Shown: piece by piece, positions 1-64,000 of the stretch
How the letters are laid out: the number at the start of each line of letters is the position of its first letter
How positions within the stretch are numbered: position 1 is the stretch's first letter
Source: a virus
IMG/VR virus record: IMGVR_UViG_3300047585_000133
Span: 56,291 to 120,290 of that record
Length of the DNA: 64,000 nucleotides
Strand: one strand, 5' to 3'
Position numbers and translations under genes: made by a program
The notes under the pieces: model-generated
Told to the model about the DNA's origin: nothing
Seen by the model: only the letters and a program-made list of their open reading frames with translations
The model's database searches: none

Positions 1-452
1 TCGTCGGCGCGGCCCTGGGCCGCCTCAGCCTCGTCGGCAGCCTCCTGTGCACGGATCTTAGCGTCGTCGGCCAGCCGCTGGGCGACATGAGGACGGGAGG
101 CATCCTGGTATTCGGCTTCCGCCTGCCGGCGGGCGTCCTCGGCTTCGGGCTGGTCGCGGGGGAGCCGGAACCCGTCCACGGCCTCGACGGCACTGAGGTC
201 TACTCCGGCGGGGACAGCGGCGACCGGGGTATCCCGCTCGCGCTTCTCCTCCTCGGTGAGCGGGACGCCGTTCTCGTCCAGGTCCTCCTCCGGGACGGCC
301 TCGTCCGAGGCCTCCGGGGACCGCGTGCCGTCGGCCGCGTGCACGGTGCCCTGTCCGGGCTCGTCCTTGATCCTGCCGGTCACTTCGCCGGTCACTTCGC
401 CGGTTACCCGGCCGGTGACCTCGCGGTCGTCCTCGTCCCTGTTCCTGCTCAT
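1..452 (-). CDS. Acidic hypothetical protein, cut by left window edge
   Basis: The frame begins at ATG 452 after a good ribosome site (GAGGAAGG) and stays open to base 1, so at least 150 residues are present and the C-terminus is missing. The N-terminus has a four-fold VTG(R/E) tetrapeptide repeat at about residues 12-27, followed by very acidic low-complexity sequence and an Ala/Glu/Arg-rich, probably helical segment. No family is recognised. It is the last visible gene of a minus-strand series running down from 2590. Confidence 0.7.
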   Translation of the reverse strand, partial: MSRNRDEDDREVTGRVTGEVTGEVTGRIKDEPGQGTVHAADGTRSPEASDEAVPEEDLDENGVPLTEEEKRERDTPVAAVPAGVDLSAVEAVDGFRLPRDQPEAEDARRQAEAEYQDASRPHVAQRLADDAKIRAQEAADEAEAAQGRAD

Positions 453-503
453 ACGGTATTCCTTCCTCTTTTTATAGCCCTTTATGTTCTTCTGGCCGGA
501 ATG

Positions 504-581
504 CTAAAGGATTCCGAGCACGAACAGCACGATAAGTACGATAACGATCAGGAGGATCAGGCTCCACGGAAAATACGGCAT
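504..581 (-). CDS. 25-residue single-pass membrane peptide
   Basis: Starts at ATG 581, ends TAG 504. After MPYFPW nearly every residue is Ile, Leu or Val, forming one transmembrane helix, with no soluble domain. Very short hydrophobic proteins of this kind are common in actinobacteria and their phages, but no function is assigned. The ribosome site (AAAGGG) is weak and 12 nt upstream. It lies between two larger genes on the same strand. Codon structure supports translation, but length makes the call uncertain. Confidence 0.45.
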   Translation of the reverse strand: MPYFPWSLILLIVIVLIVLFVLGIL

Positions 582-628
582 GTGCTATGACTGCCCTTTA
601 AGTAACAGCCTATTCACTGCCTTCTGAA

Positions 629-1015
629 TTACCAGGTCTTTTCGTCCAGCAGCCGGCTGCTGTCGATCGCTTTCAGCCGGGCGGCGAACTGGGCCGGGCG
701 GCTGGCTTCCCGCAGGGTGTCCAGTTCCTCGCGGTACAGGACGACCAGAGAGCCGCTGTGCTGAGCGCGCCAGGCCGCCCGGTAGGGGCGCATCGCGGAG
801 TCAGTCAGGTCGCTGCCGATCTCGACGTGCACGGTCAGGATCCTGGGGACGGCAACACGGAGCGCAGTCCACTGCCACGCAGGCATATCTCCTGCCGGCC
901 GCGCTTCCATGACGACGCGCAGGACAGGGACCTCGTGAAAATGGCACAGCCCGTAGAACAGGGCCTCCATCGGCGAGTCCAGCACGATCTCAGAGGATGC
1001 CTTCACGCGAGCCAC
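629..1015 (-). CDS. Hypothetical protein, 128 residues
   Basis: The GTG at 1015 is chosen because AAGGA lies 9 nt before it; a GTG at 1006 overlapping the upstream stop as GTGA is the alternative. Either start overlaps the end of the upstream gene, as expected of an operon. The protein is a mixed alpha/beta sequence with no motif I recognise. Its C-terminus (FAARLKAIDSS) is helical. Confidence 0.65.
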   Translation of the reverse strand: MARVKASSEIVLDSPMEALFYGLCHFHEVPVLRVVMEARPAGDMPAWQWTALRVAVPRILTVHVEIGSDLTDSAMRPYRAAWRAQHSGSLVVLYREELDTLREASRPAQFAARLKAIDSSRLLDEKTW

Positions 1016-1206
1016 GACAGCGTGTCCTTCCTGGTAACGGTAAGCATGGATACCGCGTCCCACATCGGCCGGCACCCGCGCGGGTCGCCGGGATGCCCGG
1101 ACAGACGGCCGCCGTCGTCGTGAATCCACCAGCCCGGGTTCGGCATCCAGCCCAGCTTCCGGCGGTGCGCCGTGCAGTAGAAGACAGGCAGCTCGGTCTC
1201 TTTCAC
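1003..1206 (-). CDS. Hypothetical protein, 67 residues
   Basis: ATG 1206 overlaps the stop of the upstream gene as ATGA, so translation is probably coupled. The small protein is rich in Trp, Gly and Pro with one Cys and several His (FYCTAHRRKLGW), perhaps a degenerate metal-binding fold. No family is recognised. Confidence 0.65.
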   Translation of the reverse strand: MKETELPVFYCTAHRRKLGWMPNPGWWIHDDGGRLSGHPGDPRGCRPMWDAVSMLTVTRKDTLSWLA

Positions 1207-1472
1207 TGCTCCTCCGGGTACAGGTGGCCGTAGGCGGCGATCATGTCGCGGGCATGCATGAGCTTCTCAGACCTGTAACTCGGCTGCTGGTAAGCGATCC
1301 CCGGCGGCGGCCCGCTGGCGATCAGGTCTTCCTCGAACTCGGTCCGGACCTCCCGGCAGTGGACGATGAGGCACCTCATGCACAGCGGGGTGTCCGGGTC
1401 GCAGTCCATGCAGACGTCGCAGGCCTGGTACCCAGAGTCGGCGTTCCCGCACCGGCTGCACGGCGATGTCAT
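1203..1472 (-). CDS. Cys-rich zinc-ribbon-like protein, 89 residues
   Basis: Cysteines lie in CxxC-type pairs (CSRCG at residues 5-9, then CDVCMDC and LCMRCLIVHC to about residue 40), enough to hold two zinc ions. The C-terminal half is helical without cysteines. It sits in a minus-strand operon, ending in an ATGA overlap with the next gene. The family is not recognised; protein or nucleic-acid binding is an inference. Confidence 0.65.
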   Translation of the reverse strand: MTSPCSRCGNADSGYQACDVCMDCDPDTPLCMRCLIVHCREVRTEFEEDLIASGPPPGIAYQQPSYRSEKLMHARDMIAAYGHLYPEEQ

Positions 1473-1474
1473 AA

Positions 1475-2008
1475 TCAGCTGCCTCCTTCGTCATCCTGGA
1501 ACCGGAAACCGAGCGCGTGCGAGTGACCGCGCAGCAGCTCCCGGACCATGGTGGTGAACTCCGGGTCGCCGGAGACCCTGGCGGTCATCTCGGCGACGAT
1601 CTCGTTGAGGCTGGCCAGGTTGGCGGCGACGGCGTCCAGGCGGGTGCTATCGGCAGCTTTGTCGTCGGCTCCGAACGGAGACCAGGCCGGGAATCCGGGC
1701 AAGTGACCGCTGAGAGACTCTGCCCCGAACTCGACGGTGATGATGTCGCCGGGGTCTACGGTCGTCAGCTCGATGGAGGCCCGCAGGACATATCCGGTGT
1801 CCTGGTTGATCACGGCGACGCGGTGCACGGTCCTGCGCGGCGAGGTTACCGGATAGGGAATGTCGACCTTGAGCTTGCCGGCGGTCGCCGGGGGAGGAAA
1901 AGGCACGTCGGGTACTTCCACGGTGACGCGGTCAGTGGTGAACAGCCGGGCCGTCAGCCGGGGCGCCTTGGTCTCTAGTGCGGGACGGCGGTTGATCTCG
2001 GTGCCCAT
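1475..2008 (-). CDS. Hypothetical protein, 177 residues
   Basis: Starts at ATG 2008 two bases after the previous stop (TGACATG junction, also used by its two upstream neighbours). The first 110 residues look beta-rich, with alternating hydrophobics; the rest is helical, rich in Ala and Glu, ending GFRFQDDEGGS. No family is recognised. It belongs to the operon that starts at 2590. Confidence 0.65.
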   Translation of the reverse strand: MGTEINRRPALETKAPRLTARLFTTDRVTVEVPDVPFPPPATAGKLKVDIPYPVTSPRRTVHRVAVINQDTGYVLRASIELTTVDPGDIITVEFGAESLSGHLPGFPAWSPFGADDKAADSTRLDAVAANLASLNEIVAEMTARVSGDPEFTTMVRELLRGHSHALGFRFQDDEGGS

Positions 2009-2009
2009 G

Positions 2010-2213
2010 TCAGCAGCTCCCGAAGAAGAACGAAGTGAATCCCAGGCCGGACTCGTCCGGGGTGAAGTGCAGTTCTTCCAGCCGGACCAGGTCCTGCGGC
2101 GAGACGAGGTCCGGGCTGACGTCCACGTAGAGCAGGTCGTGCGTGCAGTTGGTGGGAATCTCAGGGTTGGCGTACTTGCGCATGATGACCAGCGCTTCGA
2201 TCAGAGCATCCAT
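2010..2213 (-). CDS. Small hypothetical protein, paralogue of upstream neighbour
   Basis: 67 residues starting at ATG 2213. It aligns end to end with the adjacent 69-residue product: both begin M(D/E)xLIE(A/G)L, have a central YVDV/CVEV strand, then a (D/P)(L/T)V(S/T)P(Q/E)(D/N)L(V/T)RL motif and LHF near the C-terminus. This is a tandem gene duplication. Function unknown. Confidence 0.65.
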   Translation of the reverse strand: MDALIEALVIMRKYANPEIPTNCTHDLLYVDVSPDLVSPQDLVRLEELHFTPDESGLGFTSFFFGSC

Positions 2214-2214
2214 G

Positions 2215-2424
2215 TCAGTGCACTCCCGGCCAGGAAAAGGTGTGCCCGTCCTGGATGAAGTGCAGCTTCGCCAGCCGGGTCAGGTTTTCCGGCGTGACGA
2301 CCGTCGGGTCTACCTCGACGCAGAGGACGTCCTCTCCGGTGTATACGTCGTGAGCGGGATACGCGCAGGTACCAGGCTGCGCGTACCAGTGCAGAATCAT
2401 CAGTCCCTCGATCAGTTCTTCCAT
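2215..2424 (-). CDS. Small hypothetical protein, paralogue of downstream neighbour
   Basis: 69 residues from ATG 2424, one base after the preceding stop codon. It shares the pattern MEELIEGL, then a strand, then VTPENLTRL and LHF with the product at 2010-2213. It carries two extra Cys in the centre. Function unknown; the pair probably arose by tandem duplication. Confidence 0.65.
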   Translation of the reverse strand: MEELIEGLMILHWYAQPGTCAYPAHDVYTGEDVLCVEVDPTVVTPENLTRLAKLHFIQDGHTFSWPGVH

Positions 2425-2425
2425 G

Positions 2426-2590
2426 TCAGTGTTCTCCTGGCACTTCGGTGTCCAGATTGACGGTGACCGCGATTATGCTGTCGCACAGCAGCACGCGCAG
2501 GATGCCTTCCGCGTCGGTTGCCCCGCATTTCACGCCGTACGCGGCCAGCTTCTCTGCCAGCGATGCGATCTCCTGTGCTAGTTCGCTCAT
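2426..2590 (-). CDS. Small hypothetical protein, 54 residues, leaderless start
   Basis: ATG 2590 to TGA 2426. It begins MSELAQEIASLAEKLAAYG, an amphipathic helix, followed by a beta-rich half containing two Cys. There is no ribosome site: the -10 hexamer TAAGAT (2602-2597) ends 6 nt before the ATG, so the mRNA probably begins at the start codon. It heads the minus-strand operon running to about base 500. Confidence 0.6.
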   Translation of the reverse strand: MSELAQEIASLAEKLAAYGVKCGATDAEGILRVLLCDSIIAVTVNLDTEVPGEH

Positions 2591-2592
2591 GG

Positions 2593-2621
2593 ATGCATCT
2601 TATCAAGAAAAGCCGTAATGT
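2593..2621. promoter_or_regulatory. Divergent promoter built on the repeated 20-bp element
   Basis: One copy of the dispersed element lies between two divergent genes. Reading left, TAAGAT (2602-2597) ends 6 nt before ATG 2590. Reading right, TAATGT (2616-2621) ends 7 nt before ATG 2629. Both -10 hexamers fit TANNNT, and both predict leaderless transcripts. Neither direction has a good -35, so the conserved spacer itself may bind a factor. Confidence 0.6.
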
Positions 2622-2628
2622 ATAGCCT

Positions 2629-3012
2629 ATGAGACGCACCGTCAGCGCAGCCAAGGTCCAGTGGGAAGTCCAGGACCTCCGCGAGCAGCTCGTCATCGCT
2701 CAGGCCGAGCTGGTCAAGACAGAACGGGTCATCCGCGAGATCGTGCGGCACCCGCGCAACAGGGCCGGGGTCTTCGGAGCAGGGGACGCTCCTCTCTACA
2801 CCGACCCGGCCAGGGCGGTAGACGCACTGCGCGAAATGGGCCGGCTCGCCTACCTGGTCTACCCGGGCCGGAAGAACCGGATTAAGCCGGGAGTGCTGCT
2901 GCGCCAGTACGAGGGCAGGATCACGGCAGTAGTGAGCCTGGAGGGCCGGCTGGAAGCACTGGAGGCCGCGCTGCGCGAGGCCGGGGTGAACCTGGACGTA
3001 CTGCCCGGGTAG
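2629..3012 (+). CDS. Coiled-coil hypothetical protein, 127 residues, leaderless
   Basis: Lone plus-strand gene between minus-strand operons. The start at 2629 is set by the TAATGT hexamer 7 nt upstream and the lack of any ribosome site. Residues 5-45 and 95-118 are strongly helical with heptad-like Leu, Val and Glu patterning (VQDLREQLVIAQAELVK; LEGRLEALEAALREAG). A Gly/Pro/Arg-rich loop separates the two helices. Function unknown. Confidence 0.7.
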   Translation: MRRTVSAAKVQWEVQDLREQLVIAQAELVKTERVIREIVRHPRNRAGVFGAGDAPLYTDPARAVDALREMGRLAYLVYPGRKNRIKPGVLLRQYEGRITAVVSLEGRLEALEAALREAGVNLDVLPG

Positions 3013-3052
3013 TTCTAGCCCTGCTTCCGGCCGGTCTTCATGAGCCCCTCCC

Positions 3053-3295
3053 TCAGGCGTATGCGATCCAAGCGGCCATCGGCGCGGTACCTGGCTCCGG
3101 GCCGTACCAGACGACGATCCGGATGTTCGTGACCGGGCCAGTCTGGATGCCCTCTTCCAGGCAGTTGCCCAGGACGGCGTTCGCGAACTCCTCGGGGTCG
3201 TCGTCATAGTCGTCGTTCGTGCCGGTCATGTCGTCGACAGGCACCCAGGTCTGGTCGTCGTCGGTGGCCTCGACTGCGTAGGTGAAGGTCGTCAC
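3053..3295 (-). CDS. Acidic hypothetical protein, 80 residues, leaderless GTG
   Basis: The GTG at 3295 follows the hexamer TAAGCT (3308-3303) by 7 nt, with no ribosome site, so a leaderless mRNA is inferred. The protein has an Asp-rich stretch (TNDDYDDDPEEFANAV) between two beta-like segments. No family is recognised. Confidence 0.65.
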   Translation of the reverse strand: MTTFTYAVEATDDDQTWVPVDDMTGTNDDYDDDPEEFANAVLGNCLEEGIQTGPVTNIRIVVWYGPEPGTAPMAAWIAYA

Positions 3296-3302
3296 GAGAA
3301 GC

Positions 3303-3327
3303 AGCTTATCAAGGAAAGCTGTATTGT
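3303..3327 (-). promoter_or_regulatory. Promoter element, leaderless, for the 3295 gene
   Basis: A copy of the dispersed element with -10 TAAGCT reading left. The opposite end reads TATTGT (3322-3327) on the plus strand, but no plus-strand gene follows, so rightward activity would be antisense to the gene ending at 3340. Confidence 0.5.
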
Positions 3328-3339
3328 CTAGCGCCAGGT

Positions 3340-3807
3340 CTAGAACTGCTCAGGGTCGTAGATAACATCCGGGTGAAAAGGGATCTTGCGGCCTGTCACC
3401 ACCGGGTCACCGGAGTAGTCCACGGGCGGCTCCGGCGGCATCCTCCCGCCGAGCATCAGCACCTCCTCGGTGACGATCACCAGCCGCCAGCCGTCCTTGT
3501 CCAGGTCCGGGTTCACCTTCACCGGGACGGGGAACCAGTCCCCCGCCGTGGTCTCCCAGCCGGAGCGCTCCCACAAGTCAGCATCCATGTGCAGCAGGTG
3601 GCGTACCGCAGGGTGCATCTCCAGGCGCAGCCCGTCCGGCAGCCGCTGGCCTGGCATCCAGTGCTCGTGCACGTACTCGTTGACGCTGGTGACCAGGTGA
3701 CGGACCAGCTGCTGCTCTTTCCTCCAGCCGGGGCAGTCGTGGCCGGTGGACCCCTGGTGGGCAGGATGGGGTTCTTCGTTGCCGCAGCGCGGCCAGGGGA
3801 TGCTCAC
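3340..3807 (-). CDS. Hypothetical protein, 155 residues
   Basis: GTG 3807 overlaps the upstream stop as GTGA. The N-terminus (PRCGNEEPHPAH, then HDCPGW) could hold one zinc ion through two Cys and His residues; the rest is mixed with many Trp and Pro. No family is recognised. It is co-transcribed with the DUF2283-like gene upstream. Confidence 0.65.
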   Translation of the reverse strand: MSIPWPRCGNEEPHPAHQGSTGHDCPGWRKEQQLVRHLVTSVNEYVHEHWMPGQRLPDGLRLEMHPAVRHLLHMDADLWERSGWETTAGDWFPVPVKVNPDLDKDGWRLVIVTEEVLMLGGRMPPEPPVDYSGDPVVTGRKIPFHPDVIYDPEQF

Positions 3808-4040
3808 TGACCCGGATCCCGCAGCACTAGCCGGCCTTGCATGGCCAGTCTGACCAGCACGTCTTCCCAGTCAGTGCCGCCGATCACCTCGACTCCGAGG
3901 ACCTGGCCGTCTGAATCCACGTCGATCATCTCGGAGTCGCTTACCTCAAAGGTCCGGGCCACCTTGCCTTCGCGCAGCTTCGCGTAGCAGGCGTTCACCT
4001 GGGGGTCGTGCCTGAATTCAAGTACCTTCGCTTCGCCCAT
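3804..4040 (-). CDS. DUF2283-family protein
   Basis: 78 residues with the DUF2283 pattern: a first strand with aromatic and Lys/Arg-rich turn (ACYAKLREGKVART), then an acidic strand-turn (DVDSDGQVLGVEV) and IGG. Members are small beta proteins of unknown function, often single genes in bacteria and phages. The start ATG 4040 has no clear ribosome site. It lies downstream of the homing endonuclease. Confidence 0.7.
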   Translation of the reverse strand: MGEAKVLEFRHDPQVNACYAKLREGKVARTFEVSDSEMIDVDSDGQVLGVEVIGGTDWEDVLVRLAMQGRLVLRDPGQ

Positions 4041-4128
4041 GACAGCAGGCTAACGGACCGGGCAGGGCCTCCCCAGGCTCTTGGTCACTCGGGAGACCGT
4101 GCCTTACTGCACCGGCCGGAGTACCAGG

Positions 4129-5133
4129 TCACCGGAGAAGAGAAGAACCGCTTGTCGCCCGGTAGCGCAGCATCGCCCAGAACTGGTCGGCCGACGGTGC
4201 CGTCCGCAAGGTCTGGAGATCCTCCTCGAAGAGCACGGCCAGCAGGCCGCGCTGGACTCGCCAGGCTGTGTGCTTCGGCTCAGTGTCTTCTTTCACCCAG
4301 TGGTCGCCTTTGGTCTCTACGGCGATCACTTCTCCGCGCCACTCGCAGATAAAATCAGGCGCGTAGGAACCGCGATCACCCCAGGGAATCTGCTCATCGC
4401 CCTCCGGGCGGCGGCAGCCGATCTCCATCAGGTAGCAGAGTCCCTTGAAGGCTGATTCGAGTCCGTTGAGCTGCTCGTTCGGCCGGGTGTGCTCCTGCGA
4501 GCACTTGTCGGAGCAGTAGCGGCGGTGACCCTGGGATTTCGGGTAGGTGAACTGCCGACCCTCGCGCGGGCAGCCAGGGTTCTGGCATACAGCGATGAGG
4601 GTATTGGCGGGGTCGGCCTGCCGCCTGAGCGCATACTTCTCACGGCACTCGTCAGAGTGGTACTTCTTCGGGTAAGGACTGTAGAAGACCTCGCCGCACG
4701 GGCAGGTGGTCATCTTCCGCTTGTCGGCCCAACGGTCCTTGTTGTCTACGGACCGGGCGCACGTCAGTCCACAGAACCGCTGCGGAGAGTTGACCGGGGC
4801 CTCGAATATCTCCTCGCACGCCGGGTTCTCGCATGACCTCGCCTCGCGAGCGATAACCCGCTTGCGTCCGCCGTGCTGGCCGCCGGAGCCGATCCGGTTT
4901 CGCTGGCTTGCTGCGATCCGCTCGTTGATCTCCCGCTGGTAGTCCTCGCTGCGCCCGGCGTTCGGGTTCCTCGGCCGGGCGGCCAGTTCGATTCCCTCTT
5001 CACCGAGCCACCGGGAGAGAGTCTGGACGCTGGGACCCAGAAGCTGGCTGATCTCGCTGAGCGACTTCAAGTTCTCGATGTAGAGACGCTTGACCTCGTC
5101 GATGTACTGGCTTTTCTTAGATGTTCTAGACAT
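4129..5133 (-). CDS. Putative homing endonuclease (HTH, zinc fingers, PD-(D/E)XK)
   Basis: 334 residues. Residues 10-50 form a helix-turn-helix (LSEISQLLGPSVQTLSRWL). Then come three Cys-rich modules, each roughly CxxxxC...C..C, ending near residue 225. The C-terminal third contains YAPDF, a strand, then IAVETKGDHW, which is the D...ExK active-site pattern of PD-(D/E)XK nucleases. This order of DNA-binding modules plus nuclease is typical of free-standing phage homing enzymes, and it sits directly downstream of the major capsid gene, a common insertion site. ATG 5133 is chosen over ATG 5184 because of the strong GGAGGAGG site, which is enclosed in a hairpin (5136-5178). The cleavage target is unknown. 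Confidence 0.7.
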   Translation of the reverse strand: MSRTSKKSQYIDEVKRLYIENLKSLSEISQLLGPSVQTLSRWLGEEGIELAARPRNPNAGRSEDYQREINERIAASQRNRIGSGGQHGGRKRVIAREARSCENPACEEIFEAPVNSPQRFCGLTCARSVDNKDRWADKRKMTTCPCGEVFYSPYPKKYHSDECREKYALRRQADPANTLIAVCQNPGCPREGRQFTYPKSQGHRRYCSDKCSQEHTRPNEQLNGLESAFKGLCYLMEIGCRRPEGDEQIPWGDRGSYAPDFICEWRGEVIAVETKGDHWVKEDTEPKHTAWRVQRGLLAVLFEEDLQTLRTAPSADQFWAMLRYRATSGSSLLR

Positions 5134-5135
5134 GA

Positions 5136-5178
5136 AACACTCACCTCCTCCGTCATCGTATCGGAAGAAGTGAGTGTT
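5136..5178 (-). promoter_or_regulatory. RNA hairpin sequestering the endonuclease ribosome site
   Basis: In minus-strand mRNA, bases 5178-5162 pair with 5152-5136 in an unbroken 17-bp stem with a 9-nt loop. Fifteen pairs are Watson-Crick and two are G-U. The two G-U pairs would be A-C mismatches in plus-strand RNA, so the structure is tuned to the sense transcript. The 3' arm contains the whole GGAGGAGGT ribosome site, and AUG follows the stem by 2 nt. Translation should be blocked on transcripts that include the 5' arm. Confidence 0.8.
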
Positions 5179-5188
5179 ATGCAAGCTT

Positions 5189-5220
5189 GCTAGTCAAGAT
5201 ACACTTAAGTCATGACTAGC
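5189..5220 (-). terminator. Stem-loop after the major capsid gene, possible weak terminator
   Basis: Arms GCTAGTCA (5189-5196) and TGACTAGC (5213-5220) flank a 16-nt loop, 7 nt past the capsid stop codon. There is no U-run after it on the minus strand, so it may attenuate rather than stop transcription, or be a processing or insertion-boundary sequence. Two further perfect palindromes overlap it (5181-5190 and 5208-5217). Confidence 0.4.
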
Positions 5221-5226
5221 TAAGAC

Positions 5227-6252
5227 TCAGCTTTTCGTGATCGACGCCAGCCCTCTTGGATTGAGCACCGACATAGCGATCATTTCATCGAAGACCCAGC
5301 CCTTCCAGAACGCCTCGACGTTGTGGTTCTCTTCGACATCCAGGCTGTAAAGAATCGGGAAAACTCCGAGGAAGTTGGGTTCGGGAGCCAGGAAGATCTT
5401 CGCCTGGGGCACGATGATGGACCGCTGGATCTGGAACTCGCCGAAGGACGTGATGGTCTCGCCGGCGACCACCCGGTCCTTGAACGCCCATCCGGTTTGG
5501 TTTATATCCCACCGGAACATGTCCCGGTAGTCGAACGGGTTGATCAGGATGCGGGCCGACGGCAGCTCGTGCAGGTCGGTCATGGCGACCGCGCTGTACA
5601 GCGAGCCGGGGGTCAGGTACCCCGACGCCTCGGTGATGTTGTGGTTGGGCGTGACCACGTGGTCCGGGCGGGTGGCGTAGTCGGTGATCGCCGCCTGAAG
5701 CAGGACCAGCAGCCGGGCGTCCTCCTGCTTGAGGATGGCCTGCTTGGTCTCGTCCTGGGCCTGCTCGACGGCGTTGATCCGCAGGTAGAACAGGTCTTCC
5801 TTGCGGATGGCCGGGCGCGACGCGATCCGGAAGAACCGGACCGGGATCCGCTTGCCCTCGAACGGGGTGACCCGGACTTCGCCTTCAGTCCCGGACAGGA
5901 TGTAGGCCTGGCCGAGGTCGTCCCAGACGTCGTACTCCACCGGGGTACCGGGGGTGACCGGGTCCTCCACCAGGACGTTGCGGACGATGCCCTGGTACCG
6001 GAGCTTCAGCTGGATCGGCCCGACCATGCCGACACCCAGGCGCCGGAAGCCGTGCATCTCGTCGGAGAGGATCAGGGCCATCTTCCGGACCTTGGCCTCC
6101 CTCGTAAGAGAGACGCCGTTGGTCCGTGCCCGCCGGGCCTCGATCTGGGCGATGTAGTCGTCGGACTTCCGCGAGGCCACGCGGGGCCGCAGGCCGCCGC
6201 CCGGAGCCAGCGCCAGCTGCCCGCCGGCCGAAGTGGTCGCCAGCTCGTTCAT
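5227..6252 (-). CDS. Putative major capsid protein, HK97-like
   Basis: 341 residues with ATG 6252 after AGGAAAGGG. The length, the position after the protease/scaffold and decoration genes, and the sequence style (helical N-arm with YIAQIEARRART, a long central domain with ARILINPFDYRDMF, a C-terminal LGVFPILYSLDVEENHNVEAFWKG segment resembling the P-domain and A-domain strands of such proteins) all support the call. It would form the icosahedral shell. No motif is diagnostic by eye, so the assignment is from context plus overall resemblance. Confidence 0.7.
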   Translation of the reverse strand: MNELATTSAGGQLALAPGGGLRPRVASRKSDDYIAQIEARRARTNGVSLTREAKVRKMALILSDEMHGFRRLGVGMVGPIQLKLRYQGIVRNVLVEDPVTPGTPVEYDVWDDLGQAYILSGTEGEVRVTPFEGKRIPVRFFRIASRPAIRKEDLFYLRINAVEQAQDETKQAILKQEDARLLVLLQAAITDYATRPDHVVTPNHNITEASGYLTPGSLYSAVAMTDLHELPSARILINPFDYRDMFRWDINQTGWAFKDRVVAGETITSFGEFQIQRSIIVPQAKIFLAPEPNFLGVFPILYSLDVEENHNVEAFWKGWVFDEMIAMSVLNPRGLASITKS

Positions 6253-6304
6253 GGGTTCCCTTTCCTGCGTTCCCGCGTGTTTTCTGTTTCTCGCTGCCCG
6301 GTCG

Positions 6305-6934
6305 TCAGACCTTGGCCGCAGTCAGGTTGCCGGCGGTGCCGGAGGTGAAGGCGGGCAGGCCGCCGATGGTGAGCTTGGTGCTGGAGTTGACCTTCAGCAG
6401 CCGGGCCACCGGGGAGGAGATCGTGACGCTCGACGACCAGGGGACGAGCATCCCCTGGTTGGAGGTCGCCGTGGACACCCCGACCAGCTCCGAGCCGGAA
6501 CCGTCCGTCGGGTCCGTCCACGTCTGGGTGGCGTCGAACGCGGGAGCCAGGATCTCGAACTCCGAGTCGGGGCCCAGCACCCACACCGCGAAGGCGTTGA
6601 TGCCCGCGTAGAGCAGCTCGTCGATGCCGTCGCCGCCGACGTACAGCGCACCGAGGCCGTAGACCGGCTGGACGCCCGCTGTCGCCAGGGTGGTGCCGGC
6701 GTTGCCCGAGTAGGCGGTGCCGGTCATCGTCTTGGAGCCCATCTGGGTGGTGTTCGCGCCCACCGGGGCCACCAGGTCGCCGCCGGTCCGCATGTAGCCC
6801 ATCCCGGGCCACAGCGGGATCGCACGGGTCCAGGCCGGGTCGAGGAAGCACGACTTGGGCGTGGCCTGGGTCCAGGAATAGAGCGGGCGAATTGTCCTTT
6901 TGACGTAATCATTTGAAAGGTACGTTCTGATCAT
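6305..6934 (-). CDS. Putative capsid decoration or minor head protein
   Basis: 209 residues. The start at ATG 6934 follows AGGAGG by 11 nt and overlaps the stop of the upstream gene (ATGA). The protein is beta-rich, with many Thr, Ser and Gly and few charges, typical of an exposed capsid protein. It lies directly before the major capsid gene, where decoration or stabilising proteins are usually found. The exact role is inferred from position. Confidence 0.55.
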   Translation of the reverse strand: MIRTYLSNDYVKRTIRPLYSWTQATPKSCFLDPAWTRAIPLWPGMGYMRTGGDLVAPVGANTTQMGSKTMTGTAYSGNAGTTLATAGVQPVYGLGALYVGGDGIDELLYAGINAFAVWVLGPDSEFEILAPAFDATQTWTDPTDGSGSELVGVSTATSNQGMLVPWSSSVTISSPVARLLKVNSSTKLTIGGLPAFTSGTAGNLTAAKV

Positions 6935-7122
6935 AGTATGTATGCCTCCTGATACTCGAACGCACTTTCCATGAGAAGAGCGGCCGAATGGTACTCGCCG
7001 AGATATAGAGAGGACGAATCGTCTACCTGAAGCCCAGCCCGGAGCAGCTCGCCGAGGTGATCGCCCTGCTGGAGGCAGCGCAGCAGCGAGCCGCACATCT
7101 GCTCGAATAGCGGGCTGCTCAT
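6931..7122 (-). CDS. Small hypothetical protein, 63 residues
   Basis: ATG 7122 is preceded by GAGAGGAGG at good spacing, and the TGA overlaps the next ATG. The protein is probably helical, with two Cys near the N-terminus. It sits within the head gene block, so a virion or assembly role is possible but not shown. Confidence 0.65.
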   Translation of the reverse strand: MSSPLFEQMCGSLLRCLQQGDHLGELLRAGLQVDDSSSLYLGEYHSAALLMESAFEYQEAYIL

Positions 7123-7185
7123 CTGCTGCCTCCTCTCACCGGGTTCCTGCTATTCCTTCTGGGGCTGCGGACGCAAAAGGCACCG

Positions 7186-7536
7186 TCATGACAGCGTCGT
7201 CGTGTTAGCGGAGAACAGCGCACTCAGCGCCGTGGCCGGGATCAGCGAGTACTCCGCGTCCGAAAGCACCGCGACGGCGCCGCCGGAGTAGCGGATCCCG
7301 TTGGGCAGCACCACGTTGGACAGGTCCGCCGTGATCGTCACCTGATGACTCACGTCCCCTCCCAGGGAGCCCGTGGAAGTGCCCCCGGCACCCGCCGTCA
7401 GAAGTGCCTTCGCCCCCGCCGTCAGCAGTCCGAACTGATCGTCCGGGAGCGTGAAACCGGCTCCCGCCGCATAGCGGATGCCGTTCGGCATGACAATCGA
7501 GTCGGTGCCGGAGTTGACGACGAGGGAGTAGGTCAT
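7186..7536 (-). CDS. Virion-block protein with an internal two-fold repeat
   Basis: 116 residues; ATG 7536 overlaps the scaffold-gene stop by one base. Residues 10-48 and 70-108 repeat the same pattern: a strand ending (M/L)PNGIRY, then (A/S)GGA-type turn, then LxDxx(F/Y)xLL. Two copies of one small beta domain are therefore fused. The position between the scaffold and capsid genes suggests a capsid-associated role. Confidence 0.65.
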   Translation of the reverse strand: MTYSLVVNSGTDSIVMPNGIRYAAGAGFTLPDDQFGLLTAGAKALLTAGAGGTSTGSLGGDVSHQVTITADLSNVVLPNGIRYSGGAVAVLSDAEYSLIPATALSALFSANTTTLS

Positions 7537-10500
7537 CAGTCGAACAGGTCCGAAGCGTCCAGGTCGTCCATGACCGCCGGGGCGTAGGAAGCCGACGCCC
7601 CCACCGAGGCGAGCGACGGAACCGACCGGGACGCGGTGCGCGCCACCGGGCGGGCCGCCTGCCGCTGCTGGACGACCGGAGTCTGCGACAGGACGCTGAT
7701 CTCCCGCTCGATCCAGTCCGTGGGGGTAGAGGCGTCCTTCTCGATTTTCTCGGCTACCGCCAGCTCGTCGCCCTGGGCGAGGCCCGCCTGCACCCGCATC
7801 TTCGCCAGCCGGATGGAGGCGAAGGTGCGGCGGGAGGCGTCGGCTTCCAGAGAGGCGGCCTTCTGGGCACCGGGCTGGCCGCCCTGCTCCCCGCGTGCGT
7901 CGAGAATCCACGGGAACGCCGCCCCGTTGTCGCCCTGGCCGCCGATCCCCGGACCGTGGGCCTTCAGCGGGTCCGGGTCGATCCGGACGTCGGTCTCGAT
8001 CCTGCGCTGCTCCAGCGGGACGCCGCCGTCCTGCGACGGGTTGGTGCCCTGCACCGGAGCGGTCACGTCGACCAGGTTGGTGGCCGGCGGCGTCTGCATC
8101 TCCACGCCGGGAGTGATCGGCGTGGTGGTCATCTGGGCCGGGACTCCCGCGTTGGCGCCCGGGGTGGTGCCGGGGCGGCCCGCGTTGTCCATCGACCCGG
8201 GCATCAGGGCCTGCTCGGTGGTCTCCGCCGGCGGTCCCTCCGGCGGGTCCGGGACCGGCTGGGCCGGGTTGAGGATGTCCGCGTGCTTGCGCATCACCCG
8301 GCGGCTGATTTCAGTCAGCTCCGGGGCGATCCCCGCAGCGGAGGCGAGGAACGAGAGCTGGGCATGCAGGACCTCGTTCTGCACGCTCAGCTCGGCGATC
8401 CTCCGGGCCTGCGCCTGCGCGAGCGCGGCAGCCGTCTTGCTTGCTGGCATGTCCTTGTCCTCTTCCTCGTCCTGTTCGGCCTCAGGCTCTTCCTCGCCGT
8501 CGCCAGACGGGTCTTCTGCTCCTTCCGGGGGTGCCGCTTCGCCCCCGGGGTCTTCCTCGTCGATCAGGTGCAGCGAGGCCATCCCGCAGGCGGGGCACGG
8601 CACCCCCGGCTGCGCGGCGGCGTCGGTCTCGAAGGTGGTGCCGCAGGCCGGGCAGATCAGGTCGTCGCCCGGCTGGTCTTCCAGCTCTCCGGCCGGGTCC
8701 TCCGGCGGGACGTCGCCTTCGCCTTCGAGGTTCTGCTCTTCCTCCCCGGCTTCCGGGTCGGCGCCAGGATCGGCCGAGGGGTCGGCGAGGGGGTCTTCCT
8801 GGGCATCCGGCGGCTGGCCGTCGGTCTCGCCCGGGTCGCCGCCCTGCACTGTCGGCACGCCGTCGGGGGCGATCTGGTCGGGGTGCACCAGCTGGCCGTC
8901 CGCGTCCTGGCCGCTGCCGACCTGAGCGGCGGGCAGCTGGGCGTCCGGCTGCTGCGCGCCGGGGGCGTCCGGCGGCAGGGTGACGTCGCCAGCGGAGCCG
9001 AGCTGGTCGCGGACCTCTCCGGCCTTGGACGTGTCCGGGTCGCGGAACACCGACGGCGGCACCACGAACCCGCAGACCGGGCAACGGCTGCCGGACCAGA
9101 CGTTGTGCTCTCCGCAGACCGGGCACTCGTCCATCCGCAGGGTGTCCACCTGGGCCGGCACCCGGGTCTCCCCGTACGCCTGGACCTGGAGTCCGTTCTG
9201 GGACTGGCGCAGGTGGTCGTCGGGGTGGTACTGCCGGAACCGGCCGCCGCCCTCGATGACGTCGGCGGGACGGGTGCGGGGCAGTCCGGCCAGCCCGTTC
9301 ATGTCAGGAGCCTGGGCGTGCCTGGGCGCGCAGTCCCTGCACAGGAACGGGATGAACCGGCTGCGGGACTTCCCTTCCGGATTCGCCTTTCCGGAGAACT
9401 GGGCGCCGCAGCCCGAGCAGTGGCTTCCCTCCTGGCCGATCGACCCTGTCGCCCGGATCTGCTCGATTTCCTGATCCGGGATGTCGTCGACCGTGGGGTA
9501 GCTGTCGCTCCTGGACCTATGAGTGTGCACGTAGAACCCGTTCTTGTCCTTCTTGAGGGCAAGCCCGTCGAATTTCGGATCCCGGCCGTACCCGCGTACC
9601 GGCTTCGGCTGCCGGCCTCTGGGCTTCTTCGAGCGGGCATTCTGGGAGCGCTTCAGGGCGTCTCCGGCTTCCCACGGGCGGATTTTCCCGGTCTCGTAGT
9701 GCTCCGGGTAGTCCATCTCGTCGGAGGCAACCGGGTGGTACTGGGTGCCGCCCTTGTCCATGGGGCGGACGGGCATTCCCTTGACGGTGTGCTCGGCGCC
9801 GCCCATGTGACCGTAGAAGCAGTCGTTGCACAGGAACGGCATGCTCTGGTGCGGCCAGCTGCCCGACTTCTTATCGGTGTACATCGACCCGAACTCGGTC
9901 CCGCAGTTCACGCAGTGCGCCGGCCTGGCGGTGACTCCGGCGGTCTTCTTCGACGCGGTGAACGGGTCGGGCGGCATCTGGTGCTCGTCTCCCCTGGGGC
10001 TGCGCGGCAGCGGACGGCCTTCAAGCTGCTCGAACAGGCCGTGCATGTGGTCTTCCACCCGCGAGCGCGCCTGGTCGTACTCCGCCCGGGCCCCGGGGAC
10101 GGAGTCGTAGACCTTCTGCGGGTCAGCCGGGTAGGGGTCGTGACCCTCCCGCTTCATGCCGTCCTCGTGGTACCAGCCGTTCCCTGGCCGGCTCAGTGAG
10201 TGCAGGTTGATCCTCACCGGGTCGCCGCAGAACAGGCAGTGCGTACCGCCGAACTGAGACGGCGCCATCCGCCCGGACTTGTCCTGCGGGTTCACCGGGT
10301 CCGGATCGTGGTCGTAGTCGCGCGCGCTGTCGTGCTTGAACCTGGGCGGATGACGGGTATTGCCGGGTGTCCAGGCCACCGCATCGCCGCAGTTCCGGCA
10401 GGTGTTGCCGAGGTAGTCGCGGAAGTCGGGCTCGCCTGAGGCGGTCCTGGCGGAAGCAGCCTTGGCCATTCCGCGTGCGTCGGGAGTCCCAAGGACGAAA

Positions 10501-11150
10501 GCCGAAGGGTCAGCCGGATCTTCCACCAGCAGGCTGTTCTCGAAGAACGACAGCCCGGCGCAGACCTCGTGGATCAGCTTCTCTTCCAGCTTGCCGGTCG
10601 TCTTGTTCCGCTGCCGGATCTTCTTGCCCTTCAGGGCCGGCAGGTGCTTGCAGTACTCGGCCGGGGAGGTGGCCTTGTTGCCGCAAGCGGAACAGGTGGA
10701 CCAGTCCACGTCCACGCCCATGGAGGTACGGTTGACCCGCCCGGCCAGGACCGCCTTCGCCAGCCTGGGGAACCTGACCGCGTCGACTTCGTGGAGGCCC
10801 TCGACCCAGGTGTCCGGACTGCCGTCGGGGTTCCTGTCGCGGTGCAGGGCGACGGCGACGATGACGCCCCGGGCCCGGCGGTGGTTCTCGTTGTTGTGGT
10901 TGACGAAGACCGGCTTGCCGAGGAAGGTCTTGTAGCCCTTCTCGATCTCGCCGGCCGGGAACGTGTCGTGGTTGTCGTTGGTCCGGCTGGAGATCATCCG
11001 GGACCGCAGGTACAGGTAGCCGGGACGCGGCTCGTAGTCGAATGTCACCCGGTGAGCGGCTTTGACGATCCTCCGGACACCGCTTCCGGGGTTGCCGGGA
11101 ACGGCCTGGCGCCAGGCTTCCAGCACCTCCAGCGACGCGTACTTCCGCAC
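7536..11150 (-). CDS. Capsid protease - zinc-ribbon - scaffold fusion protein
   Basis: 1204 residues from GTG 11150 (GGGAGGAACCC upstream). Residues 1-235 resemble a prohead protease: RTNDNHDTFPAGEIEKGYKTF followed after a few residues by GKPVFVNHNNENHRRARGVI, with conserved His/Asn. Residues 235-760 hold at least five CxxC...CxxC zinc ribbons. A very acidic Pro/Glu/Asp linker follows to about 905. The C-terminal 300 residues, starting MPASKTAAALAQAQARR, are helical and scaffold-like. The gene sits upstream of the capsid gene, where protease and scaffold genes are expected. Prohead proteases are usually 200-250 residues, so this fusion is about five times that size. Catalytic residues cannot be assigned by eye. 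Confidence 0.6.
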   Translation of the reverse strand: MRKYASLEVLEAWRQAVPGNPGSGVRRIVKAAHRVTFDYEPRPGYLYLRSRMISSRTNDNHDTFPAGEIEKGYKTFLGKPVFVNHNNENHRRARGVIVAVALHRDRNPDGSPDTWVEGLHEVDAVRFPRLAKAVLAGRVNRTSMGVDVDWSTCSACGNKATSPAEYCKHLPALKGKKIRQRNKTTGKLEEKLIHEVCAGLSFFENSLLVEDPADPSAFVLGTPDARGMAKAASARTASGEPDFRDYLGNTCRNCGDAVAWTPGNTRHPPRFKHDSARDYDHDPDPVNPQDKSGRMAPSQFGGTHCLFCGDPVRINLHSLSRPGNGWYHEDGMKREGHDPYPADPQKVYDSVPGARAEYDQARSRVEDHMHGLFEQLEGRPLPRSPRGDEHQMPPDPFTASKKTAGVTARPAHCVNCGTEFGSMYTDKKSGSWPHQSMPFLCNDCFYGHMGGAEHTVKGMPVRPMDKGGTQYHPVASDEMDYPEHYETGKIRPWEAGDALKRSQNARSKKPRGRQPKPVRGYGRDPKFDGLALKKDKNGFYVHTHRSRSDSYPTVDDIPDQEIEQIRATGSIGQEGSHCSGCGAQFSGKANPEGKSRSRFIPFLCRDCAPRHAQAPDMNGLAGLPRTRPADVIEGGGRFRQYHPDDHLRQSQNGLQVQAYGETRVPAQVDTLRMDECPVCGEHNVWSGSRCPVCGFVVPPSVFRDPDTSKAGEVRDQLGSAGDVTLPPDAPGAQQPDAQLPAAQVGSGQDADGQLVHPDQIAPDGVPTVQGGDPGETDGQPPDAQEDPLADPSADPGADPEAGEEEQNLEGEGDVPPEDPAGELEDQPGDDLICPACGTTFETDAAAQPGVPCPACGMASLHLIDEEDPGGEAAPPEGAEDPSGDGEEEPEAEQDEEEDKDMPASKTAAALAQAQARRIAELSVQNEVLHAQLSFLASAAGIAPELTEISRRVMRKHADILNPAQPVPDPPEGPPAETTEQALMPGSMDNAGRPGTTPGANAGVPAQMTTTPITPGVEMQTPPATNLVDVTAPVQGTNPSQDGGVPLEQRRIETDVRIDPDPLKAHGPGIGGQGDNGAAFPWILDARGEQGGQPGAQKAASLEADASRRTFASIRLAKMRVQAGLAQGDELAVAEKIEKDASTPTDWIEREISVLSQTPVVQQRQAARPVARTASRSVPSLASVGASASYAPAVMDDLDASDLFD

Positions 11151-11200
11151 GGGTTCCTCCCGGTCTGCTCTCCTCTCTTCCGTGGACCCCGGGACGCCCG

Positions 11201-11229
11201 TTGCTCAATACAGCTTTTCTTGATATTGT
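11201..11229 (+). promoter_or_regulatory. Promoter element for the 11283 gene
   Basis: TTGCTC (11201-11206), a 17-bp spacer made of the dispersed element, and TATTGT (11224-11229). Unlike the leaderless copies, the first ATG with a ribosome site is about 53 nt downstream. It drives a two-gene plus-strand cluster. Confidence 0.6.
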
Positions 11230-11282
11230 CATCTCAGCGAACGCAGAGCACTGACTACGCAGGCGAAACTGAGGAGAAGCAG

Positions 11283-11849
11283 ATGGCACTCGTACTCGGA
11301 TCGGACAAGACCGGAACCGGCCTCGCGCAGGAGATCGCCGGACTCGCCGCCGGGCGCCAGCACAACCTGGCCGCCTACCTGGTGGACGGCCTTCACCCTA
11401 TTAACCCGGCCCAGGCTGACAGCATCCGCAAGTACCTGGAGGGCCGCCCGCTCCGTGAGACCACTGAGGAGGCGATAGTGGCCAAGGCCGTTCCGCCGGC
11501 CCCCCGGTTCACCTTCGGCGACATCCCGGCCGGCTTCTACGCCACGTCCAACAAGACCGAGAGCGCCAACGACTACAGCTTCTGGAAGGTCACGGTCTCT
11601 GAGAAGAGCGGCTTCCGGAACGTCAAGCGGGTTATCGGCGGCAGCGCCACACCGCTGCCGCAGCTCGTCATGATCGGGAGGCCCCAGCAGACTGCTGCGC
11701 TCAGCGCAATCCTCCGGGCGGGGATCGAGACTTCTGCCGCCCTGTACGCGAAGCTGGAGACGCGCTGCTCCGACTGCGGGCGCCAGCTCACGACCGAAAG
11801 GTCCCGCGAGTACGGGAAAGGCGACATATGCAGGGAGAAGAACGGGTGA
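11283..11849 (+). CDS. Hypothetical protein with C-terminal DUF6011-like zinc motif
   Basis: 188 residues; ATG 11283 follows GAGGAGAAG. The N-terminal 85 residues are helical. The C-terminus carries CSDCGRQLTTERSREYGKGD then a final Cys, which resembles the short DUF6011 zinc module (CxxCGRxLtdpeS...GigpxC) found in many actinobacterial and phage proteins. The middle resembles a small beta domain. Role unknown; nucleic-acid binding is a guess. Confidence 0.65.
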   Translation: MALVLGSDKTGTGLAQEIAGLAAGRQHNLAAYLVDGLHPINPAQADSIRKYLEGRPLRETTEEAIVAKAVPPAPRFTFGDIPAGFYATSNKTESANDYSFWKVTVSEKSGFRNVKRVIGGSATPLPQLVMIGRPQQTAALSAILRAGIETSAALYAKLETRCSDCGRQLTTERSREYGKGDICREKNG

Positions 11850-12352
11850 GCAGCTGGTTTCAGGTGACATCGGCGCAGGCGGCCGGGGTCATCCTGGGTT
11901 TCGCCGTCCTCGCGCTGGCCATGCCGCGCGAGGACGGCTTCCTCATTCCCGAGTACCGGGACTGGCGGGCGATGATCCGGCGGCGGTTCAGCCGCCGGGA
12001 ACGGGAACGCCTGGAGGTCACGGGCGAACTGGAGGCGGCTGCCTTCGTCGCCGAGCTGCACGAGGACCGGGGCAGGCACCGCCTGCCGGAGCCCATGACG
12101 GTCAGGGCAGCTGACCTTCCCAGCCGGAACCGGGTTATCACCACGCTCCTGACGGACGGAGCACCTCCCTGGGAGGAGATCCCGGCTCCGGAGCCCGAGC
12201 CGCCGGAACCCGTGCAGCCGGATCCGCCCGTGAGGAAGTCCAGGCACCAGGGCGACCCGCCGACCATCGTCATCGAGCAGGTTCGGCCGAACATCAGCCG
12301 GGGCCTGGGGATGTACCTGGCCCGGCTGCCCCGCTACCGGGACGGGGACTAG
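11846..12352 (+). CDS. Membrane-anchored hypothetical protein, 168 residues
   Basis: GTG 11846 overlaps the upstream stop as GTGA and has GGAGAA before it; an ATG at 11828 is an alternative start. One N-terminal hydrophobic helix (AAGVILGFAVLALAM) is followed by a basic helix, then a Pro/Glu-rich linker and a basic C-terminus. It is predicted to face the cytoplasm with its long tail. No family is recognised. Confidence 0.65.
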   Translation: MSSWFQVTSAQAAGVILGFAVLALAMPREDGFLIPEYRDWRAMIRRRFSRRERERLEVTGELEAAAFVAELHEDRGRHRLPEPMTVRAADLPSRNRVITTLLTDGAPPWEEIPAPEPEPPEPVQPDPPVRKSRHQGDPPTIVIEQVRPNISRGLGMYLARLPRYRDGD

Positions 12353-12675
12353 CCGGCTTTGTCCCGGTTGTCGGCTGCCGCGCCGTCCCGCTGGGTCCGC
12401 CAGATCATCACCGTCCTCCACAGCACGTTGACGGTCACCAGTGCGAGGAAAACTACCTGCGTCCACTCCAGGGGGACGTCGGTGATGTGAAAGTCCAGGT
12501 GCAGCACCGACGGGAACAGCGTCCCGGCGATCGACACTTCCAGCAGGACGGTGTTCCAGCCCCACCACGACAGGTGCCAGGGCCAGAAGAACCGGGTGAC
12601 GAACGGGAAAAGCAGACTTACCCAGAACCCGATGTTCACTTCCCAGTGAACGGACAAAAGCAGAGCGTTATCCAT
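12349..12675 (-). CDS. Multi-pass membrane protein, 108 residues
   Basis: Three probable transmembrane segments (about residues 10-34, 38-56 and 72-92) rich in Trp and Phe, and a charged C-terminal tail. It overlaps the upstream gene end by 8 bases. Its stop overlaps the end of the convergent plus-strand gene. Small membrane proteins next to two more minus-strand membrane/coiled-coil genes could be lysis or entry functions, but no holin motif is evident. Confidence 0.65.
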   Translation of the reverse strand: MDNALLLSVHWEVNIGFWVSLLFPFVTRFFWPWHLSWWGWNTVLLEVSIAGTLFPSVLHLDFHITDVPLEWTQVVFLALVTVNVLWRTVMIWRTQRDGAAADNRDKAG

Positions 12676-12871
12676 TGGGGCGGTCCTGCTGGGAACGCTG
12701 CTGGATGAGCATGGTGATCGTCTCTATTACATGGTTCTTCGCACGGATCTCCCGCAGGGGAATGATCACCTGGTCCTTGTCCCTGGCCAGCAGGTGTTCA
12801 GCTGCCTTCCGCCTGGCACGGACTTCGACGAGTTCGGGAGACGGGAGCCTGTTCCTGCGAATTCGCCACAT
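12668..12871 (-). CDS. Small basic helical protein, 67 residues
   Basis: ATG 12871 lies 1 base past the upstream stop, with GGAG 5 nt before it; the longer frame to 12988 has no ribosome site. The protein is almost wholly helical and basic (VRARRKAAEHLLARDKDQ), ending in Gln/Arg. It may act with the neighbouring membrane proteins. Function unknown. Confidence 0.6.
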   Translation of the reverse strand: MWRIRRNRLPSPELVEVRARRKAAEHLLARDKDQVIIPLREIRAKNHVIETITMLIQQRSQQDRPNG

Positions 12872-12872
12872 G

Positions 12873-13145
12873 TCACTCCAGGATCCTTGGAGCCCCGTGG
12901 GTCTGGAGGGCATCGGCAACGATACGGCCAGCAAGGATGCCGGCTTCCGCGCGGGCGCCCGCAAGCTCGGCGAGCCGTTTCCACTCATCCCTCTGTTCTT
13001 TCATATCGTCGTAGGAACTCTTCGAGTAGATCTGCCCGGTGACAAAAAGAACGAGCATGACGATGGCCACTCCGCCGCTTGTCCCGCCGAGCACCGTGAG
13101 GAGGTCACTCGCGCTCACTCGCCCTTCCCCCGTCCCATCGGTCAC
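12873..13145 (-). CDS. Single-pass membrane protein with coiled coil, 90 residues
   Basis: One transmembrane helix at about residues 22-41 (TSGGVAIVMLVLFVTGQIY), then a charged helix with coiled-coil character to the end. The layout (N-out or N-in short segment, helix, then cytoplasmic or periplasmic coil) is often seen near phage lysis genes. No lysis enzyme is present in this window, so this stays a membrane protein of unknown function. Confidence 0.65.
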   Translation of the reverse strand: MTDGTGEGRVSASDLLTVLGGTSGGVAIVMLVLFVTGQIYSKSSYDDMKEQRDEWKRLAELAGARAEAGILAGRIVADALQTHGAPRILE

Positions 13146-13374
13146 GGATCAGCCCGGCACTCATCCCACAGCTTCCAGGGTCAACCCAGGCGCCTATGCC
13201 ATCCCAGGCAACAGCAGGCACGATCATCCCCATGCGGGCTGCGAGTGCTTCGACGATCTCGCTGCTCTTCATGCCGGGCGCACCGAGGAACACTCCCCGC
13301 CCCTCGTACGGGTCGGCGGCGGCCATCTGCTCGCGGGTGACCGCTTCCATCCGGTAGCTGCCGAAGATGCTCAC
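13105..13374 (-). CDS. Hypothetical protein, 89 residues
   Basis: GTG 13374 overlaps the stop of the 1363-residue gene as GTGA. The C-terminal 40 bases overlap the next gene in another frame, which is long for this genome, so the true end is less certain. It contains a Gly/Met-rich middle and no known motif. Confidence 0.55.
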   Translation of the reverse strand: MSIFGSYRMEAVTREQMAAADPYEGRGVFLGAPGMKSSEIVEALAARMGMIVPAVAWDGIGAWVDPGSCGMSAGLIRDRWDGGRASERE

Positions 13375-16300
13375 GCGAACATCACGTCGTCGTCGTAGTT
13401 GTCAAGGTTGAGTCCCCTACGCTCAAGTTCACTGTCGGCATCCTCGTAATGCGTGCCCTCCAGGCGCAGCAGGTCCAGGTTCCGGGCCCGCTGCCCGCGT
13501 CCCTCCCGGATCAGGTCGTCGGCTTCCGCTTGCGGCAGCACGTCGGCCGTCTTGGCGAGGTACTCCCTCGCCGCCACCGCGATATCCCCGTCGCCCTGAC
13601 CGGGAGCAGAATCGCCGGTATAGGACCTGGACGCGGCTGACCGCTGGAAGGACGCCACGATATCTTCGATACCTCCCTGCGGCAGCCCGGCCGGGACGTC
13701 CACCTCGTCGGAGTCGGCGCCGCCGCCGGACCACTGCTGGTTCCCGGTCGTCTGAATTGACGGGTCCTCCGGAGACAGGTACTCGTCCTGGGCGCCCATG
13801 CCCGGCTCCTGGGTGACCGGAGAAGGCTGCTGGGCCTGCGGGGAGGTCTCGCGGTTCAGGTCGCCCATCGGGGTGCCTGCGCCCCGCTGGAAGCTGGCCC
13901 CGAACTCGCCGAGCGCAGCGGTATCCAGCGGGGCACCCTGGCCCTGGCCCGTCCCCGCGTCACCGCCGCCGATCGTCCCGTCAGCCGCTGCCGTCGCCTC
14001 GATGTCCTCGCCGGTCGTCTCCGGGAGTGCGGCCTCCGGGTGATCCTTCAGCTCGGCTCTGGATTCTTCCATCCGGATGCCGTTCGGGTCACGCGGGCTG
14101 ATCGCGGTCGACGGACCGGCGGTGTTCGCCCGGTCGGAGTATCCGAAGCTGTCCTGGTTCTCCTGCTGCCATCCCTCAGTAGAAGGCCAGTGCACGTCTC
14201 CCGGTACCGGCTGCTGCGCGGCGGTATTGCTCAGCGGCATCTGAAGGGCGCTGCCGTCCTGGATGCCGCCCCAGTTCTCCGGGTCGGGAGCGGCCAGGAA
14301 GCCGTAGGAGGCCGGGCTCTGGTCCTTGTTGGGCGGGGACGTCGCGCCGTAGGGCTTCTGCGTCGGGTGCTCGGAGACGTTCTGGCTGCCCCAGGAGCTG
14401 TTCGCCTGGTCGGCGGTGACGGCGAAGGACTCGACGGCGCGCAGCGGCACAGGATCGCCCGGCTCCTCGTGCCGGTGCGGGAGGCGGACCGCTGCGCCGT
14501 TGTCGTGCAGCGCCTGGTGGAATGCGTCAGCCGATTCCAGGCTCCCGGTCCGGCGCGCCACCGAATCCTCCGGCAGGCCGTGCGCCACCTGAAGGTGGCG
14601 CGCCATCAGGCCAGTGGAGCGCGCCAGGTCGGCGACGGAGCACATCCCGGCCAAGAGCCGGAGCGCGCCAATCTCGTCCGGGTCTTCTTTGGCGCGCACC
14701 AGCGCGGTAGTGGCACGGTGTGATGGCGCACCACGGGCGATTTCCCATTCGTCGCGCTCCTCCGGAGTCCAGTCCCAGTCGCGTGCCTCATCCGGGGTGG
14801 CGCGGTGCACCATGCTGCTCCGGCGCGCCAGCGGAGCGCGCCACTCCTCGCTCCACCGGCCCCGGTGCGGCGCGCCGTCGTACGGCGGCATCGACTTCAC
14901 CACGACCGAGGACGGCGACCAGGAAGCGGGCTCGGCATCGGAGTCGAAGGACCGGCCGAACATGCCGCGCGACTGAGCCTCGAACTGGAGAGCCATCACG
15001 TGGCTGCACGGGCGGCCGGCGTACCGGCTGCTCGCCGTCTTCTGGTGGAAAGATGCCCAGGGGCACCCGCAGGCCCAGTGAGATATCGTCTGCCGCTTGC
15101 CGACAGGCCGCTGGATGCCGGACTCGTAGGTGTCGTGGTCGCCCCGCACCTCGCCGATCACCATGCCCGCCGAGGCGTGGGTGATCCGGACGTAGCCTTC
15201 GGCCCGGATCCGCTTCGCCTTCGCCACCACGTCGCTCCAGGCGGCGGTGAACTCGAACCGGAAGTCCCGGTTTCCGGCGGCGGCGGTGAACATCGCGAGC
15301 GCCGCGTCCTTGCTGAACGGGGTGTCCTCGTCGCCCTTGCCGGTGTCGTTCGGGTCTGTTCCCGCAGACTGGTCGTTGTCGTCGTCCTGGTCCCCGCCGC
15401 CGCCGCTGTCCCCGTCGTCCGGGGCGAAGGGGGCAGCAGGCGGAGTACCGCGTTTCACTTTCCCGTCGTCGCGGCCCTGGGTCCAGGCGCGGTTCCGCTC
15501 GCTGACCTCTGCCCCGGCGGCGGGCCACTCGTCCGGGTCGGCGGGCGGCATGTCGTCCGGGTTCCCGGGGATCCCGGCCGGGGGGATATCCGCCGGATTG
15601 TCCTCTTCGCCGTCCCCGATGGCCTGCGGGGAGTCGTTACCGGGGCCTGCTTCGTCCTCGTCGCCGTCCTCGTCGCCGTCCAGGTCGTTGCCCGGGTCGT
15701 CGTGCTCGTGGGCGGGAGCCGGGCTGTCGTCTTCACTGCCATGATTATGGTCGTGCACGTGCACGTGCACGTTGAGCGCCGACATCATCCGGCGGAACCG
15801 CGCCGGGTCGGTCTGCTGGTACACGGCCGGGTCCGGGGCCGGCTTCACTCTCCTCAGCCGGTCCATGGCGCGGGCAGGGTCTTTCGACGAGCCGCCGTGC
15901 TCCGGGGCCACGATGGGATATCCCTCGGGGGTACGCATGCGCGGGGTACTGAAGATCGACGGGCCGAACATGTTGCTCAGCGATTCCTCGCGGTCCGGAC
16001 CCTGCTCGTCTTCCGGCTCGGTGTGGCTGTGGTTCGCCATCCCGGCGTCGTGCATGCCCTGGTGCAGGTCCTGGATCCGGTCCCCGTGCGCCCGGATCCG
16101 GTTGAACTGCGTCTCGCCCCAGCCGTGGCCGTCGCGCATGTGGTCTTCCCACTGGCTGTCGGCCGATGCCTCCACCGGGCCGATGCCCTCTCCCTGCGCC
16201 TCTTTCATCCGTTCTTCCACCTGGGACCTCGGCGGAGTATTGCGGCCGAGGAACTCCCCCGACGGCACGAAATCGCCCTCGGTGATACCGGGCGGGACCG

Positions 16301-17462
16301 TCTGCCAGCTGTGCAGGTGCTCGCGCTGCGGCCCGGTCCACGGCACCCGGGCTCCGGTGAACTGGTGGGAGCTGCTGGCGTCGTCTCCGAGGTCCCAGTG
16401 CGGGTCGAAGTCGTACTCGTCGGGATGGCCGTGGCCGACGTCGCCGTAGGCGTGCTGGGCGTCGTGGTCTTCCGACAGCATCCGCCGCTGGGCATCGCTC
16501 ATACCGGGAGTCTGGGGCGGGAAGCCGTGCTCTTCCTCCATGTGCCGGGGCAGGTTGTCCAGTGCTGCGGTGAAGGCGCCGATCTCCAGTCCGGGGCCGC
16601 CGCCGGCTGACATTCCCTCGGGGTACATGCCGACGGTGGCGGCGTTCTCGTTCTTCTTGTCGCCGTGCTGCGACTTCGGCAGCGCCTGGTTCCATCTGGG
16701 GTCGCCGTCACCCTCGGTGGAACGGTCATCGTAGGAGTCCGGGTCGCCGGCACGCGGGACAGTGCCGTGCTGCGGGGCGTCGCCGTGGCCGTCGATGTTC
16801 GTGCCGTTGATGTCGGTGGCATGACGGCGGGAGCCAAGGTACTGCCCGCTGGCATCGTCGCCGTGCTCCCACAGAGGGTCAAGTTCTCCCTCATGCTGGT
16901 GATCGGCGTCCCCGCTGTCGTGCAGCTGGTCGTGCGCGTGCGCCATGGTGAACTGCCAGGACGGATCACGGTGGTTGGCGCGGTCGAATATCTCTTTACC
17001 GTGGTCCTCCACCAGGTGGCGCTTCAGGGCCAGGTACTCAGCGCTCGACCCGGTTACGCTGATCGCCGTGGCATGGTGGCGCATGCCGACCAGTCCGGCA
17101 GCTTCCTCCATCTCGGCGAGCCGCGCCATCACCGGGCTTGTCATCCACGGCGGGGGCGGTGCCTCCTGCTGGGGTCCGAGGTGCTCTTCCGTCCAGTCCT
17201 GCTCGGCGGGCTCGGCCCAGTCCATGCCGGTGTCGCCTTCGCCGCCGTTGTACCCGCCGTTGCGGGGGTCTTCCTCGGTGCCGTAGGCGGCGGCGGTCTT
17301 CGACCCGATGACGGTGATCTGGCTGCCTGGATCGGGCCGGTCAGACAGGATGCTGCCCATCTCCGGGTAGTCATGAGCCGCTGTGCGGTGCTGCTGCTCC
17401 TGCTCGTCCTCAGGCTCGTCGTCGTTGAGCTGGGACAGCCTGGTGCTGTGCTTCCGGATCAT
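13371..17462 (-). CDS. Giant protein with His modules and a SWIM zinc finger
   Basis: 1363 residues; ATG 17462 has GGGAGG upstream, while the open frame further 5' lacks one. It contains four copies of an H-x4-H-G...H-x3-H module (in HLVEDHG, HMEEEHG, HMRDGHG and HLQVAHG contexts), usually followed by HxH-E. Near the centre HWACGCPWASF...GRPCSHVMAL matches a SWIM finger (CxC...CxH). Long acidic, Pro-rich linkers separate the domains. The position between portal and capsid protease genes suggests a virion protein; SWIM fingers bind DNA or protein. No enzyme motif was found. Confidence 0.6.
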   Translation of the reverse strand: MIRKHSTRLSQLNDDEPEDEQEQQHRTAAHDYPEMGSILSDRPDPGSQITVIGSKTAAAYGTEEDPRNGGYNGGEGDTGMDWAEPAEQDWTEEHLGPQQEAPPPPWMTSPVMARLAEMEEAAGLVGMRHHATAISVTGSSAEYLALKRHLVEDHGKEIFDRANHRDPSWQFTMAHAHDQLHDSGDADHQHEGELDPLWEHGDDASGQYLGSRRHATDINGTNIDGHGDAPQHGTVPRAGDPDSYDDRSTEGDGDPRWNQALPKSQHGDKKNENAATVGMYPEGMSAGGGPGLEIGAFTAALDNLPRHMEEEHGFPPQTPGMSDAQRRMLSEDHDAQHAYGDVGHGHPDEYDFDPHWDLGDDASSSHQFTGARVPWTGPQREHLHSWQTVPPGITEGDFVPSGEFLGRNTPPRSQVEERMKEAQGEGIGPVEASADSQWEDHMRDGHGWGETQFNRIRAHGDRIQDLHQGMHDAGMANHSHTEPEDEQGPDREESLSNMFGPSIFSTPRMRTPEGYPIVAPEHGGSSKDPARAMDRLRRVKPAPDPAVYQQTDPARFRRMMSALNVHVHVHDHNHGSEDDSPAPAHEHDDPGNDLDGDEDGDEDEAGPGNDSPQAIGDGEEDNPADIPPAGIPGNPDDMPPADPDEWPAAGAEVSERNRAWTQGRDDGKVKRGTPPAAPFAPDDGDSGGGGDQDDDNDQSAGTDPNDTGKGDEDTPFSKDAALAMFTAAAGNRDFRFEFTAAWSDVVAKAKRIRAEGYVRITHASAGMVIGEVRGDHDTYESGIQRPVGKRQTISHWACGCPWASFHQKTASSRYAGRPCSHVMALQFEAQSRGMFGRSFDSDAEPASWSPSSVVVKSMPPYDGAPHRGRWSEEWRAPLARRSSMVHRATPDEARDWDWTPEERDEWEIARGAPSHRATTALVRAKEDPDEIGALRLLAGMCSVADLARSTGLMARHLQVAHGLPEDSVARRTGSLESADAFHQALHDNGAAVRLPHRHEEPGDPVPLRAVESFAVTADQANSSWGSQNVSEHPTQKPYGATSPPNKDQSPASYGFLAAPDPENWGGIQDGSALQMPLSNTAAQQPVPGDVHWPSTEGWQQENQDSFGYSDRANTAGPSTAISPRDPNGIRMEESRAELKDHPEAALPETTGEDIEATAAADGTIGGGDAGTGQGQGAPLDTAALGEFGASFQRGAGTPMGDLNRETSPQAQQPSPVTQEPGMGAQDEYLSPEDPSIQTTGNQQWSGGGADSDEVDVPAGLPQGGIEDIVASFQRSAASRSYTGDSAPGQGDGDIAVAAREYLAKTADVLPQAEADDLIREGRGQRARNLDLLRLEGTHYEDADSELERRGLNLDNYDDDVMFA

Positions 17463-17502
17463 TGCCGCCTCCCTTACTTCTTCCCTGGAACGGCCGGAAG
17501 CG

Positions 17503-17531
17503 TTGAGGAATACAGCTTTTATTGATATTGT
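17503..17531 (+). promoter_or_regulatory. Leaderless promoter for the 17538 gene
   Basis: TTGAGG (17503-17508), 17-bp spacer with the dispersed element (AATACAGCTTTTATTGA), then TATTGT (17526-17531) and only 6 nt to ATG 17538. This is one of the clearest promoter copies in the window. Confidence 0.7.
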
Positions 17532-17537
17532 CCTGTC

Positions 17538-17777
17538 ATGACGCCGATTAACGAGGCCCAGATCCGCGAAGACCACTACGACGAGGACATCCTGGAGATC
17601 TACGAGAACGCCGGGGTGCTGGCGTCCGACCAGGACCAGGTCACCTTCATCACCGACAGCGAAGGCAAGCGCGTCTTCGCGATCGTCCCCGTCGAGTTCG
17701 CCGAGCACGCACTAGACCGGGAGGACGTGGCGACCTTCGCGGCCCGCGCCGGGCTCCTGAGCCGCAGGCTCAGGTGA
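17538..17777 (+). CDS. Small acidic protein, possible antitoxin-like fold, leaderless
   Basis: 79 residues, start set by a promoter ending 6 nt upstream. The central part (VTFITDSEGKRVFAIVPVEFAEHAL) resembles the strand-helix of Phd/YefM antitoxins, where an AIVP.EeY segment follows a short beta hairpin. No toxin gene is adjacent, so this is only a resemblance. It overlaps the next gene by 4 bases. Confidence 0.6.
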   Translation: MTPINEAQIREDHYDEDILEIYENAGVLASDQDQVTFITDSEGKRVFAIVPVEFAEHALDREDVATFAARAGLLSRRLR

Positions 17778-17932
17778 ACTGCGCTATCTGCGGCCACCCG
17801 GACGACGAGCACAGCATCGCGCCCGGATTTACCGGGTGGCCAGCGAACAAGCTGGCATGTCCGCAGTGTCCGGACGGCCTGTGTCTCCTGCCGGAAGCAG
17901 AGGAGGACCGCTGGTGCAGTTCCTGGCCCTGA
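17774..17932 (+). CDS. Small zinc-ribbon protein, 52 residues
   Basis: GTG 17774 overlaps the previous TGA as GTGA. Sequence starts MNCAICGHPDDEH and later has CPQCPDGLC, a two-pair Cys pattern plus His. It overlaps the following gene by 19 bases. Size and pattern fit the tiny zinc ribbons common in actinobacteriophages; function unknown. Confidence 0.6.
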   Translation: MNCAICGHPDDEHSIAPGFTGWPANKLACPQCPDGLCLLPEAEEDRWCSSWP

Positions 17933-18327
17933 TCGGCGTCGTCGTGCTGATCCTCCTGGTCTGCTGGGGAGGCGTCGAGCTGAACGACCTGATCCACCAG
18001 TACCCCGGGCAGTTCTACATGGGCGTCTTCGCCGTCCTGTTCATCGCCGCAGCCGCCGGGGCGGCGCGGTTCTACCGGGTTACGCACGACCAGGTGCCGC
18101 TGCGGCCGAAGGTCCCGGAGATGCCGAAGGCGATCGAGGCCGTCCCCCTGGTGACGGCTATCGCCGCGCCGCATACCGAGGAGGCGCAGGCCTGCGAGGG
18201 ACCAGGATGCGGCAACAAGGTGGACGACGACCCGTGGACGGCCGCACCCGAGGACGATCCGGACGACAAGCACCGTTTCTGCTCGCACCGCTGCGCCCGG
18301 CGCTGGAGCGACCGTCAGCCGGTGTAG
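17914..18327 (+). CDS. Two-pass membrane protein with C-terminal zinc ribbon
   Basis: 137 residues from GTG 17914, preceded by GAGGAGG. Two transmembrane helices (residues 2-20 and 35-52) are followed by a 45-residue linker and a C-terminal ribbon (CEGPGCGNKV...FCSHRCARRW). It would expose a zinc-binding tail to the cytoplasm. It converges on the spike gene at 18315, overlapping its end by 13 bases. Confidence 0.65.
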   Translation: MQFLALIGVVVLILLVCWGGVELNDLIHQYPGQFYMGVFAVLFIAAAAGAARFYRVTHDQVPLRPKVPEMPKAIEAVPLVTAIAAPHTEEAQACEGPGCGNKVDDDPWTAAPEDDPDDKHRFCSHRCARRWSDRQPV

Positions 18328-19688
18328 TTGTAGTTGTAACCCGCGTAGGTGTCGACGGTGGATGCCAGCGCGTAGTTGGTGACGGTCCCGCTGGTGGTCG
18401 CGGCGGCGCTGTAGCCGTTGAGCATGCCCACCCCGCCGACCTTGAACGGGGCGGCGCCCAGGCTGGTAGCGATGATCCCGTAGCGCGGACCGATGGTACC
18501 GGAGCCGCCGTCGCCGATCCCCGTGGTGACGACGGGGCAGCCGCCGACGTACACCGGCAGGCCCGCCGACCCGCCGGCCGCCGCGCTGTAGTTGACGTCG
18601 ATGCCGGCCCAGCTGCCCGCTGCCCCCGACTCTCCCTTGCCGTCCCGGCGGCAGCTCGGACTGGTGAGCTGGATCATGCAGGCTCCGGTCCCGGCTCCCT
18701 GGCCGGTCTGGAAGGTGGCGTCGCACCGGATGCCCGACTGGGTGTTCGCATCGGTCGAGAAGCTGTCGAAGGTGGCGTACCCGGGGGCGTACGTCCAGTC
18801 GTACGGCGTGCCGCCGTCGGTGATGTTGGTGAGGTGAAGCCCGTACCCTCCGTTCCACTCTCCACGGCAGTGGCTCCAGTGGCTGTTGTCTCCCCCGCAG
18901 ATCTGCCAGCCGTCCCCGCCGCAGCCGATGATGTAGCAGAAATGGAACTGGGAGTCCTCGGGGTAGATCAGCCTCGCGCCGTTCAGCGCACACGAATCGA
19001 TGGTGACGTTGCTCCAGATCTGCCCGTCGGCGCCGATGGGGGTCGCCGTGGTGTCCACGTGAGTGTTGACGCCGTTCCCCGACATCTCCACGATGCTCAC
19101 GTAGCTCATGGTCAGGAAGGCGGGCCCGTTGACCACGATGCCGTCCACCGGCTCGGCGGTATAGGCGGAGCCGACGATGCCGAAACCGGACAGGATCGGG
19201 GCGTTCACGGCCGTCGAGTCGGCGGTGTCGTCGCACGCGAACACGTAACTGCCGGAGAAGCTGCTGGAGACGACGAAAACCGAGCCGTTCATGTTCGCGG
19301 TGCCGGTCACCGATCCGCCCTGAACGCCGGCACCCTGAAGGACCAGGTTCTTCGGCAGCACCTGCCCGGCGGTCACGCTGAACCGGCCCGGGGGAACCGT
19401 GAGGCCGTACGGCGCCGGGTAGACGGCGGTCGCCGCCGCGCAGGCATTCGCCAGGGGCGTCGCGACCGACGTCGTCCCGGTCGGGTCGGCTCCGAAGTCC
19501 CGCACCAGGTTGGCCCACCCGGTGATCACCTTGCCGGCCCGCGCCAGCGTCAGGGTCTTGTTCGACCCCGAGGAGTTGGCCGGGGCCGTCGTGGTGTCAG
19601 CCGGGTCCAGGACGAGCAGCGAGACAGCTGCCGTGGGGTTCGTCAGCGCCGTGAGGGCTGTCCCGCCGGCCATATCGTAGTTGGGCAC
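18315..19688 (-). CDS. Beta-helix spike protein (pectate-lyase-like), 457 residues
   Basis: Residues 55-130 carry the VRDFGADPTG...VPPGRF motif that begins many right-handed beta-helix depolymerase and spike proteins, followed by short repeated strands rich in Asn, Ser, Gly and Cys (SNVTIDSCALNGARLIY, WSHCRGEWNGGYGLHL). Such proteins bind or cut host polysaccharide. It lies next to a second beta-helix gene, and both are between portal and protease genes. Catalytic residues cannot be assigned. Confidence 0.65.
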   Translation of the reverse strand: MPNYDMAGGTALTALTNPTAAVSLLVLDPADTTTAPANSSGSNKTLTLARAGKVITGWANLVRDFGADPTGTTSVATPLANACAAATAVYPAPYGLTVPPGRFSVTAGQVLPKNLVLQGAGVQGGSVTGTANMNGSVFVVSSSFSGSYVFACDDTADSTAVNAPILSGFGIVGSAYTAEPVDGIVVNGPAFLTMSYVSIVEMSGNGVNTHVDTTATPIGADGQIWSNVTIDSCALNGARLIYPEDSQFHFCYIIGCGGDGWQICGGDNSHWSHCRGEWNGGYGLHLTNITDGGTPYDWTYAPGYATFDSFSTDANTQSGIRCDATFQTGQGAGTGACMIQLTSPSCRRDGKGESGAAGSWAGIDVNYSAAAGGSAGLPVYVGGCPVVTTGIGDGGSGTIGPRYGIIATSLGAAPFKVGGVGMLNGYSAAATTSGTVTNYALASTVDTYAGYNYNYTG

Positions 19689-19718
19689 CGCACCGCCTCT
19701 CCGGTCATTCCTTCCGGG

Positions 19719-21767
19719 TCAGGAGACGCGCTCGAAGGACGACGAGGCGATCGTGACGGTGTTCGACGTGTTCGCTGTCGCCCACGTCCAGTCCAGGGAC
19801 AGGTTCTCCGCCGAGCTGGTGGTTACCGTCACTGCCGAGGAAGCCTGGTTGAACCAGACGACGGATGCGGTAGTAGCCGTCGGACGGTACGTCAGCTGAA
19901 GCCAGCCGACGGCAGTCGTCGTCGTGTAGAACTCGATCTCGCCTTCGATCTTGACGGGGACAGCCGCCAGGCTCGCCGGAGACGCCGGAGCGGACGTGCC
20001 GGTCACCAGGGAGACGACCAGCGTGCCCGTCGTACCGCCCCACCGCAGGTCCACCGTGATCACGCCGGGCGTGGCCTCCGTGGTCAGCGTGCCGTGCGCC
20101 GTCACCCTGTACTTCGCCCCGGCGACAGGATCGTGAGCGGGCACGCTGACCGACCCGAGAGACCCGATCGCGTTCGTGTCCCCGACGGTAACCGGGGACA
20201 CGGCCGCCGGCTGCGCCTGCTGGAGCAGGCCGCCGAGTCCGGCTCCGGTGACCGACCCGAGATTGCCGTAACCGAGTCCGGCCGGGTCGTAGCCGACCAG
20301 CTGGGCGAAATACGGCGACGCAGCCGGGAACGCCGTCTGCCCCTGGACCGCAGCACCGGGATTTCCCGTAAGGTACAAGGGACTGCCAACGGCGGCCTGG
20401 GTGTAGTCGATGATGACGACGCCGCCGCCGTTGACGTAGTTGACTGTCTCGTTGACGCCTTCGTTTACCCCGGTCACCGAGTTGCCGATGACCAGGACAT
20501 TGGTCATCGTGCCGTCCAGCTGGACACCGTACGACTGGCTCCCCGGCGGGTCGTATGAATTATTGGCCCCTGTAACATCGGCCACCGTGATATTGGTGCA
20601 GGTGCCAGTCAGGTTAACGCCGCATCCGGTGGTAACGTCCGTCCCGGAGGAATTGGTGTCGCACTCGCCGCCGACGATGGTGGTGTAGGAGGCGCTGCTC
20701 AGGGTGACTCCGTGGAGGGCGCACTGCTGGAACGAGCAGCCGATGACCCGCTGGTAGCTGGCGGCACTGTACAGGCCGACGGCCGTCGTGGAAGTCCATG
20801 CTCCGCTTGCCTCTGAATAGCCGGCGTAAAATCCTTTGCAGCCGTTGAGGATATTGTTGCCCGAAGCAGCTTCAAAATGCATTGCGTCCAGGCCGGAATG
20901 CCCGCTGATAAAGTTAGTGAAGTGGTTGTCGGTGGCCCCTACGCCGTCAGATGCTGCGCCGTCTCCGCAGTAGAGCCCGTATCCGCTGCAGTTGTACTGA
21001 ATGCAGTCGGTCATCCGCATGCTGCGGACCTGGTTATCGAAATTATACGCATTGCCGTTAGCGGCCAGTACGACGATGCCGGTAAGCGTATGCATCTGGT
21101 CGTACGGCACCCATTGCACTTCAGGAGCGAAACCTGTGTTATCCAGGCCGATCCCGCCGCAGATATTATCGCAATTCAGGACAAAATTACGGAGCTTTAC
21201 CTGCTTGGTCGTTGCGGGAGTTTTGAGGGCTATCGCGTAGCCGGTAGTTCCGGTGGCCACCTGGAGAGTAGCGCCGTTTCCTTCGATGCCCCCGAGAGAA
21301 TCCGGGAGCAGGTTCGTGACGTAGTACAGGGCGCCGGTCGCGAGGGAGGCGAGCTGGCCGGCCTGGGCGACCGCGTTGATCGCGCTGGTGTCCGTCGCGC
21401 CGCTCGTGTCGCCGGACGGCAGGACCAGTCCCGTGGTACCAGCCTGGACCAGTTCCTCCAGGGCGGCGGCGGTGATCACGTTCTCGACGGTGAACCCGCT
21501 CGTATGGGTGACCGGGGTCGTGCCTTCGGCTCCGCGTGTTACCGTCCACGTAGTGCCGCTGACGTTGGTGACGATCATCTTCTCCGACGAGGCTGCCGGG
21601 TCGGTGACCCGGAAGAACGTCGGCGGGGAGGCCGTCGAGCTGGCCGCCGGGAACCCGGTGCTGGCCGCCACGGTCCACGTCTGGGAAGTGCCGGCTGAGG
21701 GCGCGGTGGTCCCGCCGCTGGACACGGTGGTCTGCGCCTGGTTGGCGAAAAGCTCAAGCCCGGCCAA
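19719..21767 (-). CDS. Large beta-helix spike or fibre protein, 682 residues
   Basis: The N-terminal 100 residues contain FFRVTDPAASSEKMIVTNVSG and WTVTRGAEGTTP, a repeat often seen in phage base or collar-attached beta domains. The middle (residues 115-460) is a right-handed beta-helix with short strands ending in N, S or C. The C-terminal 150 residues form a beta-sandwich. It resembles a receptor-binding spike. The start at 21767 lacks an unambiguous ribosome site. Confidence 0.65.
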   Translation of the reverse strand: MAGLELFANQAQTTVSSGGTTAPSAGTSQTWTVAASTGFPAASSTASPPTFFRVTDPAASSEKMIVTNVSGTTWTVTRGAEGTTPVTHTSGFTVENVITAAALEELVQAGTTGLVLPSGDTSGATDTSAINAVAQAGQLASLATGALYYVTNLLPDSLGGIEGNGATLQVATGTTGYAIALKTPATTKQVKLRNFVLNCDNICGGIGLDNTGFAPEVQWVPYDQMHTLTGIVVLAANGNAYNFDNQVRSMRMTDCIQYNCSGYGLYCGDGAASDGVGATDNHFTNFISGHSGLDAMHFEAASGNNILNGCKGFYAGYSEASGAWTSTTAVGLYSAASYQRVIGCSFQQCALHGVTLSSASYTTIVGGECDTNSSGTDVTTGCGVNLTGTCTNITVADVTGANNSYDPPGSQSYGVQLDGTMTNVLVIGNSVTGVNEGVNETVNYVNGGGVVIIDYTQAAVGSPLYLTGNPGAAVQGQTAFPAASPYFAQLVGYDPAGLGYGNLGSVTGAGLGGLLQQAQPAAVSPVTVGDTNAIGSLGSVSVPAHDPVAGAKYRVTAHGTLTTEATPGVITVDLRWGGTTGTLVVSLVTGTSAPASPASLAAVPVKIEGEIEFYTTTTAVGWLQLTYRPTATTASVVWFNQASSAVTVTTSSAENLSLDWTWATANTSNTVTIASSSFERVS

Positions 21768-21805
21768 GTTCCCCTCCGGAAGTAGTGCTCAGGACTTCCG
21801 TGGGC

Positions 21806-24628
21806 TCACCCGGTTACCCCGGCGAATACCTGCTTCTGCGCCTCCCGGAAGGCCTTGTAGGCAAGGTCGGCCTGGCGTTCGGCTTCGTAGGCCTTCCCGT
21901 ACAGGAACCCGGCGGTTCCGTCGGTGCCGCCCGCCTGGCGGGACATCCGCCAGTTCTCCATAGCCCGGTTCTCGATATGCCGGAGATGCTGGTAAGCCGC
22001 CCACAGCCCTTCCAGGTCAGGTCCGGCCGTCCCGGAGACGGCCATGAGCGGGTACCCCGAGAACGCGGCCGTCCCCTCGGCGCTGAACGCCGCCGTCAGC
22101 AGCGCGGCAGCGGCCAGGGATGCTCTCGCAGCCAGGACGTGATGAGGGGCCGCGCTCAGGGTCCCGAGGCCGCTGAGCGGCGCCGCCGCGTTTGCCCGCT
22201 TCGTCCCGGTGCCGGATGCCGACCCGGACCCGGACAGTGCGGCGGCCCCGTGGACGTACCCTCCGCTGGCCGCCGTGAGGGACCCGGTCCCGGCCAGGAC
22301 GGCTGACGCATGCTTGACGAGGACCTGCGAAACACCCAGGGTTCCCGAACCGGACAGGGCTGCGGAACCGGGGACGAGCAGGTACCCGGCAGCGGCGAAT
22401 GTCCCCGAACCTGAGAGGGAAGCGGCACCCGGCAGCCCGTAGACAGCGGTGCCCCCGAGTATCCCGGCACCGGAAAGAGCCGCCGACCCGGGAAGAATGC
22501 CGGTCGCGGCTGCGCTGAGAGCACCGGACCCGGACAGTGACGCCGCACCGGGAATGTTTTTGTGCCCCGTCCCGCCGAGAGTGCCTGAACCGGACAGGGC
22601 GGCGGCAGCGAGGAGACTCTCTTCGGCGGAGGAAGCAGCCGTGCCCGAACCGGACAGTGCGGCGGCCCCGTTCACCTGCTTCTGGCCGGTACCGTTGAGC
22701 GTCCCGGCCCCGGACAGAGCAGCGGCAGACGGGATGAACCCGCCGGACACGCCCGTCAGGAGACCAGATCCGGACAGGGCGGCCGACCCGGAGAAGGTCT
22801 CCGTTCCGTCCGGGGTCAGGGCCCCGGCTCCGGACAGTACAGCCGCACCGGGGACCTTCTTGGCACCGCCGCCCGCCAGGCTTCCCGACCCCGACAGCGT
22901 CGCGGCACCAGGGATGCTCTTCTGGCCGGTGCCCGCCAGCGCTCCGGCCCCGGACAGGGATGCCGCTGCGGGCATCTGGTTCTGCCCCGAGGCGGTGAGT
23001 CCTCCGGTGCCGGACAGGACCGCTGTTCCGGCGAAGACGGCGGCGCCGGCCAGGGACCCCAGGCCGCTAAGGGAAGCCGCACCGGGAATACTCTTCTGCC
23101 CGGTGCCGCCGAGAGCGCCCGAACCGGACAGGGAGGCAGCACCGGGAACGATCTCCAGGCCCGCTGCGGCCAGAGTGCCGCTGCCGGACAGGGCAGATGC
23201 CCCGGGGATCTTCTTCTGGCCTGCGGCACTGAAGGCACCGGACCCTGAAAGCGCCGCCGCACCAGGGATGCTCTTCTGGGCCATGCCGCTGAGAGTGCCC
23301 GAACCGGACAGAACGGCGGCACCCGCGTACGTCCCGGTTTCCGTCCCCGAAAGGGCACCCGAACCGGACAGTGCTGCCGCGCCGGACAGGGTTGTCGCTG
23401 CCGACGGAGTGCCCGGTACCGCGCTGCCGGGCAGCGCGATGCCGGGAACGGCCGGAGTGAGGAAAGGAAGAGGCCCGGTGCCTGTCAGCGTTCCGGTACC
23501 GGACAGGACCGCAGCCCCGGAGATCTTCTTCTGGCCGGTACCCGCCAGGGTCCCTGACCCGCCGAGGGATGCGGCACCGGGGATCTTCTTGGCTCCCGTG
23601 GCGGACGCATTCCCCGAGCCGGACAGGGCGGCTGCTCCGGGAAGGACCGCCCGGCCTGCTGCGCTGAGAGTGCCGGACCCGGACAGGGACGCGGCTCCGG
23701 CGAAGTATCCGGCTCCGCCTGCTGTTCCGGTGCCGCTGAGCGCGGCAGCTCCGGGAATCGTCTTCTGCGCCGCTGAGGTGAGGACTCCGGACCCGGACAG
23801 GGATGCTGTCCCGGCGAGATTGCCGGCGGCTGTCAGAGTGCCGCTGCCGGACAGGGCAGATGCCCCGGGGATCTTCTTCTGGCCAGCTGATGCGAGGGTC
23901 CCGGACCCGGACAGTGACGCCGCACCAGGGATGCTCTTCTGGGCCGTCCCGCCGAGAACGCCGGACCCGGACAGGGCGGCGGCACCCGACAGGGTCGTCG
24001 AGGTGGGCGCGATGGTGACGATGGACGCGACCCAGTTCTGCGCCGTCGTCGAGGTCTGCGACCACGAGTACGTGCCCCCGGAAGACGAAGGCAGCTGGTA
24101 GCCGGCCCACGACCACGCCTGGGAATCCTGGGTGGCGGTCCAGGACCCGCCGGGCGAGGCCGACGCCTCCCCGTAGATCACGGACGAGCCGATGACCAGT
24201 TCGTTCGCGGCGGTAATCGCGGCGGTGGTGCCGGACGACGGGTCGAGGCTGGCCGTCCCGGTGTTCGAGACCGACTTGTCGATCGTCGGCGACGAGCCGA
24301 GGCCGCTGACCTCGTACGCCTTGCAGTCGTACGAGGTCCCGGTGCTGGCGCTGAACCCGAACGTCTTGACGCCGCCGGACACGGCGGCGAACACGTACAC
24401 GACCTGGCGGACTGTGTCAGTCGAGCCGCCGGACAGGGGCGGCTGGTAGGTCAGGGTCGGGCTGGTGGCACCGCCCCCGTTGCCGCCGCTGAAGGTAACG
24501 CCCGTTGTGCCGCCGTTGTAGCAGGTGCCGATCACGACCACCGCGTTGCCGGAGGCGACGTTGTTGGTGAACGTCCCCGAGGAAGCGAAGTCTGCCGACG
24601 TCCCGGTCTGGACGATGGTGGTGGTCAC
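21806..24628 (-). CDS. Fibre-like protein with about 30 tandem 20-residue repeats
   Basis: 940 residues. Residues 1-205 form a beta-sandwich of a type seen in secreted bacterial proteins (YEVSGLGSSPTIDKS, ELVIGSSVIYGEA). Residues about 211-850 are tandem repeats with consensus PGAAxLSGSGTLxxxGQKxI, mostly 18-20 residues each. The last 70 residues are a charged helical segment (ENRAMENWRMSRQ). An extended, flexible fibre is inferred. It lies between the small fibre-like gene and the spikes. Confidence 0.7.
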   Translation of the reverse strand: MTTTIVQTGTSADFASSGTFTNNVASGNAVVVIGTCYNGGTTGVTFSGGNGGGATSPTLTYQPPLSGGSTDTVRQVVYVFAAVSGGVKTFGFSASTGTSYDCKAYEVSGLGSSPTIDKSVSNTGTASLDPSSGTTAAITAANELVIGSSVIYGEASASPGGSWTATQDSQAWSWAGYQLPSSSGGTYSWSQTSTTAQNWVASIVTIAPTSTTLSGAAALSGSGVLGGTAQKSIPGAASLSGSGTLASAGQKKIPGASALSGSGTLTAAGNLAGTASLSGSGVLTSAAQKTIPGAAALSGTGTAGGAGYFAGAASLSGSGTLSAAGRAVLPGAAALSGSGNASATGAKKIPGAASLGGSGTLAGTGQKKISGAAVLSGTGTLTGTGPLPFLTPAVPGIALPGSAVPGTPSAATTLSGAAALSGSGALSGTETGTYAGAAVLSGSGTLSGMAQKSIPGAAALSGSGAFSAAGQKKIPGASALSGSGTLAAAGLEIVPGAASLSGSGALGGTGQKSIPGAASLSGLGSLAGAAVFAGTAVLSGTGGLTASGQNQMPAAASLSGAGALAGTGQKSIPGAATLSGSGSLAGGGAKKVPGAAVLSGAGALTPDGTETFSGSAALSGSGLLTGVSGGFIPSAAALSGAGTLNGTGQKQVNGAAALSGSGTAASSAEESLLAAAALSGSGTLGGTGHKNIPGAASLSGSGALSAAATGILPGSAALSGAGILGGTAVYGLPGAASLSGSGTFAAAGYLLVPGSAALSGSGTLGVSQVLVKHASAVLAGTGSLTAASGGYVHGAAALSGSGSASGTGTKRANAAAPLSGLGTLSAAPHHVLAARASLAAAALLTAAFSAEGTAAFSGYPLMAVSGTAGPDLEGLWAAYQHLRHIENRAMENWRMSRQAGGTDGTAGFLYGKAYEAERQADLAYKAFREAQKQVFAGVTG
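22080..23998 (-). repeat. Tandem coding repeats, about 60-bp unit
   Basis: About 30 in-frame units encode PGAAxLSGSGTL-type peptides; unit length varies between 57 and 63 bases. Longer spacers of Pro-rich sequence interrupt the array once, near residue 390. Units diverge at third positions and in the variable half, so this is an old array, not a recent expansion. Confidence 0.75.
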
Positions 24629-24664
24629 TGCCGCCGCCCTCCTGACGCGGGCAGGGGGCCGTGT

Positions 24665-25114
24665 TTACCAGGTGGAGGCGTTCACGGTGACGCTGGCTGC
24701 TGCGAACTGCACGGTGTCCCCGGAGGCCACGCCCGTGATGTTGGCGGTCAGCGCCCCCCACAGGTGCCGGACCGGCGTGCCGGAGGTATCCCAGATCTCG
24801 ATGGCGACGACGGTGGACCAGGTCCCGGTAGCAGACCAGGACACCACGTTGGCATTGGAGAACTGGCCGCCGGAGATGCTGCCCGCGAAAGTGGTCCCGA
24901 GGGACGAGCCGCCGGCGGTGTACCCGTTGGAAGTGCTCAGCTCGGTGCCGGTCGCCGTTTCGGACCCGATCACCGAGAAGAGCCGCAGGTGGAACGGCGG
25001 CGTGACGGTCTGGGAGGTGCCGCCGGTCCCGGCTGTGACCGTCGTGGCGGTCGACGTCTTGTAGAGGTTGGTGAGCAGGCCGTTGACGAACGTCTGGTCC
25101 ATCATCCCGGTCAT
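24665..25114 (-). CDS. Small fibre-like or structural protein, 149 residues
   Basis: ATG 25114 overlaps the upstream stop by one base (TGATG). The protein is beta-rich with many Thr, Ser and Gly, including TPPFHLRLFSVIGSETATG and a WDTSGTP turn, a composition seen in short phage fibre or tail-needle proteins. Function inferred from composition and neighbours. Confidence 0.55.
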   Translation of the reverse strand: MTGMMDQTFVNGLLTNLYKTSTATTVTAGTGGTSQTVTPPFHLRLFSVIGSETATGTELSTSNGYTAGGSSLGTTFAGSISGGQFSNANVVSWSATGTWSTVVAIEIWDTSGTPVRHLWGALTANITGVASGDTVQFAAASVTVNASTW

Positions 25115-25338
25115 CAGGCACCCCCGGCCGGAGCGACTTCAGCACTGCCGGGGACCATGGTGATAGTCACCGGGCGGCACGGGACCGCGCCGGGCTCGTT
25201 AGCCGCCTGGCCGTGATGGTGATCCTGCGGGCAGCACTTGCAGCCCGCCGCGTCGAGCGCGGTGTGGACGTCCACGTCGTCCTCGGTGATCACCGCGACT
25301 GCGGTGCAGTCGGGGTTCTTGTCCTGCACCAGGTGCAC
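25114..25338 (-). CDS. Small Cys/His-rich protein downstream of portal, 74 residues
   Basis: GTG 25338 has ACGAGGAGG directly upstream, 12 nt after the portal stop. A CKCCPQDHHH segment could bind metal. The N-terminal part (VAVITEDDVDVHTAL) looks like a beta-alpha unit. No family is recognised; the position suggests a head-related role. Confidence 0.6.
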   Translation of the reverse strand: MHLVQDKNPDCTAVAVITEDDVDVHTALDAAGCKCCPQDHHHGQAANEPGAVPCRPVTITMVPGSAEVAPAGGA

Positions 25339-25352
25339 GCCGTCCTCCTCGT

Positions 25353-27620
25353 TCAGCCCCCGGCCGGGGTGTACTTCTCGTAGTCGGCCAGGTGACCGTC
25401 TTCCTCGGTCACTCCCAGCCGGGCGCGCATCCCCACGTGCGGCGGATCCTGGTAGGCGCGGATCGACGGCCCGGACATCCATCCGCCCTTGCCGTCCTTC
25501 GCTTCCACTTCGGAGTCCGGCAGGTGGGCTTCGAGGACGAAGCCTTCGCCGCCGGACGACGCGGCTACTCCTTCCAGGGGCGCTTCGTCCACTGCGCGGG
25601 CGAGGGCGGCCATCTTCCTGACCCGGTCGGCCCGGCGGAACAGCGCGCCCTGCTTCGGCATGCCGCGCTTGCCTGCTTTCGGCATGGACCCGCGCTGCTC
25701 GTCGGACTCCGGCGGGCGCTGCGGGTCAGCGTCTTGCTCAGCCGTCTCGCCTTCCGGCGGGGCGTTGAGCGGGCCGCCCGTCTGGGCGTCCATCTCGTCG
25801 GCCATCTGCTGGTCCTCGGGGGTGGGCGCGAGGTCGGGCAGCGGGAGGGGGGAAGCGCCCATCCGGTCGATCATCATGGCCTGGCCCGCTACGGCCGGGG
25901 GCACGCCTTCCACCTGGGCGACCGGAGCGAAGTCGGCCATGAGGTCGGCGGGGACCGGCAGTCCCTGGTTGCGGAGTTCGACGAACGCCTGGCGGCGGGT
26001 ACGGGCCTGGGCGATGATGTCGGCTACCGCCTCGTCCTGGGACCGTTCGCGTTCCTCGTCCAGCTCGATGCCGAGGCCCCGGGTCCGGGTGCGGGCGGAG
26101 ATCGGGATGCCGCTGGCGCGAAGGGCCTCGGTGAACTGGCGGGTGGTGTCCTCGTCCCGGAAGTTCAGCACCTGGCAGGTCAGGTCGGGCACCAGGAGTT
26201 TCGGCTGCTCGGTGATGCGCTTCTCGCCGGTCTCCTCGTCGGTTTCGAGGACTTCCTCCATGATCACGAAGCGGCGGCCGTTGCGTTCCTCGTAGTCGTA
26301 GTGCTCCTGTGCTTCGGCGACGATGAGCATCCGCTGCCTGATGTGCCGCTTCAGCATCTTCTGGTAGCTGGTCATCAGCTGCTCGACCAGCTGCTTGTTG
26401 AGGGCGTCGGCGGCGTAGGTCTGGCCTTCTCCGGCTCCGGTGAGGAATGTGCGCGAAAGTCCGAAAACTTGCAGGACGCGGTCTTCGATGCGTTCGAAGT
26501 CCATGCTCAGGTCGGGCATGTTCTCCCGGCCGAAGACGGACTCCAGCTCGACGGCGAAGTTGTGGATCAGCACCCGGAAGTCCCCGGCGAGGGCGGCGTC
26601 CATGGCCATCTCGAAGTTTTCGAGGTCGTCGTCGGTGGGGATCCACGGGACCGACGTGCCGAGGTCGGTGGCGCTGGCACCGAGTTTGGCCAGCAGCAGC
26701 GGGGTGTAGAGCCGGTCGGCGATCGAGTCCAGGGCGGTGTTGAGCATCTCCTGCTGGAGCATCGAGCGCATCGCCCGGGTCAGCAGCGGCAGCCCTCTCA
26801 GGTTGAAGGTGTCGCCCTTGAACTTGAGCTGCCGCAGCAGGATGTTGCTGACCGGCATGAAAGCGTTCTCGGCCGTGTAGGCGGCCAGCTCCGGGTACTC
26901 CTGGACGAGCTTGTTATATTCCCAGGCGGGCTGGCGGGTGGTGAGGATCTGCCGGATCGTCCACGGCAGCCGGGTGAAGTACCGGGGTTCCTTCAGGAAC
27001 GGGCTGCGCTCGACCTTGATGTCGTCGGAGTTGAGCAGCTCCTCGTCGTCCCAGATTCCCAGGTCCTCGTTGAAGGTGGCGAACGGCCACGCCTCGCCCG
27101 TGATGTAGTACTCGCGGCCGATGTCGACGAGGAATTCCGAGTAGTCCAGGCCGTCGTCGCCGAAGAACAGGTCCTCGTAGAACTCCGTCAGCCGCTGGTC
27201 TTTGCATTCGAGCTTGGCGCCGACAACAGGGAACTTGGAGAAGATGTCGATGCAGGAGCCGACGATCGGGTCCGTCTGGTAAAGGAGTCGGCAAAAGGCT
27301 CTGACCTTAGCCAGTTCCTCGTTCTGGCTGAAGTCGTAGGGAAGGTTGTTCTGGCGCCAGTAGAAGAGCGGGTCTCTGGGCCTGCCTGTAGCAAACTGGA
27401 TGTCGCTGAACCCCGACCCGCCGGCTCCGCCCGTCGAGTAGCCCGTACGGCGGCCGACCGAGGCGGTACGTGCGTTGGCCCGGCGGTTCTTACGGGCCTC
27501 CAGCACTTCGGGGGACATCTGCTCGGCGGAGGCCGCCCCGATGCCCATGGTGCGGCCGAGCTGACGGGCGACCGAAGCCTGCCGTGCAGCACCCGACCCC
27601 GGCTGGTACGCGACCCTCAT
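25353..27620 (-). CDS. Portal protein
   Basis: 755 residues; ATG 27620 follows AGGAGGT by 9 nt, so it is preferred to the TTG at 27626. The fold signature is a long acidic/aromatic N-terminal half, then LPWTIRQILTT, a central ALDSIADRLYTPLLL helix, and FGLSRTFLTGAGEGQTYAA followed by a helix-rich stem (QLMTSYQKMLKRHIRQRM). This run is characteristic of large phage portal proteins, which form the 12-fold DNA entry ring. The C-terminal 150 residues are acidic and Pro-rich. No terminase gene is in the window. Confidence 0.8.
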   Translation of the reverse strand: MRVAYQPGSGAARQASVARQLGRTMGIGAASAEQMSPEVLEARKNRRANARTASVGRRTGYSTGGAGGSGFSDIQFATGRPRDPLFYWRQNNLPYDFSQNEELAKVRAFCRLLYQTDPIVGSCIDIFSKFPVVGAKLECKDQRLTEFYEDLFFGDDGLDYSEFLVDIGREYYITGEAWPFATFNEDLGIWDDEELLNSDDIKVERSPFLKEPRYFTRLPWTIRQILTTRQPAWEYNKLVQEYPELAAYTAENAFMPVSNILLRQLKFKGDTFNLRGLPLLTRAMRSMLQQEMLNTALDSIADRLYTPLLLAKLGASATDLGTSVPWIPTDDDLENFEMAMDAALAGDFRVLIHNFAVELESVFGRENMPDLSMDFERIEDRVLQVFGLSRTFLTGAGEGQTYAADALNKQLVEQLMTSYQKMLKRHIRQRMLIVAEAQEHYDYEERNGRRFVIMEEVLETDEETGEKRITEQPKLLVPDLTCQVLNFRDEDTTRQFTEALRASGIPISARTRTRGLGIELDEERERSQDEAVADIIAQARTRRQAFVELRNQGLPVPADLMADFAPVAQVEGVPPAVAGQAMMIDRMGASPLPLPDLAPTPEDQQMADEMDAQTGGPLNAPPEGETAEQDADPQRPPESDEQRGSMPKAGKRGMPKQGALFRRADRVRKMAALARAVDEAPLEGVAASSGGEGFVLEAHLPDSEVEAKDGKGGWMSGPSIRAYQDPPHVGMRARLGVTEEDGHLADYEKYTPAGG

Positions 27621-27668
27621 CCGCAATGACCTCCTGCCCCTTCCGGGGGAGGAGGTCTTGAGACTAAA

Positions 27669-28037
27669 TCAGAAGCGTCTCGGCCAGGTTCCGTCGTTCT
27701 CGGAACCGGGCGTCATCTGCTCCTGCATAGAGCGGAGAACGTGCGGCTGCCGCATAGCGGCTACGGCACGTTCTCCTACGTCGTCGTCTCCGGGGCCGAG
27801 CCCGACGCTGAGCGAGCGCATGTTCGCAGGATCGCTGTTGTGAAGAACCCGCAACTTCCACTGACCTTCATCGTGGTTGTACGGAGTGATCACCGTGTGC
27901 CCGGTCTCAAGGTGGGCGATGCCCAGGCCGTCGCTGCGCGAGGTGATCCCGTTGCGCTCAAGTGACGGACGGGCGCGTTCCCATCGCTGCTCGTCTTCCG
28001 AAGCCGCCCTTTTCCGCAGCAGGTCGGAGATGCCCAT
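27669..28037 (-). CDS. Hypothetical protein, paralogue of 28224 product
   Basis: 122 residues; ATG 28037 overlaps the previous stop by one base. It shares ETGHT(V/L) followed by a strand, then a Val/Gln-H-x strand and an R-x-M-x-E-Q-M C-terminus with the 121-residue product two genes upstream. The pair lies just upstream of the portal gene on the same strand. Function unknown. Confidence 0.6.
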   Translation of the reverse strand: MGISDLLRKRAASEDEQRWERARPSLERNGITSRSDGLGIAHLETGHTVITPYNHDEGQWKLRVLHNSDPANMRSLSVGLGPGDDDVGERAVAAMRQPHVLRSMQEQMTPGSENDGTWPRRF

Positions 28038-28231
28038 CAGTCCTCCCCGGGGTCGCCGGACTCCAGGATCATCCAGGCCAGCGCCCGCCACTCCTGCCAG
28101 GTGGCAATCGGGGACAAGATGATCCACTTCTTGCAGCGGCTGTCCTCGGTGAACTGCGGCTGGCCCTCAGGATCGGCCAGCCGCCGTGCGCCGGGCTCGC
28201 CGGTAACGGTCAGCCTCCCGCTGTTACTCAT
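28037..28231 (-). CDS. Hypothetical protein, 64 residues
   Basis: ATG 28231 overlaps the end of the upstream gene by 8 bases. The sequence is mixed with a helical Trp-rich C-terminus (WQEWRALAWMIL). It lies between two paralogous genes. No family is recognised. Confidence 0.6.
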   Translation of the reverse strand: MSNSGRLTVTGEPGARRLADPEGQPQFTEDSRCKKWIILSPIATWQEWRALAWMILESGDPGED

Positions 28232-28589
28232 CGCCGTACGGTCCGTTCATCTGCTCGTGCATCCGGTTCATTACGTTCCGGTCGTTGAGGTGCTTCACCA
28301 GGTTGGGAAACCACTGGCGCGGGTCGTGCCCGAGCGGCACGGACATGGGGTAGCCGGCGTTGCGGTGCTGAATGACGACCTGCGGGCCTTTTACATCGTC
28401 AGGGCCGAAAGCGCCGGGATCGGTCACGGGAAGCAGCGTGTGGCCGGTTTCCATCCGGACGCTGTGCGGCCCGTTGGGAGTGAATGCCGAGGCGAGCTGC
28501 TGCCGGAAAGCGACGTTGTTCCCGTAGTCTTCCAGACTCTGACCGGAGTGCCGCTCCGGGCTGGTGAAGTGGTAGTCGTTGTATCCCAT
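28224..28589 (-). CDS. Hypothetical protein, paralogue of 27669 product
   Basis: 121 residues starting MGYNDYHFTSPERHSG at ATG 28589, which overlaps the upstream stop by one base. It contains METGHTLLPV, a VVIQHRNAGYPMSVPLG segment and NRMHEQM near the end, matching the 122-residue gene next to the portal. Function unknown. Confidence 0.6.
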   Translation of the reverse strand: MGYNDYHFTSPERHSGQSLEDYGNNVAFRQQLASAFTPNGPHSVRMETGHTLLPVTDPGAFGPDDVKGPQVVIQHRNAGYPMSVPLGHDPRQWFPNLVKHLNDRNVMNRMHEQMNGPYGDE

Positions 28590-29017
28590 CAGCTCCTCCC
28601 GAACTCATCCCACGGGTCAGTCTCGTCCGGCTCCGGCGGCGGCCACTGGTGACTGACGTCCTCGTGAGCATGCGGCACCGCGACGTGCTCGTGCCGGGGG
28701 ACCGAGTGCTCAGCATCATGATGACGGGGCAGGACGTTAGCTGCTTCCGGCCACTCCGTCGCCTCGCGCACCTCGTCGGCACTCCACCCGTGATGGCTCA
28801 TCATGTGCAGCGGCAGGACTTCGCGCGTATGCGGGTCGTAGTGGAGCATGCTCGTGACAACGTTCCAGCGGTTAGCAATAAATCCCGTATTGCTGGAGGC
28901 GTCCGGAGACCCGTACCAGGGCTGGCTGTCGCGCTCGGCGTGCTCTTCCTCGTGCAGGCTCGTCAGGGTCCGCTGAGGGATCATGTGCGCCGTGCTCAGG
29001 CCGTGGTCGTCGCGCAT
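28589..29017 (-). CDS. His-rich protein with two H4 modules, 142 residues
   Basis: ATG 29017 follows GGGAG. Two copies of the H-x4-H-G...H-x3-H module are visible (HMRDDHG...HEEEH and HMMSHHG...HDAEH), then HxH-rich sequence and an acidic C-terminus. With ATG 29017 the first His of module one, coded just upstream, is left out. The open frame continues upstream, overlapping the end of the 29044 gene, so a frameshift fusion or a rare start is possible. Confidence 0.5.
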   Translation of the reverse strand: MRDDHGLSTAHMIPQRTLTSLHEEEHAERDSQPWYGSPDASSNTGFIANRWNVVTSMLHYDPHTREVLPLHMMSHHGWSADEVREATEWPEAANVLPRHHDAEHSVPRHEHVAVPHAHEDVSHQWPPPEPDETDPWDEFGRS

Positions 29018-29043
29018 GTGCTCCCGCAGCTCCGTCAGGCTTC

Positions 29044-30048
29044 TCAGCGGCCCGTGGGCGCTGCGGCGAAAGGGCGGCGGCTCGCGCTGCGGGAGGCGAA
29101 CTTGCCGTAGAGAGAGCAGCCCGGCTGGTCGTGGTCCCCGGTCGTCGTGCACTCCAGGGCATGGTACTTGGGCCGGTCGGCGGTGTAGTCGTGGTAGCCG
29201 TCGTACCACTGCTTCGGCTCGCCCCGGGTGTCGGCCTTCTCCAGGGGACTCGGGCCGTAGTCGTAAACCCCGTTGACGGCCCGCTGGCCGGCGTTCCACC
29301 CGCGCTGGTAGTGGCCCCGTGCGGTCTTCTCCTCTTCGCCCCGGGCGGCCGTACGGCTCGCACTGTGGAACGGGGTGTCCCGGAACACCTGGTTCGGGGT
29401 ATTCCACCACTGGTTCGGCGACTCTCTTTCGGGCATGCCCTCGCCGCCCCGGTCCGGGGTGGTGGCGTGCACGAACGACCGGGCCGGGTCGCGGGCAAGC
29501 TGCCGCTCGGCTTCCTGGCGGGGGTCGCCGTCCTGGCCCAGGTGCATGAGGTGAATCTGGGAGGAGGCGGGGTGGGTGATCGTGCCGTACCAGTCGCGGC
29601 CTGTTCTGCCGATGGACACCTGGTGCCCGCTGGACAGCGTCCGGTAGGGCCGGGCATTCGCGGTCACCCGCTTCTTCGCTCCCTCGGCCCGCAGCCGGGC
29701 CATGACGCGGGGATCGGCGCCGGAGGCGGCGACGGCCATGTGCCGGACAAGCTGTTCCTCGTTCAGCTGCTGTCCTGCGGTACCCCGGTAACGGAGAGAA
29801 GACTTCTTCTTCGACTTGCCCTTCGGCGGGGGCGGCGGACCGCTATCGTCGTCGTCACCGGGCGGCGGCTCAGTGCCGCTGTCGTCGCCCGGTCCTTCAA
29901 ACGGCCCGTCTCCCGGCTCGGAATCCCCGTGAGGCGGGCCGTCTCCATCCGCAGGGGCTCCGTCCGGGCCGACCATGCCGGGATCGACGAGGCCGCCGTC
30001 CGGGCCGACGTCGGAGGGAGCACCAGGACCCATCGGCATCTGGGGCAT
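29044..30048 (-). CDS. Hypothetical virion-block protein, 334 residues
   Basis: The N-terminal 80 residues are Gly, Pro and Asp-rich low complexity ending in a Lys-rich patch (KGKSKKKSSLRYRG). Residues 90-190 are alpha/beta and include SSGHQVSIGRTGRDWYGTI. Near the C-terminus comes GHYQRGWNAGQ and later a Trp/Tyr-rich segment. The YQxGxxAGQ motif recurs in the 541-residue protein at 55114. ATG 30048 lacks an obvious ribosome site. No family is recognised. Confidence 0.55.
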   Translation of the reverse strand: MPQMPMGPGAPSDVGPDGGLVDPGMVGPDGAPADGDGPPHGDSEPGDGPFEGPGDDSGTEPPPGDDDDSGPPPPPKGKSKKKSSLRYRGTAGQQLNEEQLVRHMAVAASGADPRVMARLRAEGAKKRVTANARPYRTLSSGHQVSIGRTGRDWYGTITHPASSQIHLMHLGQDGDPRQEAERQLARDPARSFVHATTPDRGGEGMPERESPNQWWNTPNQVFRDTPFHSASRTAARGEEEKTARGHYQRGWNAGQRAVNGVYDYGPSPLEKADTRGEPKQWYDGYHDYTADRPKYHALECTTTGDHDQPGCSLYGKFASRSASRRPFAAAPTGR

Positions 30049-30135
30049 ACCGGGAAAAGCGGGCTGAACCCGGACGATGTAGTTCTGGCCGCGTTAAACA
30101 GAAGTCACACCCGATCGTCCCGTCAGACCGGCCGA

Positions 30136-30252
30136 CTACCTGACCGCTTCCACAGAACGGGCTAAACAATGGCTGGTGACCAGAGGGTCGCCCGGATCGT
30201 GGGCTTCCTTGATCAGACCAGCCGTGCCAGCACGCAGGTTGCTTGACTTCAT
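30136..30252 (-). CDS. 38-residue hypothetical protein, partner of upstream mini-gene
   Basis: ATG 30252 has AAGGGGG 8 nt upstream; an ATG two codons earlier is too close to it. It contains AHDPGDPL, also present in the 41-residue product encoded just upstream. The two probably arose by duplication. Function unknown; length limits confidence. Confidence 0.45.
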   Translation of the reverse strand: MKSSNLRAGTAGLIKEAHDPGDPLVTSHCLARSVEAVR

Positions 30253-30301
30253 TCGCATCACCCCCTTGAAACCGGGGCCGACTCGCGGCCAGATCATCCG
30301 T

Positions 30302-30427
30302 CTAGTTCTTCTGCGGCTGACCACTGACCTGGTCGCCAGACGGGGACGCCGGACTGCCTGACAGCGGGTCGCCCGGGTCATGGGCCGTCCTGGTGCCGAT
30401 ACCGCGCGGCCGGGTCATGGTGCTCAT
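30302..30427 (-). CDS. 41-residue hypothetical protein, partner of downstream mini-gene
   Basis: ATG 30427 to TAG 30302, with AAGGGTC upstream. The sequence starts MSTMTRPRGIGTRTAHDPGD and continues in a Ser/Gly/Pro-rich tail. The AHDPGDPL motif is shared with the 30136 product. Function unknown. Confidence 0.4.
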   Translation of the reverse strand: MSTMTRPRGIGTRTAHDPGDPLSGSPASPSGDQVSGQPQKN

Positions 30428-30439
30428 GACCCTTCCGCG

Positions 30440-30688
30440 TCAGAAAACCTCGCGGGCACCGGACTCGTCGAGGCCGTAATCAGCAGCGCGTACCTCGACG
30501 TCTGCTTTGCGGAGCTTGCGGGCGTCCCTGGCTGCGTCCCGGTACGCGCTGGCGACGTAGAGGAACCAGTCCGACAGCTCTTTCCTTGCTTCGGTGAAGG
30601 TGGCGAAGATCTCGCTGCCGTCTACCGGGTCGTCAGTCGGGAAGACAGTACCGTGCTGGCCGTCAGCCATGAAACCCCAGTTGGTCAC
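30440..30688 (-). CDS. Hypothetical protein, 82 residues
   Basis: Start GTG 30688 overlaps the upstream stop by 4 bases. The N-terminal third is Asp/Thr-rich and the rest is one long charged helix (ARKELSDWFLYVASAYRD). It is part of a three-gene minus-strand cluster with the next two entries. Function unknown. Confidence 0.6.
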   Translation of the reverse strand: MTNWGFMADGQHGTVFPTDDPVDGSEIFATFTEARKELSDWFLYVASAYRDAARDARKLRKADVEVRAADYGLDESGAREVF

Positions 30689-30936
30689 TGCTCCTCCGCC
30701 GGGTACCAGAGGGCGCCCTTCGGGTTAAGTTCTGCCCGGACGCGCCCCTGCTTCTCCAGTTCGCACAGGAGCGACAGCACGAGAGTCAGCGGCGCGGAGG
30801 AAGCCAGGATCTCAGAACGGGCCGGGTGCTCTACCGGAATATGAAATCCCACCTGGAAGGCTGTCAGTCCCGGCTTCTCCGCCAGGATCGCGGCGACGGC
30901 CTGGAGCTGCCGCTCGCGGAGCTGAGCTTTGTTCAC
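30685..30936 (-). CDS. Winged-helix-like small protein, 83 residues
   Basis: The sequence has a helix-loop-helix followed by a basic hairpin (EKQGRVRAELNPKGALWYP), the usual order of a winged helix. GTG 30936 overlaps the preceding stop by 4 bases. DNA binding is inferred; no family is recognised. Confidence 0.55.
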   Translation of the reverse strand: MNKAQLRERQLQAVAAILAEKPGLTAFQVGFHIPVEHPARSEILASSAPLTLVLSLLCELEKQGRVRAELNPKGALWYPAEEQ

Positions 30937-31250
30937 GGGACCGGCCCCAGGTACAGTGCGTCCTCGCCCAGGCTAACCAGGTACTTGGTGATTTCCTCGT
31001 GCTGCCGGGAGATGAACGACTCCAGGTTCTCGCGCTCAGACCGAAGCTGAGCCGACTGTGCAGAATAAACGCGGTCGCCTCCGGAGGAGCGGTAAGCATA
31101 TTCGAGTTTTTGCTGCTCCCTCGTTATGTCAGCCAGCCGGTCTTCGGTACGGCTGGCCGCGCGGTACAGCGACAGAACGTGCTGGAGCTGCGCTTCAACT
31201 CGTGCATCCGGGTGCGGCTCGCGGGCCTGTGTCTTCCTTCTCGGGAACAT
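30933..31250 (-). CDS. Coiled-coil protein, 105 residues, leaderless
   Basis: ATG 31250 follows the hexamer TAGAAT (31262-31257) by 6 nt, with no ribosome site. From residue 20 to 95 the protein is a charged helix with heptad patterning (RTEDRLADITREQQKLEYAY). It heads a three-gene minus-strand operon opposite the 31309 gene. Function unknown. Confidence 0.65.
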   Translation of the reverse strand: MFPRRKTQAREPHPDARVEAQLQHVLSLYRAASRTEDRLADITREQQKLEYAYRSSGGDRVYSAQSAQLRSERENLESFISRQHEEITKYLVSLGEDALYLGPVP

Positions 31251-31256
31251 GGTCAG

Positions 31257-31302
31257 ATTCTATGCCGGGACTTGCATTTATTACAGCTTTTCTTGATAAG
31301 AT
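31257..31302. promoter_or_regulatory. Divergent leaderless promoters at 31.28 kb
   Basis: To the right, the dispersed element ends in TAAGAT (31297-31302), 6 nt before ATG 31309. To the left, TAGAAT (31262-31257) is 6 nt before ATG 31250. Both transcripts are predicted to start at or next to the start codon. The rightward -35 would be TTGCAT (31272-31277) with a long 19-bp spacer. Confidence 0.6.
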
Positions 31303-31308
31303 CTAAGC

Positions 31309-31824
31309 ATGCCGCGAATGCTAGACAGCCTGACGCCGGCGGAGATCCGCACGGCCGTCCTGGCGCAGATGCTGGAAGAAGGCCCTTGCGGCGGTCGCTG
31401 GACTGAGGCCTACATGCTGTACGGGCCGGTCGCCCAGCGGCTCGGCTCCGGCTGGGGCAGGTCAGGCATGCCCGAGCCGGGCCCGTACGGGGGGCGCCGT
31501 CAGGAGGAAGCGATCCTGAACCGCTACAACGGGCGGGTGACCAGCGCGCTGGAATCCCTCGCCGCCAGCGGCGACCTGGTTAAAGTCGGCAAGAACCAGC
31601 CCGGTCCGAACGGGGTTACCTGGAGCGGGGTGCAGTACTGGGTCCCGGCTGCCTACGAGAAGGAGAAGCGCACGGCCGAGATAAAGGCGGACGCCGCCGC
31701 AGCGGAGAAGCTCCGCTGGGAGCGCGTCGCCGTGCGGCTGCTGCCGTTCGACATCATGCTGAAGAAGGACGGCTCCCTGTCCCTCGACGACTGGGAGCAC
31801 CTGCTGGAGGCGACGGGCCTGTGA
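31309..31824 (+). CDS. Winged-helix-like protein, 171 residues, leaderless
   Basis: First gene of the long plus-strand accessory block. Residues 8-95 look like a helical DNA-binding module (TPAEIRTAVLAQMLEE ... RVTSALESLAASGDLVKVG), with a wing-like Gly/Pro segment at GKNQPGPNG. The C-terminal part is helical and charged. A transcription role is possible but unproved. Its stop overlaps the next gene by 4 bases. Confidence 0.65.
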   Translation: MPRMLDSLTPAEIRTAVLAQMLEEGPCGGRWTEAYMLYGPVAQRLGSGWGRSGMPEPGPYGGRRQEEAILNRYNGRVTSALESLAASGDLVKVGKNQPGPNGVTWSGVQYWVPAAYEKEKRTAEIKADAAAAEKLRWERVAVRLLPFDIMLKKDGSLSLDDWEHLLEATGL

Positions 31825-32057
31825 ACGGCGGCATGGAACCAGCAGACCAGTACCACAGCGAAAAAGACGCTGCTCTCCTGGAGCGCGCAGCGGAGGTCCT
31901 CCAGCGCCGCTTCGGCCGCCTGACGTCCGGGGACCTGATCGACGGGCTCACCGGGGCAGCACTGTCGCTGCGGACCCGTACCGGGGACAGTCCGGTCATC
32001 AAGCCGCTCGCGCTGGTCGCTGAGATCCGCCGTCTCCGGAACGGAGAGCAGTCGTGA
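31821..32057 (+). CDS. Small helical protein, 78 residues
   Basis: GTG 31821 overlaps the upstream stop as GTGA. It is mainly helical (ALLERAAEVLQRRFG) with a Gly/Thr-rich middle and basic end. Function unknown; it is co-translated with its neighbours. Confidence 0.65.
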   Translation: MNGGMEPADQYHSEKDAALLERAAEVLQRRFGRLTSGDLIDGLTGAALSLRTRTGDSPVIKPLALVAEIRRLRNGEQS

Positions 32058-32197
32058 CCAGGTGGGACACGGCTGTCAGCGTGGCAGCGTGGAACGACCT
32101 GGTGAAGCGTTACCGCGAGGTCGGCGGAGAAGAAGCCAGCGACTTCGAGCTGGCGGAGCTGTTGCGGCAGAAGATAACGGAGGTGGAAGGCGAGTGA
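32054..32197 (+). CDS. 47-residue helical protein
   Basis: GTG 32054 overlaps the preceding stop as GTGA and the TGA overlaps the next GTG, so it is translationally coupled on both sides. Two amphipathic helices (VAAWNDLVKRYREVGG; FELAELLRQKITEVE) are visible. Function unknown. Confidence 0.6.
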   Translation: MTRWDTAVSVAAWNDLVKRYREVGGEEASDFELAELLRQKITEVEGE

Positions 32198-32640
32198 GCG
32201 GGAATCCTCTCAACTACTCGACGATCGTCAGCCCCGACAAGAGCGCGAACGAGTGCACGGCCATGCTCGGCCGGTTCGGCGCTGTCAGGACCGGACTGGC
32301 CTACGACCGGAACCGGGTGCCGTTCGGGCTGACGTTCGTGCTGAACACCCGGTGGGGCGAGCGCCTCTACGAGCTGCCGGTGGACTTCGAGGGCACCTAC
32401 CAGGTCCTGCTGAAGGCCTACAAGGACGGGAAGATCAAACGGAGTTACGCCGAGCGCGGCCACGCACAGCGGGTGGCGTGGCGCGTCGTCAAGGACTGGC
32501 TGGAAGCCAACCTGGCGCTGATCGAGCAGGGCCTGATGGAGGCTGACCGGGTGATGTTCCCGTACATGCTCGTCGCCCCGGAGCTGTCGGTCTTCAGTGC
32601 CTACGACGAGCAGCAGCCGGCGATCGGGAGCGGGCAGTAA
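32194..32640 (+). CDS. Hypothetical protein, 148 residues
   Basis: GTG 32194, coupled to the upstream gene. It has a beta-rich N-terminal half (FGLTFVLNTRWGERLYELPV) and a helical basic middle (QRVAWRVVKDWLEANLALIE). The family resembles small phage proteins with no assigned function. Between its end and the next gene (32641-32728) a short frame with no good start was seen. Confidence 0.65.
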   Translation: MSGNPLNYSTIVSPDKSANECTAMLGRFGAVRTGLAYDRNRVPFGLTFVLNTRWGERLYELPVDFEGTYQVLLKAYKDGKIKRSYAERGHAQRVAWRVVKDWLEANLALIEQGLMEADRVMFPYMLVAPELSVFSAYDEQQPAIGSGQ

Positions 32641-32728
32641 GCACGGCAGAGGACCTGACCACCCTGGTCCGCATCTACGAGCGGTTCGGCGGGTTCGACG
32701 AGGTCGACCCGCCCGAAAAGGAGGACGA

Positions 32729-32911
32729 GTGAGCGAAACACGGGCAACCCTGGCACCCGGGACGAGCCTTGAGGTGGTAGTGCCCGGTGCGCTGCTGAAG
32801 ATCGATGTCGGAGACGACGGGGAGACGACGGTCCTGACGTTCACCGGAACCGGCACCGAGATCACCGGCATCGCGCCGTCGCTGCGCATCTCGCCCGGGG
32901 CGGACTGGTGA
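32729..32911 (+). CDS. Small beta-rich protein, 60 residues
   Basis: GTG 32729 has AAGGAGGACGA upstream. Predicted to be a small beta-barrel (TSLEVVVPGALLKIDVG ... TVLTFTGTGTEITGI). Function unknown. Confidence 0.6.
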   Translation: MSETRATLAPGTSLEVVVPGALLKIDVGDDGETTVLTFTGTGTEITGIAPSLRISPGADW

Positions 32912-33210
32912 GCGCCCAGGACAAGCCCCGGTGCGCGACCGCGACAGACGCTCTCGTCCAGGCACTGACGGCGGCTGTGCGGCCGGTAGTCACCGGCCGG
33001 GTGGAAGGACGCCTCGACAAGGTGGAATTCGGACGGTTCGCGGCCGAGGGAGCCGGGTGGTACTGGCAGCTCGGCGTCACCACCGAAATGTGCTCTGACC
33101 CGAAGCACCGGACTGACCTGGGCGACACCCTCGAACGGCGCATCCGGATGATCATCGAGAAATGGAAGCTGGATCTTGACAGGTACGAGCACCCACGGGA
33201 GGACGGATGA
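32908..33210 (+). CDS. Hypothetical protein, 100 residues
   Basis: GTG 32908 overlaps the upstream stop as GTGA. Alpha/beta with two Cys (KPRCATATDAL; TTEMCSDPKHR) and a helical basic C-terminus. No family is recognised. Confidence 0.65.
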   Translation: MSAQDKPRCATATDALVQALTAAVRPVVTGRVEGRLDKVEFGRFAAEGAGWYWQLGVTTEMCSDPKHRTDLGDTLERRIRMIIEKWKLDLDRYEHPREDG

Positions 33211-33461
33211 CCCTAGACGAGGCCCGCGAGCACATCGGCGAGAGGGTGCTTTACTCCTCCGTCCCCGGCGAGTGCGAGGTTGGCGAGATCATCGCGGCCG
33301 GCAGGAAGTACGTCCACGTGCTCTACTTCGGCCAGCCGAACGCGAAGGCGACGCCGCCTGAGCTGCTGACCCTCATGCGCGGCGGCAGCGTGCACGAGCA
33401 CTTCCACCTGAACATGGCCGAGTCCGGGTTCCCGGTTCGAATGTACGGAGACGGCCTGTGA
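33207..33461 (+). CDS. SH3/KOW-like small protein, 84 residues
   Basis: The core (RVLYSSVPGECEVGEIIAA, then VHVLYFGQP) reads like a five-stranded SH3 barrel: short strands with a conserved Gly turn. Similar small barrel proteins occur at 38510-39064 and 43371. Function unknown; such folds commonly bind nucleic acid or protein. Confidence 0.55.
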   Translation: MTLDEAREHIGERVLYSSVPGECEVGEIIAAGRKYVHVLYFGQPNAKATPPELLTLMRGGSVHEHFHLNMAESGFPVRMYGDGL

Positions 33462-34261
33462 CGACTAGCAGGCGCAGAGTTCTCCTCGGGTGCGAGTGCT
33501 CCGGCCGGGTGCGGGACGAGTTCGCGAAGCTCGGCTGGGAAGCGTGGTCGGCTGACATCCTGCTAAGCGAAAGTCCCGACAGCGGCGTACAGGGACGTGG
33601 CTCGGCCCGGCATTACAAGGGCGACGTCCTCGACCTGTTCTCCTGGGATCACCCGGTGAACGGCTCACGGGACAGGTACAGGCGGCTGGACAATGACGGA
33701 GCAGACGCTCCGCTGTGGGACCTGGTGATCGCATTCCCGCCGTGCACGCACCTGTCGCTGGCCGGGGCGGTGTGGTGGAAGAAGAAGCGCGAGCCCCGGG
33801 GGTACTGGGACGACGGGCTAGACAAATGGATCGAGATCCCCTCGCTCCAGGACGAGGCGGCTGGCTTCTTCATGGAGATGATCGGCGCCCCGGCGCCGTA
33901 CGTGGCGGTGGAGAACCCGCGCGGGGACATGACCCGGCGCTACCGGGCGCCTGACCAGTACGTGCAGCCGCACATGTTCGGCGACCCCCTGATCAAGGCG
34001 ACCGGGCTGTGGCTGAAGGGCCTGCCGCTCCTGGTCGCCGACAACCCCGTCGAGCCGGCCGGGCGGGTGGCGACCGGCGGGGGCTCGTGGCGCACCGACC
34101 GGGACAACCCTAAGGAAGGCTGGGAGCCGAGCAACCGGCATGAGGACGGCAAGGGCCGTAAGTTCCGGCAGCGTGAGCGCAACCGGACGCTGCCCGGCCT
34201 GGCACGGGCAATGGCCCAGCAGTGGTCGGCTTTCATCGAAGAACAGGAGAAAACAGCATGA
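33458..34261 (+). CDS. DNA cytosine-C5-type methyltransferase
   Basis: 267 residues, GTG 33458. Early motif VLLGCECSGRVRDEFAKLGW fits the SAM-binding loop, FPPCTHLSLAG (Cys at residue 96) is the PC motif of C5 enzymes, and VAVENPRGD is the ENP/ENV motif. The family includes many phage Dcm-like enzymes, which protect phage DNA or mark it. The target-recognition region is short, so specificity is unknown. A 12-residue mini-frame overlaps its stop. Confidence 0.75.
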   Translation: MTTSRRRVLLGCECSGRVRDEFAKLGWEAWSADILLSESPDSGVQGRGSARHYKGDVLDLFSWDHPVNGSRDRYRRLDNDGADAPLWDLVIAFPPCTHLSLAGAVWWKKKREPRGYWDDGLDKWIEIPSLQDEAAGFFMEMIGAPAPYVAVENPRGDMTRRYRAPDQYVQPHMFGDPLIKATGLWLKGLPLLVADNPVEPAGRVATGGGSWRTDRDNPKEGWEPSNRHEDGKGRKFRQRERNRTLPGLARAMAQQWSAFIEEQEKTA

Positions 34262-34296
34262 AGATGCCCGATCCGGACCCGGCGGTGGCGCTGTGA
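34258..34296 (+). CDS. 12-residue coupling mini-frame
   Basis: ATG 34258 overlaps the methyltransferase stop as ATGA, and its own TGA overlaps the next GTG. It encodes MKMPDPDPAVAL. It may act only to pass ribosomes to the downstream gene. Confidence 0.35.
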   Translation: MKMPDPDPAVAL

Positions 34297-34997
34297 CGGC
34301 GAAAGGCAAGGACCAGCGCGGCCCCTGGGGCGAAGCGACGGCCGAGGCCACGGTGGACGAGGCGCTGAGGCTCATGAAGCCGACGAGGCACTGCACCCCC
34401 GAAGTGCTGGCTCTCCTGGCCGCCGAACTCCCCGGGATCTCCGGGTCCGTCTCGGAGATCGCGGCCATGAAGCCGCTGCGGCTGGCCTCTCGCCTGATCG
34501 GGATGCAGTTCGTGGACGAGGACGACCTGTTCGACATCGCCAGGGACGTGGACGAGGACGACCTGTTCGACATCGCCAGGGACCTGATCGCCGGGTTCCA
34601 GGCGATGCTCGGCCCTCAGCCTGAACCGGAAGCCAAGCCTGAACCTGAGCAGCCCAAGGCGGCGCCGGCCCCTGAGCAGCGCGCCCGGCAGAAGTCGGCT
34701 CGTACCGAGGAGGAGTACCGCAGGTTGCTGCTCGGCTCAGCCCAGGGACGCAAGAGCACCATGAGCGGCGACATCCGGCTCGGGGCGACAGTCATTGAGT
34801 CATTCGAGACTATGAGCGGGGACGTAACCCTTGACGGCACCATCGTGCTCAGCGGCGGCAGCACCATGAGCGGTGACCTCCGGGGTTCTGCCTACATGCC
34901 GCGCGGTGCCAGGATCTCGACGATATCCGGTGACGACCGGCTCGACGTGCGCGTGGAGTCCTATGAGGAACTCGCCCGCCTGGCAGGCCTGACGTGA
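34293..34997 (+). CDS. Hypothetical protein with internal repeats, 234 residues
   Basis: GTG 34293. Two identical 12-residue copies of VDEDDLFDIARD are encoded by a perfect 36-bp tandem duplication at 34512-34583. A Pro/Glu linker follows, then a C-terminal beta region with T(M/I)SGD repeated four times at about 20-25-residue spacing, which could be a small beta-helix or bactofilin-like fold. Function unknown. Confidence 0.65.
   Translation: MTAKGKDQRGPWGEATAEATVDEALRLMKPTRHCTPEVLALLAAELPGISGSVSEIAAMKPLRLASRLIGMQFVDEDDLFDIARDVDEDDLFDIARDLIAGFQAMLGPQPEPEAKPEPEQPKAAPAPEQRARQKSARTEEEYRRLLLGSAQGRKSTMSGDIRLGATVIESFETMSGDVTLDGTIVLSGGSTMSGDLRGSAYMPRGARISTISGDDRLDVRVESYEELARLAGLT
34512..34583 (+). 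repeat. Perfect 36-bp tandem duplication
   Basis: Two exact 36-base copies (34512-34547 and 34548-34583) inside the 234-residue gene. Identity at all positions, including third codon bases, indicates a recent duplication. Confidence 0.85.
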
Positions 34998-35464
34998 GCG
35001 GCCGGTGGAACCTGTACTGGTACGAGGCCCGCGCGGTGATCGGCTGCGGAGAGGCGTACCTGCCGCTGGAAGACCTGGAGGCGGCGCTGCGGGAACTGCG
35101 GTGGCAGGACACCAGGAACCTGAACGTGGGTGCGGCTAACAGCAGAGAGGCCCGTGTCGTCATCGTGACAAGGGCACGGCACTCAGGCGAGGCAGCCGAG
35201 CGCCTCGTGGCGGGACTGGCTGCTGCCGCGCCGCGCGGCTGGAACTGGGCTCAGGCCGAGGTGGAGGCCCGCCGTGTCAAAGAGGGCATCGTCCGCTGGC
35301 CGAGACTGGCGGTGAACCCGGCGCTGGGGGAGCAGACGTGCGCCAGCGCAGCTACGTGGCTGGCCGGGCGGGCGGCGACGACAGAAGCCCCGGCGGCGGA
35401 GACGCTGGAGCTGCTGCGGATGTGCGGGCTGACCACCAGCGCGGGCAGGGAGGAGAACCTGTGA
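34994..35464 (+). CDS. Hypothetical protein, 156 residues
   Basis: GTG 34994 overlaps the previous stop as GTGA. Helix-rich with alternating hydrophobics and many Ala, including AQAEVEARRVKEGIVRW. No family is recognised. Confidence 0.65.
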   Translation: MSGRWNLYWYEARAVIGCGEAYLPLEDLEAALRELRWQDTRNLNVGAANSREARVVIVTRARHSGEAAERLVAGLAAAAPRGWNWAQAEVEARRVKEGIVRWPRLAVNPALGEQTCASAATWLAGRAATTEAPAAETLELLRMCGLTTSAGREENL

Positions 35465-35697
35465 GCGCCTGGAACATCATGGGCTTCACGTCGGTCGAGC
35501 AGATGTACGTGGTCGAAGGGGCGCTGCGGCTGGAAGTCAGCTACGAGGGGTTCGTCATCATGGTGGGGACGGACTTCATCCGGCAGCAGGCATCCGGGTA
35601 CGAGACCCCGAACCAGTTCGCTTCCGTGTGCCGGGACCGGGACGGGCGCCGGGCGCGGGCTCTTGAGCGGTACTTCGGGTGGGAGCAGGGTCTGTGA
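35461..35697 (+). CDS. Hypothetical protein, 78 residues
   Basis: GTG 35461 overlaps the upstream stop as GTGA. Beta-rich with FTSVEQMYVVEGALRLEVSY, a hydrophobic strand pair. Function unknown. Confidence 0.6.
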   Translation: MSAWNIMGFTSVEQMYVVEGALRLEVSYEGFVIMVGTDFIRQQASGYETPNQFASVCRDRDGRRARALERYFGWEQGL

Positions 35698-35942
35698 CGC
35701 AGGAGCCGGAGCGGCTGTCGTCCTGCTGCGGTGCGCCTGTCACGGTGAAAGGCCGGACGACGCAGTACTGGGCGTGCACGGGATGCGGGCAGCCGTGTGA
35801 CGCAAAACCTGTCTCAATACAGCTTTTATTGATAAGATTCTGGCACGAGCCATTACGGAGGAATCATGAACGGGTACGCGCTGCTGCGCTACGACATCAA
35901 AGAAGGCACGATGACGTCGCTGGGCGTCTACCTGGCCGCTGA
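35694..35942 (+). CDS. Zinc-ribbon protein reading through a promoter element
   Basis: GTG 35694 overlaps the upstream stop. Its N-terminus has SSCCGAPVTVKGRTTQYWAC and TGCGQPC, a standard small zinc ribbon. The frame does not stop before the promoter at 35810, but crosses it (coding SIQLLLIRF) and overlaps the next gene in another frame to 35942. The last 40 residues are probably not conserved. Confidence 0.5.
   Translation: MTQEPERLSSCCGAPVTVKGRTTQYWACTGCGQPCDAKPVSIQLLLIRFWHEPLRRNHERVRAAALRHQRRHDDVAGRLPGR
35810..35838 (+). promoter_or_regulatory. Promoter element for the 35866 operon
   Basis: TGTCTC (35810-35815), 17-bp spacer with AATACAGCTTTTATTGA, and TAAGAT (35833-35838). ATG 35866 follows after GGAGG. 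It lies inside the open frame of the preceding zinc-ribbon gene. Confidence 0.6.
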
Positions 35943-36234
35943 CACGGCGGTAGCCAACGCCGAGTACGACGTAAACGCGCGCCGTGGCCTGCGGGCCGGT
36001 GCTGACGGCCAGCGTCTTGAGCCGGCGGAGGAAGAGATCTCCCTGGACTGGCAGGCTGCCGGGGACGAGCCGAGCGGCCTCGTTGCCTGCGACTGGTGGG
36101 CGGTCAGCGACTACGGCTCGTACTACATCTCCACGGTCGAGGTAGTCGGGGAAAACACCTGGTCGGCCGCCGGGAAGGCTATGTCCCTGCTGCGGCAGGT
36201 GCTGACCTCGATCGTGCGGCACGGGGCGGCGTGA
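35866..36234 (+). CDS. Hypothetical protein, 122 residues
   Basis: First gene after the 35810 promoter, with GGAGGAATC before ATG 35866. Alpha/beta with VYLAADTAVANAEYDV and a Trp/Tyr-rich middle (CDWWAVSDYGSYYIS). No family is recognised. Its stop overlaps the next gene as GTGA. Confidence 0.65.
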   Translation: MNGYALLRYDIKEGTMTSLGVYLAADTAVANAEYDVNARRGLRAGADGQRLEPAEEEISLDWQAAGDEPSGLVACDWWAVSDYGSYYISTVEVVGENTWSAAGKAMSLLRQVLTSIVRHGAA

Positions 36235-36476
36235 ACCCGGTGCACGAAGAAGAACTGACCCCGGTATTGCAGATGGAAGCCGAGTACGCCCCGTATATCG
36301 GTTTTTCCTTTACCTGCGACTTCCGCGTGCTCGGTGATGAAGACTGGGAGTGGCTGCGTCTCCGGGCTGTCCCCGGGACAGATATCAAAGTCTGCGCGGG
36401 CAAGGTAGCCGGCACGGCAGAGATTACCTACGTGGACGAGATCCTGCGGGTAATCGGGCTTCGCGGGACGGCGTGA
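36231..36476 (+). CDS. Hypothetical protein, 81 residues
   Basis: GTG 36231, coupled upstream and overlapping the next start. Beta-rich (YIGFSFTCDFRVLG ... TDIKVCAGKVAGTAEITYV). Function unknown. Confidence 0.6.
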   Translation: MNPVHEEELTPVLQMEAEYAPYIGFSFTCDFRVLGDEDWEWLRLRAVPGTDIKVCAGKVAGTAEITYVDEILRVIGLRGTA

Positions 36477-36697
36477 TGACCAGGGTGCCGCCCACCGGGC
36501 TGTACGAGTGTCCGTGCGGCGAGTCCCACGTGCTGGACGCCGTACTGGGAGAGTTCATCGCGGACCTCGGGCCGGACAGGCTGACGGAGACCGTCCAGGG
36601 CACCTACCTGGTACCCCGTGTCTACATCTTCGCGCACGGTATCAAGGGCAAGAACGTCGCGAGGCTGGCATCGGTCTACGGGTGGGAGCAGGCATGA
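36476..36697 (+). CDS. Small protein with CPCG motif, 73 residues
   Basis: ATG 36476 overlaps the upstream stop as TGATG; a GTG one codon earlier is an alternative. YECPCGESHVLD may bind metal. A C-terminal GYGWEQA-type ending (SVYGWEQA) resembles the ending of the 35461 product (YFGWEQG), hinting at shared ancestry. Function unknown. Confidence 0.6.
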   Translation: MTRVPPTGLYECPCGESHVLDAVLGEFIADLGPDRLTETVQGTYLVPRVYIFAHGIKGKNVARLASVYGWEQA

Positions 36698-36999
36698 ACG
36701 GCATCGTGAATATCCTGCTGGGACAGCGGGCGGACGGCAGGGCCGCCGGAAAAGACCGGAGGCCGTGGGCTGAGGGCGAGGAGGTTACCATCCTCGCGTG
36801 CGATCTCAGAACCGGGAAGCCGGTACGGGGATCGCTTGTGGTGCACTGCTCAGTTGCCGAGGCCGACGGCTTCTACGTCGCTGTCCTCGTCGGCGACGGC
36901 CGGAAGGCTGCCTACGAGGTATTCCGTGCGCGTACCGGCTGGGACGTCCGTCCGGCCCCCAGCCCCTGGCGGCTGCACCACGGGAGCTGGAAGCGGTGA
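36694..36999 (+). CDS. Hypothetical protein, 101 residues
   Basis: ATG 36694, ATGA overlap upstream. Contains a beta-barrel-like stretch (EEVTILACDLRTGKPVRGSL ... YVAVLVGDGRKAAYE). Ends in a basic Trp/His tail. Function unknown. Confidence 0.6.
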   Translation: MNGIVNILLGQRADGRAAGKDRRPWAEGEEVTILACDLRTGKPVRGSLVVHCSVAEADGFYVAVLVGDGRKAAYEVFRARTGWDVRPAPSPWRLHHGSWKR

Positions 37000-37199
37000 G
37001 CCGCCAGCTGACGAAAGGCGAGCGGAACGAGGCCCGGCACCTGCTCCAGGAACTGTCGGAAACCGCTCGCCTGGTGCGGAACGCGGTCGAGCCGGAAACC
37101 GGCGTCTTCGTGCTGACGGCCGAGCAGTGGGAACAGCAGTGGAACCAGATGACGCTGGCGCTCGAAGTCTTCACGGCTCAGGTGAGGGCGAGGCAGTGA
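36996..37199 (+). CDS. Helical protein, 67 residues
   Basis: GTG 36996, coupled to both neighbours. Mostly helical (GERNEARHLLQELSETARLV). Function unknown. Confidence 0.6.
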   Translation: MSRQLTKGERNEARHLLQELSETARLVRNAVEPETGVFVLTAEQWEQQWNQMTLALEVFTAQVRARQ

Positions 37200-37294
37200 C
37201 TGGCCGGCCGCACTGCCCGGTGCTGGTGGACCGGGCCACGGGCCTGACACCTGATCACGTGGAAACTGTCAGGGAATGGCTGAAGACGCTTTAA
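37196..37294 (+). CDS. 32-residue hypothetical protein
   Basis: GTG 37196 overlaps the preceding TGA as GTGA. The short product starts MTGRPHCPVLVDRATG and ends in a helix. It is the last gene before the promoter at 37296. Confidence 0.5.
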   Translation: MTGRPHCPVLVDRATGLTPDHVETVREWLKTL

Positions 37295-37295
37295 G

Positions 37296-37318
37296 TTTAT
37301 CAATAAAAGCTGTATCCT
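37296..37318 (+). promoter_or_regulatory. Promoter element in reverse orientation for the 37355 genes
   Basis: Here the element runs TTATCAATAAAAGCTG followed by TATCCT (37313-37318). The orientation is the reverse of most other copies, yet the -10 still faces rightward, so either end of the element can form a promoter. A 36-nt leader with GAGGGGA leads to ATG 37355. Confidence 0.55.
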
Positions 37319-37354
37319 GGTCTCCGAAAGGGAAATCGACCAGAGGGGACAGCG

Positions 37355-37555
37355 ATGCCGCGCAAGCCAGACCCGGACCCCGGCAAGCCGTGTGAGTTCG
37401 GCCCGCCGGGACGGAATCACCGGGCGTCGTTCAATGTCTTCGCCGGCTTCGAGGCGCGGAAATCCTGCGGGCAGCACCTCCAGGAGGCGGTCCTGTGGGC
37501 AATCGGCATGAGCGGGGCTCCCGCCTCGGTCTACGACCTGAAAGCGAGGACCTGA
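37355..37555 (+). CDS. Hypothetical protein, 66 residues
   Basis: ATG 37355 follows AGGGGACAGCG. Contains basic and Gly/Pro-rich stretches (RKPDPDPGKPCEFGPPGRNH), then an amphipathic helix with one Cys and His. No family is recognised. Confidence 0.6.
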   Translation: MPRKPDPDPGKPCEFGPPGRNHRASFNVFAGFEARKSCGQHLQEAVLWAIGMSGAPASVYDLKART

Positions 37556-37782
37556 TGGCAACGGTCACGATCGGCGGCATCGAGGCGGCAGCAGACATCG
37601 AGGAAATCGACGGCGTGTTCACGTGCGAGCTGAAGGCCGCCGCCGAAGAGGACCTGAAGGATTTCATCCGCCTGGCCGTGCCCGGCGCCAGGGCTGTTAT
37701 CGCATACGACGGCGGCGACGAGTACGAGTGCCGCGTGACCATTACCGACCCCTGGGACTACGTGACCGTGGTGGAGATCTGA
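37555..37782 (+). CDS. Acidic beta-rich protein, 75 residues
   Basis: ATG 37555 overlaps the upstream stop by one base. Strands such as VTIGGIEAAADIEEIDGVF and YECRVTITDPW suggest a small beta sandwich. Function unknown. Confidence 0.6.
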   Translation: MATVTIGGIEAAADIEEIDGVFTCELKAAAEEDLKDFIRLAVPGARAVIAYDGGDEYECRVTITDPWDYVTVVEI

Positions 37783-37931
37783 TGGATCCCGTGTGCCCCC
37801 GGTGCGGCTTCCCCGCCGAATCCGACGGCCAGGGCGGGCAGCAGCACGTCAGCCGCGCCGATGCCCTGGTATGCGGCCTGCTGTTCGGCGGCGGCAGCAT
37901 GCTGGACTCCCTGCTGGACGAGGAGAGCTGA
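37782..37931 (+). CDS. Small zinc-ribbon-like protein, 49 residues
   Basis: ATG 37782 overlaps the upstream stop by one base. CPRCGFPAESDGQ at the N-terminus, then HVSRADALVC, gives three Cys and one His that could bind zinc. Function unknown. Confidence 0.6.
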   Translation: MDPVCPRCGFPAESDGQGGQQHVSRADALVCGLLFGGGSMLDSLLDEES

Positions 37932-37932
37932 C

Positions 37933-38088
37933 ATGAGCGAGTTCCTGCTGGTCGAAGTAGACGGCGAATCGGAAGACAGCAACGAGCTGGAGGCTTACCT
38001 CTACAGCCTCGGGAACGTGATCTCGGTCAGCGTGCACGGTCCGGGATGCTGCTGCAAGAACTGCCCGTGGGACGGAAACCATGGCTGA
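37933..38088 (+). CDS. 51-residue Cys-rich protein
   Basis: ATG 37933 is 2 bases after the previous stop. Acidic N-terminal strand and helix, then GPGCCCKNCPWDGNHG, a Cys cluster at the very end. Function unknown; the C-terminal cluster may hold one metal ion. Confidence 0.6.
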   Translation: MSEFLLVEVDGESEDSNELEAYLYSLGNVISVSVHGPGCCCKNCPWDGNHG

Positions 38089-38485
38089 CAAAAAGGCGCT
38101 GTGCGGCTACTGCGCGAAAGAACGCTCGTGGACGGTCACCCGCGACGTCCCCGGCTCCCCGGTGACTGCTGCCTGCTCGCAGCACCTGGCGGTCGCCTGC
38201 GCCAAGACGGCCGAGGTCACGGGAGCGGCATCGGTGACCGTCTACCTGGCCGGCAGAGGCGGGGAGACCGGGAACGGACAGCTTCCCGCAACTGAGCACG
38301 TCCTGGAACAAGTACGGCGGGTCGGCGCTCACTCGGCGGAACCTGAGACTGCCCATTCGATGGAGGACGCACTTTACCTGGGCGTCCTCGGGGCAATCGC
38401 CCAGGGAGCACCGCAGCCGTCAGTCCTGGCGGCGGCGGCCCTGACGACGCAGCGGTACGGCTTCGAGAGACGAGCCGGACGGTAA
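38081..38485 (+). CDS. Hypothetical protein, 134 residues
   Basis: ATG 38081 overlaps the upstream gene by 8 bases. CGYCAKERSW and later TAACSQHLAVACAK suggest a zinc site; the C-terminal 50 residues are helical and Ala-rich. No family is recognised. Confidence 0.6.
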   Translation: MADKKALCGYCAKERSWTVTRDVPGSPVTAACSQHLAVACAKTAEVTGAASVTVYLAGRGGETGNGQLPATEHVLEQVRRVGAHSAEPETAHSMEDALYLGVLGAIAQGAPQPSVLAAAALTTQRYGFERRAGR

Positions 38486-38509
38486 AGCAGATCCCGTGGG
38501 GGGACCGAA

Positions 38510-38671
38510 ATGAGCGAGGACCAGATAAAGGAAAACAGCACGGTAGAAACGCTCGCAACCGGGCGGCGCGGCACGGTGCAGTACGTCACCGCGAACGGCA
38601 TGGCAGCCGTGCGGTTCGCCGGCGGGATCGCCGAGGCGGTTCCCGTGGGGGAACTGAGACTGATCGAGTAG
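38510..38671 (+). CDS. KOW-like small protein, first of a tandem trio
   Basis: 53 residues; ATG 38510 follows GGGGGGACC. The core GRRGTVQYVTANGMAAVRF followed by VPVGELRLIE matches the next two barrel genes in pattern (GxxGTV, a hydrophobic strand, then a final LxL strand). Function unknown. Confidence 0.6.
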   Translation: MSEDQIKENSTVETLATGRRGTVQYVTANGMAAVRFAGGIAEAVPVGELRLIE

Positions 38672-38679
38672 GAGGAACA

Positions 38680-38733
38680 GTGGAAGAGGACGCGGAAACG
38701 GGGATCGCCGAGGACCAGGTGAACGGGCCGTGA
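38680..38733 (+). CDS. 17-residue mini-frame
   Basis: GTG 38680 follows AGGAGGAACA, a strong site. It encodes a short acidic peptide (MEEDAETGIAEDQVNGP), then overlaps the next start as GTGA. Probably a coupling frame. Confidence 0.35.
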   Translation: MEEDAETGIAEDQVNGP

Positions 38734-38897
38734 GGGACATCGAGCCGGGCGACGAGGTCGTTGTGACTGGGACCGGGGAGCACGGAACCGTCCAGTACGT
38801 CATCAGCGAGCCGCAGGCAGCTGTCACGCTGGAGGACGGCAGCACGGTCGTCCTGGAGGTAAGCCTGCTCGACCTGGCCGGGGACGAAGCGCCGTGA
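38730..38897 (+). CDS. KOW-like small protein, second of the trio
   Basis: 55 residues. GEHGTVQYVISEPQAAVTL aligns with GRRGTVQYVTANGMAAVRF of the preceding gene. Both end in an LxxLxL-type strand. Duplication is likely. Confidence 0.6.
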   Translation: MRDIEPGDEVVVTGTGEHGTVQYVISEPQAAVTLEDGSTVVLEVSLLDLAGDEAP

Positions 38898-39064
38898 GTC
38901 TCGCCTGGTGCCATATCTGCCCTGATGATCTCGTCGTGGACGGGGAAAGCGGCCACATGGGTACCGTCATCGAACTGAAGGGCGAGTACGCCCTGGTGGA
39001 GGTGGCGCTGCTCGGGCGGCACTGGATCCTCGCGGACGACCTGGAACTGGCGGCAAGAGCGTGA
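38894..39064 (+). CDS. KOW-like small protein, third of the trio
   Basis: 56 residues. GHMGTVIELKGEYALVEVALL is the matching core, preceded by a short Cys-containing N-terminus (WCHICPDD). GTG 38894 overlaps the preceding stop. Divergence from the other two is large, so the duplication is old. Confidence 0.55.
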   Translation: MSLAWCHICPDDLVVDGESGHMGTVIELKGEYALVEVALLGRHWILADDLELAARA

Positions 39065-39327
39065 AACCGCGATCGGTCCTGGTTCTGTGGATTGTCACCA
39101 GCGACCCGGAGCTTGACGTCCTGGCCGTCGACCCGCAGGAGCTGGGTATCGGCATCCCGGACGACGTGTTCGCCTACGCCTGCGGCATGTGGAAGCGCAA
39201 CGCCCGGGTACTGGTCACTACCCGGCGCACCGGGCTGCTGAACGGGCGCTGCGACGCGCTCCTCGGGCACGTCACCGCCGAAGAGGCCATTGCGGTAGAA
39301 GCGGCCCTGGCCGCACTGGTTTCATGA
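39061..39327 (+). CDS. Hypothetical protein, 88 residues
   Basis: GTG 39061 overlaps the preceding stop. Hydrophobic N-terminal strand (SVLVLWIVTSDPELDVLAV), then helices. No family is recognised. Confidence 0.6.
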   Translation: MKPRSVLVLWIVTSDPELDVLAVDPQELGIGIPDDVFAYACGMWKRNARVLVTTRRTGLLNGRCDALLGHVTAEEAIAVEAALAALVS

Positions 39328-39331
39328 GCGC

Positions 39332-39736
39332 ATGAAGCTGAGCGAGGACACGCGGCCGTGCGCCACGCCGGGATGCGGGCACGAGGGCCGCGTCCACGAC
39401 CACTACAACCTGTTCACCTACTGCGGGAAGACCGGGTGCCCGTGCCGGAAATGGAAGCGGTCGTATAGCTGGAATACAGGGTTTATTGGTATCGTCATTG
39501 CTGTGAGCGAGGGAGCGGGAGGACGGGTGCGGTACACGACGTGGCTGAGGCTGTGGCTTCAGGAGCTGTGGATCGAGGCAACTACCCAGCCGGTGCGGCT
39601 GCTGCCGCACTCTCACCGGCCGGAGTCTCTGGGCCCGAACGGCGGGTACAGGTGCACCAGGTGCGGATCGTTCTCGGCCCGGGTGCAGCACAAGGGAATA
39701 CAGCAGGCCGAGAGGATCAGGAGGCAGTTCGCGTGA
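39332..39736 (+). CDS. Two-part zinc protein with nested leaderless start
   Basis: 134 residues from ATG 39332. The N-terminal 45 residues contain CATPGCGHEGRVHDHY and CGKTGCPC, a Cys/His site. A promoter element with TATCGT (39490-39495) lies inside the gene, and an in-frame GTG at 39503 is 7 nt after it, giving a predicted shorter product of 77 residues that keeps only the C-terminal ribbon (GYRCTRCGSFSA). The element itself codes the hydrophobic stretch SWNTGFIGIVIAV in the long form. Confidence 0.55.
   Translation: MKLSEDTRPCATPGCGHEGRVHDHYNLFTYCGKTGCPCRKWKRSYSWNTGFIGIVIAVSEGAGGRVRYTTWLRLWLQELWIEATTQPVRLLPHSHRPESLGPNGGYRCTRCGSFSARVQHKGIQQAERIRRQFA
39478..39495 (+). promoter_or_regulatory. 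Nested leaderless promoter inside the 39332 gene
   Basis: AATACAGGGTTTATTGG is a diverged copy of the element (39474-39489) and TATCGT ends at 39495. GTG 39503, in frame with the surrounding gene, follows by 7 nt. Confidence 0.5.
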
Positions 39737-39837
39737 ACTGGGAGAAGATCAGGCTGAAGCTGATGCGGCTCGTGCCGCACGGTTACGTCCCGGCCGGGAA
39801 CAGCCGCTGTGCGCGCTGTTCGTGGAGGCTGGCGTGA
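39733..39837 (+). CDS. 34-residue zinc-ribbon-like protein
   Basis: GTG 39733 overlaps the preceding stop. Its ending, GNSRCARCSWRLA, resembles GYRCTRCGSFSA of the gene upstream, and a preceding LxPHxxxP is shared, so it may be a truncated duplicate. Confidence 0.5.
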   Translation: MNWEKIRLKLMRLVPHGYVPAGNSRCARCSWRLA

Positions 39838-40424
39838 GCAGTATCGAATGGGGCGTCAGGAGCAGGTCCAGGAGAATCGGCGGCCAGTGGCACGAGTACT
39901 ACTTCGCCAGCCAGGAGGAGGCCAGGGCCGAGTACAGCCACCTGCTGGTGAACCTGGATAACTGGGATATCGAGTTCGGCTACCGCACGGCTAAGGTCGA
40001 AGCCGGCCCGTTCACCAGGTACAAGGCTCCCGCGAGCGGGTCCGCGCAGCCCGAGGAAGACCCGGAGGTTCTCGCCGACATCCTGTCTCTCGTCGGCGGC
40101 GTCATGATCCCGGCTGAGGTGATCGCCGTCTGGACTCCGGCGGACAGGAAACTGGCCGCTAAGTGGGCGGCGGCCGAGCACCTGCACGCCTCCGACAACG
40201 AGGACGTGCAGCGGATCCCGGAGCCGGGCTTCGTGAAGCGGGCCGCTGAGATCTGCGCGAGTCCCGCCATGGCGCAACTCGCCGTGGAGAACTGGACGTC
40301 CTGGCTGGCCGGAGTGCAGGAAAGCGCCGGGGGAGCCGGGCCGCGTACCACCGGGGCGATCGGAATCGCCCGGGACGCGATCACGGGCCTGCTGGTGCTG
40401 CTGAAGGACAGGCAGCCGTCGTGA
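39834..40424 (+). CDS. Hypothetical protein, 196 residues
   Basis: GTG 39834 overlaps the preceding stop. Short basic N-terminal region (RSRSRRIGGQWHEYYFASQ) then helices with AAAEHLHASDNEDVQ. The C-terminus is helical and Ala-rich. No family is recognised. Confidence 0.6.
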   Translation: MSSIEWGVRSRSRRIGGQWHEYYFASQEEARAEYSHLLVNLDNWDIEFGYRTAKVEAGPFTRYKAPASGSAQPEEDPEVLADILSLVGGVMIPAEVIAVWTPADRKLAAKWAAAEHLHASDNEDVQRIPEPGFVKRAAEICASPAMAQLAVENWTSWLAGVQESAGGAGPRTTGAIGIARDAITGLLVLLKDRQPS

Positions 40425-41110
40425 CCGCCGAGATGCCCGAGCCCGGCGCGGCGACGCCGGGGCACGGCCACGTCGTGCCGCGACCGGACGGGGCCAGGGC
40501 CCGGTGCGGAGGGCCCGCGCTGTGCAGCGCCTGCGCGAAGGAGCTGGCCGCGCAGCAGCAGTCCGGCGCGACGCCGGGACAGGCGGCGGCGTGGGATGCG
40601 TGGTACGCGGCCGACCAGGCGAGTCGGACGATGGCGCAGGGCTTCAGCGAGTCCAAGTACGAGGCGATGCGCCGGGCGTTCCTCGCGGGCACCGAAGCCC
40701 AGGCCGCCATCGCCGCCGCAGCGCCAGCCGCCCCGCAGCCCGCGCCAGGCGACTGGTGGATCTGCGACGGCCCGCTGCCGGACGCCCGGAAGCTTCTCGG
40801 CCCGTTCGCGACACAGGAACTCGCACTCAACGTCCGCACCTACGTGGAGAAAGCCGAGAAGCGCTCAGACCTGTGGGTGGATGACGAACCGCAGCAGCCG
40901 CAGCCCGCGCCCGGCCCGTGCCCCGGCTGCGAGTCGCTGCGCCGCCAGTGCAGCGAGATCGCCGGAGAGGTCGGCATCCTCGCCGGGGCACTAACCGAGA
41001 TCCGCGACAACGACCACCCGTACGGCTCGTACGCCCGCGACAAGGCGCGTGCGGCCCTTGACGTCCTCCACGGACTCGCCCCGCAGGCCGCGCCGGGGAC
41101 GGCACCGTGA
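40421..41110 (+). CDS. Hypothetical protein with two Cys pairs, 229 residues
   Basis: GTG 40421 overlaps the preceding stop. Contains CGGPALCSACAKE, a helix-rich middle, then WICDGPLPDARKLLGPF and CPGCESLRRQC, which could be a second zinc site. The C-terminus is helical. No family is recognised. Confidence 0.6.
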   Translation: MTAEMPEPGAATPGHGHVVPRPDGARARCGGPALCSACAKELAAQQQSGATPGQAAAWDAWYAADQASRTMAQGFSESKYEAMRRAFLAGTEAQAAIAAAAPAAPQPAPGDWWICDGPLPDARKLLGPFATQELALNVRTYVEKAEKRSDLWVDDEPQQPQPAPGPCPGCESLRRQCSEIAGEVGILAGALTEIRDNDHPYGSYARDKARAALDVLHGLAPQAAPGTAP

Positions 41111-41760
41111 ACGAGGTCAGGGGGAGAGCACTGGGGCGGACTGCCGCCAGGCTGCTGACCGCCGCCGTGGGACTGCTGTGCCTGGGGGCTGCCGCCGGGA
41201 TGTTCGTTCCTTCCGCCGGGATGATCCTGGACAGGGCCGGCTGGGTCCTGTACTTCGCCGCGATGACCGACACCGTGGTTTTCCTTGCCTGGAACACCCA
41301 GGCGAGGCTGGCGGCCCGGATGCTCCAGAACGCGAGCAACCTGAGAATGATCCGGGACGGGGCGCACCGCCGTCAGGTGCACGAGGACCGGATCCGCGAC
41401 TCGCTCGGCTCAGGCGGCCTGAGTGCGGCCGGCCCGTATGCTGCGATGCGGCAGGCCGTCGCGGCGGGCACGTTCAGCGTCAACGGGACGCCCTATCCCT
41501 CTGACCGGGCTGCCCTGTCCGGAACCGGGAGCCTCACCAGGCTGTCCGGTACCGGGAACGTCACCAGGACGAGTCACACGGAGTGGCGGGACCAGCAGGG
41601 CACCCTTCTCAGGTCCGAGACCGTCACCGAGACCGCCGGGCCGCCCGGAAGAGCCTTCTGCGCGAACTGCGGCCGGGAGAAGCACGGAGTCGGCTACGAG
41701 CCCGGTACGGTCTACTACTGCACCGGGTGCGGCGGCGGTCCCGTAGTGAGCTGCGGCTAG
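41107..41760 (+). CDS. Two-pass membrane protein with C-terminal zinc ribbon
   Basis: 217 residues. Transmembrane helices at about 13-33 and 43-62; the rest is soluble and ends with CANCGREKHGVGYEPGTVYY and CTGCGGG. The arrangement is similar to the smaller protein at 17914. Residues 135-150 have a short LSGTG repeat like that of the fibre protein. Function unknown. Confidence 0.6.
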   Translation: MNEVRGRALGRTAARLLTAAVGLLCLGAAAGMFVPSAGMILDRAGWVLYFAAMTDTVVFLAWNTQARLAARMLQNASNLRMIRDGAHRRQVHEDRIRDSLGSGGLSAAGPYAAMRQAVAAGTFSVNGTPYPSDRAALSGTGSLTRLSGTGNVTRTSHTEWRDQQGTLLRSETVTETAGPPGRAFCANCGREKHGVGYEPGTVYYCTGCGGGPVVSCG

Positions 41761-41764
41761 CCGA

Positions 41765-41835
41765 AGATTCTTCAGCTAACCCTCGGAACACCTTGACATT
41801 TCATTCTGCCAGACCCAGCTAAAACCGAAGAATCT
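41765..41835. promoter_or_regulatory. Inverted repeat with an internal TTGACA, uncertain promoter
   Basis: AGATTCTTC (41765-41773) and GAAGAATCT (41827-41835) form arms 53 nt apart. TTGACA (41793-41798) lies in the loop, but no good -10 occurs at normal spacing. The gene at 41855 follows with GAGAGGAAC. Recorded as a possible regulatory region only. Confidence 0.35.
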
Positions 41836-41854
41836 ACAGCGAGAGGAACAGATC

Positions 41855-42124
41855 ATGACCGCAGAAGCCCCCGAGGCCGTCGAGATCCCCGAAGGCTGCG
41901 GCCTGCTCAGCACCCTCGACAAGACCGGCGACACCCGCGTGATGTGGGACCGGGGAAACGACGACGAGGTGGCGACCGCCCAGAAAACGTTCGACGACCT
42001 CACCAAGAAGGGCTACCTCGCCTACAAGGCCGAGGGCAAGGACGGCCGCCAGGGCGAGCAGATCCGCAGGTTCGACCCGAAGGCCGAGCGGATCATCCTG
42101 GTCGCCCCGCTGGTAGGAGGCTGA
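41855..42124 (+). CDS. Hypothetical protein, 89 residues
   Basis: ATG 41855 follows AGAGGAACAG. Contains a helical and beta core (DKTGDTRVMWDRGN; EVATAQKTFDDLTKKGYLAYK). Such proteins are seen next to the following gene type in phages, but no function is assigned. Confidence 0.6.
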   Translation: MTAEAPEAVEIPEGCGLLSTLDKTGDTRVMWDRGNDDEVATAQKTFDDLTKKGYLAYKAEGKDGRQGEQIRRFDPKAERIILVAPLVGG

Positions 42125-42127
42125 CCA

Positions 42128-42952
42128 GTGCCGATGCCAGCGGCCGTAACCAGGCCAGATCCGGGCGCGGTGATCACCGCAGATGCCAAGAGCGCCGCCT
42201 TCAGTGCCGGGGCCTCCACGTGGACCGGCTGGAACACCGACGTCTACGGCAACTGCTACGGGACCGCGACCACCAGCGCTTCGACCACGATCATCGTCAA
42301 CGGGACATGGAGCGCCTGGAATACCGTCCTGGTCACCGGGAGCACTGCCGCCTCCCAGGCGGGCACTGCCGGGTACGGGATCACCGTCGGCCAGTGGTCC
42401 TCGTGGAACACCGCTTACGAGGAAACCGCCGAGCAGCAGGCCGCACGCGAGGAGGCCCAGGCTGAGGCAGGCCGGCAGGCAGCGGAGCGCCAGGAAGAGC
42501 TGAACGCCCGGTACGAGCAGGAACGGCTTGAGCGCGAACAGGCTAAGGCCAGGGCCCTGGAGCTGCTGCGCTCGCTGCTCACGGGCGAGCAGTGGGCCTC
42601 CTACCAGGAGAACGGCTGGTTCGAGGTACGCGGCTCCAAGGGCGGCCGGTGGCGTATCCGCAACCGGGGCCAGTCCGGCAACGTGGACCTCATGCCGGAG
42701 ATCGGCGGGGAACGCGACGCCTCCTACTGCGCTCACCCGCCGGGGATGCTGCCCGACCCGGATGCCCACGCCGCGCAGATGCTCGCCCTGGTCACCGACG
42801 AGGAAATGTTCGTCAGGACCGCCATCGTCCACTACCGGCGGCCCCCGGATGCCGGGCAGATCCGGCGCGACCGGGAACAGCAGCTCATAGCCACCGCGCA
42901 CGAGCGCGCCCACTTCGGCACCGAGACCTGGGAAGACCCGCAGGCCGCCTGA
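42128..42952 (+). CDS. Hypothetical protein, 274 residues, coiled-coil middle
   Basis: N-terminal Trp/Thr/Gly-rich beta stretch, then a long charged coiled coil (QAAREEAQAEAGRQAAERQE), then LTGEQWASYQENGWFEVRGS and GGRWRIRNRGQSGNVDLMPEI. This last part resembles conserved domains in many phage and bacterial proteins of unknown role. YCAHPPGMLPDPDAHAAQM follows. A DNA or virion function cannot be chosen. Confidence 0.6.
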   Translation: MPMPAAVTRPDPGAVITADAKSAAFSAGASTWTGWNTDVYGNCYGTATTSASTTIIVNGTWSAWNTVLVTGSTAASQAGTAGYGITVGQWSSWNTAYEETAEQQAAREEAQAEAGRQAAERQEELNARYEQERLEREQAKARALELLRSLLTGEQWASYQENGWFEVRGSKGGRWRIRNRGQSGNVDLMPEIGGERDASYCAHPPGMLPDPDAHAAQMLALVTDEEMFVRTAIVHYRRPPDAGQIRRDREQQLIATAHERAHFGTETWEDPQAA

Positions 42953-42958
42953 CCGGGT

Positions 42959-42974
42959 GCGTTAGACGTCTGAG
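42959..42974 (+). repeat. Left copy of a 16-bp direct repeat
   Basis: GCGTTAGACGTCTGAG is present here and at 43320-43335. It contains the palindrome AGACGTCT. The two copies flank a single leaderless gene and its promoter, like a cassette boundary. Confidence 0.7.
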
Positions 42975-42981
42975 AGTCGCG

Positions 42982-43010
42982 TAGTCAGATACAACTTTTC
43001 TTGATAAGGT
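42982..43010 (+). promoter_or_regulatory. Leaderless promoter for the 43018 gene
   Basis: TAGTCA (42982-42987), 17-bp spacer holding ATACAACTTTTCTTGA, then TAAGGT (43005-43010), 7 nt before ATG 43018. The site is directly after the left 16-bp repeat. Confidence 0.6.
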
Positions 43011-43017
43011 TTCAGCC

Positions 43018-43326
43018 ATGCGGCCATTCAAGCGCAACGAGCGCACCGTGACCCGGTACTGGTTCCAGGACAGGGACGGCAGCTACTTCCGGACCTGTCC
43101 CCTGATCATGCAGGAGATGGACTGGGCACGCCTGACCTTCCGGTTCGGCCTCGCTGAAAAGCTCCGCGCCGAGTGGCACCAGTGCTGGGACTCGGGCGTC
43201 ATCAGAAAAGCGGAGCTGGAGCCGGGCGATGCCGTGACCGAAGCCGCTCCGTTCCGCGAGGCGTACCCGGACCACCCCGGCCTGTGGATGCTCGACGGCG
43301 CAGACAGCAGGGACCGGCTGCGTTAG
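43018..43326 (+). CDS. Hypothetical protein, 102 residues, leaderless
   Basis: ATG 43018 is placed by the -10 hexamer 7 nt upstream and the absence of a ribosome site. A Trp/Tyr/Arg-rich alpha-beta protein (YWFQDRDGSYFRTCPLIM). Its TAG lies inside the right 16-bp repeat (43320-43335). Function unknown. Confidence 0.65.
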   Translation: MRPFKRNERTVTRYWFQDRDGSYFRTCPLIMQEMDWARLTFRFGLAEKLRAEWHQCWDSGVIRKAELEPGDAVTEAAPFREAYPDHPGLWMLDGADSRDRLR

Positions 43327-43335
43327 ACGTCTGAG
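43320..43335 (+). repeat. Right copy of a 16-bp direct repeat
   Basis: Same sequence as 42959-42974. It supplies the stop codon of the 43018 gene. Confidence 0.7.
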
Positions 43336-43370
43336 CGTACTGATCACAGCCAGGACAAACGGGATAGTAG

Positions 43371-43613
43371 ATGACAGAACACCCAGATCAGCACAAATGG
43401 ACTCCCGGGGACCGGGTACAGGTCCGCCTGCCCGACAAGAACGGCATCAAGGGACGGCGGAACTCCCGCAACTGGTTCAGCGGGACCGTCCGGGCGGTGG
43501 ACCCTCCAGGTGCACTGCCCGGGGTCATCGTGGACCTGGACCACCCGGTCAGCGGAGTACGGGACTGCTATGCCACTCACGCAGAACTGAGGAGAGAAGG
43601 AGAAGCACCGTGA
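43371..43613 (+). CDS. SH3/KOW-like protein, 80 residues
   Basis: PGDRVQVRLPDKNGIKG, WFSGTVRAVDP and GVIVDLDHPVSGVRD form a short-stranded barrel with a conserved GTV turn. The start ATG 43371 lacks a strong ribosome site. It resembles the trio at 38510-39064 in pattern only. Confidence 0.55.
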   Translation: MTEHPDQHKWTPGDRVQVRLPDKNGIKGRRNSRNWFSGTVRAVDPPGALPGVIVDLDHPVSGVRDCYATHAELRREGEAP

Positions 43614-43759
43614 ACGAATTCAGAGGCCAGATGGTCAACACCATTACCTCGGGGAGCAGCACGGCCGGCGGTCCGGCATCAGGTCCGGTGACGCACGGCA
43701 TCGGTGCGGCAGCCGTGGACGGTGCGGCGCTGTCGGCTGCGTTCTGGGACCTTCAGTGA
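43610..43759 (+). CDS. 49-residue Gly/Ser-rich protein
   Basis: GTG 43610 overlaps the preceding stop. Sequence is low complexity (TSGSSTAGGPASGPVTHGIG) and ends in an Ala-rich helix. No function is suggested. Confidence 0.55.
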   Translation: MNEFRGQMVNTITSGSSTAGGPASGPVTHGIGAAAVDGAALSAAFWDLQ

Positions 43760-44025
43760 CAGCGGCACCTGATCCCGGCCAGGCACAGACAGTGCCTCTC
43801 GGGAAGGCCGTCAGGACCCCTACAAGGCCGCTGGAAGTACTCCCCGGCCTGGAACCGCTGGACGAACTGTTCGAGCCGTCCCTGGGCATGCTGTGCGCCC
43901 GGTGCAGGCACCGGACGGGGAACTTCACCCAGGGGCACTACTGGAGCTGGTGCACGGTCACCCGGCGGTTCGAGGAGAAGTTCCACTTCTGCTGCCCGGG
44001 TGACTGCGAATTGCAAGCATCCTGA
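43756..44025 (+). CDS. Zinc-ribbon-like protein, 89 residues
   Basis: GTG 43756 overlaps the preceding stop. The C-terminal half has LCARCRHRTGNFTQGHYWSW and later HFCCPGDC, giving five Cys and some His. The N-terminal half is Pro-rich. Function unknown. Confidence 0.6.
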   Translation: MTAAPDPGQAQTVPLGKAVRTPTRPLEVLPGLEPLDELFEPSLGMLCARCRHRTGNFTQGHYWSWCTVTRRFEEKFHFCCPGDCELQAS

Positions 44026-44027
44026 AA

Positions 44028-44052
44028 GCGGGTGCCGGGCAAGGGCACCCGC
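44028..44052 (+). terminator. Weak stem-loop after the 44025 gene
   Basis: Arms GCGGGTGCC (44028-44036) and GGCACCCGC (44044-44052) with a 7-nt loop, 3 nt past the stop codon. No U-run follows, so termination is uncertain. The next gene starts 48 nt later. Confidence 0.4.
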
Positions 44053-44100
44053 CAGGACAGAACCAGGCGAAACAGCACATAACAGAAGAAGAGGCACGCA

Positions 44101-45018
44101 ATGCACAGCCAGTGGGAAGATATCACGCCGGCCAGGGCCCGCGAGGACCTGAAAACCGCGAAATGCGGCCGGAACGCCTCCGTCAAGGTCATCGGGCGGT
44201 ACGCCCGCGACATGAAGAACGGCAGGTGGGTAGAGACCCCGGAGGGCCTCGTCTACGACGGCGAGGACACCGGGACCCCCGCCCTGCGGGACGGCCAGCA
44301 GCGCTGCTACGCGATCGTCCAGGCAGCCACGGAACTCGCCGAAGAAGGGAAGATCGGCCATCCCGACGACTTCTCCCTCCGCCTGTGGGTGACCAGGGGC
44401 AGCACCGAGGAGATCGACAGGGCGTTCCCCTATCTCAACATCGGCAAGAACCGCAACGGGTACGACGTCCTGGCTACCGAGGGGTACTCCAATCCCACGA
44501 TGCTCTACACGGTCGCCCGGCGGATCGCCCTGTGGGAGAGCGGCGACCCGACGGGCAACACCTTCAAGCCGACCCGGGCCGAGGTGCTCGACCTCTTGAA
44601 GCCGGACCCGGAGAAGGACCCGGCAGCCGAGGTGAAGCGCATCGAGCGGATCGTCGAGGCGGCTGAGTTCGCCGTCGGCTGGAAGATCAGGCCCCCGGTG
44701 CCCGCCCCCGGGATCGCCGGGTTCCTGTGGTGGCTGCTTGGCCGGGTCAACGAGGCCGACCGCGACACCTTCCTGGACATCCTGCGGACCGGCGGCGGCC
44801 CGGCGGGCACCGAATCCGTCCTGTTGCTGCGCAACCGGCTCCAGCGGGACCAGTACGAAGCGAGCCGGCACGGCACCAAGGTCAAGCAGGAAACGGTGCT
44901 GTGGCTGTGCCTGCGGGGCTGGACCTCCTGGCGGCGGGACGAAGACCCGAAGAAGATGCAGATGCCCAGCAAGCTGGGCGATGCCAGCTTCAAGGTATTC
45001 CGGCGCAAGCTCGGATAG
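44101..45018 (+). CDS. ParB-like nuclease-fold protein, 305 residues
   Basis: MKNGRWVETPEGLVYDGEDTG leads to ALRDGQQRCYAIVQA, where DGQQR (residues 64-68) matches the DGxHR/DGQHR phosphate-binding motif of the ParB/sulfiredoxin superfamily. The C-terminal part is helical and basic. Phages often carry such proteins with unclear roles (DNA binding, nuclease, or NTP switch). ATG 44101 follows AGAAGAGGCACG. The gene ends at a terminator. Confidence 0.65.
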   Translation: MHSQWEDITPARAREDLKTAKCGRNASVKVIGRYARDMKNGRWVETPEGLVYDGEDTGTPALRDGQQRCYAIVQAATELAEEGKIGHPDDFSLRLWVTRGSTEEIDRAFPYLNIGKNRNGYDVLATEGYSNPTMLYTVARRIALWESGDPTGNTFKPTRAEVLDLLKPDPEKDPAAEVKRIERIVEAAEFAVGWKIRPPVPAPGIAGFLWWLLGRVNEADRDTFLDILRTGGGPAGTESVLLLRNRLQRDQYEASRHGTKVKQETVLWLCLRGWTSWRRDEDPKKMQMPSKLGDASFKVFRRKLG

Positions 45019-45067
45019 CATGCCGCACGTGCGCTCCCGGTATCTGAGGGGAAGCGGGAGCGCGCCA

Positions 45068-45108
45068 GGCGGGGCCCCGGCGACTGCCGTCGTGAGAGGG
45101 GCCCCGCC
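45068..45108 (+). terminator. Intrinsic terminator after the ParB-like gene
   Basis: An 11-bp perfect GC stem, GGCGGGGCCCC (45068-45078) and GGGGCCCCGCC (45098-45108), followed by TCATTTCT. The loop is 19 nt. It separates the ParB-like gene from the membrane protein and WhiB pair. Confidence 0.7.
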
Positions 45109-45158
45109 GTCATTTCTCCACTGCCACAGAAGCACAGACCGAACGGGAGAAGACTGTC

Positions 45159-45476
45159 ATGAGAGAGGGACCGCCCGGCGCGCCGGAGCGCGCCGGGAAC
45201 GTGCCAGGGATACGGCACGAGGTGCGCTGGCGCGCCAGGGACGCCTGGCGCGGCTTCGCCTTCCTGCTGAAGCGCGAGCCCTGGTACGGAATCTGCGGCC
45301 TTTCGCTGACGGCCCTGTGGACGCCTGCCCTGGCCGTATTCCTGACCGCACCGGACACCGCGCCAGTCTCGGTTCTGCGCCAGGAGGCAGGGTGGATGCT
45401 GGCCGCCGGCCTGGTACTGACCGCCGTGGCGCACCGGGGCACTCTGCTGGCGCAGTGGCGCGGGCGGCGCAGGTGA
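45159..45476 (+). CDS. Membrane protein upstream of WhiB, 105 residues
   Basis: ATG 45159 follows GGGAGAAG. Two transmembrane helices (about residues 45-61 and 76-92) follow a basic N-terminal half. Its stop overlaps the WhiB start as GTGA, so they are co-translated. The coding DNA contains several GCGCGC sites. Function unknown. Confidence 0.65.
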   Translation: MREGPPGAPERAGNVPGIRHEVRWRARDAWRGFAFLLKREPWYGICGLSLTALWTPALAVFLTAPDTAPVSVLRQEAGWMLAAGLVLTAVAHRGTLLAQWRGRRR

Positions 45477-45790
45477 GCGGTACGCGCCGGGCACGGGTGG
45501 CGCAGGACAAGCCGCCGGCACGGCTGTGGCGCACCGATGATGCCGCGTGCCGGGGAGCGGACATCGAGCTGTTCTACCCCGAGGGACCTAAGGCGGCAGC
45601 CAGGACGAAGGCGGCCCGCCTGATCTGCTCCGGGTGCCCGGTGAAGGCCAAGTGCCTGGAAGTGCACATGGACGAGGAGAAGAGCGGCGGGGGCCGGTAC
45701 GGCATCAAGGGCGCCCTGACCGCCGAGGAGCGCAGGGCACTGCAAAAGAAGCGCACGCGGAAGAGCGAGTCCGGGGAAGCTGCCGCGTAG
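45473..45790 (+). CDS. WhiB-family iron-sulfur transcription regulator
   Basis: 105 residues. Four Cys (residues 26, 52, 55 and 61) in the C...CxxC...C spacing of a WhiB 4Fe-4S cluster: ACRGAD, then ICSGCPVKAKCLEV. GGRYGIKGALTAEER replaces the usual GVWGG turn. WhiB proteins bind sigma factors and act in actinobacterial and phage regulation. It is coupled to a membrane protein; a promoter element follows at 45815. Redox-sensing is inferred from the family. Confidence 0.8.
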   Translation: MSGTRRARVAQDKPPARLWRTDDAACRGADIELFYPEGPKAAARTKAARLICSGCPVKAKCLEVHMDEEKSGGGRYGIKGALTAEERRALQKKRTRKSESGEAAA

Positions 45791-45808
45791 CACTTCCGTA
45801 AGCAGCTG

Positions 45809-45849
45809 TTGTCGATTATCAAGAAATCCTGTATTGTCGGTCTTGCAAG
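45809..45849 (+). promoter_or_regulatory. Class II promoter with CTTGCAAG box for the 45874 gene
   Basis: TTGTCG (45809-45814), 17-bp spacer holding the element in reverse orientation, TATTGT (45832-45837), 4 nt, then the palindrome CTTGCAAG (45842-45849). The same box occurs at the same distance after three other -10 sites. Confidence 0.65.
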
Positions 45850-45873
45850 AAACCGGGCAACCAGGAGGACCTG

Positions 45874-46149
45874 ATGCCTTACCAGCTCGTTCAAGACGGA
45901 ACCTACCCCGGCACCGATCTCCCCGTGTTCAAGGTCTACGACGCGGACGAGTACCAGGACCCGGCCGTCAGGGACCCCCGTGCTATCGGCGAAGTCTGGG
46001 GCACCGGGGTACGCGGCGTCACCGGGCAGTTCGTTCCCGCTGGTGTCCGCTGGCAGATCTCCGGTAGCTGGGAGGCATCCCCGCTTTACCCGGCCGGCGC
46101 CTACGCAGACGCCGCACGCGCCATGGTCGCAGCCTACGAAGGACGCTGA
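45874..46149 (+). CDS. Hypothetical protein, 91 residues
   Basis: ATG 45874 follows CAGGAGGACCTG. Acidic/aromatic N-terminal segment (DLPVFKVYDADEYQDPAV), then VTGQFVPAGVRWQISGSWEA and an Ala-rich helix. Sole controlled gene of its promoter before the following cluster. Function unknown. Confidence 0.65.
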   Translation: MPYQLVQDGTYPGTDLPVFKVYDADEYQDPAVRDPRAIGEVWGTGVRGVTGQFVPAGVRWQISGSWEASPLYPAGAYADAARAMVAAYEGR

Positions 46150-46199
46150 GGACCGGAACCTGTACCGCTTCAAGGTGTGGAAGATGGAGCTGATCACCG

Positions 46200-46676
46200 A
46201 TGCGAGATGACGTGAACGAACAGTCCTGGAAACAGGACGAGCCCTACGTGCCGGATATCGGCGAAACCTTCACTGTCAGCCGTACCTGGACGTGGCGGCA
46301 GTGGCAGCGGACGCCGTTCCCCTGGTACCGCAGGCGCACCCATACCGAGACGAGCAGCTACCGGGTGAACAGCTGGATGCGCCGCCGTTCGCCCCTCCCC
46401 GTTTCCCACGGCGAGGACGACGCGCGCATCGTGCTGATACTCGCCGAAATGATCGCCGACGGCAGGATCGACCCGCCGCGCGGATTCGGCCCGGATAACG
46501 TGCCCATGGAATGGTGCCGCCGAGAGGAAGCCGAGTACGTCAGCGGCGCCGGCGTCGGGGGGATCATCGCCCGGCTCGACGAGATCACCCTGACCGGGCA
46601 TGTCCCCTGGAACGAAGAATTGATCCGGCAAGAACGCAACCACGCCAACCAGCTAGCAGGAGAACCGCTGACATGA
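46200..46676 (+). CDS. Hypothetical protein, 158 residues
   Basis: ATG 46200 follows GATGGAGCTGATCACCG. A Trp/Arg-rich N-terminal third (SRTWTWRQWQRTPFPWYRRR) and an alpha-beta C-terminal half. No family is recognised. Confidence 0.6.
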   Translation: MRDDVNEQSWKQDEPYVPDIGETFTVSRTWTWRQWQRTPFPWYRRRTHTETSSYRVNSWMRRRSPLPVSHGEDDARIVLILAEMIADGRIDPPRGFGPDNVPMEWCRREEAEYVSGAGVGGIIARLDEITLTGHVPWNEELIRQERNHANQLAGEPLT

Positions 46677-46909
46677 CCCATTTCCGGCTGACGGCCGTTA
46701 CTGCCCTGGGAACCGGCCATGACCACCTCTGGGGCGACGGCTACGAAGTGCACGCGGACAGCTACGAGGAAGCTGCTGCCAAGGTCCTTAACCTGGAACC
46801 TCTCCCGGACAGCGAGCCCTACGCCCGTGTCGTCAAGGCATGGCGGAAAGACGGATGGCGCTGGAATGAAGTCGCTCTCCCGCAGGAAAGCCCGGGAGAG
46901 GAACAGTGA
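46673..46909 (+). CDS. Hypothetical protein, 78 residues
   Basis: ATG 46673 overlaps the upstream stop by 4 bases. Beta-alpha with FRLTAVTALGTGHDHLWGDG and YEEAAAKVLNL. Function unknown. Confidence 0.6.
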   Translation: MTHFRLTAVTALGTGHDHLWGDGYEVHADSYEEAAAKVLNLEPLPDSEPYARVVKAWRKDGWRWNEVALPQESPGEEQ

Positions 46910-47424
46910 GCAGCAGGTACCAGATCAGGCTCGCCCGGCTGGAGTACGACTGGGACGCCCTGTCGTGGCTCCGCACCGCCGTCGAGGTGCGCCTGAGGCA
47001 GATGGAAGACGATTCGGGCCACGACCTGACCACCGACCTGGCGCGGGGCCTGGACCGGATGGCCTTCTACACCGGGAACGACCAGATGTACCTGGTCGCC
47101 GAGCACGGGATACTGGCTGCCGCCTACGCGCTCACCCCCGACGGCGACCCGGCGTTCTGGACGCCGGCCGAGCGCAAGCAGGAAGCGCTGTACCTCGACA
47201 ACGCGATGGTGCACCCGAAGCACTCGGGCCACGGCATCGGCGCGGTGGTCACCGCCCATGCGGTCGCCGAAGGCGCCGCCCGGACCATGGACCTGCTGCG
47301 GCTGGACTGCCAGCGCGGCAACGAGAAGCTGCGCGCTCACTGGGAGGCCCTGGGCTTCGGCTGGGTGCGCGACGTCCAGGTGCCCGGCCGGGCATCCGGC
47401 ACCCTGATGGAGATGAAGCTCTGA
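46906..47424 (+). CDS. GNAT-family acetyltransferase
   Basis: 172 residues. LYLDNAMVHPKHSGHGIGAVV is the acetyl-CoA-binding region (motif A, QxxGxG-like), preceded by strands and followed by helix (AVAEGAARTMDLLRLDC) and RAHWEALGFGWV (motif B). Fits the GNAT fold. The substrate is unknown. GTG 46906 overlaps the preceding stop; a 13-residue frame overlaps its end. Confidence 0.7.
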   Translation: MSSRYQIRLARLEYDWDALSWLRTAVEVRLRQMEDDSGHDLTTDLARGLDRMAFYTGNDQMYLVAEHGILAAAYALTPDGDPAFWTPAERKQEALYLDNAMVHPKHSGHGIGAVVTAHAVAEGAARTMDLLRLDCQRGNEKLRAHWEALGFGWVRDVQVPGRASGTLMEMKL

Positions 47425-47465
47425 TGGACGCTCCCGCAGAAAAACAGCTCTTCATCCTGGGATGA
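47424..47465 (+). CDS. 13-residue mini-frame after the acetyltransferase
   Basis: ATG 47424 overlaps the GNAT stop as TGATG and encodes MDAPAEKQLFILG. It ends at 47465, overlapping an ATG that has no clear gene. Listed because of its coupled position. Confidence 0.3.
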   Translation: MDAPAEKQLFILG

Positions 47466-47531
47466 GTTCGAGGTCCGGGCGACGCGGTTTAAGGGCTGAT
47501 TCTCCGGCCTTCCTGAATTTTCCCGTTCGGC

Positions 47532-47560
47532 TTGACGCGTGGCCAAAAGTACGCAAGAAT
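47532..47560 (+). promoter_or_regulatory. Sigma-70-type promoter for the 47597 genes
   Basis: TTGACG (47532-47537), 17-bp spacer, AAGAAT (47555-47560). This is not a copy of the dispersed element. It is followed by AACGGAGAACGAAA and ATG 47597. Confidence 0.5.
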
Positions 47561-47596
47561 AAATCTTGTCAGGCAGTCAGCGAACGGAGAACGAAA

Positions 47597-47758
47597 ATGA
47601 GCCACGGAATCCTCACCGACTACAAGACCGGCGAAGCCATCCGCGAGGCCACGGCCGGGGAACTGGCCCAGACCGACGCCAAACTGGCCAGCGGCGACAG
47701 CGACGCCTACACCGGCGCATTCGACCTCGACGGCCGCACCGTCTACGTCGCCGAGTAG
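47597..47758 (+). CDS. 53-residue small protein
   Basis: ATG 47597 has AACGGAGAACG upstream. Contains GILTDYKTGEAIREATAGEL and a helical-to-strand C-terminus. An upstream in-frame ATG at 47462 is rejected because it would read through a promoter. No family is recognised. Confidence 0.6.
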   Translation: MSHGILTDYKTGEAIREATAGELAQTDAKLASGDSDAYTGAFDLDGRTVYVAE

Positions 47759-47983
47759 ATGCCCCGTAAGCGCAATGAGGCCCTGGTCGATGCGGCCAGG
47801 GCTCTCGCGTCTGCGGGCAAGACGCAGGCCGAGGCGTCAGCCAAGCTCGGCGTGCCCGTACGGACGCTCCAGTCGTGGCCGGTCGAGTGGCCCAAGGGGC
47901 GGCCGAGGGTTCCGGACGGGCAGGCGTCGGCGAGGACGGCACGGCGCAGGCGGACGGAGCGCGCCTCTGCGCAACTCCGCTGA
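47759..47983 (+). CDS. Small helix-turn-helix protein, 74 residues
   Basis: Starts directly after the previous stop. DAARALASAGKTQAEASAKL followed by GVPVRTLQSWP reads as a helix-turn-helix; the C-terminal third is basic Arg/Ala-rich. A regulator role is inferred. Confidence 0.6.
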   Translation: MPRKRNEALVDAARALASAGKTQAEASAKLGVPVRTLQSWPVEWPKGRPRVPDGQASARTARRRRTERASAQLR

Positions 47984-48062
47984 AGTCGCCTGAAGTCAGG
48001 TAGAGCCGGGAAGGACTCAGGCGGCTCAATGACCGTCCGGACACCTGCCGCCTGTTCTGGAA

Positions 48063-48158
48063 GTGCGCCAGTGCGCTTTGTGCCTCGGCCCGGTCGTCTA
48101 CTGGGACGGCGATTTCCGTCACCTGGACGCCAGGTGCCCCCAGACGAGGAGAGACTGA
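48063..48158 (+). CDS. 31-residue zinc-ribbon-like frame
   Basis: GTG 48063 to TGA 48158, overlapping the next ATG as TGATG. It encodes MRQCALCLGPVVYWDGDFRH and one further Cys, a compact zinc pattern seen in other small actinophage genes. The ribosome site is weak, so expression is unproved. Confidence 0.4.
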   Translation: MRQCALCLGPVVYWDGDFRHLDARCPQTRRD

Positions 48159-48517
48159 TGCTGCCTGAGATGAAGCCCGAGGACGAAGCGCTCCTCGGCG
48201 AAGTTCTGGAGACAGCCAGGACCGCCGCCGCTGCCTGCATTCCGCGCAATCCGCAGTGGGGACCGGACTACGATCCCCTGACGATCCTCGCCAACCCGCT
48301 GTCGCATCCTGAGCACGAGCTGATCGCGCTGGTCAACATCCGGATCGCCATGCACCCGGAGGAGCGCTGGAGCAAGTGCGCTGACTGCGGGCGCGTCTTC
48401 CTCGTCCGCGAGGGCGACGGCACCGTGTGCTCCCCGGAGTGCTTCGACTCGTACCTGGCCTATCTCCTCGGTGTACGCGAACAGCCCGTAAGAATCCTGC
48501 GCGGCCCTCTTCCATAA
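48158..48517 (+). CDS. Hypothetical protein with C-terminal zinc motif, 119 residues
   Basis: ATG 48158 follows GAGGAGAGACTG. A helical N-terminus, then HPEHELIALVNIRIAMHPEE, then CADCGRVFLVREGDGTVCSP with one further Cys forms a likely zinc site. It ends at the promoter at 48519. No family is recognised. Confidence 0.65.
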   Translation: MLPEMKPEDEALLGEVLETARTAAAACIPRNPQWGPDYDPLTILANPLSHPEHELIALVNIRIAMHPEERWSKCADCGRVFLVREGDGTVCSPECFDSYLAYLLGVREQPVRILRGPLP

Positions 48518-48518
48518 A

Positions 48519-48551
48519 TACAGCTTTTCTTGGTAATGTTGGTCTTGCAAG
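48519..48551 (+). promoter_or_regulatory. Class II promoter with CTTGCAAG box for the 48578 genes
   Basis: AATACAGCTTTTCTTGG spacer, TAATGT (48534-48539), 4 nt, CTTGCAAG (48544-48551). The preceding gene's TAA touches the element. A leader of about 30 nt precedes ATG 48578. Confidence 0.65.
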
Positions 48552-48577
48552 GAACCAGCTACCGAAACGAGGAACAC

Positions 48578-48745
48578 ATGCCGGGAACACCAGGACCTTC
48601 AGCAGACCAGAAGAAACTGAGCATCAACTGCCGAGACTGCAACTCGGGCGTCGGCCAGCGGTGCTTCGACCTGCGTCCTGCTTACCGGGGACTGCGCATC
48701 GCCACCTTCCACAACATCCGCATCCAGGACGCGAAGGGAAAGTGA
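48578..48745 (+). CDS. Small zinc-finger protein, 55 residues
   Basis: ATG 48578 follows ACGAGGAACAC. NCRDCNSGVGQRCFDLR, then a His/Arg-rich end, resembles a short phage zinc-finger family (CxxC....GxxC...H). It precedes a DUF2786 gene by 2 bases. Function unknown. Confidence 0.6.
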   Translation: MPGTPGPSADQKKLSINCRDCNSGVGQRCFDLRPAYRGLRIATFHNIRIQDAKGK

Positions 48746-48747
48746 CG

Positions 48748-49482
48748 ATGCCGGAAGAGAAGCTGCTGGAGCGAGTTCGCGCGCTGCTCGCCAAGGCCGA
48801 GAACGAGGGCTGCCCGCCGGCCGAGGCGGAGGCGCTGACGGCCAAGGCCGCCGAGCTGATGGCCAAGTACGGCATCGAACGGGCCATGATCGGCGCGCTG
48901 CGCCCCGAGACCGACAAGCCCGCCGACCGCGTCTTCATCCTGGGCAACCCCTGGGGCGACGTCAAGCGCCACCTGCTCGCCGGGATCGCGGTGGCGCTGC
49001 GCTGCCAGTGCGTGCAGGTGGGCTCCAAGAAGTACGGGATCTTCCTGCACGTCTTCGGGTACGAGTCCGACATCGAACGGACCGAGATGCTGTGGACATC
49101 TCTTCAGGTGCAGATGCAGCGGGCACTGGCCCAGGAGCGCCCGCAGTCGTACCGCGACGCGAATAACATCCGTGCCTGGCGGCGGTCGTTCATGCTCGGT
49201 TTCGCGCGGGCCGTGGTCCAGCGCATCAAGGCATCTGAGGCTGCCGCCGCCGAGAAGGCCGACGAGCGCTCTGAGACTGCCTCCGGTCCGTCCACGGCGC
49301 TGGTCCTGGCCGACCGCTCACTGGTCGTCAAGTCCCAGGTCGCCCGGGAGTACCCGAACCTCCGCAAGACCCGCGTGACCTACTCGGGCAGCGGTTACGG
49401 CAGCGGCCACGCGGCCGGGCAGCGGGCCGACATCGGCGGCGGCAAGGTCGGCGCCGGACAGGGGCGGGCGATCGGCCGGTGA
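48748..49482 (+). CDS. DUF2786-domain protein, 244 residues
   Basis: The N-terminal 55 residues (LLERVRALLAKAENEGCPPA, EALTAKAAELMAKYGIERAM) match DUF2786, a helical domain of unknown role often found in phages and bacteria. The rest has an alpha/beta domain and ends in a Gly/Ser-rich tail with SGSGYGSGHAAG. Its stop overlaps the next gene as GTGA. Confidence 0.7.
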   Translation: MPEEKLLERVRALLAKAENEGCPPAEAEALTAKAAELMAKYGIERAMIGALRPETDKPADRVFILGNPWGDVKRHLLAGIAVALRCQCVQVGSKKYGIFLHVFGYESDIERTEMLWTSLQVQMQRALAQERPQSYRDANNIRAWRRSFMLGFARAVVQRIKASEAAAAEKADERSETASGPSTALVLADRSLVVKSQVAREYPNLRKTRVTYSGSGYGSGHAAGQRADIGGGKVGAGQGRAIGR

Positions 49483-49676
49483 ACGACCTGAAGACCTACC
49501 TACAATCGCTGGAGCAGCGCGGCTACCAGCTGGAGACGCTGGGCAAAAGCCACGTTGACGTCCGGTGGCAGGGCACGAGGGTGGCCGTCGCCCCCTCCAC
49601 GTCCCGCAGCCGCCGCGCACTGGAGAACCTGAAGGGATACGTCCGGCGGTTCGAGCAGAGCACTTCCGCCGGCTAG
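49479..49676 (+). CDS. Small basic protein, HicA-like resemblance, 65 residues
   Basis: GTG 49479 overlaps the preceding stop. LQSLEQRGYQLETLGKSHVD and a basic strand (VRWQGTRVAVAPS) resemble the small dsRNA-binding fold of HicA toxins, with a central SH. No HicB gene is nearby, so toxin activity is only a possibility. Confidence 0.5.
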   Translation: MNDLKTYLQSLEQRGYQLETLGKSHVDVRWQGTRVAVAPSTSRSRRALENLKGYVRRFEQSTSAG

Positions 49677-49689
49677 CGCCGGCAGCCGT

Positions 49690-49724
49690 GCAAGGGGTTC
49701 AGGGAATCTTCCTGGACCCCTTGC
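49690..49724 (+). terminator. Intrinsic terminator after the HicA-like gene
   Basis: Arms GCAAGGGGTTCAGG (49690-49703) and CCTGGACCCCTTGC (49711-49724), 14 pairs including one G-U, loop 7 nt. It directly precedes the next promoter element. Confidence 0.7.
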
Positions 49725-49727
49725 TGC

Positions 49728-49762
49728 AATACAGCTTTTCTTGGTAATGTTGGTCTTGCAAG
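49728..49762 (+). promoter_or_regulatory. Class II promoter with CTTGCAAG box for the 49788 gene
   Basis: AATACAGCTTTTCTTGG, TAATGT (49745-49750), 4 nt, CTTGCAAG (49755-49762). GTG 49788 follows after GAGGAGAAG. Confidence 0.65.
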
Positions 49763-49787
49763 GGACCGAGCAGCCGAGGAGAAGCCA

Positions 49788-50702
49788 GTGACGAAGACCC
49801 AGACCCCCGCCGAATTCGACGCCACCGAACTGGCCGTGATGCAGGACCTGGCTAAGGCTGACCGCACAGTAGACCAGGTCGTCGAAGCCGCTCACCGCAA
49901 GGCCGGCGACACCTACGGCTGGACCAGCCGCACCGCCCACGGCTGGCAGCTCAGCGACGAAGAGGCTGCCGAGCTGTCCGGTCTGAAAGGGACGCTCGCC
50001 GCAGCTCAGTACGAAGTCGAGGAACTGAACCGGAAAATCACCGCGATGGAGCAGTACTACCGCGCCGACCCCTGGACCCGCTGGTACCCGTGCCTCAACG
50101 CCGACGGGCACATCCACTCCAGTCACAGCGACTGCCCCACCCTGCACCGGATGGGCCAGGAGACGGCGATGGGCTGGGAGACGCGCCTGTCCGGCCAGCC
50201 GGTCGCGGTCGTCATCGCGGAGCTGGGGCCGCGCCTGTGCAGCGTGTGCTTCCCCGAAGCCCCGGCCGAGCACTGCCGGTCGCTGAGCGACATCACCCGG
50301 GCCGGCCGCGAGGCCGCCAGGGCGGCGAAGAACGCCGAACGGGATGCGAAGCTGGCGGTCAAGAACCTGGCCGAGCCGTTCTTGGCCAGCGACGGCGATG
50401 TCATCACCACCGTGGCCGCCGCCAAGGCCGCCGTGCGCAAGGCCGCCGAAACCGCAGTCGAGCTGGACTGGCACAAGAGCGAAGACGGCCGCAGCAAGTG
50501 GAAGGGCATGGAGGACCGCTACAACGGGTTCCTGCTCCGGATGGCCCGCAGACTGGCCGGCGAGCAGGCCGACGCCACTGCACTCAACGAGATCCTGATT
50601 AACCGCGAAGCTGCCGCTCCCGGCACCGGCTGGACGTACGTGGAGTTCGCCAAGTCGGTCAGGGCCACCACCGCGCGGACCCGCAAGGCGTACTTCGGCT
50701 AG
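49788..50702 (+). CDS. Coiled-coil hypothetical protein, 304 residues
   Basis: GTG 49788. Helices dominate, with coiled-coil segments (VEELNRKITAMEQYY; GREAARAAKNAERDAKLAV). A Trp/His/Cys-rich middle (RWYPCLNADGHIHSSHSDC, then LCSVCFPEAP) could bind metal. Bounded by its own promoter and terminator, like a separate cassette. Function unknown. Confidence 0.65.
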   Translation: MTKTQTPAEFDATELAVMQDLAKADRTVDQVVEAAHRKAGDTYGWTSRTAHGWQLSDEEAAELSGLKGTLAAAQYEVEELNRKITAMEQYYRADPWTRWYPCLNADGHIHSSHSDCPTLHRMGQETAMGWETRLSGQPVAVVIAELGPRLCSVCFPEAPAEHCRSLSDITRAGREAARAAKNAERDAKLAVKNLAEPFLASDGDVITTVAAAKAAVRKAAETAVELDWHKSEDGRSKWKGMEDRYNGFLLRMARRLAGEQADATALNEILINREAAAPGTGWTYVEFAKSVRATTARTRKAYFG

Positions 50703-50711
50703 ACCCGGACC

Positions 50712-50749
50712 CGGGAGGCCCTGCAACCGGAATGGTGCAGGGCCTCCCG
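50712..50749 (+). terminator. Intrinsic terminator after the 50702 gene
   Basis: A perfect 14-bp stem (50712-50725 and 50736-50749), loop 10 nt, then TCTTATC. The following promoter element starts at once. Confidence 0.75.
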
Positions 50750-50750
50750 T

Positions 50751-50773
50751 CTTATCAAGAAAACCTGTATCAT
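50751..50773 (+). promoter_or_regulatory. Promoter element in reverse orientation for the 50810 genes
   Basis: TTATCAAGAAAACCTG followed by TATCAT (50768-50773). The transcript would start near 50780, just before an 8-residue frame at 50784. No CTTGCAAG box is present. Confidence 0.55.
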
Positions 50774-50783
50774 GGAGGGCACT

Positions 50784-50810
50784 ATGAAGATCACCGGAAG
50801 GACATACTGA
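50784..50810 (+). CDS. 8-residue leader frame
   Basis: ATG 50784, with GGAGGGC upstream, encodes MKITGRTY; its TGA overlaps the ATG of the next gene (TGATG). It probably couples or controls translation of the membrane protein that follows. Confidence 0.35.
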   Translation: MKITGRTY

Positions 50811-50977
50811 TGCCCGGCTGGATCCCGCGCTGGCACCCCGTCGTATGGGCCGTCGTCATCATCCTGTTCATCGCCGTCGTCACCGACCCCGTCGGATGGG
50901 CCGGACGGGTCCAGGGCCTGCTCCACGACCTGGACCACATCGCCCACCAGCTCACCGTCTTCTTCACGAGTATCTGA
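50810..50977 (+). CDS. 55-residue single-pass membrane protein
   Basis: ATG 50810. One transmembrane helix (VVWAVVIILFIAVVTDP) then a short amphipathic C-terminus (LLHDLDHIAHQLTVFF). It lies 2 bases before the membrane-tethered HNH gene, so the two may work together. Function unknown. Confidence 0.65.
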   Translation: MPGWIPRWHPVVWAVVIILFIAVVTDPVGWAGRVQGLLHDLDHIAHQLTVFFTSI

Positions 50978-50979
50978 CC

Positions 50980-51543
50980 ATGGCAGGCAGGCACCGCTCC
51001 AGGCGCAGGCTCGGCCGCTGGCTGGTGCCGTGCGCCGGGGCCGTCGCGCTCTGGCTGGCCGACAACGACCCCTTCGGCGCGGCCGGGTTCGGCCTGCTGC
51101 TGGCTGTGGGGCTGCTGCTGGGCCTCTTCTACCCGCTGCTGGCGATCCTTGCCCTGGAGGCTCCTGGGGCGCTGATCCCTTCGGGGTGGCGCTCCTGGTA
51201 CTGGAAAGAGGCGCCCAGGCCGACGGTTCACGCCTGGCTCAAGCGGACGGTGAAGGCAGCGGACCGTTACTCCTGCTGCTACTGCGGCAGCAGCTCAGAC
51301 CTACAGATCGACCACGTAAAGCCCTGGGCAGTCGGCGGGCGCATGAGTTTCTGGAACTTCATGACGCTGTGCGGAACCTGTAACAGAGTGAAAAGTGATT
51401 ACTGGGTGTTCCGCAGCGGCCGGGTCAACTACCATCCCTGGAAGCGTCACTGCAACGAGCGGAGCGCCGCCCTGATCCTCGCCTGCGAGCTGAGGCACCG
51501 CCGCAGCCTGGCACGTCTCGTTCGGGCCGCAATCGCCCTGTAG
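50980..51543 (+). CDS. Membrane-anchored HNH endonuclease, 187 residues
   Basis: Two hydrophobic segments (residues 13-27 and 33-60) precede a C-terminal HNH nuclease: SCCYCG, QIDHVKPWAVGG with the D-H pair at 111-112, NFMTLCGTCNRVKSDYW with Asn 126 and the second CxxC at 131-134. Both zinc-binding pairs and the metal-ligand His are present, so the site looks complete. HNH enzymes usually act free in the cytoplasm; membrane tethering would place DNA cutting at the envelope, for example against incoming DNA. This role is inferred. Confidence 0.7.
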   Translation: MAGRHRSRRRLGRWLVPCAGAVALWLADNDPFGAAGFGLLLAVGLLLGLFYPLLAILALEAPGALIPSGWRSWYWKEAPRPTVHAWLKRTVKAADRYSCCYCGSSSDLQIDHVKPWAVGGRMSFWNFMTLCGTCNRVKSDYWVFRSGRVNYHPWKRHCNERSAALILACELRHRRSLARLVRAAIAL

Positions 51544-51566
51544 GGCAGCGAACGGCCCCAGCGGCT

Positions 51567-51587
51567 AGTATCTTGCGGTGGTAATCC
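51567..51587 (+). promoter_or_regulatory. Possible promoter of the secreted-protein gene
   Basis: TAGTAT (51567-51572) and TAATCC (51582-51587) are candidate -10 hexamers. The latter has GGTAAT, as in other element copies, but the spacer is not conserved. The GTG start follows 24-39 nt later, with AAAGGAAGG as ribosome site. Confidence 0.35.
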
Positions 51588-51610
51588 TGTCGCTAAAGGA
51601 AGGTTTCTCT

Positions 51611-52663
51611 GTGAAGCTAAACCGAAAGGGCGCCGTCAGCCTGGCGGCTGCCGTTGCGGTAGCAGCCGGGGCCGGGGCTGCGTTCGCCGCCACCAGCCAG
51701 GCCGGCGCTGCCGGGTACACGGACACTTCGCTCCAGGTCAGCAACTTCGTCTGGCAGCACGAGATCACCGGCACGGCATCAGCGAACGAAGTACTCCCCA
51801 CTACGGTTGACGTCAGCGGCCTGAAGGGAGCATTCGCGCCGGGCTCAAGCTCGGACCGGAGCGTCGTCTACGCCATCAAGGCGGGCGCAGACGTTGACGG
51901 CGTGACTCTCTCAGTGACAGACAATGAGATTCTGGCCGCCACCACGACGGGCGTTATCTCTGCTAACGGCACCCTGAACAACGGAGCGGTCGCCCCGGTT
52001 GCGGCCACCGTCACGCTGACTGCTACCGACACTTACGGTGACGTCGCTGTGGTCACGGTCCCCGTCGAGGTCAGCAACAACTCCGTAGTCCTCGGAACGG
52101 GCTCGGTGCTGACCGACGAGGTCTACAGCATCACCGCTAGCAACGACAACACCAACGGATCAGTCGTGTTCGCCGCGAAGGACACCGGGGATACAGCTAT
52201 CGCCGCTACCAGCGAGTCGAACCTGCCGTCAGGCCTGGTCTCAGGTAACCCGCTGCTGCCGGGTACTGCAATCCCGGGCAAGTACAACGACCTGGAAGTG
52301 ACGGCGGCCGACGCTGCCGGGGCCCAGGCTACGGGAAGCTTCCTGCTCAAGGTGAACGGCGGCCCGGCGGCCGTGCCGGTTCTGTCACACGGCCAGGCTT
52401 ACTACGTCTCCCCGGTCCGCGAGAACGTCGCTTTCGAGTCGAGCCTGCCCACCTGGGTCAAGTTCACGATCACCGGCCCCGGCCCGATCAACGGGCACGT
52501 CGGCTGGGTGTACGCCCAGGGCGACGGGGTCCTCAACACCGCCGTGTACGGCGGCCTGGAGGCCAAGGAGGGCTACAAGATCATCTTCCAGCCGTACACC
52601 GGCAAGAACGGATCGCCGGTCGGCCACTACGGCTATGTCTGGTTCGTGACCGACAAGAAGTAG
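51611..52663 (+). CDS. Secreted Ig-like protein, 350 residues
   Basis: GTG 51611 follows AAAGGAAGG. A typical signal peptide (MKLNRKGAVSLAAAVAVAAG, ending AFA before ATSQA) predicts export from the host. The mature part is beta-rich with repeated Ig/cadherin-like units (DADVDGVTLSVTDNEILAA; VSNNSVVLGTGSVLTDEVYS). The C-terminal 80 residues, with many Tyr, Trp and Gly, look like a carbohydrate or cell-wall binding domain. A secreted phage-coded protein of this kind could block adsorption or alter the host surface. Bounded by a terminator and promoter. Confidence 0.7.
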   Translation: MKLNRKGAVSLAAAVAVAAGAGAAFAATSQAGAAGYTDTSLQVSNFVWQHEITGTASANEVLPTTVDVSGLKGAFAPGSSSDRSVVYAIKAGADVDGVTLSVTDNEILAATTTGVISANGTLNNGAVAPVAATVTLTATDTYGDVAVVTVPVEVSNNSVVLGTGSVLTDEVYSITASNDNTNGSVVFAAKDTGDTAIAATSESNLPSGLVSGNPLLPGTAIPGKYNDLEVTAADAAGAQATGSFLLKVNGGPAAVPVLSHGQAYYVSPVRENVAFESSLPTWVKFTITGPGPINGHVGWVYAQGDGVLNTAVYGGLEAKEGYKIIFQPYTGKNGSPVGHYGYVWFVTDKK

Positions 52664-52680
52664 CCGCCTGCTGAACCAGG

Positions 52681-52713
52681 AGGGCCGTCCCCGCTACGAA
52701 CGGGGGCGGCCCT
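52681..52713 (+). terminator. Intrinsic terminator after the secreted protein
   Basis: Stem of 13 pairs with one G-U: AGGGCCGTCCCCG (52681-52693) and CGGGGGCGGCCCT (52701-52713), loop CTACGAA, then CTCTGTATTCT. The promoter element for the next gene follows at 52736. Confidence 0.7.
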
Positions 52714-52735
52714 CTCTGTATTCTCAGGGTTGCAC

Positions 52736-52771
52736 AAATACAGCTTTTCTTGGTAATGTCGTTCTTGCAAG
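52736..52771 (+). promoter_or_regulatory. Class II promoter with CTTGCAAG box for the 52796 genes
   Basis: AATACAGCTTTTCTTGG, TAATGT (52754-52759), 4 nt, CTTGCAAG (52764-52771). TTGCAC lies at 52730-52735. ATG 52796 follows GAGGAGG. Confidence 0.65.
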
Positions 52772-52795
52772 GGAACAGCACCCGAGGAGGACGCA

Positions 52796-53299
52796 ATGGC
52801 CGGAAGAAGCGCCAGGACGATGATCGCCGCCACCCAGTGGGGAGACGTCGAGTACAGGACCGCCGGGAACTACAGCGTCGCCGGGGTCATCCACTGCATG
52901 ATCAACGGCGAGCTGGTCACCCGCGTCGCCGCCGTCGGCAATTCCTGGGACTCGGTGCAGAGCCGCACCCGCAGGGCCCTGCGCGATGCCCGCCCCGGCA
53001 CGCTCCCCTCGGACTACGTTTACCTGACGGAAGTCGTCTCCCTGACCGAGGCGACCGCCCCGAAACTGCACCAGTACTTCGGCACCCACAAGCTCTCCGT
53101 CACCCAGGTCTTCACGCCCGGCCGGGGCTGGACTGCCGCTAACTACCACGCCGGCCGCAGCAGCCTGCGGAAGCTGGCAAAGGAAGGCGTCACCGCCGTC
53201 TCCGCCGGCAGGAGCCGGACGGCGCGGCTCGGCCGCTGGGAAGCCGGCTTCCAGATGGACGAGCTGCTCAAGTCCATGAACGCACGAAAGTCGTCCTGA
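52796..53299 (+). CDS. Hypothetical protein, 167 residues
   Basis: ATG 52796 with GAGGAGGACGC. Alpha/beta, basic, including SDYVYLTEVVSLTEATAPKL, HKLSVTQVFTPGRGW and a C-terminal helical Arg/Lys-rich end. The family is not recognised. It starts the last plus-strand operon before the convergent terminator. Confidence 0.6.
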   Translation: MAGRSARTMIAATQWGDVEYRTAGNYSVAGVIHCMINGELVTRVAAVGNSWDSVQSRTRRALRDARPGTLPSDYVYLTEVVSLTEATAPKLHQYFGTHKLSVTQVFTPGRGWTAANYHAGRSSLRKLAKEGVTAVSAGRSRTARLGRWEAGFQMDELLKSMNARKSS

Positions 53300-53300
53300 A

Positions 53301-53600
53301 ATGAAGAGAACGGTCCGTACCTGGCAGGAAAATTTCCCTCTCGGCAAGTTCTGCCGGCGGCTGGGCATTCCGGAAGACGAAGCTCCTTACCTGCTCACGA
53401 TGTACGCGGAAGTGTTCGGGGTCAGCGCCACGTTCATCCAGCCGACCGGGGAACATGAGAGCGAACAGTGGGACCGGCACTGGTGGTCCAAGCGGGCATT
53501 CTGCAAGGCACTCGGCCTGCCCGGTGAGTGGAGCAAGTCCCTGACAAATTTCAGTGTCAACACCTATGAAGAGACCGTGGAAGTCAGGTTCGTACTATGA
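53301..53600 (+). CDS. Hypothetical protein, 99 residues
   Basis: ATG 53301 overlaps or abuts the preceding stop. Aromatic-rich (WQENFPLGKFCRRLG; YLLTMYAEVFGVSATFI). Its stop overlaps the next gene by 4 bases. Function unknown. Confidence 0.6.
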   Translation: MKRTVRTWQENFPLGKFCRRLGIPEDEAPYLLTMYAEVFGVSATFIQPTGEHESEQWDRHWWSKRAFCKALGLPGEWSKSLTNFSVNTYEETVEVRFVL

Positions 53601-53983
53601 GCGAAGCGAGCAAGGCCCCGGCGGAGCCGGACGAGACACTGGAGGCCCTGCGGGGCATGGCGAAGTTCATCGAGGAAGCGTTCGGCAGGCCCCCGGCTGT
53701 GTCCGTACCGGACTGGCACTTCGCTAAGGAGGAGCACCTGGTGTCCTGGGTCTGGCTGATCCCCGCCGGGACGAACAGGGATTACAAGGTCAACTGCGGG
53801 TTCCGCTTCCACCAGCGCGGTGACCGGCAGCGGCTGGAAGCCTGGGGGCACGGCAACAGGCTCGAACTGTCCGCCGCGCACGGCGGCCTGACGAACTTCC
53901 CCGGTCTCCAGACGATGATCCACACGGTGATCAGCGCACAGCCGAGGACCGATACGGACAACAGGCCCCTTCACGGGTTATAG
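53597..53983 (+). CDS. Hypothetical protein, 128 residues
   Basis: ATG 53597 overlaps the previous stop. Helical N-terminus (LEALRGMAKFIEEAFG), then Trp-rich VSWVWLIPAGTNRDYKVNCG. It ends at a bidirectional terminator. Function unknown. Confidence 0.6.
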   Translation: MSEASKAPAEPDETLEALRGMAKFIEEAFGRPPAVSVPDWHFAKEEHLVSWVWLIPAGTNRDYKVNCGFRFHQRGDRQRLEAWGHGNRLELSAAHGGLTNFPGLQTMIHTVISAQPRTDTDNRPLHGL

Positions 53984-54030
53984 TGGCACGCAGAGACGTC
54001 CCGCCCGCAGGCAGGCGTCTCCGTGGCAGA

Positions 54031-54075
54031 GAAAAGACCGCCGGGCTCCCCGCTCTTAACCCCGGCGGTCTTTTC
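54031..54075. terminator. Bidirectional intrinsic terminator
   Basis: GAAAAGACCGCCGGG (54031-54045) and its exact complement (54061-54075) form a 15-bp stem with a 15-nt loop. The A-run on one side and T-run on the other make it effective in both directions, between convergent genes ending at 53983 and 54083. Confidence 0.85.
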
Positions 54076-54082
54076 TTCTTTC

Positions 54083-55114
54083 CTACAGGGCGGCCAGCTC
54101 CGCGACGTCGGCGATATCCCCGAGGCCGCCTGCCGCACCGGAAGCTCCCCCGCCGCCTTCGCCGCCGCCCAGGCCGGGCATGATCATCGACCGGATCCCC
54201 TGGCCTTCCAGGACGTGCGCGGCGGCGCCGCCCCCTCCGCCGCCGGACCCCGATCCCCCGCCGCCTCCGCCGCCCATCGGGCCGTTGCCGATCGCCGAGT
54301 CGTTGAGGTCGGCCGCCCGCAGGTAACGGGACACCACCTTGCGGCCCAGCCGCTCGCACTCGGCCGCCGGCAGCCCCGGGTTCGCCTCCGCGATCATCGC
54401 GGTCACCCGCAGGATCTTCGAGCGTACGGGGTCGAGGCTGCCCGTGGTGACCCCGGGGCGGCCGGTCGCCTGTCCTACCGGAGCCGTGTTGCCGCCCGGC
54501 TGGGGCCCGGCGGAGACGCTCGGGGACATGCTGTTGGAGTCCGGAGTCGGCAGCCCCACGTCCACCGAGCCGTTGCCCAGTCCGGCGTCCGGCGGGGTGT
54601 ACGGGCTCATCATCGACGCACCGGGATCGTCAGAGGCCTGCCGGCGCAGCGACCCGGTAGCCTGGCTGACCGGGGCTGCCGCCTCCTGCCTGGGCTGGGT
54701 GACCGCCGGGTCAGGCCCGGACAGGTTTCCCATCGGGACCTCCGAGTAGCCGTGACTGAAATCCGGGCCCTCGTCGTGCTCCAGGGGCTCTTCGGGGCCC
54801 TGGCCGTAGCCGCCGCCGTTCAGCAGCGGCTCCAGCGAGATAAGCGGGTCTTCCCCCTCGGCCAGGGCCTCGCGGTACAGCTCGTAGCGGCGCCGGGCGG
54901 TCGCCTCGATGTCGTCCGCCTCTACCCCGGCGCGGGCCGCGATCAGCATGACGGAAGAGTTTGCCGTCGCCAGCCGGTGCCCGAACTCCTCCGGACTCCG
55001 CGAGGCGAGCAGGAACGGCATCAGGCTATCCATCTCGGCTTCGGCACGGGCGAGTGCCGCTTCCCTCGCGAAGTGCTCGTGGTCGCCGGAGGCGGCCTCC
55101 CACAGGTCGTCCAC
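54083..55114 (-). CDS. Hypothetical virion-type protein, 343 residues
   Basis: GTG 55114 overlaps the upstream stop by one base (TAGTG). N-terminal helical half (EHFAREAALARAEAEMDSLM), a Pro/Ser/Gly-rich central linker, a helical segment (NPGLPAAECERLGRKVVSRY), and a Gly-rich tail (MGGGGGGGSGSGGGG). Large low-complexity linkers are common in the minus-strand virion genes of this window. Role unknown. Confidence 0.55.
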   Translation of the reverse strand: MDDLWEAASGDHEHFAREAALARAEAEMDSLMPFLLASRSPEEFGHRLATANSSVMLIAARAGVEADDIEATARRRYELYREALAEGEDPLISLEPLLNGGGYGQGPEEPLEHDEGPDFSHGYSEVPMGNLSGPDPAVTQPRQEAAAPVSQATGSLRRQASDDPGASMMSPYTPPDAGLGNGSVDVGLPTPDSNSMSPSVSAGPQPGGNTAPVGQATGRPGVTTGSLDPVRSKILRVTAMIAEANPGLPAAECERLGRKVVSRYLRAADLNDSAIGNGPMGGGGGGGSGSGGGGGGAAAHVLEGQGIRSMIMPGLGGGEGGGGASGAAGGLGDIADVAELAAL

Positions 55115-56739
55115 TACTGCGCTCCCATCTTCGCCAGATTGGCCTGCACCGTATGCCGGAAAGCCGCCAGGCGGTCGTTGCCGCGCGGGTCTCCCCGGTA
55201 GGCGTCCTTGTTGCTGTACTCGCCGTGGTCGGCTTTGTTCTCGGCTGCGGGTGCCAGTATGGCATTCTCCGGGTGCATCCCCGAGTAGGTCTGCACCGTC
55301 GGGCCGTCCGGCTGCGGCTGCTGCTGCGGCCGGCCCATCACGTCGTCGGGGACAACAGGACCGCCGGGCAGCGGCGGGGCACCCTGGTAAGGGGAAGCGC
55401 CTCCCGCCTGAGCCGGGTCCGACAGGCCGCCCATCGGCGGCGGGGCGCCGGGACCGTTGAGCGGGGTCGCGCCCATCGGGTCCGGCGAGGTACCCGGTCC
55501 GTCGGTAATCAGGTCCGTGGAAGTTCCGGCCTGGCGGACCAGGTACATGGACGTGCCGTGACCGTACCCGCCCGTCTGCTTGCGGGTAAACGACTGGTGC
55601 AGTCCGATCCGGCGGATCAGGCCCCTGTGCCTGCCGCCCTGAACGGCATGGGCATGCGTCCACGCTTCCTGGATCTCCGGCCGGTCGGTGATCCCCGCGT
55701 ACAGCCCGGCCTCGAACTTCGCCGAACCCTGGGCGACCAGCCGCTGGCCCGGCCGCCACTTCAAGGCAAAGAGGTACGCCCGCCTGAACTCCGGGTCCCT
55801 CATCAGCGAGTCAGGGGCGAACGCAGCCGATACCCGCCTCAGCGACGCGGTGTGCTTCGACGCGCGGGCCACCTGGAAGGACCGCTGCGCCTCCTGGGCG
55901 TTCTGCGCCTGGCCCGAGTCCCCGCCCATCGAGCGGGGCACGTCCTGCGGACCCTGCGGGGACCGGGCCTGGCCGTACCCCTGGGCGTAGCCCTTCACGT
56001 ACGGGCTGACCCCGGAGGAGTTGTCGGCGAACAGGGGCCGCTCCCCCGCCGACCTGTCCGACTGGCCGGCGCTCATGCCCGCCTGGTAGTCGCCGCCCTC
56101 GTTCTGCGACCAGGGATCCGGGGACGTCTCCGGGGTATTGTACGGCGGGTTAGTGTCGTCGGTGGTCTGGTGCGGCGGCGTCCAGGTGTCGGCTTCGCGG
56201 CGCATCGCAGTGGCCTGGCCGCCGCTGTCACCGTGGTACAGGACGCTGGAGTCCGCGTTCATTTTCCGTCCCTGGGCGTAGGCCGCCAGGTACTGCGGGT
56301 GCAGGTCGCCGCGCCCGGTCTGCCGGTCGTACTCCTGCTGCGTCATCGCCGCGCGGCCGACCGCACCGTGCATCAGCCCGGCCGTCTCGTTCCAGGCCTG
56401 GAGGTAGCGGCCGTGCTGGATGGGGTTGTACGGGAACTTGTCCTGGTGCTGCGGGCTGTCGCCCCGGGCCGCCGCCGCCTGGCCGAGGGCCTCGGCATCG
56501 CCCGGGGGAAGCTGGGCCCTGGCTCCGGTGCGCGGCTGCGGGCCGTCCGGCCCGGTCGACCACTGCTGGCCGAACGTGGAGCCGGGCGCGTTGTCCCCGA
56601 GCGGGAACGCCACGCCGTCGGGCAGCTCGTCGTCCTCGGGGACGGCTTTGTTGTTCGGGTCGGTCACCTGCTGGATCTGCGGCAGGCCGCTGGCTCCCTG
56701 AAAGAGGAAGTGGCCCTGGGGGAGGATCCCGGTTGTCAC
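55114..56739 (-). CDS. Hypothetical virion-type protein, 541 residues
   Basis: GTG 56739 follows the upstream stop by 8 bases. Contains QGASGLPQIQQVTDPNN near the N-terminus, shared with the next protein upstream, and YQAGMSAGQSD, which resembles YQRGWNAGQ of the 29044 product. Mid-region is Pro/Gln/Asp-rich; an Arg-rich helical domain (EIQEAWTHAHAVQGGRH) comes later. No family is recognised. Confidence 0.55.
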   Translation of the reverse strand: MTTGILPQGHFLFQGASGLPQIQQVTDPNNKAVPEDDELPDGVAFPLGDNAPGSTFGQQWSTGPDGPQPRTGARAQLPPGDAEALGQAAAARGDSPQHQDKFPYNPIQHGRYLQAWNETAGLMHGAVGRAAMTQQEYDRQTGRGDLHPQYLAAYAQGRKMNADSSVLYHGDSGGQATAMRREADTWTPPHQTTDDTNPPYNTPETSPDPWSQNEGGDYQAGMSAGQSDRSAGERPLFADNSSGVSPYVKGYAQGYGQARSPQGPQDVPRSMGGDSGQAQNAQEAQRSFQVARASKHTASLRRVSAAFAPDSLMRDPEFRRAYLFALKWRPGQRLVAQGSAKFEAGLYAGITDRPEIQEAWTHAHAVQGGRHRGLIRRIGLHQSFTRKQTGGYGHGTSMYLVRQAGTSTDLITDGPGTSPDPMGATPLNGPGAPPPMGGLSDPAQAGGASPYQGAPPLPGGPVVPDDVMGRPQQQPQPDGPTVQTYSGMHPENAILAPAAENKADHGEYSNKDAYRGDPRGNDRLAAFRHTVQANLAKMGAQ

Positions 56740-56746
56740 GGCTCGC

Positions 56747-58264
56747 CTACTTCCCGACGGGGGCGACGTGGTATTCCTTCGCCATCTGGTCGATGTAGTT
56801 GACCACCTTGGCATGCGGCTCGTTCGTGCGGCCGATGTCGTGCTTGGCGTTCTCCACGTCGGCCGGGCCGCTCACCGGGAACTTGTCGTCAGTGCCGGGC
56901 AGGTGGTGGCTGGCGTTCTCCCGCTCGGATTCGGTGACGCCTCCGGCCGCCAGGCCTCTCGCGGCGGTCCGGCCGCGCCCGTTAGGGTGCTTGGCGCAGC
57001 CGCAGCCGCTGTCGGTGCAGTGCGCGCAGTCGCCGCCCTTGCACGCGGTGCACGACAGGTCGGCCAGGACGGGCCGCACGACGGCCATGAAGCCGTGCAG
57101 GACGGCAGTGTCGTCGAGGGTACGGTCACTGCGCCCCCAGGCGGCCGTGAAGCGGTTGTGGGCCTTCCCCAGCTCCGCCAGGGACGACGAGCCGGTCACC
57201 GCCCGCAGGCCCTCCCTGACGCCCACTGCCTCGCAGGCGGCAGCCCGGCGGGCACTCTCGATGTTCATCAGGTACCCGACGGCCACCGAGGCGGTATGAC
57301 TGCGGTCGCCGCAGGACTCTTCCGGCCAGTGGCTGCTGCCGCACCGTTCGTGGAACGGGTGCATAACCTCGGACTGCATCGCCCAGCGGTAGCCGAACGG
57401 GTCCGGTACCGAGTACCCGGCGACGGCGGCGGCGTGCCGCCGGTCGGCTCCGGCGTCCTGCGGCACCCCGGCGACCGGGTTGGGGGCGCTGGATCCCGTG
57501 GAATCGGTTGCGGCCGGAGCCGTGGGAATCGTGCCGGGCGGTCCCAGCGGAATTTCGGCGTAGGAGTCGGCGGTGTCGAACTGCGTGGTGTGCGAGTCGG
57601 GCCGTTCCGGTCCGCTGCCGAACCCGGATCCGCTGTTCTCCTGCTGCATCACCTGCTGGATCAGCGGTGCCTGGGCAGAGGAGGCCTGGGAGTCGCGGTC
57701 GAATCCCTCCACCTGGTTGAACGGGTCCTGGTCGGCGCCGAAAGTCGGGAAGACCTCGGTGGGGTACGGGGTGGCCGACGGGGCATTGTTCGGGTCCACC
57801 GTCTGGTCGATCTGCGGCAGCCCTGAGGCCCCCTGGCGCGAGTGCAGGTAGGCCACCACGCTCATGAACTCGTTGCGCGCCGCGCCCATTTTCAGCCCGT
57901 AGCCGGAGGCGAGGCTGCGCGCCCGGCCGTCGGCCTGGGCGGCTAGCTCGTCAGTGTCGGAACGGACGGCCGGGTCGAGGCCCCGGTACCAGAGCGAGGC
58001 CTCGGCGATCATCGCGGTGCGGTAGTCACCGGAGGGGATATCGGCATCGCCCAGCCAGTCGGTGGCGGCGGTGTGGTGCTCGTGGACCGGCACGGGGGTC
58101 AGCCGCTGGGCGGCGATTCTCGCTCCGAGGTCGGTCTCGCGGTCAAGGCCGGCTGCCGTCGTGCGGCTGCGGTCGTACTCGTCGAGGGCCGCGACTGCCT
58201 GCGCGAGTTCGGTGCCGTTGGACGCCTCGCGGATCATGCGCCGCAGGTCATTCCGGTCTGTCAT
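56747..58264 (-). CDS. Hypothetical virion-type protein, 505 residues
   Basis: ATG 58264 has CAGGGAGGGCTG upstream. The N-terminal 130 residues are helical. QGASGLPQIDQTVDPNN recurs from the adjacent gene. A Cys-rich cluster (CGSSHWPEESCGDRS and SCTACKGGDCAHCTDSGCGC) near the C-terminus could bind zinc. Role unknown. Confidence 0.55.
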   Translation of the reverse strand: MTDRNDLRRMIREASNGTELAQAVAALDEYDRSRTTAAGLDRETDLGARIAAQRLTPVPVHEHHTAATDWLGDADIPSGDYRTAMIAEASLWYRGLDPAVRSDTDELAAQADGRARSLASGYGLKMGAARNEFMSVVAYLHSRQGASGLPQIDQTVDPNNAPSATPYPTEVFPTFGADQDPFNQVEGFDRDSQASSAQAPLIQQVMQQENSGSGFGSGPERPDSHTTQFDTADSYAEIPLGPPGTIPTAPAATDSTGSSAPNPVAGVPQDAGADRRHAAAVAGYSVPDPFGYRWAMQSEVMHPFHERCGSSHWPEESCGDRSHTASVAVGYLMNIESARRAAACEAVGVREGLRAVTGSSSLAELGKAHNRFTAAWGRSDRTLDDTAVLHGFMAVVRPVLADLSCTACKGGDCAHCTDSGCGCAKHPNGRGRTAARGLAAGGVTESERENASHHLPGTDDKFPVSGPADVENAKHDIGRTNEPHAKVVNYIDQMAKEYHVAPVGK

Positions 58265-58339
58265 CAGCCCTCCCTGGGTTCCTGTCCCTTCTGCGGCCAG
58301 GTCACGGAAAGGATTCAAGGAACTGTAACGGGAGGGTAA

Positions 58340-58849
58340 CTATCCCGCGATGGTAACAGGCTGGTCACAAGCGCTGGTCAGGTCAGTGGTCACGGCGATG
58401 TTACCGATCACGTCCATCAGCGCTGCCAGATCGGCAGTCCTCAGGGGCGGCATCCGGCCAGCCGCCAGGAAGTCCTCCCACATCCCGGCGACCTCGGACG
58501 CAGCCAGGCCCTTTTTCACCCTTGCGGCCGACCAGCCGGCCATTCTCCCGTACCACTGCTGCCTGCCGGTGTCGGGCTTGTGTACAGGCTCCAGCCCCTG
58601 GGCCACAGCGAGAGCCACCAGGGCGCGGAGCTGAGCCCGGTCGAGGATGACGCGGGTGCCGGAGGAAAGGATGTCCCGGGCGGTCGTTACCGGGTCGTTA
58701 TCCTTGTCCCGGCGTCCTGCCGCCTCGGTGCTGGCGCACCCCTGGTGCATCTTGCGGCCGTAGTAGTACACGTATTCCTCGTGCAAGATGAACTCAGTGC
58801 CGCACTCGTCACAGGTGATCCCGGTCTCCCGTGCTGTCGCCATCGCCAT
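58340..58849 (-). CDS. Zinc-ribbon-containing hypothetical protein, 169 residues
   Basis: ATG 58849 after GGGAGGCTTCC. N-terminal CDECGTEFILHEEYVYYYGR with HQGC forms a likely zinc ribbon. The rest is helical, with AALMDVIGNIAVTTDL at the end. The gene overlaps the upstream frame by about 40 bases. Function unknown. Confidence 0.6.
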   Translation of the reverse strand: MAMATARETGITCDECGTEFILHEEYVYYYGRKMHQGCASTEAAGRRDKDNDPVTTARDILSSGTRVILDRAQLRALVALAVAQGLEPVHKPDTGRQQWYGRMAGWSAARVKKGLAASEVAGMWEDFLAAGRMPPLRTADLAALMDVIGNIAVTTDLTSACDQPVTIAG

Positions 58850-59162
58850 GGAAGCCTCCCACGGCTTCCGGGGTTGTATCAGCTTCCTCGGGCAGCGTGA
58901 TGCCGTGCGCCTCCAGGAGACGGGCGGCGAGCACCTCGCGCGCCTGAACGGCCGTGCTCTCCAGGAGGGCGAGTGCTTCGGTGTAGAGGCGTGTCATCGG
59001 CGGGCGCGGACGGGTGCCCTGAAGCAGGTCCAGCATGGCATCGGCCGCCCGGACGTCCTCGGCCGCCTTGTGCAGGTCCGCACTGTGCTCCCACTGGCGC
59101 GGGTCCGGTCCGTCTACGGTGGGAGTCTCTTCCGGGGAGCCGGCCGCGTCCTCGCTGCTCAA
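58809..59162 (-). CDS. Hypothetical protein, 117 residues, TTG start
   Basis: TTG 59162 overlaps the uracil-DNA glycosylase stop as TTGA. Helices dominate (LHKAAEDVRAADAMLDLLQG; REVLAARLLEAHG). No ribosome site was seen, so translation probably depends on the upstream gene. Function unknown. Confidence 0.45.
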   Translation of the reverse strand: MSSEDAAGSPEETPTVDGPDPRQWEHSADLHKAAEDVRAADAMLDLLQGTRPRPPMTRLYTEALALLESTAVQAREVLAARLLEAHGITLPEEADTTPEAVGGFHGDGDSTGDRDHL

Positions 59163-59740
59163 GACACGGCCTGGGCCAGGACATCGACCGTCTGCCGCTC
59201 CCACTGCCGCCGCTCGTCCCCGGGCAGGCGCAGGATGTAGGCCGGGTGGGGAACAGCCAGGAGACGGCGGCCGTTCAGGTCGTGCCACTGGAAGCGGGCT
59301 GTCTCGAAGGAGCCGAGGTCCTTGCGCGTGACGCCGTGCCAGGCGACCGACCCGGCCGCGACGACGACAACCGGGTCCACTACGGTAATTTCGTCTGCCA
59401 GGCGCTGCCAGGACGCCTGTACCTGGAACGGGTACGGGGTCCGGTTGCCCGGAGGCCGCCAGCAGACGGTGTTGGTGACGTAGCACAGCCGCCAGGGGAT
59501 CCCGGCCCGGTGGAACAGCTCCTGGAGCAGAGAACCCGACGGTCCCACGAATGGTTTCCCTTGCTTCTCCTCTTCGGCCCCGGGCGCCTCGCCGACGACG
59601 AGGAACGGGGAGTCGAGCGGGCCGTGCCCCCGCACCAGTTTCCGGCCTGCGGCCAGCTCGGCGAGGACCGGCGTCGCGGCGTACTGCTCGTACAGGGAGT
59701 CCATCGCAGATTCCCGGCTCAGCTGCCCGGTCGTGCCCAT
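59159..59740 (-). CDS. Uracil-DNA glycosylase, family 4/5-like
   Basis: 193 residues; ATG 59740 follows GGAGGTGAAC exactly. Motif A GEAPGAEEEKQGKPFVGPSG (residues 50-69) and motif HPAYILR near residue 166 identify the uracil-DNA glycosylase superfamily. CYVTNTVCWRPPGNR is the middle motif with two Cys. The N-terminal CxxC of family 4 enzymes, which helps hold an iron-sulfur cluster, is not present. It removes uracil from DNA during repair. Its promoter element and leader hairpin are at 59759-59887. Confidence 0.75.
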   Translation of the reverse strand: MGTTGQLSRESAMDSLYEQYAATPVLAELAAGRKLVRGHGPLDSPFLVVGEAPGAEEEKQGKPFVGPSGSLLQELFHRAGIPWRLCYVTNTVCWRPPGNRTPYPFQVQASWQRLADEITVVDPVVVVAAGSVAWHGVTRKDLGSFETARFQWHDLNGRRLLAVPHPAYILRLPGDERRQWERQTVDVLAQAVS

Positions 59741-59758
59741 GTTCACCTCCGGAAACAG

Positions 59759-59793
59759 CGAACCGGGCAAGCGTAGAGGGCTCGCCCGGTTCG
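59759..59793 (-). promoter_or_regulatory. Hairpin in the glycosylase leader
   Basis: CGAACCGGGC (59759-59768) and GCCCGGTTCG (59784-59793), 10-bp perfect stem, 15-nt loop, in the leader between the promoter at 59863 and the start at 59740. It has no U-run, so a structural role in RNA is more likely than termination. Confidence 0.5.
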
Positions 59794-59862
59794 CGGGCCG
59801 GAACCATCGGGGTCCCGGCCTGCAAGGAACTCGGCTGGAGAATCTTGCCGGTCAGTCCCAGG

Positions 59863-59887
59863 TTAATACAGCTTTTCCAGACATACA
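59863..59887 (-). promoter_or_regulatory. Partial element copy upstream of the glycosylase
   Basis: AATACAGCTTTTCC (59865-59878) matches the left half of the dispersed element; reading left, TATTAA (59868-59863) is the -10 position. The right half is altered. It is the weakest member of the family. Confidence 0.4.
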
Positions 59888-59893
59888 AGTCCC

Positions 59894-60658
59894 TCAGGCA
59901 AGGCTCGTCGGCGGATTGAAAGAGGGAGCGTCAACCGCCCTCTGCGGGACGACGGACGGATCCCGGCGGGCAGTACGCGACGTCATGTTCTCCTTGGTGG
60001 CGATTCGCCACAGAGGGTAGGTCTCGCCCCAGTTCTCGGTGACTGTCCCGCCCGTCATCGAGATCACGTAGCCGTCGGACTGCACCTGGAACGGGGAGCT
60101 GAGCAGCGCCATGTAGTCGGTCGCCCCCGGTGCCGCGTCCGGGTCGAACCAGGTCGGCAGCACGAAGTCGGAGACGGTGCCCGATACCTCGGTGCCTGCC
60201 ACGGAGGTAACTGTCATCTCGTAGGAGCTGCTCTCCACCGGGTCGCACAGTTCCAGGGCGATCTCGGTACCGTCTGCCTGCTGAGCCCACCTGTTGCACG
60301 CAGAGTCGCCGATGGTCTCGATCACCTCGTGGCTCAAGACGGAACACACCGAGAGGATGTCGCTCAGGGCGTTGCCGCCGTTCTGGAGGACCGGCTGGGC
60401 GAACACCCGGCCGTAGACGTCGGCGTCCGGGCCCTCGGAATGATAACCGAGGTCCCCGGCCTGGTCGGCGTCGTCGAAGACCGTGATGATGGCACCGTAC
60501 TTGATCTTGGGGGAGCCGGAGAAGAAGCTGACGCTAGGCGGCTGGATGCCCCAGGCCGGAGCGACGTGCTCCCTGACCTGCTTGTCGACGAGCAGCACCA
60601 TGGTATAGACGTCGTCGTTGCTGACAGACGTCGCGGCGTTCGTTACCCCGATGATCAC
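59894..60658 (-). CDS. HExxE protein, possible zinc metallopeptidase, 254 residues
   Basis: GTG 60658 overlaps the preceding stop as GTGA. SVLSHEVIETIGDSACNRW (HExxE at residues 110-114) with a later Asp/Cys/Asp cluster (EIALELCDP) resembles the SHE-x-x-E-A-x-T-D-P motif of some bacterial secreted proteins with a possible zinc site. Two beta domains flank it, suggesting a virion or extracellular enzyme. Catalysis is unproved. Confidence 0.55.
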   Translation of the reverse strand: MIIGVTNAATSVSNDDVYTMVLLVDKQVREHVAPAWGIQPPSVSFFSGSPKIKYGAIITVFDDADQAGDLGYHSEGPDADVYGRVFAQPVLQNGGNALSDILSVCSVLSHEVIETIGDSACNRWAQQADGTEIALELCDPVESSSYEMTVTSVAGTEVSGTVSDFVLPTWFDPDAAPGATDYMALLSSPFQVQSDGYVISMTGGTVTENWGETYPLWRIATKENMTSRTARRDPSVVPQRAVDAPSFNPPTSLA

Positions 60659-60930
60659 TGCTGGCTCCTGAGAATCGACTCAACGATGTCACGGACTGCT
60701 GCCTGGCCCGGTCCCTGCCGGTAGTAGCGGCTCACTTCTTCGCGGATCACCTGCACCATGACGTCTTGCACCTGGCGGGTAACCAGCGCCTGAACGTTCT
60801 CTGCCGTGCATACCCGGTCCACGGCTTCAGCGATCTCAGAGGAAAGATCCGTCATGTACTCGGTAAGTGCCGTCTTGATACTGGCCCTCATGCCCTCGAC
60901 TTCGAGGGTGATCACGGGGATGCCGATCAC
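60655..60930 (-). CDS. Hypothetical protein, 91 residues
   Basis: GTG 60930 overlaps the preceding stop as GTGA. Strand, then a long helix (IAEAVDRVCTAENVQALVTR), then a second helix. Function unknown. Confidence 0.6.
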   Translation of the reverse strand: MIGIPVITLEVEGMRASIKTALTEYMTDLSSEIAEAVDRVCTAENVQALVTRQVQDVMVQVIREEVSRYYRQGPGQAAVRDIVESILRSQQ

Positions 60931-61247
60931 TTCTGCGGTCCCTCGACGGCCTTCCGGACTTCGTCCTTCCAGCGGACCGGGAACTGCCCCGTCCACTGGA
61001 GCATGGAGTGCAGGAACCGCTTGGCAGCCTCGTCCCACTTGCCCTCATCGCCCTCGACGACCAGGCGGCCGTTCACCTCGCGCATCACCAGGAGCGGCTG
61101 GCCGTCGGCTCCCTCGATGGTGATGTTGAACGGCGGGCGCCCGGCGTTCAGGATGCTGCCTCCCTGCGGAGCAGGGAGACGGGAGACGCGCGGCCTCAGC
61201 CGCATCTTCATCTGGTCCTCGGGCACGGGCGGGACGGGAGCAACCAT
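60927..61247 (-). CDS. Hypothetical protein, 106 residues
   Basis: ATG 61247 overlaps the preceding stop by one base. Contains FNITIEGADGQPLLVMREVN, VVEGDEGKWDEAAKRFLHSM, then a Lys/Arg/Trp-rich end. Function unknown. Confidence 0.6.
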   Translation of the reverse strand: MVAPVPPVPEDQMKMRLRPRVSRLPAPQGGSILNAGRPPFNITIEGADGQPLLVMREVNGRLVVEGDEGKWDEAAKRFLHSMLQWTGQFPVRWKDEVRKAVEGPQK

Positions 61248-61507
61248 CAGACGGTCCCCTCGATCTTGGTGAAGTCGGCGAACGGGTCCTCGGTCCGGGC
61301 CATCGCCTGCCAGTTCGGGTGGTCGGTTTCCCACTGGGCCCGGCGCCGGATCGCCTCGGGGAGGGTCTTCGGGCAGCAGGGACCGGGATGCAGTTCAGCC
61401 AGCGCGCACCAGTGGTCAATGAGACCGTCCGGGGTCTGGTGAATCCGGCACGTCCGCTGCGGGTGCTCCGCGAACTTCACCTCGGGGAGAGGCTCCTCGT
61501 CAGCCAC
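61247..61507 (-). CDS. Hypothetical Cys/His-containing protein, 86 residues
   Basis: GTG 61507 overlaps the end of the upstream gene. RTCRIHQ, DHWCALAELHPGPCCPK gives four Cys and two His, probably a metal site. Helical basic C-terminus. Function unknown. Confidence 0.6.
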   Translation of the reverse strand: MADEEPLPEVKFAEHPQRTCRIHQTPDGLIDHWCALAELHPGPCCPKTLPEAIRRRAQWETDHPNWQAMARTEDPFADFTKIEGTV

Positions 61508-61811
61508 CGAACGCCGCAATCCAGTGGCTCTGGACCGTGCGCCCGCCTTCCCGCGCACCGAGGCCCTCCCACGAGGGCAGCGTCTCGCCGTGCACCGACT
61601 GACCGTCCGCATGAGCCCGGTAGCGCTCGTACCCGTACCGGGCCTGGGCTTCGACGTGCTCCGGATTCTCCGCCAGGAGACGTCCGAGCTGCCCCCAGAA
61701 CGAGGCGGCATGGCTCTCGTGCTCGGTCACCTCGTTGGTGACCGGGCCGTAGGTGGTGCGCACCTTGATATTCTGCGGCTCGCGCTCGTCACGCATGGCT
61801 GTCAGGGTCAT
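61500..61811 (-). CDS. Hypothetical protein, 103 residues
   Basis: ATG 61811 follows CAGGAGGACCAG, inside the end of the upstream gene by 23 bases. Helix-rich, Trp- and His-containing (AENPEHVEAQARYGYERYRA). Function unknown. Confidence 0.6.
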   Translation of the reverse strand: MTLTAMRDEREPQNIKVRTTYGPVTNEVTEHESHAASFWGQLGRLLAENPEHVEAQARYGYERYRAHADGQSVHGETLPSWEGLGAREGGRTVQSHWIAAFGG

Positions 61812-64000
61812 TCTGGTCCTCCTGGTCTGATCTTCTTGACGAAATACTCTTAGGCTCCCTGGGCTTCCTGCTGGTGTAAGTCATGTCCGTCATGCCGAGC
61901 TGCATTGCATTCCACACCCGGTGATGACCGTCCATCAGCGTGCGCTCACCTTTGTGCGTCTTGATCCACAAAGGCGTGCGCTGCCCGTTTTCCGCCATAT
62001 CGTCTTGAAGATCATAGACTTTTGACCTCCCGGCGTCTTCGTCCCAGTGGGTAGCCCGCCTCAGGTTACCGTCTCTCCGCTGGAGCACGTCAGCAACCGT
62101 CCCTCCGCCCGGCGAGTCAGCGGACCTCAGCTTAAGGATCTCCTCGATCGGCATTACCGGGCCGCTATTCTTAGCCGCCGTGTGCAGGCTGATTCCAAAC
62201 GGGAAGCTCCGCACGTCGTCCCCGCGCTTCACGTGCAGGTGCGTGAAGCTCACCGGCACCTTCGGGTGCTGCTCCGGAACCGCTTCGCCCTCCTCCAGGT
62301 ACGCCAGGGTGACGTGCGGCGTGTAGTTCTTGAACTCGCTCGCGTTCAGGTCCTCCACTGCGTGCCGGACGGCTGACAGGCCCCGGACGAACGCAGGCAC
62401 GTACGCCACCGTCTTGTTATCGCTGCCCTCGCTCGGCGGGAACGTCCGCGTCCCCTCCAGGTGGCCGCTCAGCGGCGGCGACTGGGAGGCGGCCTCCTTC
62501 GCCCGGCGGCAGGCCTCGGCGAACGTTTCGTCATCCACGTCCTTGCCGAGGTAGCAAATTGTCACATGATGGTCGTCGACCCCGCCGGGTACCGGCCGCA
62601 CGGCACCCGGCGGGAGTTCCAGGTAGATCATCCCCGAACGCGGCGACAGGTCGTAGCCCTTGGCGGCCGTCCTCGCAGAATGCACCGGAGCACCAGGCGA
62701 CATCCCGCATTCACCGCAGGCGTAGTTGCCTGTGTCAGCGAACTGGTGCGGCCTCTTCTGCTTCTCGTACAGACTCTGGTTCTGCTCGCGAACCTGGCGC
62801 TGCCGTTCGTCCTGCGCTTCGTGGATCTCCTGCCGGGGCAGCTCCCGGCCCACCAGCATCGGCCCCCTGGTACGGAACGCACTCGGCAGCTTGTCCACCG
62901 GATCAGGTTCCATGTCCCCTGCGGGGTGTACCTCGAAAACACGGCCAGGACCCCGCCCGGGACGGGCGTGTTCCTGGCCGGCGGCGAGCTGCCAGGCGCG
63001 CAGCTTGTCGGTCGAGGCGTAGGAGTGATCGGGACTCGAAGCATCCCATTCGCCCCTGGTGCCGCGCGAAGACGGCGAGGTGACGTATTCGCCCGGGGCA
63101 AACGGATGCTGAGTCCCGTGGTACCAGGGGCCGTCTTCGGCTGCCGCCTCGCGTCCGGTCAGGCCGTCGTAGCCGCTGACGGCATGCCGACGGCTGTACT
63201 GGTTTTCGCGCTGCTGCTCGATCTCTTCCTGCGACATGTGCCAGGAGTTCAAGTCCTGCGGCCACTCATGCCGGGGCACCTCCCGGACCACGTGCAGCGG
63301 GTGGCTGGTCATCCACGACGCATTGCCCCGGACGATTCCGTTAGCGGTCTCGTCAGGCTTCACCGGGCCCGTCGGGTGCACCTGGTACAGGTGGCCCTCA
63401 GATCCTCCGCGCAGCTCGGCCATATGCCCGGCCAGGCTCGGGTCGGTGGTGGCGTAGAGCGGGGAGTTCTCCCTGAAGTCGTCGCGGTCCGGGTACTTCT
63501 TCCAGTAGTGGTGCTCGATCTGGTCGCCAGGCTCGTACTGGTCAGCGGTGCCGTGGTAATAAGCAGGACCGGCCGCCGCCTCGCGGTGGGTGCCGTCGTC
63601 AGCCGCCGCCGTGCGCCACGGGGACTTCTCGCGGGCCTTCAGCTGCTCGTTTTCCTCATCCCTGAACCAGGGCTTGCGTGCTTCTGCCGCCGCGTCGTAA
63701 TCAGCCTGATTGTCGTAGTCACCGACCGGCAGGTGCAGGCCGAGGTCCCAGGCAGCTGCCGCCCGGTGGTGCCCGTCCATCATCTGCGGCCTCTTCAGGG
63801 GACGGCCGCCCCGGGTGAACCGGGCCAGCGCCGGAGCCTCCACGCCGTGCTCAGCGACGTGGGCGCGCAGCTTCTCCCAGTACTCCGGCCCGTTCTTCTT
63901 AAAGTGCTTCACCAGGGAGGGGAGAGTCTTCACCGGGTAGTCGGGGTACTCGTACTTCCCGTACTCCTCCGGCGGCACCATCCTGATGGTGGTACCCGAG
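61789..64000 (-). CDS. ParB-ART-ART-2H phosphoesterase-ParB polyprotein, cut by right edge
   Basis: Open to base 64000, so the true start is outside; residues are counted here from the ATG at 63981 (730 residues). Order: a ParB/sulfiredoxin-like unit with MMDGHHRAAAAW (69-73 region); an Arr-type ADP-ribosyltransferase unit (YYHGTADQYEPGDQI, YATTD, LYQVHPTGPV, about 141-233); a second such unit (WYHGTQHPFAPGEYV, YASTD, VFEVHPAGDM, about 286-380); a short CGECG stretch near 422; a 2H phosphoesterase with HVTI (472) and HVTL (556); and a second ParB-like unit with MDGHHRVWNA (684-688). The Arr family transfers ADP-ribose from NAD; 2H enzymes open cyclic phosphates or cleave nucleotide esters. 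Substrates are unknown. Confidence 0.7.
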   Translation of the reverse strand, partial: SGTTIRMVPPEEYGKYEYPDYPVKTLPSLVKHFKKNGPEYWEKLRAHVAEHGVEAPALARFTRGGRPLKRPQMMDGHHRAAAAWDLGLHLPVGDYDNQADYDAAAEARKPWFRDEENEQLKAREKSPWRTAAADDGTHREAAAGPAYYHGTADQYEPGDQIEHHYWKKYPDRDDFRENSPLYATTDPSLAGHMAELRGGSEGHLYQVHPTGPVKPDETANGIVRGNASWMTSHPLHVVREVPRHEWPQDLNSWHMSQEEIEQQRENQYSRRHAVSGYDGLTGREAAAEDGPWYHGTQHPFAPGEYVTSPSSRGTRGEWDASSPDHSYASTDKLRAWQLAAGQEHARPGRGPGRVFEVHPAGDMEPDPVDKLPSAFRTRGPMLVGRELPRQEIHEAQDERQRQVREQNQSLYEKQKRPHQFADTGNYACGECGMSPGAPVHSARTAAKGYDLSPRSGMIYLELPPGAVRPVPGGVDDHHVTICYLGKDVDDETFAEACRRAKEAASQSPPLSGHLEGTRTFPPSEGSDNKTVAYVPAFVRGLSAVRHAVEDLNASEFKNYTPHVTLAYLEEGEAVPEQHPKVPVSFTHLHVKRGDDVRSFPFGISLHTAAKNSGPVMPIEEILKLRSADSPGGGTVADVLQRRDGNLRRATHWDEDAGRSKVYDLQDDMAENGQRTPLWIKTHKGERTLMDGHHRVWNAMQLGMTDMTYTSRKPREPKSISSRRSDQEDQNDPDSHA

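Follow-up and report, generated by a model that had tools for sequence, protein, structure and literature searches.

This locus raises the question of why a phage would join two units resembling the rifampin ADP-ribosyltransferase (ART) Arr, a 2H phosphoesterase, and ParB-like units in one polypeptide. The stretch that we analyzed, referred to here as the window, is 64,000 nucleotides long. It covers positions 56291-120290 of the 120,290-base record IMGVR_UViG_3300047585_000133, that is, its last 64 kb, and the end of the window is the end of the contig. The protein in question lies at that end:

61789..63999, minus strand: C-terminal part of a putatively head-associated polyprotein, 736 amino acids, with the 5' end cut by the contig end

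The preliminary description had proposed a single intact frame. We confirmed this: the minus-strand frame runs through 61789-63999 without interruption and encodes 736 residues, in the unit order ParB/sulfiredoxin (Srx), Arr, Arr, 2H, ParB-like. A frame split by a sequencing error is excluded by the one open frame, its coding base composition, and the occurrence of the same domains in single frames of relatives. At its 5' end the ORF has no boundary and runs off the record, and its first residues align, at about 50% identity, to a 2805-residue ORF of the closest relative, IMGVR_UViG_3300031823_000001, starting from residue 1413 of that ORF. Thus, translation does not begin at the ATG at 63981, and the record lacks much of the protein. 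We regard this truncation and the domain identities given below as practically certain. A tblastn search of the window protein against 50,697 phage records gave no match, and PADLOC reported nothing for it. For structure prediction, the domains were folded separately and not as the full-length protein. The units are as follows:

63625..63999, minus strand: ParB/sulfiredoxin-fold unit 1, residues 1-125, with DGHHR (AlphaFold2, Foldseek, hhalign)
63265..63567, minus strand: Arr-like ADP-ribosyltransferase 1, residues 145-245, H-Y-D triad kept (Pfam Arr-ms, alignments, profile to ARR-2 2e-15)
63154..63183, minus strand: AVSGYDGLTG, residues 273-282, apparent relict of the N terminus of a 2H module
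62815..63138, minus strand: Arr-like ADP-ribosyltransferase 2, residues 288-395, H-Y-D triad kept (second Pfam Arr-ms stretch, alignment to 2hw2)
62188..62652, minus strand: 2H phosphoesterase, residues 450-604, with both HxT motifs (Pfam, Foldseek)
61864..62172, minus strand: ParB-like unit 2, residues 610-712, with DGHHR (weak PHROG matches)

Both Arr-like units that had been proposed are present. Pfam Arr-ms matched the window protein twice (1.5e-13, 51.2 bits against a curated cut-off of 25), unit 1 aligned to the solved structure of ARR-2 and unit 2 to that of Arr, and a profile of the phage Arr units matched ARR-2 at 2e-15. The rifampin ARTs ARR-2 and Arr are the closest solved relatives. 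The suggested comparison of both units with Arr showed that the catalytic residues H19, Y49, and D84 (2hw2 chain numbering, from the alignment) are kept in unit 2 and, by family alignment, in unit 1 (alignments to 9iba and 2hw2 and within the family). The phage units have the fold and catalytic triad of Arr and ARR-2. They differ in being embedded in a polyprotein and in scoring far below the NCBIfam rifampin_ARR equivalog cut-off (41.7 bits against 130), which places them in the Arr superfamily but not among the rifampin ART equivalogs.

One possible role is virion-delivered resistance to chemical defense, in which the Arr units would act not on macromolecules but on antiphage metabolites of the actinobacterial host, rifamycin-like or other, and inactivate them. 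The kinship with ARR-2 and Arr and the intact triad are in its favor, and the multiple divergent Arr copies of each phage would be in keeping with multiple small substrates. However, the low equivalog score argues against it, and, by motif reading only, the same proteins contain further ART-like units that do not resemble Arr. We consider this possibility quite unlikely. It concerns the target only and is compatible with packaging of the protein in the virion.

The HVTI/HVTL pair had been read as a 2H phosphoesterase, and both Pfam (2_5_RNA_ligase2, 9e-9; LigT_PEase, 5e-7) and structure comparison agree. The predicted fold matched a bacterial 2',3'-cyclic phosphodiesterase in Foldseek at 5.9e-8, with LigT next, and both HxT motifs are invariant in 17 sequences. 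The fold and the two motifs are common to the LigT/ThpR phosphoesterases and Acb1. However, the phage unit is fused to other domains or to portals and falls below the family-specific cut-offs; the LigT/ThpR equivalog TIGR02258 gave 25.2 bits against 65.7. Identity with the anti-CBASS protein Acb1 was rejected (Pfam Acb1, 18.5 bits against a cut-off of 27). The peptide AVSGYDGLTG between the two Arr units matches HREAVSGYDGLTGRS(G/A)M ahead of the 2H domain in L048 and L049, where the 2H module that begins with these residues is intact. Thus, a 2H module between the Arr units has probably been replaced by an Arr unit.

The same 2H module, at about 55% identity, is fused behind the portal domain in approximately 18 of the 44 viral ORFs examined, some of which also have NUDIX and one a DGHHR unit. 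Portals of other, unrelated actinophage-like contigs carry the module C-terminally (L053-L055, L057, L058, L062, L064, L066, L067, L071, L073-L076, and L079); NUDIX occurs in some of these 2H-bearing portal proteins, and L066 is the one with the DGHHR unit.

Two ParB-like units had also been claimed, and DGHHR is found in both. The claim is firm for unit 1, for which the AlphaFold2 model is confident (pLDDT mostly 70-97) and Foldseek gave matches to Noc, ParB, and Srx with probabilities of 0.9-1.0, though with E values of about 0.007-0.1. Sequence support for unit 1 is moderate, with an hhalign probability of 95.9% to the ParB-like units of relatives. For unit 2 there were weak PHROG matches to DNA-binding, ParB-like, and methyltransferase families and, because homologs are too few, no confident model; we call this C-terminal unit ParB-like with reserve.

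We then asked what kind of phage carries this protein and where the gene lies. The phage falls within a group of uncultured soil phages with kinship to Ceeclamvirinae (Bxz1, Myrna). Among cultured phages, the nearest are Ceeclamvirinae Mycobacterium phages, Gordonia phages Stormageddon and Skog, and Rhodococcus phage Finch, with about 39% portal identity. With the portal as query, IMG/VR yielded 59 relatives; genomes related to this phage are frequent among metagenome records, and they include more than 200 cultured Mycobacterium, Gordonia, and Rhodococcus records. The portal, head protease, and major head protein are encoded on the same strand as the polyprotein, and in relatives the polyprotein array lies just upstream of the head-gene block. 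The relevant genes of the window are as follows:

5227..6252, minus strand: major head protein (PHROG 1.7e-98)
7536..11150, minus strand: ORF with an N-terminal head maturation protease domain (residues 23-219) and RTAS just after it, at residues 235-238
13371..17708, minus strand: large head-region ORF with an RTAA site
25353..27626, minus strand: portal protein with RTAS at residues 53-56 (PHROG portal 7e-144)
55114..56814, minus strand: conserved ORF with an HTAS site
56747..58318, minus strand: conserved ORF downstream of the polyprotein, with HTAA and HTAS sites, kept in relatives

The RTAS, RTAA, and related sites in these genes resemble a linker of the form [RH][TE]AA (RTAA, REAA, or HTAA), which stands at all domain junctions of the window protein:

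63604..63615, minus strand: linker RTAA, residues 129-132, a predicted site of cleavage; pLDDT of the surrounding segment below 50
63574..63585, minus strand: linker REAA, residues 139-142
63142..63153, minus strand: linker REAA, residues 283-286
62662..62673, minus strand: linker RTAA, residues 443-446
62173..62184, minus strand: linker HTAA, residues 606-609

The motif [RKH]TA[ASG] is enriched 10- to 20-fold in polyproteins and head proteins and not elsewhere. For this phage (G000), [RH]TA[AS] occurred 12 times against 0.6 expected by shuffling in eight head and polyprotein ORFs, a set chosen by homology and position to which the small ORF 29044-30048 was added after the motif had been seen (11 occurrences without it), and 3 times against 3.2 in the 144 other ORFs. 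The corresponding counts for G001 were 15 against 0.9 in head proteins and polyproteins and 1 against 1.3 in other ORFs. Across 17 polyproteins, [RKH][TEQ]A[ASV] was found 84 times against 14.7, while permuted motifs stayed near chance. These shuffles and permuted-motif controls exclude the explanation that the linkers arise by chance in an Ala/Arg-rich proteome. Furthermore, local alignments between polyproteins tend to end at the motif (107 ends, against 43 for rotated positions and a maximum of 70 in 500 rotations).

The pattern extends to cultured phages. In the head proteins of Myrna, Rabinovish, Finch, and Stormageddon, the most enriched tripeptides include RTA or KTA, and in Rabinovish, a cultured M. 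smegmatis phage, [RKH]TA[ASG] occurs 17 times against 1.1 in eight head proteins and polyproteins and 2 times against 2.8 in 47 tail and other proteins. In most close relatives, an (R)RTA core is found near portal residues 45-65, directly ahead of the conserved body, with some variation in its position; the core is absent from the more distant portals L166, L167, and L169-171. The site that follows the protease domain is RTAS in this phage and KTAG in Rabinovish, with looser versions in Finch and Stormageddon and no clear site in the Myrna protease. The major head protein has no linker-type site.

In giant phages of the SPN3US/phiKZ type, the prohead protease recognizes a short motif and cuts at it in the portal N terminus, in its own C-terminal tail, and in ejected head proteins (PMC10052503). 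Because the motif described here occurs at the same places, namely the portal N terminus, the protease tail, and the polyproteins, we infer that it is the head-protease site of this phage group. Its enrichment in known head proteins over chance is what would be expected of a prohead-protease substrate. The motif differs from that of SPN3US, and here cleavage would also separate the enzyme domains of one cargo protein. The shared linker peptide suggests that the polyprotein is cut within the head and delivered into the bacterium as infection begins; the enzymes may thus be released singly and not work as the one enzyme that the preliminary description had proposed, which would both write and process nucleotide marks.

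The explanation that best fits these data, and that we consider fairly likely, is a head-packaged "polyvalent protein" that is cut by the head maturation protease at the linkers and then injected. That the window protein is a virion protein is very probable; that cleavage occurs at the linkers is probable, judging from motif position and enrichment. The polyprotein would be produced late, together with the head proteins, and enter the prohead, where the phage's own head maturation protease would cut it at the R/K/H-T/E-A-A linkers between domains. The same protease probably cuts the portal N terminus and also itself, behind the catalytic domain. Once released, the Arr-like ADP-ribosyltransferases, the 2H phosphoesterase, and the ParB/Srx-fold units would be carried into the cell along with the DNA and would be active during the first minutes, placing ADP-ribose on host molecules and disarming nucleotide-based or chemical defenses. 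The missing sites in the major head protein, the more distant portals, and the Myrna protease count against this explanation. Of the earlier claim of virion delivery or host takeover, delivery is well supported by the adjoining head genes, the linkers common to head proteins, and the 2H-portal fusions, while any particular target is tentative and rather doubtful. Many phages with 2H-portal fusions have KAA-type linkers ahead of the 2H module instead of RTAA. This is suggestive only and would fit a linker that follows each phage's own protease.

The same evidence bears on two other explanations. It is possible that the protein is a late intracellular array for host takeover or against competitors that never enters the virion. 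Stand-alone Arr-family ARTs of other actinophages have indeed been interpreted as antibiotic-modifying or resistance enzymes or as anti-immune enzymes (PMC9503650). However, linkers common to head proteins, a location upstream of the head cluster, and a 2H module fused to portals do not fit well with such an array, and we consider it very unlikely. Alternatively, the polyvalent protein could be packaged in the head uncut, or be cut only by a metallopeptidase-like domain of its own, with the linkers serving as flexible tethers or being footprints of recombination. The N4 virion RNA polymerase enters the virion without being cut, and self-cleavage has been proposed for P1 DdrB (PMC5512222). HEAAH segments that look metallopeptidase-like by eye are present in the polyproteins of G003 and G005 and could cut instead, and the relict 2H fragment between the Arr units shows that a module was replaced close to a linker. 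Module shuffling could likewise produce a repeated linker, or the linker could be a docking tag. However, the motif is enriched as well in proteins that are no shuffled arrays, namely the portal, the protease ORF, and other head proteins, and likewise in the head proteins of Rabinovish. Therefore, we consider an uncut or self-cut protein unlikely, and we continue with cleavage by the head protease as the preferred reading.

Seven related records encode polyproteins of 830-2805 residues. Pfam detected up to four Arr-ms and two 2H domains in one protein, and NUDIX, GNAT, and ParB_N in several; by eye only, we also noted further ART-like units of other types (HWS/HWT...E-x-E) and nucleotidyltransferase-like units. 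The domain arrangement across the polyproteins is mosaic. They contain a set of uncharacterized Arr-type ADP-ribosyltransferases outside the antibiotic-resistance setting. A second repeat, roughly [DGP]-[LV]-[LVFM]-x-H-F-[GEA], occurs up to seven times in the upstream polyproteins, often just before a new domain:

G001, 106136-118181: polyprotein with the H-F repeat
G003, 102946-108651: polyprotein with the H-F repeat
G004, 62121-66125: polyprotein with the H-F repeat
G007, G008, and G009: polyproteins with the H-F repeat

Examined as a second site in the form [LV]xHF[GEA], this repeat was confined to the upstream polyproteins and absent from head structural proteins. It could be a packaging tag or another site.

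Small versions of the polyprotein are found in cultured M. smegmatis phages, as Rabinovish gp80 and Myrna gp78. We read Rabinovish gp80 as a ParB-like unit, LRTAAV, an ART-like unit, HARTAGT, and a GNAT-like unit. These proteins differ in having two or three units only and no Arr unit. With Rabinovish gp80, the main claim is directly testable in a cultured phage. Myrna gp78 (L012:12830-14263, PHROG 2579) is annotated as "ParB C-terminal domain" and reads as two ART-like units (YRGM...HWTT...EQEINL), which makes the annotation appear doubtful. ART profile support was not found for Myrna gp78, and a search against PDB sequences gave nothing useful.

The preliminary description knew of no described fusion with this order. 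Polyvalent proteins of phages and conjugative elements, as presented by Iyer et al. (2017, PMC5512222), are giant proteins with 2-15 unrelated enzyme domains, among which ART is the commonest modifying enzyme and ParB-like and 2H domains occur; they are encoded near head genes and are predicted to be injected. Iyer et al. suggested that the 2H domains are RNases or degraders of defense nucleotides (PMC5512222). The window protein, with two Arr units and a 2H unit of unrelated activity joined to ParB/Srx in one polypeptide, and more domains in relatives, is of this kind: a multienzyme chain with ART, ParB-like, and 2H domains near head genes. Thus, the claim of novelty has to be narrowed: the multienzyme kind was described in 2017, and it is the Arr-rich order that we did not find described. 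The ARTs of PMC5512222 belong to the Tox-ART-HYD2 clade, and no linker common to head proteins was found in the passages considered, whereas here Arr-family ARTs dominate, in actinophages related to Ceeclamvirinae, and such a linker is present. Phage T4 Alt likewise transfers ADP-ribose and is presumed to travel in the head and be injected, but it is a single R-S-E enzyme, while the units here are of the Arr-type H-Y-D kind and stand in an array. A literature search, with most subscription journals outside its range, found no description of the Arr-rich architecture, of its presence in this actinophage group, or of the cleavage-motif linker; the architecture and the shared linker look new.

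A head-processed strategy, in which injected enzymes are made as one or two giant chains and cut by the capsid-maturing protease at a common R/K/H-T/E-A-A linker, is plausible and slightly favored. If so, modules could swap freely so long as each carries the linker, and one virion would hold several Arr-type and other ART-like enzymes with 2H, NUDIX, GNAT, and ParB-fold units. One gene, one cleavage tag, and the capsid protease as scissors would then explain the loading of many early-acting enzymes, and the tag would list the injected enzymes of the whole phage group from sequence alone.

Several other features of these genomes were observed. In the block after the polyprotein, a minus-strand ORF at 59159-59770 of the window resembles a family 4 uracil-DNA glycosylase (TIGR00758, 2e-32, just under the cut-off), and G003 has an ORF similar to it (GREMVRGHGP). 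An HNH/NUMOD4 homing endonuclease gene (L026:11575-12210, in G004) lies between two polyprotein ORFs and possibly splits them. Directly after the second G001 polyprotein, at 118421-119704 (L010:6422-7702), is a gene for an AAA ATPase with a BCS1_N-like region. The portal genes of the more distant relatives L174, L176, L177, L179, and L181 have a large in-frame insert right after RAFC that is intein-like (CEPPQTKIWMADLSF...GDVVVGWE). The portal genes of L172, L173, and L178 have long inserts too, at other places.
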